33,324 nt of DNA from Roseobacter sinensis (GTDB taxonomy: Bacteria > Pseudomonadota > Alphaproteobacteria > Rhodobacterales > Rhodobacteraceae). Both the position numbers and the translations under genes were made by a program. Numbering within the stretch: position 1 is the stretch's first letter; each line of letters starts with the position of its first letter. The stretch lies in NCBI RefSeq assembly GCF_025755255.1, contig NZ_JALIEB010000027.1:1-33324 (forward strand), in the 5' to 3' direction. Positions 1 to 33,324 of the stretch are shown in pieces. Under the pieces are notes generated by a model. It ran no database searches. It was not told where the DNA came from and was given only the letters and a program-made list of their open reading frames with translations.

Positions 1-38
1 AAAGTCGCTATCTGAACAGGGCGCGAGTGCCTCTGTGA

Positions 39-1424
39 TCAGGCTTTCCGCGTTTGCTGCGGTGCAGGAAAGATCTTTGCGAGCTTTCGGAGGTTTTGGG
101 CGGTGGCGGCGAGGAGGAATTCGTCGTTTGCGCCACATGGGCCGCGCAATCGCAGCCGTCCGAGGCCGAGAATGCGCTTGAGGTGGGCGAAGAGCATTTC
201 GACCTTCTTTCGAAGCTTCGCTGAGAGTCTGTATTGGGATGTTTTCGCGATGGCACGCGCGACGTCGCGGGCGTCTTCGTGCTCTTCGCGGGTGATGGAG
301 CGGAAGTCCATGTTCGGGCAGCACTCGGTTTTGGACGAACACGCTTGGCAGGTATTCTTAAGCGCGCGGTACTTGGCGACACCTTTGCCCGTGGGGCCGC
401 GATTGGGGTCTGAGTAGTTGCGGCGGAACTGCTTCAGCGCTTCGCCCTCGGGGCAGACGTATTGGTTGTTCTCGGCATCCCATTCAAAGTCGGCACGGGT
501 CCAGGTGCCATCACTGCGGCCAGCTTTATCGATGACTGGGATGTGGGGCGCGATCTTACGGTCCACCAACCAACCGAGCATCGGGCCAGAGCCATAAGCG
601 GTATCGGCGATCAGCCGTTCGGGATGCAAATCGAACTTGGCCTTCACGCGATCCAGCATTGTCTTTGTTGAGCCAACTTCGGCCTGTCGGATCGAGCGTG
701 TGGCTTCGACGTCGAGGATGACACCGTGATCGGTGTCGATGAGGTAGTTGTCAGAATAGGCAAAGAATGCAGGACCTTTGCGTGCCGCAGTCCATTGGCT
801 AGCAGGGTCAGAAAAGGAGGTGAACTTGGGCTTTACATCACTGGCTGCACCGAAGGCGGCCTCATCCAGCGTGTCGAGATACTCCTTCACAGCACGCGGC
901 GCAGCTTCGACATCGATCCGGCCGGCGTCCCATTCTTCCTTTGATGCGGAGAATTGTTTGTTCGCATCAGCCTCAATCAGGCTGGCATCGACAGCCATGC
1001 GCTGGCCGCTGACGAGGCCTTCGGCGATGCACCGCGCCACCGTCGTCTCGAACAGATGGCGGAGCAATTCGCTGTCGCGGAAACGCCCATGCCGGTTCTT
1101 CGAAAAGGTAGAGTGGTCAGGAACGCGGTCGTTCAGATCGAGACGACAGAACCAGCGGTAGGCGAGGTTCAAATGCACCTCTTCACACAACCGCCGCTCG
1201 GACCGAATGCCATAGCAATACCCGACTAGCAGCATTCGGATCAGCAGCTCCGGATCGACAGACGGGCGCCCAGTGTCGCTGTAGAAATCGGCGAGATGCG
1301 CGCGGATTGTCCCCAGATCGGCAAAGCGATCAATCGAGCGCAGCAGATGGTCTTGCGGGACGTGATCCTCAATCGAGAACTCGTAGAACAAAGCCGCCTG
1401 AGCTTCTTGCTTCGGTCCCAACAT
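39..1424 (-). CDS. IS1182-family DDE transposase
   Basis: This 461-residue protein would catalyse cut-and-paste movement of its own element. The N-terminal third has the DUF772-type transposase domain (about residues 15-120), with the family-typical stretches RPSVDPELLIRMLLVGYCYG and DHSTFSKNR. A DDE-type catalytic core follows (AVDASLIEADA near 145, IADTAYGS near 270, and a late C-terminal segment KVEMLFAHLKRILGL holding the glutamate region). Length matches full-size IS1182 transposases and no frameshift is visible, so it may be active. The ATG is preceded by GGGAGG at a good distance. It is unrelated to the neighbouring catabolic genes. Confidence 0.9.
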   Translation of the reverse strand: MLGPKQEAQAALFYEFSIEDHVPQDHLLRSIDRFADLGTIRAHLADFYSDTGRPSVDPELLIRMLLVGYCYGIRSERRLCEEVHLNLAYRWFCRLDLNDRVPDHSTFSKNRHGRFRDSELLRHLFETTVARCIAEGLVSGQRMAVDASLIEADANKQFSASKEEWDAGRIDVEAAPRAVKEYLDTLDEAAFGAASDVKPKFTSFSDPASQWTAARKGPAFFAYSDNYLIDTDHGVILDVEATRSIRQAEVGSTKTMLDRVKAKFDLHPERLIADTAYGSGPMLGWLVDRKIAPHIPVIDKAGRSDGTWTRADFEWDAENNQYVCPEGEALKQFRRNYSDPNRGPTGKGVAKYRALKNTCQACSSKTECCPNMDFRSITREEHEDARDVARAIAKTSQYRLSAKLRKKVEMLFAHLKRILGLGRLRLRGPCGANDEFLLAATAQNLRKLAKIFPAPQQTRKA

Positions 1425-1458
1425 GGCTGATCCTCCCGCTCGCTAGGAGAATTGAATC

Positions 1459-1500
1459 AGCGACTTGCCAATCGATCAAGAAAGAGTTTTTCAACAGAAT
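1459..1500. repeat. Right terminal region of the IS1182-type element
   Basis: The segment starts with AGCGACTT (1459-1466), the reverse complement of bases 2-9, and ends with a TTTTTCAACAGAAT tip. It is read here as the right terminal inverted repeat. Only the inner 8 bp can be compared with the left copy because the left tip lies outside the window. Confidence 0.5.
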
Positions 1501-1686
1501 AAGGCCTGCTGCTGCGGCGCCGCCATAACCTGGTGGTAGGCCGTCCATCCGCAAGCAAGGGCGGATCCTGCGAGGTGCTTGATTTGCAATTGATCGACAA
1601 AAGACAGGAGGTCTGCGTGCGGTTTCGATCTGGTTGATCGCCATGTTTCTCAGAACCACTTGCGCAGTGAGACCGTCATTCTCGCG

Positions 1687-1721
1687 CCCGAGGGACAGGC
1701 ATCCGATGCCTGCCCCTCGGG
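1687..1721 (-). terminator. Very stable hairpin after the metalloprotease gene
   Basis: Arms 1687-1703 and 1705-1721 are complementary over 17 positions, with one mismatch (A1695 against C1713) that becomes a G-U wobble in minus-strand RNA. The hairpin begins 12 bp after the stop codon of the gene ending at 1734. It lacks a clear U-run on the minus-strand side, so it may be a transcript-end stabiliser or a Rho-assisted terminator rather than a classical intrinsic one. Confidence 0.55.
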
Positions 1722-1733
1722 GTCTGGATCGCA

Positions 1734-4331
1734 TCACCCCTGCGTGGTTTCCATCGCGGTGTTGTTATCCTCGCGGCATTCCACCACGCGGTCCGATATG
1801 TCTGCGGTGACACTGACCGTGCAATCAGGGTCAAAGCAGTTTCCGCCGGGCGGCGTGCTGATCTGCAGCGTTGTCGTGGCACCCGGCAGCAGGTTCGGAA
1901 CACCACTGCCAACCGTTACGGACTGTGTCGGGTCCAGCACCGCACGCGACTGGAACGGACCGCTGGCCGCATTGCCAACGTTCGCCAACTCATAGTCAAG
2001 CTCGGTCACGCAGGAGCCCGCCCCTTGCGGGCAGGACACACGCGGCTGGCCGATATCGGTGACCGTGAGATCAGCGCACATCTCGATTGGCGTTTGGGCT
2101 TCGATCACGTACTCCCGGGCCGGAACCACTTCAAGCGTGGTCGAGAGAGCTGGCGCGCTAGGACATCCCCCTTGCGGACGATCGTCGCAGCCGCTTTTAC
2201 AACCGTGGTGATCGCCGGGATGCCGGCAAGCGGGGGCTGCGATCGTGTCACGGCTGCTGTAAACCCCCGTCACATCGAGGCGCGCGGCCGTTTCCAGCGC
2301 GATGTAACCTTCGATGTAGGGCGTCGGGAACCCGTTCGGAAACAGCCGGCGCTCCACATCGGCGCAATCGGTCTTCAGCGCATGTCCGGGCTCGAGCGTA
2401 TCGACTGCGATCGACAAGACGTCGCCCTGAACCTGCTCCTCCGGCGGGTAGCTGAGTGACAGGAACTTCTTGATCCGTGCCGGCGCGTCCGAGACGTTCA
2501 GGATATTGACGGTTGTCGCATAGTGACCACGCACGAGCCGCCCGTCGCTGGGTGCCTCGGGTTGATCGCCGCAGACCAGCTTCGCGGCATAGCGATAGCG
2601 GGTGGGTTCAGCCACGTCGCAAACGCCGTTTCCATTGTCGTCAGAACACGCACCGGTATCGATGTCGATCGCATCGTCGACACCATTGCCGTTGAGATCG
2701 GGGATCTGACCAGTGAACTGGATGAAGATCCGGTTTGACAAGGGGCCGGTGACCATGGTGCCGGTGTTGCGATCGTAGTATGTTGCGTCCGGATCGGTGA
2801 TGGTTGCTTCAACGTAGACCCGGGCGGAGGGGAACAGCCCCAAAACCGGTCCTTCCTCGCAGTAAGGCAGCTCCAGAAACAGATGGTCCGGAACCGGGGG
2901 CAGATCTGGCAGCATGCCGCAGTCGGGGTCCGCTTCACGGAAGTAGTCAACTGCCCGCTCTTCAGCGAGATTGGCCACAGCGAGGTCCGCAGCGCCCGCC
3001 ACGGCCACATCCCCACCATCACGATCCTGCCAGGGCATCAGCGGGCGGCCATCGACGCCGAGCATGACGCCTGTCGATGTCATCTCGTTGATCGACAGGG
3101 TGCGCGGCAGATGCCGGATGCGGACGTCAGAGACGAGCATGGGGCCATTTTCCGGATCCGGCACCGATAGGGTCAGATGATAGTCGCCGGTTTCGGGATT
3201 GAAGGAGCCATCCGGTGTGTAGCCGACCACCCGGGGATGCAGCTGCATCGGCGCATCATCGGCAAGCAGGGTGACATCGTTCACGATATAGTTCTCGGTC
3301 AGCCCAACGCCGACGTGAAACTCCTCACCGGCCGGGATTTCTCCGCTGTCGCCGTTGTTCCAGCCTTGGGCGCCGGTGAAGGTGATCGTGTAGCGGTCAT
3401 AGGGATCGCCTTGGAAGGTGGTCGTGCCAGCTGCTGTGATCTCGGCATCGCTCCAGGGGCTAAGCCCGCCATCGTAGACCGAGCCGATCTCGGGCGCGTC
3501 GGCATCGGGATCGATCAAAACCGTAATCCGCAGACCGTCCGCAGCCGAACTGTTCGGATTGATGAAATCCCAGTTGCTCAGGGTCTGCTCGTAAAGGCCC
3601 AGCGCTCCGGCCAGCGCTTCATAGCTTGTGTCGCTGAAATGCCGGTCTTCGATCCGGTCCGCCGCGGGCGGCGTGTCCATGATATGGTTCTCTCTGGCAT
3701 CCTCGCCCGGGCGCGGGTCGGCCGCGTCATGGCCGGGGTTTCCCAGGATCGTGCTATGCCCGGGTTCGTGCGATGTCGTCCCGGCGATGGCGTTGGCCCA
3801 CCGGTCGAGTGTGCCGTCACCGGGGGTCAGAAGGCCGTCAAAGCTCCCACCGTCGACCGCGCCGTTTGCGAAGGTTCCTGCGAAGACGCGGGCCATTCTG
3901 CTGTTGCAGCACACCCCGAAGAAGCCGTTGCCGGGATCGCTGCCGATGCCGACGACGTAGTAGTTGTCATCCGTTGGCACCGGGTCGGTGGTGCCGTTGG
4001 CGCTTGTCGTCTGCACAACCCGCACGTCGAACTCGCAGTAGTCGGTCCGGACCCTCTCTGTGATGGCGTTGCGATAGTCCGCCGTAGACCCCAGGGCCGG
4101 GTCGAGATCATTCGCGTCGAACGGTGCCAGCGGCGAGGTGACCTCGCCGAACATCGGCGACGGAAATGCTGAATCCGAAACGGTCGGATAGTAGAGATAG
4201 AGAACCAGCCCGTCGCCTGACCGGTCGGCCTGACAATCGACCGAGGCGGCGCGTATGTCGGTGCCAGTGATTGTGAAGACGAGGGCGAGAAATAGGCCCG
4301 TTGCAATCTGTAATGCGCGAAACAATGTCAT
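1734..4331 (-). CDS. Secreted metzincin-like metalloprotease candidate with CARDB-type tail
   Basis: This 865-residue protein starts with a signal peptide (residues 1 to about 29, hydrophobic core then AA-S). Residues 188-201 contain HEPGH, then nine residues ending in a third histidine (H188, E189, H192, H201), followed by NHIMD with M218. This resembles a metzincin zinc site plus Met-turn, but the third histidine is three residues later than in the classical HExxHxxGxxH. Residues 544-576 hold aspartate/asparagine-rich DLNGNGVDD and DDNGNGVCD loops of calcium-binding (thrombospondin-3 or dockerin-like) type. The C-terminal roughly 110 residues look like a CARDB adhesion fold ending in VECREDNN. 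The protein is probably exported or cell-surface; the substrate is unknown. AAAGGA lies 7 bp before the ATG. It shares a transcript with the gene upstream (26 bp gap). The protease call is inference from motifs. Confidence 0.6.
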   Translation of the reverse strand: MTLFRALQIATGLFLALVFTITGTDIRAASVDCQADRSGDGLVLYLYYPTVSDSAFPSPMFGEVTSPLAPFDANDLDPALGSTADYRNAITERVRTDYCEFDVRVVQTTSANGTTDPVPTDDNYYVVGIGSDPGNGFFGVCCNSRMARVFAGTFANGAVDGGSFDGLLTPGDGTLDRWANAIAGTTSHEPGHSTILGNPGHDAADPRPGEDARENHIMDTPPAADRIEDRHFSDTSYEALAGALGLYEQTLSNWDFINPNSSAADGLRITVLIDPDADAPEIGSVYDGGLSPWSDAEITAAGTTTFQGDPYDRYTITFTGAQGWNNGDSGEIPAGEEFHVGVGLTENYIVNDVTLLADDAPMQLHPRVVGYTPDGSFNPETGDYHLTLSVPDPENGPMLVSDVRIRHLPRTLSINEMTSTGVMLGVDGRPLMPWQDRDGGDVAVAGAADLAVANLAEERAVDYFREADPDCGMLPDLPPVPDHLFLELPYCEEGPVLGLFPSARVYVEATITDPDATYYDRNTGTMVTGPLSNRIFIQFTGQIPDLNGNGVDDAIDIDTGACSDDNGNGVCDVAEPTRYRYAAKLVCGDQPEAPSDGRLVRGHYATTVNILNVSDAPARIKKFLSLSYPPEEQVQGDVLSIAVDTLEPGHALKTDCADVERRLFPNGFPTPYIEGYIALETAARLDVTGVYSSRDTIAAPACRHPGDHHGCKSGCDDRPQGGCPSAPALSTTLEVVPAREYVIEAQTPIEMCADLTVTDIGQPRVSCPQGAGSCVTELDYELANVGNAASGPFQSRAVLDPTQSVTVGSGVPNLLPGATTTLQISTPPGGNCFDPDCTVSVTADISDRVVECREDNNTAMETTQG

Positions 4332-4357
4332 TGGTCGATCCTTTCAATCGATTATGG

Positions 4358-4987
4358 TCAATCTCCCCTTCGAATACGTCGTTCTGCGATCCCCGCCAGG
4401 TGAGCCGCCAACCAGGAGCTTTGCTGGTAGCTGGCGAGTGCCTGATTGGAACACCGCCTGGAAAAGTCCTCTTGCTCCGTCAGGTCGTAGCAGCCAAAAA
4501 ACCCCTCCAGCGCTTGGTCAAAAACCTCCGCTTCGATGCGGTATGCTTTGCCCTCTCCGCCGGGCACATCCACGCGGATGAGTGTTGCAGGTGGGCGCGA
4601 CATCGCGCGCACATAGACATGCTCTGCATCGCGGAGGATTTCACCTTCAGCGGCCCGACCCAGAGGTCGGACCAGCATGTCCTCCGCCCGGTTGCCGAAT
4701 AGTGTGATCGGCTGTCCGACCGCAAAGTCACCTGACCGCGTCTCGTGCGGATAGACGTTCTCACGCAGGATCTGCAGCGTCTCCGAGGGATTGGCGCCCC
4801 GAAAACTCTGCGTCAGCTTCAGGTCGTACTGCGACTCTTCCAGGCGTTGCACGTCGCCGATCACCACCACATCGCTGGCGATCAGCAACTGGAAAAGTGT
4901 GAGCGGACCATAGTCCGAGGAGGCCGGCAAGCCGGATAAGAAAAGCATCCAGATTGCAGCGACTGTTGTGGGTCGCAATCGGTTCAT
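4358..4987 (-). CDS. Secreted protein of unknown function
   Basis: I do not recognise this protein of about 209 residues. It begins with a signal peptide (about residues 1-24, ending PASS), after which residues form a mixed alpha/beta domain with no repeats or membrane segments. Two cysteines near the C terminus (FFGCYDL and SRRCSNQ) could form a disulphide in the periplasm. The ATG at 4987 is chosen because GAGG lies 5 bp upstream; a GTG at 4993 would add two residues but overlap that site. It is 26 bp upstream of the metalloprotease candidate on the same strand, so the two are probably co-transcribed. A role linked to that protein, such as an inhibitor or partner, is only a guess. Confidence 0.65.
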   Translation of the reverse strand: MNRLRPTTVAAIWMLFLSGLPASSDYGPLTLFQLLIASDVVVIGDVQRLEESQYDLKLTQSFRGANPSETLQILRENVYPHETRSGDFAVGQPITLFGNRAEDMLVRPLGRAAEGEILRDAEHVYVRAMSRPPATLIRVDVPGGEGKAYRIEAEVFDQALEGFFGCYDLTEQEDFSRRCSNQALASYQQSSWLAAHLAGIAERRIRRGD

Positions 4988-5457
4988 GGACACCTCGCGA
5001 CGCTATGTATCTATGCCAAGAATATACCATAAAAGTGGCGGTACGTCCTTCATTGTTCAATTTTTTGCACGCGATCGGCCAATCTTGGCTCAGACCCACT
5101 GCCGCTGGATGTGCGACGATCGGCAGGGCCTGTCAGTCAAACGTGATGCAGGGCGCACCGCCGATGATCTGAACCGAGCGAAGTTAACTGTAGGATCTTG
5201 AACGCAACTGCAGCTTGCCAGTACGGTTGCGGCGCGGCCATAGCCGAGCTTGGCCTGCCCCGGTCTCAAGACCGTTTTCCCGCCAGCTTTCCCTAGACAC
5301 CGCAGGTTGATGCAAGAGGCTCGAAGTAACGCACCAAGACGCTATTTGCATCTCTCTTGTTGTCCTGCCCTACAGGGCTGAACGATCTTTTTGCTTGTTG
5401 CAACTATGGTGTATTAGGTTCCGTCACGATCCGACGGAGTGTGACAAAGCAGAGACT
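4988..5457. other. Divergent intergenic region
   Basis: No convincing gene is present in these 470 bp. The region separates two divergent genes and must hold both promoters. On the minus strand a TATATT about 40 bp before the 4987 start could be a -10 element. A short stem CGGTCT/AGACCG at 5261-5274 followed by TTTT looks terminator-like but its loop is too small to be sure. Short ORFs here have no recognisable product. Confidence 0.5.
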
Positions 5458-6483
5458 ATGGACCCAATGAACCGAAGACGTTTTACATTTTTGGGGCTGG
5501 CTTCGGTTGCAACTGCTCTGGCACCGGCGTCCTTCGCCAAAATAGACGATCAGACCGGATGGCAAATCGCCGAGCTGACTGATGATGGATTGCGATTGGC
5601 GCATGGCGGCATGGCATCTGCGGGCACGCCGGTCGATGATCAAACGCTGTTTCAGGTGGCGTCATGCTCCAAAACGGTCGCGGCCCTCGCGGTATTTACG
5701 CTGATCCGAGATGGACACGTCGAGCTCGACCGGCCGGTCAACGACTACCTTCAGCGATGGCGACTGCCCGGTCCGGGCGGTGATGGAGCGACGATTTCGG
5801 AACTGCTCTCGCATACGGCCGGCACGAATATTCACGGTTTCCAAGGGTACCGTGCCGGCGAAGATATCCCTGGCCTCATCGATATCCTGAACGGAAGACC
5901 GCCTGCGAACTCACCGCCCATTCGCACAGAGAGGCGGTTGTTCAAACGCTACGACTATAGCGGCGGCGGAACCACCGTGCTGCAGTGCCTTATCGAGGAT
6001 GTCGCTGGTGAGAGTTTTGCACAATATGCATCCGCAAACATATTCGGCCCGATCGGCGCGACCGCGGCGACCTTCGAGCTCAAGCCGCGCAGCGCGTATG
6101 CGCTTGGGGTCTTGGAAAACGGGCAGCCGGTTGCGGGAGATTTCGTACGCCATCCCGAAAGCGCGGCTGCAGGCCTTTGGGCGACTGCGGCGGACTTGGT
6201 AAAGATCATGCAGTCGATCCTTGTCTCCCTCAACGGTGATGATGCTGCCCTGTTACCTCCCGACTTGGCCCGACAGATGATCACACCAGTCACGCGAGGC
6301 GTCGCTCATGGTGTCTTTGTAGATGCGGAGGGGGTTATCTCGCACGACGGTCGGAATGAAGGCTTTGAAGCGGCAATGGCTGCTGATCCCGTGTCGGGCA
6401 GAGTTCGTGCAGGCGTGACGAACCGCAATGGCCAAATGCAACGTGTCTTGGATGCCGATCATGCGATTCATGGGCCCGAGTGA
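5458..6483 (+). CDS. Beta-lactamase-family serine hydrolase, Tat-type signal
   Basis: This 341-residue protein belongs to the class C beta-lactamase / penicillin-binding-protein-like serine hydrolases. S69-C-S-K72 matches the catalytic SxxK. LLSHTAG near 116-122 is family-typical. Y167-S-G takes the YxN position, with glycine for asparagine, and H296-D-G fits the third HxG/KTG motif. Such enzymes may be esterases, peptidases or amidases; true beta-lactamase activity is not implied. The N terminus NRRRFTFLGLA then ALAPASFA fits a twin-arginine signal, so export in folded form is likely. The ATG at 5458 is preferred because it places this signal at the N terminus; an upstream in-frame start would bury it. 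It stands alone, divergent from the secreted pair. Confidence 0.8.
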   Translation: MDPMNRRRFTFLGLASVATALAPASFAKIDDQTGWQIAELTDDGLRLAHGGMASAGTPVDDQTLFQVASCSKTVAALAVFTLIRDGHVELDRPVNDYLQRWRLPGPGGDGATISELLSHTAGTNIHGFQGYRAGEDIPGLIDILNGRPPANSPPIRTERRLFKRYDYSGGGTTVLQCLIEDVAGESFAQYASANIFGPIGATAATFELKPRSAYALGVLENGQPVAGDFVRHPESAAAGLWATAADLVKIMQSILVSLNGDDAALLPPDLARQMITPVTRGVAHGVFVDAEGVISHDGRNEGFEAAMAADPVSGRVRAGVTNRNGQMQRVLDADHAIHGPE

Positions 6484-6732
6484 AGCCCTCGCAAGGAACG
6501 CCCAGGCCATAATCGCAGCACAGCTCCGCGGCGGTGCGGCGACGCAACAGATGTCCGGAACCAAACTGAGCGGGATCATCTTCAGCGGGCAAGCTTCGGG
6601 CCCTCTCATGTGACCCGAAAGTCCAATTGGAAAGGCCGCCGACTGTAACCGCGAGGTCATGCTGAAATGTGGTCCATCGGGTGGGATGTGGTGCGCTGCG
6701 ATTGGTACACCACACGAGGATGACCCTGCGCA

Positions 6733-7542
6733 CTACGGCGAGGTGGCCGAGCCGGCTTTCGTCTGGGCTGTGAGCACGGAGGACCACGCTGCGAATGCTT
6801 CGGCCACGATGATCTTGTCCGATCCGATGACAAAACATGACACACCGTAGCTGCGCCACTCCGCAATCAACTCTGCGCATTCGGTCTTGGACGGAGCGAA
6901 GACGGGCATGATTGCCGGCAGGCCCGCGTCTTTCGCCGCCTGAAGCATGTCTTTCGCGGCCTCGATCACGGCGCGATCCCGCCAGTTGCCGTTCAGACCC
7001 ATCGAGACGGCCAGATCGAAAGGTCCGACCATGAGTGCGGACAGTCCCGGGGTCGTGCAGATCGCGCCGATGTTGCGGTGGCCCTCGGCCGTTTCGACCA
7101 GGGCGATGGCGCCTGTGCGCGTCTCCTCTGCAATGACATAGTCTTCCCAGTTGCGGATGAAGTGCCCGCCGGATCGGCAGCAGGGGCACGCACCGCGCAG
7201 ACCATGCGGGCCAAAGCGTGTGGCGGCCACCGCTTGCCCCGCCTGTTCGGCAGTTTCGACATTGGGCACAACCACATGCCGGATACCAGCATCCAGCGCT
7301 TTCATGATTTCGACAGGATCATTGCGTGCAACGCGCAGCGCCACCGCGATATCATTTGCATCTGCGGCGCGCGCCAGGTTCTCGGCCGTTTCGATCCCGA
7401 ACGGTCCGTGCTGGCAATCGATGATCGTGAACTCGAAGCCGTTCAAACCGATCAGGTCGACCATCTCAGGTGCGGCGATCTGGGTCCATGTGCCGATATG
7501 TGTGGTCTCGGAGACCAGAAGGGATTTCAGGTCGCGCGTCAT
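6733..7542 (-). CDS. HpcH/HpaI-family class II aldolase
   Basis: This 269-residue enzyme belongs to the HpaI family, metal-dependent aldolases that cleave 4-hydroxy-2-oxoacids to pyruvate plus an aldehyde. H45 and R70 fall at the same numbers as the catalytic His and pyruvate-binding Arg of E. coli HpaI. E150 and D176 (in GPFDLA) match its metal ligands E149 and D175 within one residue. The ATG at 7542 overlaps the stop of the Rid-family gene (ATGA), so the two are translationally coupled; an in-frame ATG ten codons earlier lies inside that gene. It is the last gene of the seven-gene operon. A segment rich in Cys (ACPCCRSGGH) around 118-127 is unusual. The physiological substrate is unknown. 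Confidence 0.85.
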   Translation of the reverse strand: MTRDLKSLLVSETTHIGTWTQIAAPEMVDLIGLNGFEFTIIDCQHGPFGIETAENLARAADANDIAVALRVARNDPVEIMKALDAGIRHVVVPNVETAEQAGQAVAATRFGPHGLRGACPCCRSGGHFIRNWEDYVIAEETRTGAIALVETAEGHRNIGAICTTPGLSALMVGPFDLAVSMGLNGNWRDRAVIEAAKDMLQAAKDAGLPAIMPVFAPSKTECAELIAEWRSYGVSCFVIGSDKIIVAEAFAAWSSVLTAQTKAGSATSP

Positions 7543-7943
7543 GCCGGATCGAGGCCCAATATGGCCTTGCATTTGATCTCGACCAGAATACCGGGCATCG
7601 AAAACCCCTTCACGGCGAAGCCGGTCCAGGTCGGGTACTGATCGGTGAAGTAACGATCCTTGACCTTTAGGAAGGTCTTCAGATCCGCCATGCTGTCGGT
7701 GAACCAGGTTTCCAGCTCGACCACGTCGCTGAAAGTGGCGCCCGCTGCGTTCAGCACTTTCTGTACGTTCTCGAACGCTTGTATGTATTGCGCTTCGACC
7801 CCTTCAACGACGTTCAAATTCTCATCCCGCCCGACCTGCCCCGAGAGATAAAGCGTATCTCCAACCTGGATCGCAGGGGCGTAATGGTACGTGTCATAGA
7901 TGTTCTCCATCCCCTCGGGGATAATCACTTTACGGTTGGGCAT
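7539..7943 (-). CDS. Rid-family (YjgF/UK114) protein lacking the RidA arginine
   Basis: This 134-residue protein has the full Rid fold signature: LYLSGQVGRD near 31-40 and a C-terminal VEIKCKAI strand. RidA proteins hydrolyse reactive enamine/imine intermediates using an arginine (Arg105 in E. coli, in the ARSCVEV motif). Here the aligned segment is TWTGFAV, with tryptophan in place of that arginine. It therefore probably belongs to a Rid subgroup without classical imine deaminase activity, often found within specific catabolic operons. The ATG is preceded by AGGAG. It sits 5 bp after the E1 gene and overlaps the aldolase gene by 4 nt, so it should act on an intermediate of the same pathway. 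Confidence 0.85.
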   Translation of the reverse strand: MPNRKVIIPEGMENIYDTYHYAPAIQVGDTLYLSGQVGRDENLNVVEGVEAQYIQAFENVQKVLNAAGATFSDVVELETWFTDSMADLKTFLKVKDRYFTDQYPTWTGFAVKGFSMPGILVEIKCKAILGLDPA

Positions 7944-7948
7944 GGCGC

Positions 7949-9976
7949 TCAGCTCCTGTAGCAGACGGATTTCACGGCTTCGATGATGCGGGTGGCGTCG
8001 GGCATGTAGGCGCGCTCCAGCCGGTCGTTGTAAGGCACGGGCATTTCTGGCGCACCGACGCGGGCGATGGGGGCATCCAGCCAGTCAAAGGCCTTATCCT
8101 GGATGGTGGCTGCAATCTCTCCACCAAAGCCGCCGAAAAGCGGCGCTTCGTGCACAATCACAGCACGGTTTGTCTTGCGGACACTGCTACAGATCAGGTC
8201 CGCGTCGAGCGGCTTGATGGTTCGGGGGTCAATGACTTCGACACTGATTCCTTCGCGCTCAAGCGTTTCGGCGGCCTGCACGGCGCGGTCGACCATGGCG
8301 AGTGTGGCGATCACGGTGCAATCGCGGCCCGGACGCACGACACGGCCCTTGCCGGGTGCGATGTGATAGCGCGCCTCCGGAACGGGCTGCGCCGCGCCGA
8401 GGTACAGAAGCTTGTGTTCGAGAAACACGACGGGGCCGTCCTGCGCGATTGCGGTGGCCATGAGGCCCTTGGCATCATAGGCGCTGCAAGGGGCATAGAC
8501 CTGCAACCCGGGGACATTGGCAAAGAACATCTCAAGCGATTGGCAATGCTGTGCGGCAAGCCGGATGCCGGCGCCTTGCGGGCCGCGAAAGACGATGGGC
8601 ACCCGGGCCTTGCCACCCAACATGAAGCGTGCCTTGGCCGCCTGATTGACGATGGCATCCATCATCAGGGTGACGAAGTCCCACAGCTGCGCCTCGACCA
8701 CAACGCGCTTGCCGCTCATCGCGGCGCCGACGCCGCAGGTGGAAATCGCGCCTTCGGAGATGGGCGTGTCCCGCACGCGGGCTGCGCCAAAGCGCTCGCA
8801 AAGCCCAAGCGTGAGGCCAAAGATACCGCCGGTTTCGCCGACATCTTCGCCCAAAATTATGACGTCATCATCGGCCTCCATCTCCAGGGCGAACGCCTCG
8901 GTGATCGCCTGCGCATAGGTCAGCGTGCGGGCGCCGGGGCCTGGTTCGGAATAGCTGAGGCCCACGGGCGCGAGAACATGCGACAAGGCCAGATCCATGT
9001 CCGGTTCTGCCTGCGCACGCGCCCACTCAATGGCCTCCTCAATCTCGGCTTCGACCTGGGCCACAAGGGTGTCGTAGTCGTCACCATCCAAGTCCTTCGC
9101 GGCAACCAGATGATCCCGGAGGCGGGCGATTGGGTCGCGGCGCCTCCAATCCTCCTCCTCCATATCAGTACGATAGGATGGCAGGTTGGCGCGCATGGAA
9201 TGATCATCCCAGCGGTAGGTCAGGGCCTCGATCAGCGTCGGCCCCTCCCCTGCTCTGGCCCGCAGGGCCGCACGTTCAACCGCTTCGAATACGGCGGCCA
9301 CGTCATTCCCGTCGATACGTTCGTTGAGCACGCCATAGGCGTCACCGCGTGCGGCGATGGACGGGCCCGCCGTCACGGCCTCGGTCGCCGTGGTCAGGCC
9401 GTACTGGTTGTTCTCGCAGAAAAAGATCAAAGGCAGGGACCAGATGGCAGCAAGGTTCATCGCCTCATGGAAGATGCCTTCGTTCGCGGCCCCATCGCCA
9501 AAGAATGTGATACCGATGTTGCCGGTGCCATTCAGCTGCTCGGCCAACGCAGCGCCCGTCCCCAGCCCCATGCCCGCGCCGACGATGCCGTTGGCACCCA
9601 GGATCCTGCGCTCGAAGTCCGCGATATGCATCGATCCGCCCAACCCCGCACAATAGCCGGGCGCCCGGCCCATGAGCTCGGCAAACATACGCGCGACGTC
9701 AGACCCTTTGGCGATCGTGTGGCCATGACCGCGGTGATGGGTCAGCAGGAAATCATCCGGGCCCAATGCGGCGCAGGCCCCTGCGGCAATCGCCTCCTGC
9801 CCGACGCTGGAATGTGCGGTGCCCTTGATCACGCCTTTCAAAAACAGCTCTTTTGCGCGAGTCTCGAAGCGGCGGATGCGCAGCATCATGATCAGCGCGG
9901 CGCGCAATTCGTCCGGGCCCATGCGATTGCCGGGGCTGGTCCGCGCTACAGTGTCGAGGATGTGGACGTGAGCCAT
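7949..9976 (-). CDS. Fused alpha+beta thiamine-diphosphate E1 (2-oxoacid/acetoin dehydrogenase type)
   Basis: This 675-residue protein is a head-to-tail fusion of the two E1 subunits that are usually separate. Residues 1 to about 340 are the alpha part, with the ThDP motif G160-D-G and NN at 189-190, and HRGHGH at 81-86. A linker leads to the beta part from about 351, with GEDVGETGG near 376-384 and a transketolase C-terminal domain (VEVIDPRTIKPLD). Family enzymes decarboxylate 2-oxoacids or cleave acetoin and pass the acyl group to a lipoyl E2. No E2, E3 or lipoyl domain is present in this window. The ATG at 9976 is 5 bp after the DctM stop; a longer reading frame upstream would run into that gene. 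Confidence 0.85.
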   Translation of the reverse strand: MAHVHILDTVARTSPGNRMGPDELRAALIMMLRIRRFETRAKELFLKGVIKGTAHSSVGQEAIAAGACAALGPDDFLLTHHRGHGHTIAKGSDVARMFAELMGRAPGYCAGLGGSMHIADFERRILGANGIVGAGMGLGTGAALAEQLNGTGNIGITFFGDGAANEGIFHEAMNLAAIWSLPLIFFCENNQYGLTTATEAVTAGPSIAARGDAYGVLNERIDGNDVAAVFEAVERAALRARAGEGPTLIEALTYRWDDHSMRANLPSYRTDMEEEDWRRRDPIARLRDHLVAAKDLDGDDYDTLVAQVEAEIEEAIEWARAQAEPDMDLALSHVLAPVGLSYSEPGPGARTLTYAQAITEAFALEMEADDDVIILGEDVGETGGIFGLTLGLCERFGAARVRDTPISEGAISTCGVGAAMSGKRVVVEAQLWDFVTLMMDAIVNQAAKARFMLGGKARVPIVFRGPQGAGIRLAAQHCQSLEMFFANVPGLQVYAPCSAYDAKGLMATAIAQDGPVVFLEHKLLYLGAAQPVPEARYHIAPGKGRVVRPGRDCTVIATLAMVDRAVQAAETLEREGISVEVIDPRTIKPLDADLICSSVRKTNRAVIVHEAPLFGGFGGEIAATIQDKAFDWLDAPIARVGAPEMPVPYNDRLERAYMPDATRIIEAVKSVCYRS

Positions 9977-9981
9977 ATCAA

Positions 9982-11298
9982 TCACCCGTAAACAAGCCGC
10001 GGCAGCCAAAGCGACAGGTCCGGCCACATGACGACAAAAAACAGCGCAAGGATTTGCAAGCCAATAAATGGCCATTGCGCCGCAAAGATTTCGGTCAGCT
10101 CCAGGCTGTCACCCGCCGCACCCTTCAGATAGAAACAGGCCGGTCCGAAGGGTGGCGTCAGATAGGCAATCTGCATCGACAAGTTGAAGACGATCCCGAA
10201 CCAGATCGGGTCATATCCCAGTTGCGTCAGAACCGGGAGGAAGATGGGCATGGTCAGAAAGAGGATGCCGATCCAATCGATGAAGAAGCCCAGGAGGATG
10301 AAGACACCGATCATTACGGTGAGGATGATGGCCGGTTCAGGGCTGATACCCGCCAACATGTTCGACGCGAAGGTGATCCCGCCCATCAGATTGTAGACGC
10401 CAATCAGCGCGTTGGTGCCGAAGACCAGCCAAAACACCATGCCGCATGTTCTCAGCGCCTGGATCAGTACATCTTTCAGCATGGCAAAGCTGAATGCGTT
10501 GCGCACCCAGGCCGCGACCGCCGCGCCGAATGCACCCAAGGCCGCACTTTCGGTAATGGAGGCGAAACCCGCGTAGATCGACACCAGAACGCCACCCGCA
10601 ACAGCCATGGGCAGCGCGACACCTTTGAACACCGCGAGCTTCTCACCCAGCGGCATATCGCGGTCTTCAGGCGGCAATGGTGGCCCCAGATCGGGGTTGA
10701 GGCCACAGCGGATCAGGATGTAGGCCACATAGAACGTGGCCAGCATCAGGCCCGGGACGAGGGTTGCGAGAAACAAGTGAGAGATCGAAACCTCGGCTGT
10801 CAGGCCGTAGAAGATCAGAATGATCGATGGCGGGATCATGGTGCCCAACGACCCGCCGGCCGTAATTGTGCCAATGGCCAGCTTGCGGTCGTAATTCAGC
10901 TTGAGCATCTGCGGCAGAGCGATGAGGCCCAGCAGCACGATCTCTCCCCCGATGATGCCGGTGGTCGCGCCCAAGAGAACCGCGACGCCTGTGGTCACGA
11001 CCCCGATGCCCCCGCGCACGGATCCGGCCCAGACGTGGAAGGCGCGGTAGAGATCTCGGGCAACCCCGGATTTCTCCATGATCGAGGCCATGAGAACGAA
11101 CATCGGCACCGCGATCAGGGAGAACGAACTGACAAACTCGGCCGTTCGGGTTGAAATCAGAAAGAACCCGGCGACGCCAAAGTTGGCATAAGCCAGGACA
11201 ACTGCGATGACGCCAGAGACGAAGGCCACGGGGACGCCCAGTATCAGCAACACCGACATCGCCGCGACGATCAGCACCGAGATCGTTGCGATGTCCAT
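9982..11298 (-). CDS. TRAP transporter large permease, DctM family
   Basis: This 438-residue membrane protein is the ion-coupled translocation subunit of a TRAP carboxylate transporter. About 12 hydrophobic segments are visible, and GGSLGTMIPPSIILIFYG near residue 150 is a hallmark of the DctM family. Its start codon shares one base with the stop of the DctQ gene (TGATG), and the E1 gene follows 5 bp downstream. The three TRAP genes lie in the order P-Q-M. The substrate cannot be told from the permease alone; the linked BKACE, E1 and aldolase genes suggest an organic acid, possibly an oxo or amino acid. Confidence 0.92.
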   Translation of the reverse strand: MDIATISVLIVAAMSVLLILGVPVAFVSGVIAVVLAYANFGVAGFFLISTRTAEFVSSFSLIAVPMFVLMASIMEKSGVARDLYRAFHVWAGSVRGGIGVVTTGVAVLLGATTGIIGGEIVLLGLIALPQMLKLNYDRKLAIGTITAGGSLGTMIPPSIILIFYGLTAEVSISHLFLATLVPGLMLATFYVAYILIRCGLNPDLGPPLPPEDRDMPLGEKLAVFKGVALPMAVAGGVLVSIYAGFASITESAALGAFGAAVAAWVRNAFSFAMLKDVLIQALRTCGMVFWLVFGTNALIGVYNLMGGITFASNMLAGISPEPAIILTVMIGVFILLGFFIDWIGILFLTMPIFLPVLTQLGYDPIWFGIVFNLSMQIAYLTPPFGPACFYLKGAAGDSLELTEIFAAQWPFIGLQILALFFVVMWPDLSLWLPRLVYG

Positions 11299-11819
11299 CA
11301 GCGGGGCGCCCGGTCAGGTTCGGACGAAGACCGACCTTGCCGAAGCCAGGCGACCAGCTGTTGCAGGACGACCGCAAGAAAAAGCACGGCGCCCAGAAAC
11401 AAGGCGAATTTGACAAAGGCGGGCAGCGGCGTGTTCCACGAACTGCCCGAACGTTCCGGAAACCAGCTGCCATCCGGCATGAAACGAAAAAGCGATCGTT
11501 CGGCGATCTGCCAGCCCGAGAAGGTCAGCGCAGCCAGATAGACGGCGCCGCAGATCAACGCCAGCCCGTCAGCCATCCACTTCAGCCCGGCAGGCATCCG
11601 GTCCGTCAGGGCGGTGACCCGCATATGCGATCCATCGATCATGCAATAGGCGCCCCCCAGCAGGAAGGCGACCGCGCCCAGGAGCCCCGCAATCTCATGC
11701 GCCCAGAAGGTCGGCGCGCCGAACCCGTAGCGCGCCACGACCTCGTAGACCATCATGAGGACGATCACTGCGAAGCCATATGCGGCCGTTTCAGCGAATT
11801 TTCCGATCAGCCAAGTCAT
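11298..11819 (-). CDS. TRAP transporter small permease, DctQ family
   Basis: This protein of about 173 residues is the small four-helix membrane subunit that pairs with DctM. Hydrophobic helices begin near residues 12, 46, 86 and 134. VYEVVARYGFGAPTFWAHE is typical for the family. The ATG at 11819 is preferred because AGGGG lies 5 bp upstream and the protein then begins directly before the first helix. An in-frame ATG at 11846 would add nine residues but has no visible ribosome binding site. It lies between the DctP and DctM genes, overlapping the latter by one base. Confidence 0.85.
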   Translation of the reverse strand: MTWLIGKFAETAAYGFAVIVLMMVYEVVARYGFGAPTFWAHEIAGLLGAVAFLLGGAYCMIDGSHMRVTALTDRMPAGLKWMADGLALICGAVYLAALTFSGWQIAERSLFRFMPDGSWFPERSGSSWNTPLPAFVKFALFLGAVLFLAVVLQQLVAWLRQGRSSSEPDRAPR

Positions 11820-11888
11820 ATCGGCCCCTGGCGGAGAGGTTTGCATCGGAGCGAACGGAAGACTGCGCGCCCCGACACCCGGCCGCTC

Positions 11889-12893
11889 CTAGAGAATGCC
11901 CAAGGAACTCATGTAGGCCTTGTGGCTATCCACGATGGCCTGCGCGTCGCCATTTCGGCCGCCCCAATCGTCCCATACCTCAAGCAGCATGTTGCGGAAC
12001 TTCTCGGCATCAGCCTCGCCAAACTCGATGAATTCGACATTCAGCTCCGACTTGGCTTTTTCGATCGCTGCGATCTCCTGCTCGCCCAATGTCGTTTCCA
12101 GCGTAGCGGAGAGGGTCTGGCACGCTGCTTCGAACTTGGCCTTGGCGTCGTCCGACAAGCCGTTCCACTTGGCCATGGAAACCGACATCTCCGTGACGGG
12201 CATCGAGTGGCGGGCGAAAATCGAATAGGGCGCGTTCTGGTACATGCCGAAGGCCATGTTCAGCCCGACATTGGCCAGATCCGAAGCATCCAGCACACCG
12301 GTTTCAAGCGCGCTGATTGCATCGCCGGGCGTCAGGTTCACCAGCGAAGCACCTGCCCGCGTCAGCAGATCCGACGGAAGCCCTCCGGGGGCGCGGATCT
12401 TGATGCCCTGGAAGTCATCCACGCTGCGGATTGGCACGGTCGAGGGGATCTGCTCCTGCGGCCAGTGCACGGTGCAGATCATGTGCATATCGTACTTGGC
12501 GTACAGGGCACGGCCCAACTCGAGCCCGCCGCCTTCGACGAACCATTTGTCGCGCACATCCGTGTTGGGATAGGCCGACAGCGTGTCGCCCAGCACGGCA
12601 AAGGCCGGGTCGACCCCGGCAAAGAACGTCGGACCGGTGTAGTGCCCATCGAGCAGCCCGTTGCGCACCGCTTCGAGGGTTTCGGTCGGGCCGACAACCG
12701 CACCGCTTGGAAAGACCTGAATGTCGACCTCCCCACCTGTGTCGGCCTTCAGCTGTGCCGCCATGTCTTCGAAGGCTTTGGTCGTGGCCGCTGTCGCACC
12801 CAGGAACGTTTGCATCTTGAAGGTCTCGGCTGCGGCTCCGCTGGCCATCAATGCCAGCAGTGCTGCACCCGCGAAAAGCTTGGTCCGTTTCAT
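11889..12893 (-). CDS. TRAP transporter periplasmic binding protein, DctP family
   Basis: This 334-residue protein captures the substrate in the periplasm and delivers it to DctQM. A signal peptide covers residues 1-22 (MKRTK, hydrophobic core, AAA-ETF). The body has DctP features, including GIKIRAPGG, where the conserved arginine normally salt-bridges the substrate carboxylate. The ATG at 12893 has GGAGG six bases upstream (GGAGGAAACCATG); a longer frame to 13040 lies within the neighbouring gene. It follows the BKACE gene by 31 bp and precedes the small permease. The ligand is unknown. Confidence 0.92.
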   Translation of the reverse strand: MKRTKLFAGAALLALMASGAAAETFKMQTFLGATAATTKAFEDMAAQLKADTGGEVDIQVFPSGAVVGPTETLEAVRNGLLDGHYTGPTFFAGVDPAFAVLGDTLSAYPNTDVRDKWFVEGGGLELGRALYAKYDMHMICTVHWPQEQIPSTVPIRSVDDFQGIKIRAPGGLPSDLLTRAGASLVNLTPGDAISALETGVLDASDLANVGLNMAFGMYQNAPYSIFARHSMPVTEMSVSMAKWNGLSDDAKAKFEAACQTLSATLETTLGEQEIAAIEKAKSELNVEFIEFGEADAEKFRNMLLEVWDDWGGRNGDAQAIVDSHKAYMSSLGIL

Positions 12894-12924
12894 GGTTTCC
12901 TCCCTATGGACTTCTATGCTGGCT

Positions 12925-13824
12925 TCAGGCCGCGATCTTGACTTTCGGCATGTCGAGGATGGTGCGCGTTTCCGCGACGGTGGCAGGCTCACGTCCCAGG
13001 GCACGGGCTTGCGCTGCAACTTTCGCGACCACCTCGGCATTCTTCAGGTGCCGGGCGCCGTCTTTGTAGGCGTAGTCACCCAAACCGATCGAGACATGAC
13101 CGCCCTGGCGAATGATCTTCTCGGTCAGTTCGAAGAGGTCGCCCTTGTAGTTCACCACGGTCCAGACGCAGTCGAAACCTTGCGGGAGGAACGCAGTATG
13201 GGCATCCAGACCGGCCGCGGTTCCGGGATGGCCGGCAAAGATGATCTCATCGGTCATGCAGAAACAAATATAGGCGGGATCGGTCAGCACACCCATCTTC
13301 AGGAATTGTTCGATCTGGCGGGTGAAACTGACATTCCAACTGACCAGATATGGCTTCAGGCCGTGATGTTTGATGCGCTCGGCGAAGTGCATCAGTGTGC
13401 CGGTGGAGTTCTTGTAGATCAGCTCGGTCGTGTCGTATCTGCCTTCCTCGGGGTTCCACCAGTCGACGTTCACGCTGCCAGTATCCATCGGCGCAAAGTC
13501 AGGCGCGGTGTCAGGCGATTTCATCATCTCTTCGATCGCCGCGAACCGGCCTTTCGCATCGCTTTCGTTGGCGACATAGCCCAAAGTCGGGTGGATAAGG
13601 ATGTCTGACTGCGCACGGATGCCCGCGTTTGTTTCAAGGTAAAACTCTGCGGCATGCTCCGGCGCTCCATCCGCCGTGCGTCCGTGGTAATGGACCACCG
13701 ACGCCCCTTCGTCATAACAGGCCTTTGCATCCGCAATGATCTCCGACGGCAAGAACGGAACATGAGGATTGCCGCGTCGTGTCGCCAGCTCGTTCACACG
13801 AGCTTCGATGATGATCTTGTCCAA
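12925..13824 (-). CDS. BKACE-family (DUF849) beta-keto acid cleavage enzyme, TTG start
   Basis: This protein of about 299 residues belongs to the family of 3-keto-5-aminohexanoate cleavage enzymes. They condense a beta-keto acid with acetyl-CoA to give acetoacetate and a new CoA thioester, using a zinc ion. H45-Y-H47 followed by GR fits the HxH zinc site (His46 and His48 in Kce). E8 or E12 near the first strand may be the other conserved residues. The TTG at 13824 is chosen because GGAGG lies 5 bp upstream and the protein then starts at DKIIIEARVNE, as the family does. An ATG at 13887 gives 21 extra residues, lacks a ribosome binding site and spans a 14-bp palindrome. It is the first gene of the operon. 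Substrates vary widely in this family, so the substrate is open. Confidence 0.85.
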   Translation of the reverse strand: MDKIIIEARVNELATRRGNPHVPFLPSEIIADAKACYDEGASVVHYHGRTADGAPEHAAEFYLETNAGIRAQSDILIHPTLGYVANESDAKGRFAAIEEMMKSPDTAPDFAPMDTGSVNVDWWNPEEGRYDTTELIYKNSTGTLMHFAERIKHHGLKPYLVSWNVSFTRQIEQFLKMGVLTDPAYICFCMTDEIIFAGHPGTAAGLDAHTAFLPQGFDCVWTVVNYKGDLFELTEKIIRQGGHVSIGLGDYAYKDGARHLKNAEVVAKVAAQARALGREPATVAETRTILDMPKVKIAA

Positions 13825-13941
13825 TGTGTCCTCCCTCTCCGGTGCACCGGATTGAGAAAGATATACACCATTCAGCGCAAAAGTCATATAGTAAGTTATA
13901 TTTTTGTTGAATAACGTTCCATTTTATATATCTTTAGGCAT
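13825..13941. promoter_or_regulatory. Divergent promoter region with a 14-bp perfect palindrome
   Basis: These 117 bp separate the catabolic operon from its presumed regulator and are much more AT-rich than the rest. TCCGGTGCACCGGA at 13838-13851 is a perfect palindrome lying just before the BKACE ribosome binding site. On the plus strand TTGTTG (13904-13909) and TATATC (13927-13932), 17 bp apart, could be the regulator's promoter and would give an almost leaderless mRNA. These elements are proposals from pattern only. Confidence 0.5.
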
Positions 13942-14799
13942 ATGAATGAAGATCAAGTCCCTACAAACCGCACGCATGATGTGGCGGATCTTCTGGCCGA
14001 TCATTTCCCCGGTCACACGATGCAGCGCATGCGCACACCGGACGGAAAGTACCGCTACATCTACGTCAGTTCCGGCATTCAGAATTCGTTTGGCCTGAAC
14101 CCTGACGAGCTGATGAAGGCCGATGCGGTAGACCACGGTTGGATCCACCCAGACGAGCGGGCGCAATTTGTCGAAGCACTGGAACTGTCCGCGCACGACC
14201 TGACCCCACTGGACATCGAAGTGCGTGTCGAAGCGCCTGACGGTGCGTATCGCTGGGTCCGCTCCCTTGGACAGCCCCGGCGCGAAGACGACGGCACGGT
14301 GATCTGGGACGGCGTGGCGTTGGACATCACGGACCGGCGCGAGGCTTTGGATGCCCTGGAGCGGGCCTTATCCGAGGCACGCCGGAGCGAGGTCGCTGAA
14401 GGCCGGCTGAACTACATTGCCGCTCAAGATCTTGCCGCCCCGCTCAGCGCCTTGCGCAGCGCGATCACAGCCTTGACGATCGTCGATACGGAAAACAGGG
14501 CAGATGTCGAGGCCTGCATCTCAGACGTGTCCGACCGCTTCGGTACGTTCGAAAAGGCCCTTCTCGCCACACGGGGTTTGGTTCTGTCGGGCAAGTCACA
14601 GCCCACAAGCGGCGCTTCCGAAATCGACCCGAAGCTGACCAAACGACAACGGGAAATCCTGGTCATGATTCGAAAGGGGGCGTCCAACCTCGAGATCGCA
14701 GACCAATTGGGTATCTCCGAAGGCACGGTCAAACTGCATGTCAGTGCAATCCTGAAACGGCTCGGCGTGAGGAACCGAACGGAAGCCGCGCGATTGTAG
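13942..14799 (+). CDS. PAS domain LuxR-type transcriptional regulator
   Basis: This 285-residue protein has an N-terminal PAS fold (about residues 25-130, with GAYRWVRSLGQP and WDGVALDITDRREA typical of PAS plus PAC). A helical, possibly coiled-coil, linker covers about 133-215. A LuxR/GerE helix-turn-helix lies at about 228-285 (LTKRQREIL, SNLEIADQLGISEGTVKLHV). No receiver domain, membrane segment or histidine kinase domain is seen, so it is probably a cytoplasmic one-component sensor of a small molecule. It is divergent from the BKACE-TRAP operon across 117 bp and is the likely activator of that operon; this pairing is inferred from position. Shine-Dalgarno match is weak (AGG only). Confidence 0.85.
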   Translation: MNEDQVPTNRTHDVADLLADHFPGHTMQRMRTPDGKYRYIYVSSGIQNSFGLNPDELMKADAVDHGWIHPDERAQFVEALELSAHDLTPLDIEVRVEAPDGAYRWVRSLGQPRREDDGTVIWDGVALDITDRREALDALERALSEARRSEVAEGRLNYIAAQDLAAPLSALRSAITALTIVDTENRADVEACISDVSDRFGTFEKALLATRGLVLSGKSQPTSGASEIDPKLTKRQREILVMIRKGASNLEIADQLGISEGTVKLHVSAILKRLGVRNRTEAARL

Positions 14800-14880
14800 C
14801 TTAGAACGCGAGGACCGGTTCTCTCGGTGTTTTGGCGGTCACGACCTGAGCCGCGCTGCGTCAAGGCCGGGTTTTCCGCG

Positions 14881-15906
14881 TCAAAGAAGCTCGCAGGGAA
14901 CCTGCAGGAGACTGCCCCCCTGGGCGCCAGCATCGAGCTGGCGGAAGGCTTCGGCGATCATCACATCAGAGCGTTGGCGCACCATGCGCAAGGGCACCCG
15001 CAAGAGCGTGGCCAGCGGATCGTGATCGAAACAACCGAATTGAGTGCGCTTTGTTTCAGCCTCCGGAACCTGCGCGAGATAGCGAACCACCCCTTCGAAA
15101 CAATCGATGGAATTGACAAACAGCCCACCCGGCAAGCGCCCCAAGTCGCGGTGCAGACGGCCAAGTGCGTCGGTCGCCCGCACGGGATCATAGCCGCAGG
15201 CGATGATCTGATCCTCTGAGTAAAGGAACCCCGAGGCCTGCATCTGCGCGCGAAATCCGCGGACCCTCTCCACTGTGGCAGAGGAGGTCTCTTCTCCGCC
15301 CAAAAGGTAAAGCCAGCTTCCGGGGTCATCGGGATCCGAGGGCGCCATGTCTTCCAGAAGCGTCTCGGTCAGCGCCGCGGCAGCCGCCCGGTTGTCGGCA
15401 ACCACCGAGGGCGCTTGCGCGCAGGGCTGATCGACAAACACATGGGGCAGATGCGCATCGCGGCAGAGGCGCGCAAGCCCGTCGGGGTCTGTGGCGCCTG
15501 CGATGAACACGAAGTCAACGGCGTAGGAAAGCAAATCGCGCAGAGCCTGAAGTTGCACCTCCACATCACGGCCTGCGTGAACGATTGCGGGACAATGTCC
15601 ACGCGCCTGGCTTTCCAGTGCAAATGTCTCGCTGAGCTCGGCAAAGAACCGGTTTTCGTGATTGGGCAGGATCAAGCCCGCGAGGCCGGACTTCGCCTTG
15701 CGCAGACCACGCGCCTGCAAATTCGCCGTATACCCTTCCTCGCGCGCGATCCGCAGAATGCGCTCGACCGTCTCCTCCTTCAGGCGCCGCTTCTTCCAGG
15801 TGCCGTTGAGCGCCGAAGAGACCGCCGAGGGCGAGGACCGCGCCTTTTGCGCGATGTTGTAGATCGTTGTTTTGCGGCGCGCCTTGAGGGGCATGTCGTG
15901 GCTCAT
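14881..15906 (-). CDS. LacI-family transcriptional repressor
   Basis: This 341-residue protein has an N-terminal LacI helix-turn-helix (about residues 13-60, TIYNIAQKARSSPSAVSSALNG), the hinge region, then a periplasmic-binding-like sugar sensor from about 75 (GLAGLILPNHENRFFAELSETF). It probably represses the divergent sugar transporter operon starting at 16061 and releases it on binding a sugar or polyol-derived ligand. A LacI-style palindrome is found 48 bp before its start codon. The downstream neighbour is the PAS-LuxR gene in convergent orientation, with 81 bp between and only a weak hairpin. A second in-frame ATG at codon 5 is possible. Confidence 0.9.
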   Translation of the reverse strand: MSHDMPLKARRKTTIYNIAQKARSSPSAVSSALNGTWKKRRLKEETVERILRIAREEGYTANLQARGLRKAKSGLAGLILPNHENRFFAELSETFALESQARGHCPAIVHAGRDVEVQLQALRDLLSYAVDFVFIAGATDPDGLARLCRDAHLPHVFVDQPCAQAPSVVADNRAAAAALTETLLEDMAPSDPDDPGSWLYLLGGEETSSATVERVRGFRAQMQASGFLYSEDQIIACGYDPVRATDALGRLHRDLGRLPGGLFVNSIDCFEGVVRYLAQVPEAETKRTQFGCFDHDPLATLLRVPLRMVRQRSDVMIAEAFRQLDAGAQGGSLLQVPCELL

Positions 15907-15953
15907 AAACTTTCGCGCATACGCGCTTGACGTAAATTATCTTTCGTGACTAC

Positions 15954-15977
15954 CGTTGCTCAATCGGTTGAGCAACG
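15954..15977. promoter_or_regulatory. Candidate LacI-family operator
   Basis: Arms CGTTGCTCAA and TTGAGCAACG form a perfect inverted repeat around a TCGG centre. The core CAATC|GGTTG has the central CpG characteristic of LacI-family sites. It lies between the repressor gene and the transporter operon. A TTGACG at 15927-15932 could be the -35 box of the plus-strand promoter; an operator over the -10/start region would then block transcription. Confidence 0.75.
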
Positions 15978-16060
15978 CTTTTTGTGCCCAGTCGAGCACC
16001 GCCCCTGCTCCGCACGGGCAAGGATCGCGGCCGGGGAGCGCCGCGCAAAGGGAGGAAAAC

Positions 16061-17038
16061 ATGAAGACATTCTTGAATGCGACCGCTGCGGTTGCACTGT
16101 TGGCCAGTGGCACGGCGGCATCCGCCGAAACCACGATGGGTATTGTCGTCAAGATCGGTGGGATTCCCTGGTTCAATGCCATGGAAGACGGCATCAAGGC
16201 GCGCGCGGCCGAGCTGGGTGTCAGCGCCGAGATGATCGGGCCGACCTCGGCCGATCCCGCGCTGCAGGTCCGCGCCATTGAGGATCTGATCGCCAAGGGT
16301 GTGGATGTCATCGGCGTGGTGCCCAACGATGAAGCCGCGTTGGAGCCGGTGCTGAAAAAGGCGATGGATGCGGGCATCAAGGTCATCGCGCACGAAGGTC
16401 CGGGGCTGAACAACGTCGACTGGAACTTCGAGCTGGCCTCGGCGGACGGCTTTGGCGAAGCGCACGCGCAGCTTCTCTGCGACAAGGCCGATCCGGGCAA
16501 ATACGCTGTCTACGTGGGCTCGCTCACAGTGCCGCTGCACAACGCCTGGGCCGATGCGGCGATCGAATGGATGGGCGATAACTGCGACAAGCTCGAATTG
16601 GTGGGTGAACGCTACGGCGTGGCAGAAAGCGTGGACGACAGCCGCTCGACCGCGCTGGACCTCATCGGTGCCAATCCCGATCTTAAGGGCTTTCTGGCCT
16701 TCGGCTCGCAAGGGCCCATTGGCGCGGGCCGCGCGGTTGAGGAACGCCGTTTGGGCGGTGAGGTGCATGTGCTTGGTCCCTTCTCACCCGGCCAGGGCCG
16801 ACAGCTTCTGAAGGATGACATCATCTCCGGCGGTTACATGTGGAACCCGGCGGAAGCGGGCCGTGTGTTCGTCACACTTGGCAACATGCTTGTCGAAGGT
16901 GAAGAGATCGCAGAGGGCACCGTAATCGAAGGTCTGGGCGCGGTCAGCCCGGACGCCGAGACCCGCAACATCATCACCGACAACCTGTTGGAGATCAACA
17001 AGTCGACGGTGGATGAACTTGCGGAAAAAGGCCTCTGA
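16061..17038 (+). CDS. Sugar ABC transporter periplasmic binding protein (CUT2 type)
   Basis: This 325-residue protein is a class I periplasmic sugar-binding protein of the RbsB/LsrB group. The signal peptide covers residues 1 to about 22 (ending ASA-E). The mature part shows GIVVKIGGIPWFNAMEDGI at the start of the first lobe and FGSQGPIGAGRAVEER in the second, both typical. The ATG is preceded by GGAGGAAAAC. It is the first gene of the LacI-controlled operon and is followed by a strong hairpin, then the ATPase. The ligand is not known; linkage to a ketose 3-epimerase suggests a ketose, pentose or sugar alcohol. Rhamnose or autoinducer-2-like ligands are alternatives because related proteins bind them. 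Confidence 0.88.
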   Translation: MKTFLNATAAVALLASGTAASAETTMGIVVKIGGIPWFNAMEDGIKARAAELGVSAEMIGPTSADPALQVRAIEDLIAKGVDVIGVVPNDEAALEPVLKKAMDAGIKVIAHEGPGLNNVDWNFELASADGFGEAHAQLLCDKADPGKYAVYVGSLTVPLHNAWADAAIEWMGDNCDKLELVGERYGVAESVDDSRSTALDLIGANPDLKGFLAFGSQGPIGAGRAVEERRLGGEVHVLGPFSPGQGRQLLKDDIISGGYMWNPAEAGRVFVTLGNMLVEGEEIAEGTVIEGLGAVSPDAETRNIITDNLLEINKSTVDELAEKGL

Positions 17039-17046
17039 GCGAGGCT

Positions 17047-17076
17047 AGACCGGAGCGCGGCCCCGTGCTCCGGTCT
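17047..17076 (+). promoter_or_regulatory. Intercistronic hairpin after the binding-protein gene
   Basis: AGACCGGAGC (17047-17056) and GCTCCGGTCT (17067-17076) form a perfect 10-bp stem with a 10-nt loop, placed 8 bp after the stop of the binding-protein gene and 14 bp before the ATPase start. Such hairpins can stabilise the upstream message or partly terminate, giving more binding protein than membrane components. Only a TTT follows, so full termination is unlikely. Confidence 0.65.
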
Positions 17077-17090
17077 TTGAGACCATCTCG

Positions 17091-18593
17091 ATGACCCCAG
17101 ATGACGCGCCTTTCGCGTTGCGGCTGAGCAACGTGTCAAAGACCTTCGGCGGCCTCAAGGCGCTGGATGCGGTCGATTTCGCGGTGCGCGCCGGCGAGGT
17201 GCATTGCCTCGCAGGCGAGAATGGCTGCGGCAAGAGCACGCTGATCAAGATCGTGACCGGCGTCTACACAGCCGACCCGGGCGCCCACATCGAACTGTTC
17301 GGCCAGGCCCGTGACGGGATCACGCCGTCAGAGGCGCGTGAGCTTGGCATCGCGGTGATCTGGCAGGACCTTGCGCTTTTCCCGCATATGACGGTCGCCG
17401 AAAACATCGCCTTCGACGGCATGGTGGGCAACCTGCCCCGCCTGCTCAGTCGCGGCGCAGCGCGCGCTGAAGCGCAGGCGATGCTGGACCGGCTCGGCGT
17501 GCGGCTCGATCTGGACACGCGGCTCAACACCCTGCCCATCGCGCAGCGCCAGCTTGTGGCCATCGCCCGCGCACTGATGGGCGCGGCGCGCTTGGTCTTC
17601 ATGGATGAGCCCACCGCCTCGCTCACCCAGAGCGAAACCGACGGGCTTCTGAAGGTGGTTCAAACGCTGTCCGAGCAAGGTGTGTCGGTCGTGTTCGTGA
17701 GCCACCGCCTTGCGGAGGTTCTGGAGATCTCGACCAGCGTCACCGTGATCCGCGACGGCAAGCTCGTGGGGGTCTATCCAACCGAAGGGCTCACACAGGC
17801 GCGGCTGGGTGAGTTGATGACCGGTGCGATACTGAGCTCCGAGGTGACCGCGCAGGACCGCAGCGGAGCCGCACCGGTATTGCAGGTCGAAAACCTCACG
17901 CGGGTGGGCGAATTTCAGGACATCTCCCTGACGATCCGGCGCGGCGAGGTCGTGGGGCTGACCGGCCTGATCGGCGCTGGCCGCACGGAGCTGGCGCATA
18001 CGCTCATCGGCATGACCCAGCCGGACGCGGGGCACATGACACTCAACGGTCAGCCGCTCAGGCCGCGCAACATCCGCGCGGCTATCGCCGCGGGCATCGC
18101 CTATGTCTCGGAGGATCGCCTGTCTCTCGGACTGATCCAGCCGCAATCCATCGCGGACAATACCGCGATCTCGGTGCTGGACCGTCTGCTCAACGGACTG
18201 GGTCTGATCGCCTCGTCCAGGAAGGACCGGCTGGTGCGCACATGGATCGACCAGCTTTCGGTCAAGATCGGCCATCCCGACGATCCGGTCTCGACCCTGT
18301 CGGGTGGCAATCAACAGCGGGTAGTGCTGTCAAAGTGGCTCGCGACCGAGCCGAAACTGATCATCCTCGACAGCCCGACCGTGGGAGTCGATGTGGGCGC
18401 ACGTGCGGGTATCTTCCGCATTGTGCGGCGGCTTGCGGATGAGGGGCTCGCGATCCTGCTGATCTCGGACGAGGTGAGCGAGGTGCTCACCAATGCCGAC
18501 CGCGTGCTGCATATGGAGAGCGGGCGCCTCGTGAACGAGATCGACCCCCACGCCACCACCGTGGAAGAGCTGGAAGCACAGGTCTATGCGTAG
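17091..18593 (+). CDS. Sugar ABC transporter double ATPase (RbsA/CUT2 type)
   Basis: This 500-residue protein has two fused ATP-binding cassettes that power the permeases encoded next. Cassette 1 has Walker A GENGCGKST (about 42-50), a non-canonical signature LPIAQRQL and Walker B VFMDEPTASL. Cassette 2 has a degenerate Walker A GLIGAGRTE, a proper LSGGNQQRV signature, and Walker B LIILDSPTVGVDVG, in which serine replaces the catalytic glutamate. This asymmetry is common in the family: hydrolysis is expected mainly at one site. Its 3' end overlaps the first permease gene by 8 nt, so they are translationally coupled. Confidence 0.93.
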   Translation: MTPDDAPFALRLSNVSKTFGGLKALDAVDFAVRAGEVHCLAGENGCGKSTLIKIVTGVYTADPGAHIELFGQARDGITPSEARELGIAVIWQDLALFPHMTVAENIAFDGMVGNLPRLLSRGAARAEAQAMLDRLGVRLDLDTRLNTLPIAQRQLVAIARALMGAARLVFMDEPTASLTQSETDGLLKVVQTLSEQGVSVVFVSHRLAEVLEISTSVTVIRDGKLVGVYPTEGLTQARLGELMTGAILSSEVTAQDRSGAAPVLQVENLTRVGEFQDISLTIRRGEVVGLTGLIGAGRTELAHTLIGMTQPDAGHMTLNGQPLRPRNIRAAIAAGIAYVSEDRLSLGLIQPQSIADNTAISVLDRLLNGLGLIASSRKDRLVRTWIDQLSVKIGHPDDPVSTLSGGNQQRVVLSKWLATEPKLIILDSPTVGVDVGARAGIFRIVRRLADEGLAILLISDEVSEVLTNADRVLHMESGRLVNEIDPHATTVEELEAQVYA

Positions 18594-19572
18594 GTTCGCA
18601 AAGGATTGCCCGGTCGAGACGCGGCTCTTTGCCGTTCTGGTCCTCATAACCCTGGGGCTGGGCCTTGGCACCGACACCTTCTTTACCCTCGCCAATATCA
18701 CCTCGCTTCTGAACAACAATGCGGTGAACCTGATCTGGGCCGTGGGGCTGCTGGTGGTGCTGATCGCCGGCGGCATCGACATCTCCTTTGCGGTTGCGGC
18801 CTCGGTGGTGCAATATCTGGCTGCCCTGATCTTCGGCGCCATCGGCGGCGGCAACTGGGCCACCGGCCTCATCGTCGCGGGCGGGCTGGGCCTTTGCCTC
18901 GGGCTGATCAACGCCGCCCTCATCCATGGCTTCCGTGTCGTCTCCATCGTCATCACCATCGCGACCTTCAACGTCTTTTTCGGGCTGCTGATGTTCTTTA
19001 CGCGTGGGCGGAACATATACGCCCTGCCCGGCTGGTGGACCGACCGGATCTTCATCTTCGAGTATCAATCGGCAAATGGAGTGTGGTCCGAGCTCAACCT
19101 GTCGGTCGCCATCATGCTGGCCTGCGTGGCCGCGACCGCGATCCTCATCGGCTGGACCACCTGGGGCCGGCAGCTTTACGCCATGGGCGATAACCCCGAA
19201 GGCGCCCGGCGCGCAGGCGTGAACATCGCGCTGATGCATGGCCTCGCCTACGGCTGGCTCGGCATGATGGCGGGCATTGCCGGGCTCTGCCAGGTCAATA
19301 TCGCCAAGGAAGTCGTGCCGAACGCGCTCTACGGCCGCGAGCTTGAGGTGCTGGCGGCGGTGGTGCTCGGCGGAGCGCGCCTCGGCGGCGGGCGCGGCAC
19401 GATCATCGGCTGCATCCTGGGCGTGCTGTTCGTCGCCGTCACGCAGAACGGTCTGAACCTTCTGGGCATCTCGCCCTTCGCCTTCCAGATGATCATCGGT
19501 GCTGCGATCCTCGTGGCCATCTCCACCTCGAATCTCGATCTGGGCCTCAAACGCAGGCGCGCCGCGCCATGA
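18586..19572 (+). CDS. Sugar ABC transporter permease (RbsC type), first
   Basis: This 328-residue inner-membrane protein has about 8-10 hydrophobic segments and the BPD_transp_2 signature region (VLAAVVLGGARLGGGRGTIIGCILG near 260-285). LIAGGIDIS near 60-70 is typical of ribose/xylose-type permeases. It should form a heterodimer with the next gene product, since both are present and differ in sequence. Start overlaps the ATPase gene by 8 nt and the end overlaps the second permease (ATGA). Confidence 0.92.
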   Translation: MRRFAKDCPVETRLFAVLVLITLGLGLGTDTFFTLANITSLLNNNAVNLIWAVGLLVVLIAGGIDISFAVAASVVQYLAALIFGAIGGGNWATGLIVAGGLGLCLGLINAALIHGFRVVSIVITIATFNVFFGLLMFFTRGRNIYALPGWWTDRIFIFEYQSANGVWSELNLSVAIMLACVAATAILIGWTTWGRQLYAMGDNPEGARRAGVNIALMHGLAYGWLGMMAGIAGLCQVNIAKEVVPNALYGRELEVLAAVVLGGARLGGGRGTIIGCILGVLFVAVTQNGLNLLGISPFAFQMIIGAAILVAISTSNLDLGLKRRRAAP

Positions 19573-20558
19573 GCGCCTTTGACCGCCTGAACGCCCGCCT
19601 GGGTCGCGAAACGCTGCCGCTTCTGGCCTTTGCGGTCTTTGTTTTCGCAGCCTTTTCACTGGCCACGCCGCTCTTTCTGACAGGCCGCAACCTCAGTTCC
19701 ATGGCCTTCCAGATGCCGGTGCTGGGTCTTTTGACGCTGGCGATGATGGTGCCGATCCTGTCGGGCGGGCTCAACCTCGCCATCATCTTCCAGGCCAACC
19801 TGTCAGGGCTCACGCTCGCCTGGGTGCTGATCCAGTTCGGCGGCCCCGAGGCCGGTGTCGGCGCCTTCCTTCTCGGGTGTTTGGCCGCCATTGCCGTAGG
19901 CGCCACCTCGGGCGCGCTGATGGGTGCGGTGGTCGCCTATGTGGGCGCGCATCCGATCCTCGTGTCGCTCGCCATGATGATCTTCCTGCGCGGGCTGGGC
20001 GAGTTCCTCACCCGCGGCGGCGATATCTCCGGCTTTCCCGAGTTTCTGGGCGTGATCGGGCACGGCAACGTGATGGGCATCCCCGTGCCGCTGCTCGTCT
20101 TCGGGCTCGCCGCGCTGGTCTGGCACATCATGCTGACCCGCACGCGGCACGGCTTTTCAGTCTATATGATCGGCTCGAATATCGAGGCATCAGAGTATTC
20201 CGGCCTGCACACCAAGCGCACGCTGATGCTGATCTACACGATTTCGGGCATCATCTGCGCCGTCGCCGGCATTCTGATGCTGACGCGCTTCAACTCGGTC
20301 CGCGTCGGCCACGGCGAAGCGCTGCTTCTTGTCACGGTGCTGGCCTGCTTTCTCGGCGGCGTCGACCCTTTCGGCGGGTTCGGACGGGTGCTGCCGGTGG
20401 TTCTGGCCTTGGTGATCCTGCAGATGCTCTCCTCGGGGCTGAACCTCATCGGTGCCAACCAGCACCTCTCCACTGCGGTCTGGGGGCTGTTTCTCATCGC
20501 GGTCATGGCGCTGAGGTGGCTCGGCGGGCGATTACGATACGGAACAGGAAGGGATTGA
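19569..20558 (+). CDS. Sugar ABC transporter permease (RbsC type), second
   Basis: This 329-residue membrane protein is the partner permease. It has the same family pattern (VPILSGGLNLAIIF near 60-75, and VTVLACFLGGVDPFGGFGRVLPVVLAL near 255-280) but a clearly different sequence from the first permease. The ATG overlaps the previous stop as ATGA. Only 2 bp separate its stop from the epimerase gene, tying transport to the first catabolic step. Confidence 0.92.
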   Translation: MSAFDRLNARLGRETLPLLAFAVFVFAAFSLATPLFLTGRNLSSMAFQMPVLGLLTLAMMVPILSGGLNLAIIFQANLSGLTLAWVLIQFGGPEAGVGAFLLGCLAAIAVGATSGALMGAVVAYVGAHPILVSLAMMIFLRGLGEFLTRGGDISGFPEFLGVIGHGNVMGIPVPLLVFGLAALVWHIMLTRTRHGFSVYMIGSNIEASEYSGLHTKRTLMLIYTISGIICAVAGILMLTRFNSVRVGHGEALLLVTVLACFLGGVDPFGGFGRVLPVVLALVILQMLSSGLNLIGANQHLSTAVWGLFLIAVMALRWLGGRLRYGTGRD

Positions 20559-20560
20559 GT

Positions 20561-21409
20561 ATGGAAGGCTTTGGCGTTCACACGTCCATGTGGACGATGC
20601 ACTGGGACCGCGCGGGGGCCGAACGGACGATCCCTGCCGCCGCGGCCTACAAGATGGATTTCATAGAAATCGCACTTCTCAACACCGCGATTGTCGATGC
20701 CGCACACACCCGCGACCTTCTGGCCAAGCACGAGATGCGCGCCGTCTGCTCCCTAGGGTTACCGGAAGAGAGTTGGGCCAGCGTCAACCCCGAGGGTGCC
20801 ATCGACCATCTTATCCAGGCTATGGACAAGACCAAGGAGATGGGGGCCGAGGCGCTCTCGGGCGTGACCTATGGCGGCATCGGCGAGCGCACCGGTCTGC
20901 CACCCACGCAGAGCGAATACGACAATATCGCCCGCGCCCTGGAGGCCGCGGCAAAACACGCCAAGTCGCTTGGCATCGCCTTCGGCATCGAACCGGTGAA
21001 CCGCTACGAGAACCATCTGATCAACACAGGCTGGCAGGCGGTCGAGATGATCGAGAAGGTCGGGGCCGACAACATTTTCGTGCATCTCGACACCTATCAC
21101 ATGAACATCGAAGAGAAGGGGGCCGCAAACGGCATTCTCGATGCGCGCGAGCATCTACGCTACATCCATCTGTCCGAGAGCGATCGCGGCACGCCGGGCG
21201 AAGGCACCTGCGACTGGGATGAGGTCTACGCCACGCTCGCCGCCATTGGCTTCAAGGGCGGCCTGGCCATGGAGAGCTTCATCAACATGCCGCCCGAGAT
21301 CGGCTATGGGCTGGCCGTCTGGCGTCCGGTCGCGCAATCCTTCGAAGAGGTCATGGACAAGGGGCTGCCCTTCCTGCGCAACAAGGCTGCGCAGTACCGG
21401 CTGATCTGA
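20561..21409 (+). CDS. Ketose 3-epimerase (D-tagatose/D-psicose 3-epimerase family)
   Basis: This 282-residue TIM-barrel enzyme interconverts ketoses that differ at carbon 3. The metal ligands E144, D177, H203 and E238 have spacings of 33, 26 and 35, identical to E152, D185, H211 and E246 of Pseudomonas cichorii D-tagatose 3-epimerase. H180 and R209 match the substrate-contacting H188 and R217 of that enzyme with the same offset of eight. The segment HLDTYHMNIEE is a family hallmark. The family acts on hexuloses and, in some members, on D-ribulose/D-xylulose. AGGAAGGG precedes the ATG. As the last gene of the transporter operon, it should act on the imported sugar or on ketoses made by the convergent polyol operon 7 bp away. 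Confidence 0.88.
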   Translation: MEGFGVHTSMWTMHWDRAGAERTIPAAAAYKMDFIEIALLNTAIVDAAHTRDLLAKHEMRAVCSLGLPEESWASVNPEGAIDHLIQAMDKTKEMGAEALSGVTYGGIGERTGLPPTQSEYDNIARALEAAAKHAKSLGIAFGIEPVNRYENHLINTGWQAVEMIEKVGADNIFVHLDTYHMNIEEKGAANGILDAREHLRYIHLSESDRGTPGEGTCDWDEVYATLAAIGFKGGLAMESFINMPPEIGYGLAVWRPVAQSFEEVMDKGLPFLRNKAAQYRLI

Positions 21410-21416
21410 GCGGGCG

Positions 21417-23039
21417 TCACTCCGCCAACGCGGCGCGCAGCGCTCGTTCCGTGGCCTGCATCGCCTCGTAGGCCGCAAAACGGGCGGCGTGACTCTGTGC
21501 TCTGCGCCCGCCCGCGGGGTCGGAGCGCGCGCCGACATGCGACATCTCGCGCATCGCGTCCTGCAGGCTTGGGCGATGACCGGCGGCCACAGCGCCCAGC
21601 ATGGCCGCCCCGAGCAGCACCGGCTCGGGACAGCGCGTCGCCAGCACCGGTAGGCCGCAGGCGTCGGCCAGCATCTGCTGGACCCACGGGCTTGCGCCGG
21701 CCCCGCCGCTGATCACGACGCTCTCCGGCACCACCCCTTCTGCAGCCTGGGCCTGAAGGATCTGCCGCAGCCCATAGCCCACGCCAAAAACAGCGGCCAC
21801 ATAGGTCGCCACCAGATCGTCGAGCCCGGCTTGGAGGCGCAACCCCGAGATAATCGCTTTCGCGTCCGGGTCAGCATGCGGCGCGCGGTTGCCGAGGAAG
21901 TCCGGCACCACAAGTCGGGTGCCAGCCAGATCGATCGCGGCGCTGGGTTCAGTCACCGCCTGCTCCACCTGCCCCAGCAACCAAGCCTGTACCGATTGAC
22001 CCGCAGCCATCGCCGCCGCTTCGGCCTGGGCCCGCGCTGGATGAGTGGCGATCAGATGGGCGATGGCCTCGCCTGCCGCCGATTGCCCGCCTTCCGAGAG
22101 CCATAAGCCGGGCACCATCGCGGAATAGTAAGGCCCCCAGACGCCAGGCACGAAATGCGCCTCGTCCGACGAGGCCATCGTGCAGGCGGAGGTGCCAAAG
22201 ACATAGGCCATCGTCTTGACCGGCCCCGCGTCCGGGTCCGCCCCGACAGTGCCGATGCCGCCCGCGTGCGCGTCGATCAGACCCGCGCCCACAGGCGTGC
22301 CGGGCGCGAGGCCAAGGTCGCGCGCCGCCGCCTCCGTGAGCCCCGCCGCCAGCGGCGTGCCGGGCGGCACAATCTCCTGCCCGATCCGGGCGAAGCCTTC
22401 GTCCGCCAACGCGCCCAGACCGATCTCGTGAAAATAGCTCGGGTCCCAGGCCTCCTCATGGGCCAGGTAGGTCCATTTGCAGGTGACCGTACAGGCCGAG
22501 CGTGTCAGCGCGCCCGTCGCCTTCCAACTCAGAAAGTCGGGCAAATCGAAGAAGTGCTCAGCCGCCTCGAAGCTCTGGGCGAGGTTTTCCTTCAGCCACA
22601 GCAGCTTCGGCGTCTGCATTTCCGGCGAAATCCGCCCGCCGACATAGTCGAGCACGCGGTGCCCTGTCGCATTGATCCGGCGCGCCTGATCGGTTGCCCG
22701 GTGATCCATCCAGACGATCACATTGCGCGCGGCGTCGCCGCTATCACTCACCGTGACGGGCGCGAAGCCGGTCCCCAGCACCACCAGCGAACAGGCCGCA
22801 TCGAAGCCGAGGCCCGCCACATCCTCTGGTGCCACCCCGGCCTCGGCCAAGGCGGCGCGCACACAGGTGCCGACTGCCGCCCAGATGTCATCGGAGGACT
22901 GCTCGGCGATCTCGCCGCCCTCACGCCACATCCGGATACCGTGCTTGTGACTCGCCAGCATCTCGCCCGAGGCATCGAAGACCGCCGCCCGCGCGCTCCC
23001 TGTGCCCACGTCGACACCGATGAAAACCGGACTCGCCAT
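21417..23039 (-). CDS. FGGY carbohydrate kinase, D-ribulokinase type
   Basis: This 540-residue kinase has the FGGY/ASKHA fold: GVDVGTGSARAAVFD at 7-21 (phosphate 1 loop), VIVWMDHRATDQA near 113-125, GLIDAHAGGIGTVGAD near 255-270, and a C-terminal ATP site (SVVISGGAGASPWVQQ). WMDHRA and GLIDAHAGG are typical of the pentulose kinase subgroup that phosphorylates D-ribulose at O5. The gene would correspond to rbtK of enterobacterial ribitol operons. Its ATG shares one base with the stop of the ribitol dehydrogenase gene (TGATG), which supports a direct pathway link. It is the last gene of the polyol operon. D-xylulose or L-ribulose cannot be excluded as substrates. Confidence 0.85.
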   Translation of the reverse strand: MASPVFIGVDVGTGSARAAVFDASGEMLASHKHGIRMWREGGEIAEQSSDDIWAAVGTCVRAALAEAGVAPEDVAGLGFDAACSLVVLGTGFAPVTVSDSGDAARNVIVWMDHRATDQARRINATGHRVLDYVGGRISPEMQTPKLLWLKENLAQSFEAAEHFFDLPDFLSWKATGALTRSACTVTCKWTYLAHEEAWDPSYFHEIGLGALADEGFARIGQEIVPPGTPLAAGLTEAAARDLGLAPGTPVGAGLIDAHAGGIGTVGADPDAGPVKTMAYVFGTSACTMASSDEAHFVPGVWGPYYSAMVPGLWLSEGGQSAAGEAIAHLIATHPARAQAEAAAMAAGQSVQAWLLGQVEQAVTEPSAAIDLAGTRLVVPDFLGNRAPHADPDAKAIISGLRLQAGLDDLVATYVAAVFGVGYGLRQILQAQAAEGVVPESVVISGGAGASPWVQQMLADACGLPVLATRCPEPVLLGAAMLGAVAAGHRPSLQDAMREMSHVGARSDPAGGRRAQSHAARFAAYEAMQATERALRAALAE

Positions 23040-23761
23040 CAAAGATCCACCGCATTGGGCAGCAGCACCAGATCGCGGATCGTCACGTTCCGCGGTCGTG
23101 TGAGCATGAAGAGCACGCAATCGGCCACCTCCTCGGGCTGCATCAGGCTGCCGTTCGCCAATGCCTCCTCCATCTTCGCCTTGGGCCAGTCGTCGAGCAG
23201 CGCCGTGACCACTGGCCCGGGCAGGATCGCGCCCACGCGGATGCCGTGCTGCGCGACCTGCCGCCGGACCGTGTGCGTAAACGCCTGCACCGCGTGCTTG
23301 GAGGCGGTGTAGATCGGCTCCCAGACGACAGGCACCACCCCGGCGACGGAACTGGTCAGGATCACGTCACCCCGCCCCTGCGCCTTCATATGGGGTAGCA
23401 CCGCCTGGATGGACCGGAAGGCCGCGTTGATGTTCAGGTTCAGCATGCGGTCCCATTGGTCCGGGTCACCGTCGAGGATATCGCCACCCACATACGCCCC
23501 CGCATTGGCGTGAAAGACATCAAGCCCGCCCGCGCGGTCGAGGATCTGCGGCAGCATCTCGGCCACGCTGCCCTTGTCCAGCAGATCGGTGACGATGGGC
23601 ACGGCGCCCATGCCCTCCGCCGCCTTGGTCACCGCCGTCTCGTCCCGATCCACCAGCGCTACCGTCGCTCCGGCGGCGACGCAGGCCTTCGCACAGGCGA
23701 GCCCGATGCCGGAGGCCGCGCCGGTGATCGCCACAACCTGACCGTCCAGTCCCTTCGTCAT
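23039..23761 (-). CDS. rbtD: Ribitol 2-dehydrogenase (SDR family)
   Basis: This 240-residue short-chain dehydrogenase should oxidise ribitol to D-ribulose with NAD. The sequence is strikingly like Klebsiella ribitol dehydrogenase as I recall it, including [51 protein letters not shown] and the terminal [13 protein letters not shown] (13-20) binds the dinucleotide; D38 after strand 2 indicates NAD over NADP. The catalytic residues are S138, Y151 and K155. The next gene overlaps by one base and encodes the kinase for its product. Start at 23761 gives the usual SDR N terminus. Activity on xylitol or L-arabitol is a possible side activity. Confidence 0.88.
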
Positions 23762-23772
23762 CTCTGCCTCCC

Positions 23773-24540
23773 TCAGATGCTGGAATATCCGCCTTCGATC
23801 ATCAGGATCTCACCGTTCACCAGATCGGAGGCGGATGAGGCGAGGTAAAGCGCCATATCCGCGATCTCCACCGGCTCGCCGAACCGCCCAAGCGGCGTGC
23901 GTGCGATGAACGGGTCTTTTTTCTCTGGGGCTGACCAGAGGGTTTTGCCCATCTCGGTCAGCACCACGGTCGGGCAAATCGCATTGACCTGAACGTTATG
24001 CGGCGCCGCTTCGGTCATCAGGGATTTGGTCAGCGCGTTCAGCCCGCCTTTCGAACTCGCGTAGGCCGCGTGATCCTGCAGCGCGATAACACCGGTCTGC
24101 GACGAGATGTTGATGATCTTGCCGCGGCGGCGCGAGATCATGCCCGGCAACAGTGCTTTCGACAGGATGAAGGGCGCCGTCAGGTTGACCGCCAGCGTCC
24201 GCTGCCAGTCGTCCAGCGCATACTCCACCACGGGGCCTGTCACCGCAATGCCCGCACAATTCACCAGAATGTCAATCTCGCCTGCCGCCAGCGCTTGCTC
24301 GGCGATATGGTGGGTCTCGCCGGGATCCGACAAGTCGCCGGTCAAGGCAGTGAAGGCACGACCCTTCGCGCGAACCGTCTCGCCCACCGCCTGCAACCGC
24401 GCCTCAGAGCGGCCCTGCCCGATCACATCAGCGCCCGCATCCGCAAAGACCTCCGCGATGGCAGCACCGATACCCGAGGACGCACCCGTGACCAGGGCAC
24501 GGCGTCCTGTCAGGCTGAAACGGTTCTGCCAGTCGGCCAT
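23773..24540 (-). CDS. Short-chain dehydrogenase, probable sugar/polyol dehydrogenase
   Basis: This 255-residue SDR has TGASSGIG (18-25), NCAG near 94-97 and the catalytic set S147, Y160, K164. After strand 2 the sequence is GQGRS with R44 and no acidic residue, which may permit NADP. It resembles the 2-deoxy-gluconate / threitol / glucose dehydrogenase-like SDR group, and ends with the usual [13 protein letters not shown]. It differs clearly from the ribitol dehydrogenase next to it (11 bp apart) and so probably takes another polyol or ketose of the same uptake range, for example threitol, arabitol or a hexitol. The precise substrate is not readable. Confidence 0.8.
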
Positions 24541-24543
24541 GTG

Positions 24544-25113
24544 CTACTCCAGGTTGGTGTGATTGGCGCGCATGGCGTCCGGCGCGACATCCAGCCTGTC
24601 CCGCAGATCGAGAACCAGAAGCTCGCAAAAGAGAAACATCAGCGCTTCGTAGAGCGAGCCCATGGGCAAGATCGAGGTCGCCGCCGCCCCTTGATCGGCG
24701 GCCATCGTCTGAGCCGGCACATGCACCACATGGTCCGCCGCACGCGGTACGGCACCTGCGGGCTCTGCCGTCAGGCAGATGACCTCCGCGCCGGCCTCTT
24801 GCGCCACCCCGGCAAGTGCTGCGATTGTCGAGAACTGCCCCGGCCCCGCGCTGACGATCAGCACGTCGCCATCACCCACAGGCGGGGTGGTCATATCGCC
24901 CACCACATGGGCGTCGCAGCCCAGATGAAACAGCCGCATGGCCAGCGCCTTCATCATCAGCCCCTCGCGCCCGACACCGTGGCAGGCGATGCGCTGTGCC
25001 CGCGCCAGACGATCCGAGAGCGGCTCGATTTGTGCCAGCACCTCGGGCGCCAGACCAGGGCGCAGCTCATCGAGCAGGCGGTCGGCCAAATCCGTCGGCG
25101 TCTCAGCCACCAT
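24544..25113 (-). CDS. SIS-domain sugar-phosphate isomerase, PHI-like
   Basis: This 189-residue protein is of 6-phospho-3-hexuloisomerase size and pattern: [20 protein letters not shown] (46-65) and [13 protein letters not shown] (150-162), with E156 matching the usual catalytic glutamate. PHI enzymes convert 3-hexulose 6-phosphate to fructose 6-phosphate after hexulose-phosphate synthase, which is absent here. The phosphate-binding loop, normally SGSGET, reads SAGPGQF (88-94), a notable change that could alter the substrate. It lies 3 bp from both neighbours in the polyol operon. A role in isomerising a keto-sugar phosphate from the pathway is inferred. Confidence 0.78.
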
Positions 25114-25116
25114 TGC

Positions 25117-26160
25117 TCAGCCCTCCGCCAGCTTGATCTGGATCTTCACGTCCGTGGGTCGCGCCTCGACCGCGCGGTCGAAGGCGGCGACGCTGTCACG
25201 GAACGCGAAGGTCTCGGAGATGAGAGGCTTCAGATCCACCTTGCCGGAAGCGATGAGCGCAATCGCCCGGTCGTACATATTGGCATAGCGAAAGACGGTC
25301 TCCATCCGCAGTTCCTTTGACTGCGCGAGCACCAGGTCGATCGGCACCGGATCGACCGGCATGCCGACCCAGACCACGCAGCCGGCCGGCGCGGCCGCCT
25401 CCAACGCGTTCTGGATGGATTTCGCGGCACCTGCGCATTCGAAAACCACCTCGGCGCCCCAGCCATCCGTGGCGGCGCGCAGCACGTCGCCTGGATTGTC
25501 GCGGGTGACGTTGATGCCCTCGATCCCGTCGTATTGGGCTGCAACATCCAGCTTTTCGTCGACGAGGTCGGAGATGAAGACCTTGGCACAGCCCCCGGCG
25601 AGCGCGGCGAGCGCCACCATGATCCCGATTGGCCCGGCGCCACAAACAAAGCCGATGTCGCCCGGCTTGATCCCCGCCCGCGTCGCCGCCTGCATGCCGA
25701 TGGCAAAGGGCTCGACCATGGCGCCTTCGGCAAAGCTTACGCTGTCGGGAAGCTTGTAGGTGAAGGCCGCTGGATGCACCACCGACGGGGTGAGGCAGCC
25801 ATGCACGGGCGGCGTGGCCCAGAAGCGCACCGCCGGGTCCACGTTGTAGACACCCAGCTTGGTCGCGCGCGACGCCATGTCGGGAATCCCCGGCTCCATG
25901 CAGACCCGGTCGCCCACAGCCAGATGGGTCACTTCGGCGCCCACTTCCGTGATCGTGCCCGCGGCCTCGTGGCCGAGCACCATCGGCTCTGTCACGACGA
26001 AACCGCCAATCTTGCCGTGCGTGTAGTAGTGCACGTCGCTGCCGCAGACACCGACGGTGTGAATGGCGATGCGCACATCGCGGGGCCCAAGCGCATCGGC
26101 CAGCGCGATCTCGCGCAGGCTCAGGCGGTTTTTCTCCTCCAGAACAAGTGCTTCGGCCAT
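25117..26160 (-). CDS. Zinc-dependent polyol dehydrogenase (xylitol/sorbitol type)
   Basis: This 347-residue medium-chain dehydrogenase has C39 ([10 protein letters not shown]), H64-E65 (LGHEAAG) and E150 (MVEPFAIG) as catalytic zinc ligands. GAGPIG (174-179) and D198 indicate NAD. The four-cysteine structural zinc site of alcohol dehydrogenases is missing, as in sorbitol dehydrogenases. Close family members oxidise xylitol to D-xylulose or sorbitol to fructose. GGAGGAG precedes the ATG. Neighbours include a ribitol dehydrogenase, a kinase and a CUT1 polyol-type transporter, so xylitol is the favoured substrate, with sorbitol and L-arabitol as alternatives. Confidence 0.85.
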
Positions 26161-26175
26161 ACTCTTTCTCCTCCC

Positions 26176-27156
26176 TCAATCGCCTTGCGCATCGGCCACG
26201 GCGAGCAGCCCGCGCGCGGTGTTTTCATCCGTCACCAGTGTGTCCACCATCCTGCGACGAAGCGCGGCCAGCAGGATCGGCACCTTGTGCGCGCCGCCGG
26301 CGGCGAGGATCACATTGTCGATCCGGTCAAGATCGTCCAGCGTCATGCCGATCACACGCTCATTCAGCGGGTGGTCGATCAGCGCGCCCTCGGCGTCGAG
26401 CACATAGCCCATGATGTCTCCGACGCCTCCCAAGGCGACAAGATCGTCGCGGCTCACGTCGCGCGGCAAGGCATCCCGCACCAGCAGCGAGCTTTGCAAA
26501 TCGCCCGTCGCCAACGCCAACGCCTCGCAGCCGCGCACCCGGTCGAGCTGCTCCGCAATCACGTCCTGTTCCATGAACAGATCGCGGCTTTCCCGGCTGC
26601 CAGCGTAGAGAGGTGCGATGAAGAAGCTGTGCTGCGCATTGCAAAGGTCCGCCAGCCGGGTGGTGATCTCATAGCCGTTCACGTCCGATCCGCGCGACAC
26701 GCCGCCCATCACCGAGACAATCTCCAGATCGGGCCGATTGATGGGCTGCATGTGCCGCGTCGCCAGGTTGAGCGTATTGCCCCAGGACATGCCGAAAGTC
26801 GCGATCGTCGGATCCGAAAGCACCGTGCCCAGCAGCGCCCCGAGCCCCGCGCCCACCAGCGGGGTGACGGCCTCCGCATTTTCGGGCGAGGGCACGATGC
26901 AGACGCGGTGCAGACGGAACCGATGCTCCAGCGTCCATTCCAGCTCGGCGGCGGCGGCGTAGACGCTTTCGACGTTGACCCGCAGGATCCCGCGCCGCCG
27001 CGCCTCGCTCAGGCTCTTGTTGACCCGCACCCGCGTGATGCCGAACCGGTCGGCCGCCTCGCTCTGGGTCAGGCCCTCGATCTCGCAGGCCCAGGCCAGC
27101 CGCACCAGCAGCTGCTCCTCCGTGTCAATCTGATCGATCTTGATGTAGCGCGCCAT
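26176..27156 (-). CDS. SorC/DeoR-family sugar-binding transcriptional regulator
   Basis: This 326-residue protein has an N-terminal helix-turn-helix (about 27-60, LTQSEAADRFGITRVRVNKSLSEARRRGIL) and a large SorC-type effector domain (about 65-320) with TFGMSWGNTL, SVMGGVSRG and LALATGDL. Such regulators bind phosphorylated sugars or polyols and control their operon, often as repressors; RbtR, DalR and EryD are members. It lies inside the polyol operon between transporter and enzymes (15 and 16 bp gaps), so autoregulation is likely. Its probable operator is in the divergent region at 30283-30405. Confidence 0.9.
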   Translation of the reverse strand: MARYIKIDQIDTEEQLLVRLAWACEIEGLTQSEAADRFGITRVRVNKSLSEARRRGILRVNVESVYAAAAELEWTLEHRFRLHRVCIVPSPENAEAVTPLVGAGLGALLGTVLSDPTIATFGMSWGNTLNLATRHMQPINRPDLEIVSVMGGVSRGSDVNGYEITTRLADLCNAQHSFFIAPLYAGSRESRDLFMEQDVIAEQLDRVRGCEALALATGDLQSSLLVRDALPRDVSRDDLVALGGVGDIMGYVLDAEGALIDHPLNERVIGMTLDDLDRIDNVILAAGGAHKVPILLAALRRRMVDTLVTDENTARGLLAVADAQGD

Positions 27157-27172
27157 GGCCTGCCCTAACGCC

Positions 27173-27991
27173 TCACTTCACCGCACCCATGGTCAGCCCG
27201 CGGACCAGCTGCTTGGAGGCAATCAGCGCGAAGATCAGAACCGGGATCACAATGAGCGTGGAGGTGGCCATGATCTTGCCGTATGGCAGGTTGTAGCCCT
27301 CCATGAAAGAGACGGCCATCGCCGGGGCGGTCTTGGCCTCGCTGCGGGTCAGAATCAGCCCGAACATCAGCTCGTTCCACGAAAAGATGAAGGAGAAGAT
27401 GGCGGAGACCGCGACGCCCGGCATCGCCAGCGGCAGGCAGATCTTGCGCATGATCGTGAATTGCGAAGCCCCTTCGAGCCGCGCGGCTTCGTCGAGGTCG
27501 TAGGGTATACCGCGAAACTGGTCGGTCACGATCCAGATCACGATGGGCAGGTTGAACGTCAGGTAGATCAGGATCAGCGTGATGTGCTTGTCCAGAAGAT
27601 CGAGGTTGCGTGCGATCAGGAAGAAGGGCAGCGCCAGCACGATGGGGCTGACCATCCGGTTGGTGATGAACCAGAACCACAGATCCTTCTTGCCGCGGAA
27701 CTCGAAGCGGGCGAGGGCAAAGGCGGCAGGCACACCGAGCACCAGTGCCAGCAGGGTCGTGCAAACCGCGATGATCAGCGAATTGATCAGCGTGCGCAGC
27801 ACCCCGTCGTCGAACAGCGCCTCGCGGTAGTTCGCCAGCGTCGGTTCGAAGATCCACACCGGTGGCGCCTCAAGCGCCACGACTTGAGTCTTCAGCGAGG
27901 TCGTCACCATCCAGTAGAAGGGAAAGACGCAGACCGCGATCACCAGTGCCAGGAGCACGATCTGCCAGAAGAGGGAGCGCGTGGACGTCAT
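27173..27991 (-). CDS. Polyol ABC transporter permease, MalG type (CUT1)
   Basis: This 272-residue inner-membrane protein has about six hydrophobic segments and the EAA loop EAARLEGASQFTIMRKICLPLAMPGVAV near 165-195, which contacts the ATPase. The N-terminal LFWQIVLLALVIAVCVFPFYWMV helix is usual for the SmoG/MalG group. It pairs with the MalF-type permease 3 bp upstream. Sorbitol/mannitol transporters such as SmoEFGK of Rhodobacter are the nearest named relatives by my reading; actual substrate range is inferred from the linked polyol enzymes. Confidence 0.9.
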   Translation of the reverse strand: MTSTRSLFWQIVLLALVIAVCVFPFYWMVTTSLKTQVVALEAPPVWIFEPTLANYREALFDDGVLRTLINSLIIAVCTTLLALVLGVPAAFALARFEFRGKKDLWFWFITNRMVSPIVLALPFFLIARNLDLLDKHITLILIYLTFNLPIVIWIVTDQFRGIPYDLDEAARLEGASQFTIMRKICLPLAMPGVAVSAIFSFIFSWNELMFGLILTRSEAKTAPAMAVSFMEGYNLPYGKIMATSTLIVIPVLIFALIASKQLVRGLTMGAVK

Positions 27992-27994
27992 GGC

Positions 27995-28861
27995 TCAGAC
28001 CTCCTTGTAGAAGAGGCGGATGTAGATCTGCGCCAGCACGATGGTGATGATCAGCAGGATGACCGCTTGCGCCGAGGCCAGCCCCTGGTCGAAGGCGCGG
28101 AACCCCACCCGCTGGATCATGAGCGAGATGAATTCGGTCGCGGCCCCCGGTCCGCCGCGCGTCAGGGTAAAGACCATGTCGAAGAGCTTCAACGTATCCG
28201 CCGTGCGCAGGATCAGCACCGCCGTCAGCCCCGGCAGCAGGAAAGGTAGTTGCACATAGCGCAGTATCACCCACCAGCTCTTGGTCTCAAGCCGGGCCGC
28301 CTCTTCGACCTCGCCTGGCACCATCGTGAGCCCCGCCAGAAGCACGAGCGCCACGAAGGGCGTCCACTGCCAGACGTCCCAGAACACGATCATGATGAAG
28401 GCGTTTTGCGGATCGCCGATCCAGTTGATGTCGGCCCCACCCATCAGCTGATTCACGACCCCGAATTTCTGGTTGAACATCACCTGCCCCAGCAGACCGA
28501 CGACCGCATAGGTGGTCGCCATGGGCAGCACCAGGCTGAGCCGGCAGAGCGTCTTGACCAGCGTCAGACCGGGCTGGTGCAGAAGCAGCGCAATCCCGAG
28601 CCCGAGGCCAATCTGCAAGGGCAATGCCGTGCCCAGCAGGAAGAACGTGCGCCCCATGGCCTGCCAGAAGACCTCGTCGGTCAGTACCTCCCAGTAATTT
28701 GCAAGGCCAATGAACTCGACCTGTCGCAGTTTGGTGAGGTTGAAAAAATGCAGCGAGGTCCAGACCGCATAAAGCAGGGGCGCAATGCCCACGATGGCCA
28801 GACCGAACACCGCAGGGCCAATGAAGCCGAAAAGCGTGCGCTTCGATACTCTGTTCTGCAT
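27995..28861 (-). CDS. Polyol ABC transporter permease, MalF type (CUT1)
   Basis: This 288-residue membrane protein has six hydrophobic segments, the first being LFGFIGPAVFGLAIVGIAPLLYAVW, and an EAA loop VEEAARLETKSWWVILRYVQLPFLLPGL near 200-228. The ATG at 28861 is chosen because GGGGAGG lies 5 bp upstream; a longer frame to 28921 would cover the hairpin that separates it from the binding-protein gene. It forms the channel with the MalG-type partner. Confidence 0.9.
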   Translation of the reverse strand: MQNRVSKRTLFGFIGPAVFGLAIVGIAPLLYAVWTSLHFFNLTKLRQVEFIGLANYWEVLTDEVFWQAMGRTFFLLGTALPLQIGLGLGIALLLHQPGLTLVKTLCRLSLVLPMATTYAVVGLLGQVMFNQKFGVVNQLMGGADINWIGDPQNAFIMIVFWDVWQWTPFVALVLLAGLTMVPGEVEEAARLETKSWWVILRYVQLPFLLPGLTAVLILRTADTLKLFDMVFTLTRGGPGAATEFISLMIQRVGFRAFDQGLASAQAVILLIITIVLAQIYIRLFYKEV

Positions 28862-28892
28862 GGAGGCCTCCCCTGCCCCGCGGGGTCTGGCG

Positions 28893-28917
28893 TGGGCGGC
28901 ACGCGTGGTGCCGCCCA
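28893..28917 (-). promoter_or_regulatory. Intercistronic hairpin after the CUT1 binding-protein gene
   Basis: TGGGCGGCAC (28893-28902) and GTGCCGCCCA (28908-28917) make a perfect 10-bp GC-rich stem with a 5-nt loop. It begins 21 bp after the binding-protein stop and lies 31 bp before the permease start. No U-run follows, so partial termination or mRNA stabilisation is more likely than full termination. It mirrors the hairpin at 17047-17076 in the other transporter operon. Confidence 0.65.
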
Positions 28918-28938
28918 TCACTGTCCCAGGTCAGGCGC

Positions 28939-30282
28939 CTACTGCGCGAGCGGTTTGTCACCGTCGTAATAGCCCGCGGACTCCAGAACCTCTTCCATGC
29001 GGGTGCCGATTTCCTGCGCACCTTCCTCGGTGGTCACTTCACCCAGCATCATTTTGGTGCCCCACTCCTGCACGATCTCGGTGATCTCGGGCCATTCGGC
29101 GAAGCGCGGGCGGAACTCCGGCACACCGTCCTGCCAGCTTTCCACGAGAGCCGGGATGAACTTGTAGGTCTCGGCCAGGCCTTCGTCCTGATAGACCGAC
29201 TGGCGGGCCGGCACACCGCCGCGTTCGAGGTACTCTTTGGCATTTGCCTTGGACGTTGCCCACTGGATGAAGAGCCAGGCTGCCGCCTTCTCGTCGTCAT
29301 CCGCCTGTTCGGCCACCGCAAGCGAGAAGCCGCCCAACGCAGGCTTACGGCCGGCTGGTCCCATGGGTTCTGGCGCGATCTCGACACAATCCGCCACGGC
29401 CGAGGTTTCTGGTGAGACAACCGTCGAATAGAAGGCCGACCATTCAGTGATCATCGCCACATCACCTTGGGCAAAGGCGTTGACCGTCTCCGCATGGTCG
29501 TAGGCCACGATGCCGTCGGGCATGTATTGCATCAGGTCCTGGCGGAACTTCAGCCCGGCCTGGCTTTCTTCGCTCATGAGGTTCGACTTGAACTCGTCAT
29601 CCAGGAACGATCCGCCGAAGGGCCAGAGTACGCGTGCGAAACTGTCTGCCGATTGCGTCTCGTTGCGCTTCGACTGCAGTGCGAAAGCATATTTGCCGTC
29701 CTTGGTCAGCGCCGGGCCGTAGGTGTCCTTCAGCTCTTCCCAGGTCTCCGGCGGCCCGTCGAAACCCGCCTCTTCCAGCATGCAGCGGTTGTAGAACATC
29801 AGCCCCGAGTAGTTGTCGAAGGGCAGCCCATAGATCGTGTCATTCCAGCCGCCGAAAGCATTCAGCACCAGCGGGAAGAAATCGTCCATGTCGAGATCCG
29901 GGTCGATGATATCCGGGTAACTCGCCTGGATTTCCTCGACCGGCACGATCCATTCATTCTCGGCGAAATTGCCGATCCACACCAGGTCGATCAGCGCGAT
30001 ATCCAGATCGCCCTGCGCGACGAAGTCTCGCACCTGCTCACCCAGCGCGTTCTCGTAGGGATGCTTGATGATGTTGACCTTGATCCCGGTCTCTTCCTCG
30101 AAGGCAGGCAGCATCGCTTCGATCGCCTCATAGCCGGGGCGCAGCAGGAACACCACATCGACCGTGGTGCCCGCATAGGGTTCCGCCGCTTTCGCGAGGC
30201 TCCAGCCGTGTCCGTCGGCTGTCGCGCCTGTTGCCCCAAGGCTCACCAGCGCAGATGTGCAAAGCAAAGTCTTCAGTCTCAT
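28939..30282 (-). CDS. Polyol ABC transporter periplasmic binding protein (CUT1)
   Basis: This 447-residue protein is an extracellular solute-binding protein of family 1. The signal peptide covers about residues 1-22 (ATA-DGH). The mature part has AFEEETGIKVNIIKHPYE near 60-77, IYGLPFDNYSGLMFYNRCMLEEAGF near 155-180 and WPFGGSFLDDEF, all usual for sugar/polyol binders. GGGAGGATTTCC precedes the ATG. It is the first gene of the ten-gene minus-strand polyol operon, divergent from the ATPase gene. Linked enzymes point to ribitol, xylitol or related sugar alcohols as ligand. Confidence 0.9.
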   Translation of the reverse strand: MRLKTLLCTSALVSLGATGATADGHGWSLAKAAEPYAGTTVDVVFLLRPGYEAIEAMLPAFEEETGIKVNIIKHPYENALGEQVRDFVAQGDLDIALIDLVWIGNFAENEWIVPVEEIQASYPDIIDPDLDMDDFFPLVLNAFGGWNDTIYGLPFDNYSGLMFYNRCMLEEAGFDGPPETWEELKDTYGPALTKDGKYAFALQSKRNETQSADSFARVLWPFGGSFLDDEFKSNLMSEESQAGLKFRQDLMQYMPDGIVAYDHAETVNAFAQGDVAMITEWSAFYSTVVSPETSAVADCVEIAPEPMGPAGRKPALGGFSLAVAEQADDDEKAAAWLFIQWATSKANAKEYLERGGVPARQSVYQDEGLAETYKFIPALVESWQDGVPEFRPRFAEWPEITEIVQEWGTKMMLGEVTTEEGAQEIGTRMEEVLESAGYYDGDKPLAQ

Positions 30283-30405
30283 GGAAATCCTCCCTGTGTT
30301 TCGAACATTTGTTCGCTATGTAATATAAAAGTATTGACCTGCGCGCGTTGTCAATACAAACGTAACATAGCTAAGCCAATTGTACGAAAGACGTGGGAGG
30401 GCCGT
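30283..30405. promoter_or_regulatory. Divergent promoter with two inverted repeats
   Basis: This AT-rich spacer holds CGAACA-TT-TGTTCG at 30302-30315, a perfect 6-bp dyad, and GTATTGAC/GTCAATAC at 30331-30338 and 30350-30357, a perfect 8-bp dyad with an 11-bp spacer. Each arm of the second contains a TTGAC -35-like core on one strand, with TACAAA (plus) or TACTTT (minus) 15 bp further on. It could thus control both directions together. The SorC-family regulator is the most likely ligand; this is inference. Confidence 0.6.
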
Positions 30406-31422
30406 GTGGCCACCATTCAGATCAAGGGGTTGAACAAGTTCTACGGCGCCACTCAAGCGCTCTTCGACGTGTCACTCGATATCGAAGACGGTGAATTCTG
30501 CGTGTTCGTGGGCCCCTCCGGCTGTGGCAAATCCACTTTGCTGCGCACCCTGGCTGGGCTCGAGGCCGCCGATTCGGGCAGTATCACCATCGACGGCTCC
30601 GACGTCACACACGCCGAGCCGGCGGACCGGAAGATCTCGATGGTGTTTCAGTCGTATGCGCTCTACCCGCACATGAGCGTGCGCGACAACATGGACTTTG
30701 GCATGAAGGTCAACAGGTTCGACGAGGCCACCCGGAAAGAGCGCATCGCCGAAGCCGCACGAATCCTGCAACTCGAAGATTATCTCGACCGCAAGCCGGG
30801 CCAGCTCTCCGGTGGGCAGAGGCAGCGAGTCGCCATCGGCCGCGCCATCGTGAAGAACCCGAAGGTGTTTCTTTTCGACGAGCCGCTCTCGAACCTCGAC
30901 GCCAAGCTGCGGGTGCAGATGCGGGTCGAGCTTGAGGGCCTGCACCGCCAGCTTGGCGCGACGATGATCTATGTCACCCACGATCAGGTCGAGGCGATGA
31001 CCATGGCGGACAAGATCGTGGTGCTGAACGGCGGCCGCATCGAGCAGGTCGGCAGCCCCATGGAGCTTTACCACGCGCCGGTCTCGCGCTTTGTCGCGGA
31101 ATTCATCGGCTCACCCGCCATGAACGTCTTCGAGGGAAGGGTCACCTCTGGCCTTACGCTGAAACCCAGCGCTCAGCTTGTCGGTTGCCGGCCCGAGCAC
31201 TTCGAGTTGCTTGCCAAGGGCGATGGGCACATCGACGCGACCGTCCGTGTCAAGGAACGGCTCGGCGCCGAGACGCTGCTCTACCTCGACACCGGCCGCG
31301 CGCAAGAGCTTGTCGCCCGGGTCGATGGCGACAACGAAATTGAGGTGGGTGCCGAAGTTGGCCTCGGCATCCCGCCCGCACGGCTGCACCAGTTCGACGC
31401 CGAGGGCCATGCACTCCGGTAG
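30406..31422 (+). CDS. Polyol ABC transporter ATPase (UgpC/MalK/SmoK type), GTG start
   Basis: This 338-residue protein energises the CUT1 permeases encoded on the other strand. Walker A is GPSGCGKST (about 37-45), Q-loop QSYALYPHMSV, signature LSGGQRQRV (about 134-142), Walker B VFLFDEPLSNLDA and the switch THDQ. A shortened C-terminal TOBE/regulatory domain follows from about 235. The GTG at 30406 is chosen because GGGAGG lies 5 bp upstream; a longer in-frame reading extends through the promoter and is not credible. It is followed 4 bp later by the HAD gene. Separation of this subunit from its permeases on a divergent transcript is somewhat unusual. Confidence 0.92.
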   Translation: MATIQIKGLNKFYGATQALFDVSLDIEDGEFCVFVGPSGCGKSTLLRTLAGLEAADSGSITIDGSDVTHAEPADRKISMVFQSYALYPHMSVRDNMDFGMKVNRFDEATRKERIAEAARILQLEDYLDRKPGQLSGGQRQRVAIGRAIVKNPKVFLFDEPLSNLDAKLRVQMRVELEGLHRQLGATMIYVTHDQVEAMTMADKIVVLNGGRIEQVGSPMELYHAPVSRFVAEFIGSPAMNVFEGRVTSGLTLKPSAQLVGCRPEHFELLAKGDGHIDATVRVKERLGAETLLYLDTGRAQELVARVDGDNEIEVGAEVGLGIPPARLHQFDAEGHALR

Positions 31423-31426
31423 GCAG

Positions 31427-32164
31427 ATGTCCACACGCCCCGGGCATGCCGCTGCCTTGGCCGGTCCCAACGCGAGCGTGGATCTCGTGATCTTCGATTT
31501 CGACGGGGTCGTTGCGGATAGCGAGGTGATCTCGCTCACGACCTTGCGCGAGAGCCTCAAGGCTCATGACCTCGACCTATCGCTCGACGAAGTGCGCCGC
31601 CGATGTCTCGGCGTTTCGGTGTCGAAAATCGCCCAGATGCTGGTCGACGAAAACGCTGCTGCCGATGTCGACCGGTTTCGGGCCGACTGGGAAACGCGCC
31701 TTTTCGACCGCTTCCGTCGCGATTTGAAGCCGGTCCCCGGCGTCGTCGCCTTGCTCGACCGTCTTACCGCCCGCGATATCGCCTTTTGCATTGCCTCGAG
31801 CGGCACGCATCAACGCATCGGCGTCGCGCTGGGTGCGATGGGGTTGCGGCACCGCTTCGCACATGTCTTCAGCGCGGAAGACGTCGCGCGCGGCAAACCT
31901 GCGCCTGATCTCTTTCGGCACGCAGCACGATCGATGAATATCCGCCCCAACCGCTGCCTCGTGATCGAGGATTCCGTCTTCGGTGTCACTGCCGCTCGGG
32001 CGGCCTCCATGCCGGTGATCGGCTTTCTCGGAGGCGAACACCTCAAGGCGATCCGCGACGCACACGCGGCTGAACTGAGCGATGCAGGGGCTCACACCAT
32101 CGTCGACAGCCATACCGCGCTCTTTTCGGCCGCCAAAGACCTGCGAGGGCTAAGCGCGCAATAG
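31427..32164 (+). CDS. HAD-superfamily phosphatase/phosphomutase (beta-PGM-like)
   Basis: This protein of about 245 residues has HAD motif I FDFDGVVADSE near 22-32, motif II CIASSG, motif III lysine in GKPAPDLF and motif IV VIEDSVFGVTAA. The alpha-helical cap after motif I fits the beta-phosphoglucomutase/phosphatase subfamily. It could dephosphorylate a sugar or polyol phosphate that accumulates in the pathway; the substrate is inferred only from neighbours. The ATG at 31427 lies 4 bp after the ATPase stop. An in-frame ATG at 31409 would overlap that gene and add six residues, and neither has a strong ribosome binding site. No terminator is obvious after its stop. Confidence 0.85.
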   Translation: MSTRPGHAAALAGPNASVDLVIFDFDGVVADSEVISLTTLRESLKAHDLDLSLDEVRRRCLGVSVSKIAQMLVDENAAADVDRFRADWETRLFDRFRRDLKPVPGVVALLDRLTARDIAFCIASSGTHQRIGVALGAMGLRHRFAHVFSAEDVARGKPAPDLFRHAARSMNIRPNRCLVIEDSVFGVTAARAASMPVIGFLGGEHLKAIRDAHAAELSDAGAHTIVDSHTALFSAAKDLRGLSAQ

Positions 32165-32289
32165 GCCACTTCGCCCGCGTCACTACAGAGGAAGGCACGT
32201 CACCAGTGAGGTCTGTTCGGAAGGAAATCGATGAGAAGACGCGACTCCGTCCCAATTGTGGCGACCGGTCCCGCCCATCAGATCATCCA

Positions 32290-32970
32290 ACACACAGGTC
32301 ATGCGAGCCCCCAAAAGGAGCTATCCACAGCAATTGCCGGCACGTCGTATGTGCAATCATCGCCAATGCAAAAACACGGAAACCTCGCCCGCCTTCGATG
32401 GCATCGGAAACGCTATCCGACGAGCACTGTTGGTTGACCCGACACGACACCGGAATAGGCCGACCTGCGTGCAAAGCGCGCTTGTTTGGCCGCCCGCAGC
32501 AACCTGCCAGCCCCTCTTCGAGATAATGCCGCACCCATGTCATGTGGGTCACCTCCCAGCCCTCGCTGGCCGGAGGGATGCCGAAGCAGTGATACCCGAA
32601 CCGCGGGCGGGCGTTGGCCAATCCACGTTGCCGCTTTCGCAAGCCCTCATCCCCTGATCGTGCGTGTGATGCCGACGGGCTGACCGGTGCAAGCCCGCCG
32701 ACTGGCAGCGGACGTTCGCCATTTTTGTCGCGAAAGCCTCGAGCGCAGCGTTTCCGACCGGGCCGTCCGGCTTCGAGGGGTGTTCTCGTTTGCCAATGCG
32801 CACGACTTCTTTGCATCCGACGCACTCGTGCCGCCCAGCTTTGCTTTGTGTTTGTGGAGCCCGGCATCGCTGACCCCGGACATGCCGCAGAGCGTCCGAT
32901 CTTCAACCCCTGCCTTCAACTGCTTGAGGGCTCCAATGAGCTGTTCGTCAAAATAACCTGCGATCCGCAA
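32290..32970 (-). pseudogene. Decayed IS3-family transposase (OrfA plus start of OrfB)
   Basis: Reading from 32970 downward, the first frame has FDEQLIGALKQLKAGV and HKAKLGGTSASDAKK, matching an IS3-type OrfA (EQIIGxLKxxEAG, WKAKYGG), then RRAC and VGITRTIR as at the start of OrfB. After a stop at about 32647 the match continues in another frame: LRKRQRGLANARPRFGY, EGWEVTH, and VSDAIEGGRGFRVFA, which resemble the OrfB segment up to the first DDE aspartate region. Several substitutions in invariant positions, one frame change and loss of the OrfB C terminus show it is inactive. Boundaries are approximate; faint similarity may extend to about 32220. Confidence 0.7.
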
Positions 32971-33324
32971 CTCATCCCGTGCTCAGCCCCATCATCACCA
33001 CCTTAACGGTCTTGATTCGGGAGGATGCGTGGCCACCAAATCCGACAAGGCCGCGCGCGCGGACTGCACCAGTCCTATCGAATGGAGTTGCTTTGCCTCC
33101 GCCCGTGTCCCGGTTGCGCCATTGGTTCGAGCAACCAATGGAGGACGAGCTGCTTCACGTCGAGGGCGGGAGGGTCAATCACAAGACGGTCGCGCGACGA
33201 GACCTTGTCCGCCATTGGTCCGAGGACAATGGTCGAGTGGCGTGAGCAAGGAGCACGGCTTGCACAGCGACCTAAGAAGCGGCGACGGCTCTGTCACACG
33301 GACAGTTCGATCATCAGAATGAGG
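32971..33324. other. Region without recognisable gene; two CCATTGG hairpins
   Basis: Short open frames occur on the plus strand but none has a recognisable product. CCATTGGTT/AACCAATGG at 33119-33141 is a perfect 9-bp stem with a 5-nt loop. CCATTG/CAATGG at 33212-33232 is a 6-bp stem. Their left sides share GCCATTGGTNCGAG, 93 bp apart. This could be the tail of a mobile element, or regulatory DNA of a gene beyond the window. Confidence 0.4.

Follow-up and report, generated by a model that had tools for sequence, protein, structure and literature searches.

Seven closely spaced genes on one strand of a Roseobacter sinensis contig (NZ_JALIEB010000027.1) combine a TRAP importer with four enzymes of carboxylate chemistry. 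Which acid do they take in, and what do they make of it? The original prediction was that a beta-keto acid cleavage enzyme (BKACE), a fused ThDP E1, a Rid protein and a class II aldolase together break one organic acid into acetyl-CoA and pyruvate-level units. We analysed the whole stretch of 33,324 nucleotides, referred to as the window. The operon was found to be real and conserved; three of the four enzyme names (cleavage enzyme, pyruvate dehydrogenase E1 and imine deaminase) predict doubtful or wrong chemistry.

A conserved operon with its own regulator

All seven genes were recovered by open reading frame and Pfam analysis in the expected order on the minus strand, running from 13824 to 6733 (Table 1). 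From the barrel gene to the HpaI gene, the junctions are 31 nt, 42 nt, a 1-nt overlap, 5 nt, 5 nt and a 4-nt overlap. Four of the six are thus tight, in agreement with the 1 to 5 nt first noted for most borders. The seven-gene unit held in its genes and their order; its first gene, however, is a BKACE by fold only, and a divergent PAS-LuxR gene beyond the seven belongs to it as well. At the start position of the barrel gene, ATG, GTG or TTG was found in 25 of the 29 aligned sequences, including that of the window, the remaining four reading GCC, GGA, AAC and ACT.

Table 1. Features of the cassette in the window
Feature	Coordinates	Strand	Evidence and remarks
CESH-like TIM-barrel enzyme, BKACE/DUF849 fold	12925..13824	-	Pfam BKACE, 209.7 bits; TTG start; begins MDKIIIEARVNE
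DctP, TRAP solute-binding protein	11889..12893	-	Pfam DctP
DctQ, TRAP small permease subunit	11298..11846	-	Pfam DctQ
DctM, TRAP large permease subunit	9982..11298	-	Pfam DctM; NCBIfam TIGR00786 above cut-off
Fused E1 alpha-beta ThDP enzyme, 675 aa	7949..9976	-	Pfam E1_dh 31-326, Transket_pyr 352-525, Transketolase_C 542-664
Rid protein, YjgH-like	7539..7943	-	Pfam Ribonuc_L-PSP; Trp106 at RidA catalytic Arg position
HpaI-type class II pyruvate aldolase	6733..7542	-	Pfam HpcH_HpaI; catalytic set kept
PAS-LuxR regulator, divergent	13942..14799	+	Pfam PAS_3 and GerE domains
Inverted repeat AAAGATATAT-N24-ATATAACTTA, likely operator	13892..13935	.	Repeat-pair count in intergenic regions against shuffled sets

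Gene order proved conserved in relatives, the opposite of what had been set beforehand as refutation. It was kept in 28 of the 31 loci retrieved with the barrel protein (24 whole and four interrupted by contig ends, hence seen in part), and the PAS-LuxR gene was present and divergent in 28 of the 31. Carriers identified by name include Tateyamaria omphalii KCTC 12333 and Roseobacter insulae YSTF-M11. Moreover, the clade of the fused E1 was present in 15 of 390 Rhodobacterales genomes, and in all 15 the barrel gene lay beside E1, 2.9 to 3.0 kb away on the same strand. Clustering of flanking open reading frames, called with a crude picker, found no other gene common to at least three loci. Since the order recurs and no further gene is shared in this way, the association is more than chance, and the predicted compact, conserved operon, in which a TRAP importer is joined to enzymes that probably act on carbon-carbon bonds of carboxylates, stands. 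The spread of the cassette across Rhodobacterales is sporadic; its horizontal transfer we only infer. The barrel gene of one genome (G479) carries a TAG inside the matched region.

The inverted repeat, which lies between the regulator gene and the operon, was then compared between genomes. With at most two mismatches per half, the repeat pair was present in 18 of 29 intergenic regions and absent from 11 at the same criterion; in 200 shuffled sets the mean was 0.10 and the maximum 1. In 11 of the 23 cassette genomes searched, it has a single site, which is the one at the cassette, and no match was found in the other 12 at fixed spacing and two mismatches. From the conservation and uniqueness of this site, the repeat is likely the operator through which the PAS-LuxR protein would control the cassette.

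The TRAP set is complete by Pfam, with DctP, DctQ and DctM subunits together. The nearest solved relatives of DctP were 4pe3 (165 bits) and the lactate-binding TTHA0766 (143 bits), followed by a weaker match to TakP (2hzk; 56 bits). These distant relatives suggest a ligand of the lactate or 2-oxo-monocarboxylate class.

The barrel enzyme is neither a canonical BKACE nor a canonical CESH

The first gene product had been expected to perform beta-keto acid/acetyl-CoA exchange. It indeed scores well against the Pfam BKACE domain (cut-off, 24.8 bits), and it shares with Kce and BKACE15 the Pfam family, the TIM-barrel fold, two metal-site histidines (H66 and H68, corresponding to the Kce metal ligands H46 and H48) and D231. 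In contrast to Kce, however, E143, R226 and the metal ligand E230 are replaced by V182, S266 and G270 (Kce numbering was placed by an offset of 6, which fits the Kce residues), and V182 is invariant in 25 aligned barrel rows. According to an excerpt of PMC11961710, the base E171 of BKACE15 is required for activity. This residue would be equivalent to Kce E143, since the pair shows the same 28-residue offset as R254/R226. In the genome of the window, three barrel paralogues keep the GLED motif and, at the E230 metal-ligand position, the Glu, and the NCBIfam BKACE models scored the window protein far under cut-off (best 131 of 382 bits). On residues V182, S266 and G270, a working BKACE was rejected, and the predicted exchange reaction is not supported; the closest solved relative is a cis-epoxysuccinate hydrolase (CESH).

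That relative, 5zmu, was the best match among PDB sequences (295.6 bits, against 65.6 bits for Kce), and the identity to CESH[D] was 49% (143/292 columns). A structure search with a model of the barrel protein (mean pLDDT 80; used solely to confirm the nearest fold) gave 5zmu and 5zmy as top matches. Besides the fold, the barrel protein shares with CESH[D] the metal-site residues H47, H49 and E14 as well as R11, D115 and D251, none of which is missing from more than one of 121 aligned rows. It differs at the catalytic E190, a position occupied by Cys in 109 rows, Val in 11 and Ala in one; in the window it is Cys210. Loss of E190 makes a CESH unlikely.

The fused E1 and the question of an E2 partner

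The fused E1 resembles the E1 of 2-oxoacid and acetoin dehydrogenase complexes in that it has E1alpha and E1beta domains with a ThDP motif, here in one chain (GDG...ENN is kept and the beta part is PDH-like), but it differs from them in having no E2 in its operon. Among the 390 Rhodobacterales genomes drawn, its clade (at least 72%) is set apart from the rest (at most 47%). The closest annotated relative lies outside this draw, in Fuscovulum (60%), and adjoins an E2. The alpha loop of the fused E1 reads DHSMRANL, versus GHSMSDP in the PDH of the same genome. That this altered loop signals a loss of coupling to E2 was considered and rejected, since the Fuscovulum E1 with its adjoining E2 has the same loop.

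The genome of the window has only two E2 genes, one of them beside the PDH E1, and no dedicated E2 for the fused E1 was found in it. Among 22 further cassette genomes, nine have only two E2 genes and 13 have three to five. Within the 31 barrel-query loci, no E2 was found except in L009, where it stands beside a separate split E1; the positive control, L039, was detected. A lipoyl-like match adjoins one E1 relative (L127). It is possible that a host PDH or OGDH E2 is shared with the fused E1. As no E2 is encoded together with E1, acetyl-CoA as an end product is unproven. The E1-like enzymes of the alphaKADH2 group are described in an excerpt of PMC12247030 as carboligases that give acetyl-branched products from pyruvate. 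Such carboligases would need no E2, and by analogy the fused E1 may have an E2-independent role.

HpaI-type aldolase and Trp-type Rid protein

In the aldolase, W19, D42, H45, R70, E149 and D175 are conserved without exception among the rows that have a letter at the position (25 or 26 of 26). We take these to be catalytic residues and, for E149 and D175, metal ligands, and in them the protein is like the HpaI/GarL pyruvate aldolases. It differs from those in Q147, which is Leu, and A174, which is Phe, in a conserved CPCCRSGG stretch, and in NCBIfam scores well under the cut-offs. Given the residues kept, pyruvate is a plausible product.

The Rid protein had been assigned enamine chemistry. Enamine/imine chemistry of the RidA type is not supported, as Trp106 occupies the position of the catalytic Arg105 of RidA in 26 of 26 rows. 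This Arg is catalytic in RidA and is Trp in Rid4 and Rid7, as given in an excerpt of PMC4433059. Like the Rid7/YjgH subfamily, the protein has this Trp, keeps the Glu (E122) and resembles YjgH (1pf5, its nearest solved structure); Trp also occurs in Rid4, hence the protein may be a Rid7 or a Rid4. What sets it apart from the Rid7/YjgH subfamily is its constant place in an operon beside an importer and an aldolase. In the same excerpt, the functions of Rid4 to Rid7 are called "completely unknown" as of 2015, and an excerpt of PMC8113886 (2021) states that before its RutC result, biochemical characterisation was confined to the RidA subfamily.

Proposed pathway and alternatives

We tentatively favour a self-contained, sporadic catabolic cassette that serves a single organic acid, probably one of the alpha-hydroxy or alpha-keto carboxylates, and in which E1 acts without E2 and the other enzymes as follows. 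The PAS-LuxR protein would bind the inverted repeat and control the operon, and DctPQM would import the acid by way of the cation gradient that drives TRAP uptake. On the evidence of its residues, the barrel enzyme, whose metal is probably coordinated by H66, H68 and E33, would open or cleave the acid without acetyl-CoA. HpaI, judged in the same way, would split a 4-hydroxy-2-oxoacid into pyruvate and an aldehyde, and the fused E1 may be a ThDP lyase or ligase acting on a 2-oxoacid or alpha-hydroxyketone, like the alphaKADH2 carboligases. The Trp-type Rid would perform some step of the pathway, though probably a different one from imine deamination. Because the conserved unit encodes neither an oxidoreductase nor a CoA ligase or kinase, the end products should be metabolites already used by the host. 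A bolder form of this proposal is possible, if doubtful: CoA- and redox-free catabolism in which the fused E1 would be a stand-alone ThDP carbon-carbon lyase/ligase, the barrel enzyme, with Cys210 for Glu, would represent a third catalytic type within the BKACE/CESH fold, and work as a pathway enzyme would be the first physiological role for the Trp-type Rid.

We regard as improbable a non-catabolic cassette that turns an imported precursor into a branched alpha-hydroxyketone (a signal or protectant), in which E1 would be a carboligase of the alphaKADH2 type supplied with pyruvate. The products of alphaKADH2 enzymes in the excerpt of PMC12247030, the LuxR-type regulator and the sporadic distribution are consistent with it, but the conserved unit contains no exporter, tailoring or activating enzyme, and a TRAP importer stands at its core. 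Similarly low is the probability of a true beta-keto acid cleavage enzyme using acetyl-CoA, with an E1 that borrows host PDH or OGDH E2/E3 to form acyl-CoA and with acetyl-CoA and pyruvate as products. The substitutions V182, S266 and G270, the essential E171 of BKACE15, the GLED motif of the three paralogues and the poor NCBIfam scores weigh against it, even though the Pfam fold match, the intact ThDP motif and PDH-like beta part of E1, the existence of host E2s (more than two genes in 13 of the 22 other cassette genomes) and the pyruvate that HpaI would yield all favour it. Least probable is a cis-epoxysuccinate-type epoxide hydrolase in an operon degrading an epoxy or tartrate-like dicarboxylate: despite the identity, shared residues and structural matches linking the barrel to CESH[D], E190 is replaced in 121 of 121 rows, a ThDP enzyme would be superfluous for tartrate breakdown, and DctP distantly resembles lactate and 2-oxo-monocarboxylate binders.

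No described pathway with this exact gene set was found in the open-licence PMC literature, among the matches listed; the cassette is a new combination and a variant of known families. Its enzymes are locked in one compact operon with their own regulator and importer, and the ligand of DctP could therefore name the substrate and open three uncharacterised groups to assay together, including the Trp-type Rid.

Neighbourhoods of relatives

For the favoured catabolic cassette, relatives of its enzymes in other settings give some hints on the substrate. Barrel relatives at 66-73% stand without the other cassette genes in three loci (L030, L031 and L034), and no common setting was found among these and eight loci at 47-51% to the barrel. 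In L034 and L134, the more distant barrel genes have TRAP genes beside them. Around rhizobial relatives (41-42%), the clusters contain OiaX or a RuBisCO-like protein and a four-carbon acid sugar kinase, which by analogy may hint at branched hydroxy-oxo acids. Near E1 relatives at 50-60%, transporter genes were among the nearest open reading frames in seven of 12 regions and absent in five (mostly named from translations), a substrate clue that is suggestive, not decisive. One of the E1 relatives (L120) has a D-serine-dehydratase-like gene nearby, along with a Rid of the Arg type.

Gene content and conservation of the cassette

The analysis revealed a cassette of importer and enzyme genes that is conserved, linked to a regulator, accompanied by a near-unique repeat and marked by non-canonical active sites. 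ORFs and domain models recovered all seven genes of the original prediction on the minus strand, namely those for a TIM-barrel enzyme of the BKACE fold resembling cis-epoxysuccinate hydrolase (CESH), the TRAP importer DctP-DctQ-DctM, a fused alpha-beta ThDP enzyme (E1), a Rid protein and the aldolase HpaI. The tight junctions were likewise found, four of the six being at most 5 nt or overlapping and the other two 31 and 42 nt. The divergent PAS-LuxR gene is a further member of the unit. The listed barrel ORF opens further upstream, and GGGAGGA sits before its codon 22, the TTG at 13824, which is exactly the predicted upper end. When the window and 28 loci were aligned, 25 of these 29 sequences held ATG, GTG or TTG at this position; the remaining four read GCC, GGA, AAC and ACT, for which extrapolated alignment ends may be the source.

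Positions of the features discussed
Feature	Sequence	Position	Strand
Transposase-like ORF	window	39-1424	minus
Serine hydrolase gene	window	5458-6483	
Seven-gene operon	window	6733-13824	minus
Barrel enzyme gene	window	12925-13824	minus
PAS-LuxR gene	window	13942	divergent
Sugar or polyol cluster	window	14881-31422	
Fused E1 run with GMC oxidoreductases	L062	4303-9762	
Fused E1 run with Rid	L120	4025-8405	

The proposed pathway implied a neighbourhood kept in relatives, and this was borne out. A scan with the barrel protein, at one genome per species, gave 31 loci, of which 28 had the order LuxR (divergent), barrel, DctP, DctQ, DctM, E1, Rid, HpaI; 24 had all eight genes and four were cut by contig ends (L008, L012, L023 and L032). 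The rest of the cassette was absent from L030, L031 and L034, whose barrels are more distant (66-73%), and in L034 other TRAP genes adjoin the barrel gene. ORF clustering across the loci, with a picker that leaned towards long ORFs and overlooked some true genes, found no additional gene common to three or more loci; two leftover clusters (7 and 4 loci) were minus-strand ORFs overlapping the barrel and DctP genes in position. We consider it very probable that the cassette is dedicated to carboxylate catabolism. Its function would be catabolism of an alpha-hydroxy or alpha-keto acid, with pyruvate as a product of the pathway; any specific division of labour among its enzymes is tentative.

An inverted repeat between the regulator gene and the operon

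The region between LuxR and the operon contains an inverted repeat with consensus AAAGTTATAT and ATATAACTTT. With at most two mismatches per half, the pair was present in 18 of 29 intergenic regions (spacing 24 in 13, 25 in four and 17 in one) and absent from the other 11, whereas over 200 dinucleotide shuffles the average was 0.10 regions and no shuffle exceeded 1 of 29, in a test that is partly circular, the motif having been picked from the very regions tested. With at most one mismatch per half, 8 of 29 regions had the pair, compared to none in shuffles. Uniqueness in the genome is the stronger test. When 23 whole cassette genomes (our own and 22 of the 28) were searched at spacing 24 and 2 mismatches, 11 had exactly one site and the other 12 gave no match, and a reversed control pattern matched once across all 23. 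All 11 sites were positioned between LuxR and the barrel gene. Since each genome with a match had its one site at the cassette, the PAS-LuxR regulator probably serves the cassette alone.

Two types of importer beside similar enzymes

The 25 full cassettes, from 24 loci plus the window, split by DctP into two groups: 6 share the window type, at a mean identity of 84%, another 19 have a second type (79%), and identity between the groups is 62%. DctQ tracked DctP (distance correlation, 0.91), whereas barrel (83%) and E1 (76%) identities were equal within and between these groups; thus, dctPQ was probably swapped as a block while the enzymes were retained. The closest solved DctPs were 4pe3 and the lactate-binding TTHA0766, followed more weakly by the 2-oxoacid binder TakP. 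Arg167, in an RAPGG motif of DctP, was invariant in 32 rows, among which the short loci L036-L038 may duplicate genomes. This residue may correspond to Arg177 of TakP, by which the carboxylate is held (PMC1839085).

Non-canonical active sites

The top solved match of the barrel enzyme was a D-tartrate-forming CESH (295.6 bits; the beta-keto acid cleavage enzyme Kce scored 65.6), and profile search and a structure model also supported CESH as the nearest solved relative. In 121 rows (the best 120 of 660 homologues and the window), CESH residues R11, E14, H47, H49, D115 and D251 were each retained in at least 120, whereas at E190 the rows read C (109), V (11) or A (1). Of the Kce residues, whose numbering and roles we partly take as assumed, D231 was retained but E143, R226 and E230 corresponded to V182, S266 and G270. 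Published work names CESH E190 as catalytic together with D115 (PMC6429283) and E171 as the base of BKACE15, where E171L abolished activity and Asp retained 5% (PMC11961710). Judging from alignments, which show departures from both CESH and Kce, the barrel enzymes of this clade seem to represent a third type of active site within the fold. The GLED motif is kept in three paralogues of the barrel enzyme in the same genome. Barrel relatives at 41-42% also occur in rhizobial plasmid clusters (L042, L043 and L044) with OiaX or a RuBisCO-like protein, four-carbon acid sugar kinases and aldo-keto reductases.

The cassette aldolase retained HpaI W19, D42, H45, R70, E149 and D175, residues with presumed roles, but had L for Q147 and F for A174, and at E44, 20 of 26 rows have Q and the other 6 keep E. 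The Rid protein was nearest to YjgH and carried Trp106 in place of the catalytic Arg of RidA in 26 of 26 rows. According to PMC4433059, Trp occupies this site in Rid4 and Rid7, Rid7 lacks imine hydrolysis, and the functions of Rid4 to Rid7 are termed completely unknown.

The fused E1 and its possible independence of E2

Our genome has two E2 genes, one adjoining the PDH E1 and the other taken as the OGDH E2; no E2 dedicated to the fused E1 was found there. Among 22 further cassette genomes, 9 had only two E2 genes and 13 had three to five. Searching the 31 loci by tblastn with our own E2s gave no match except in L009, where the E2 accompanies a second E1 of the split kind. Fuscovulum (L039), used as positive control, was recovered. 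Of the 12 regions that surround more distant E1 relatives (50-60% identity), several of which are short, L127 (E1, 50%) alone had a lipoyl-like match adjoining E1. Transporter genes, named mostly from translations, were among the nearest ORFs in seven (L116, L117, L118, L120, L121, L125 and L126) and were not found there in five. The cassette E1 may perform stand-alone ThDP chemistry. E1-like alphaKADH2 enzymes, presumably independent of E2, are described as carboligases from pyruvate (PMC12247030), which likely provides a precedent. The alpha loop DHSMRANL, which replaces the GHSMSDP of our PDH, was ruled out as proof of E2 independence because relatives with and without E2 share it.

Two other settings of the fused E1 were observed. 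L062 combines it (55%) with two choline-dehydrogenase-like GMC oxidoreductases, and no E2 match was present across its 18 kb. L120 combines it (57%) with a PLP gene resembling D-serine dehydratase, a Rid of the Arg type and an ABC ATPase whose translation suggests the branched-chain amino acid type. Here E1 and Rid are paired differently, in a way that would fit a route releasing an imine and then using the 2-oxoacid.

Distribution and neighbouring genes

The loci found with the barrel protein were mainly from Rhodobacterales, with others in Roseibium, Hoeflea, Tepidamorphus, Cohaesibacteraceae, Kiloniellales and Denitrobaculum. The labels Zixiibacteriota and Anaerolineae on two MAGs probably reflect misbinning. 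We take most carriers to be marine. E1 was found at 72% identity or more in 15 of 390 Rhodobacterales genomes, the remaining matches listed being at most 47%; the plasmid-borne Fuscovulum E1 (60%) lies outside this draw. The barrel gene was 2.9-3.0 kb from E1 on the same strand in all 15, which partly overlap the 31 loci (by coordinates, G470 and G171 are the L011 and L027 genomes), and the barrel match of one, G479, contains an internal TAG. In our genus, 2 of 10 genomes among those listed had E1, and in a separate draw 4 of 295 family genomes, our own included, had the barrel gene. This patchy distribution suggests that the cassette spread horizontally.

Elsewhere in the window, a transposase-like ORF (461 aa, from translation) lies near the window start, some 5 kb past the downstream end of the cassette. 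The beta-lactamase-fold serine hydrolase (Pfam Beta-lactamase) is probably an esterase or peptidase, since the resistance-class models listed score far under their cut-offs (34 of 415 bits at best). The separate sugar or polyol cluster has a LacI-family regulator (domain model) and, from translations, a sugar-binding protein, an ABC ATPase, two permeases, a TIM-barrel isomerase, an FGGY-type kinase, short-chain dehydrogenases, a zinc alcohol dehydrogenase, a SorC-type regulator and a second sugar ABC system.
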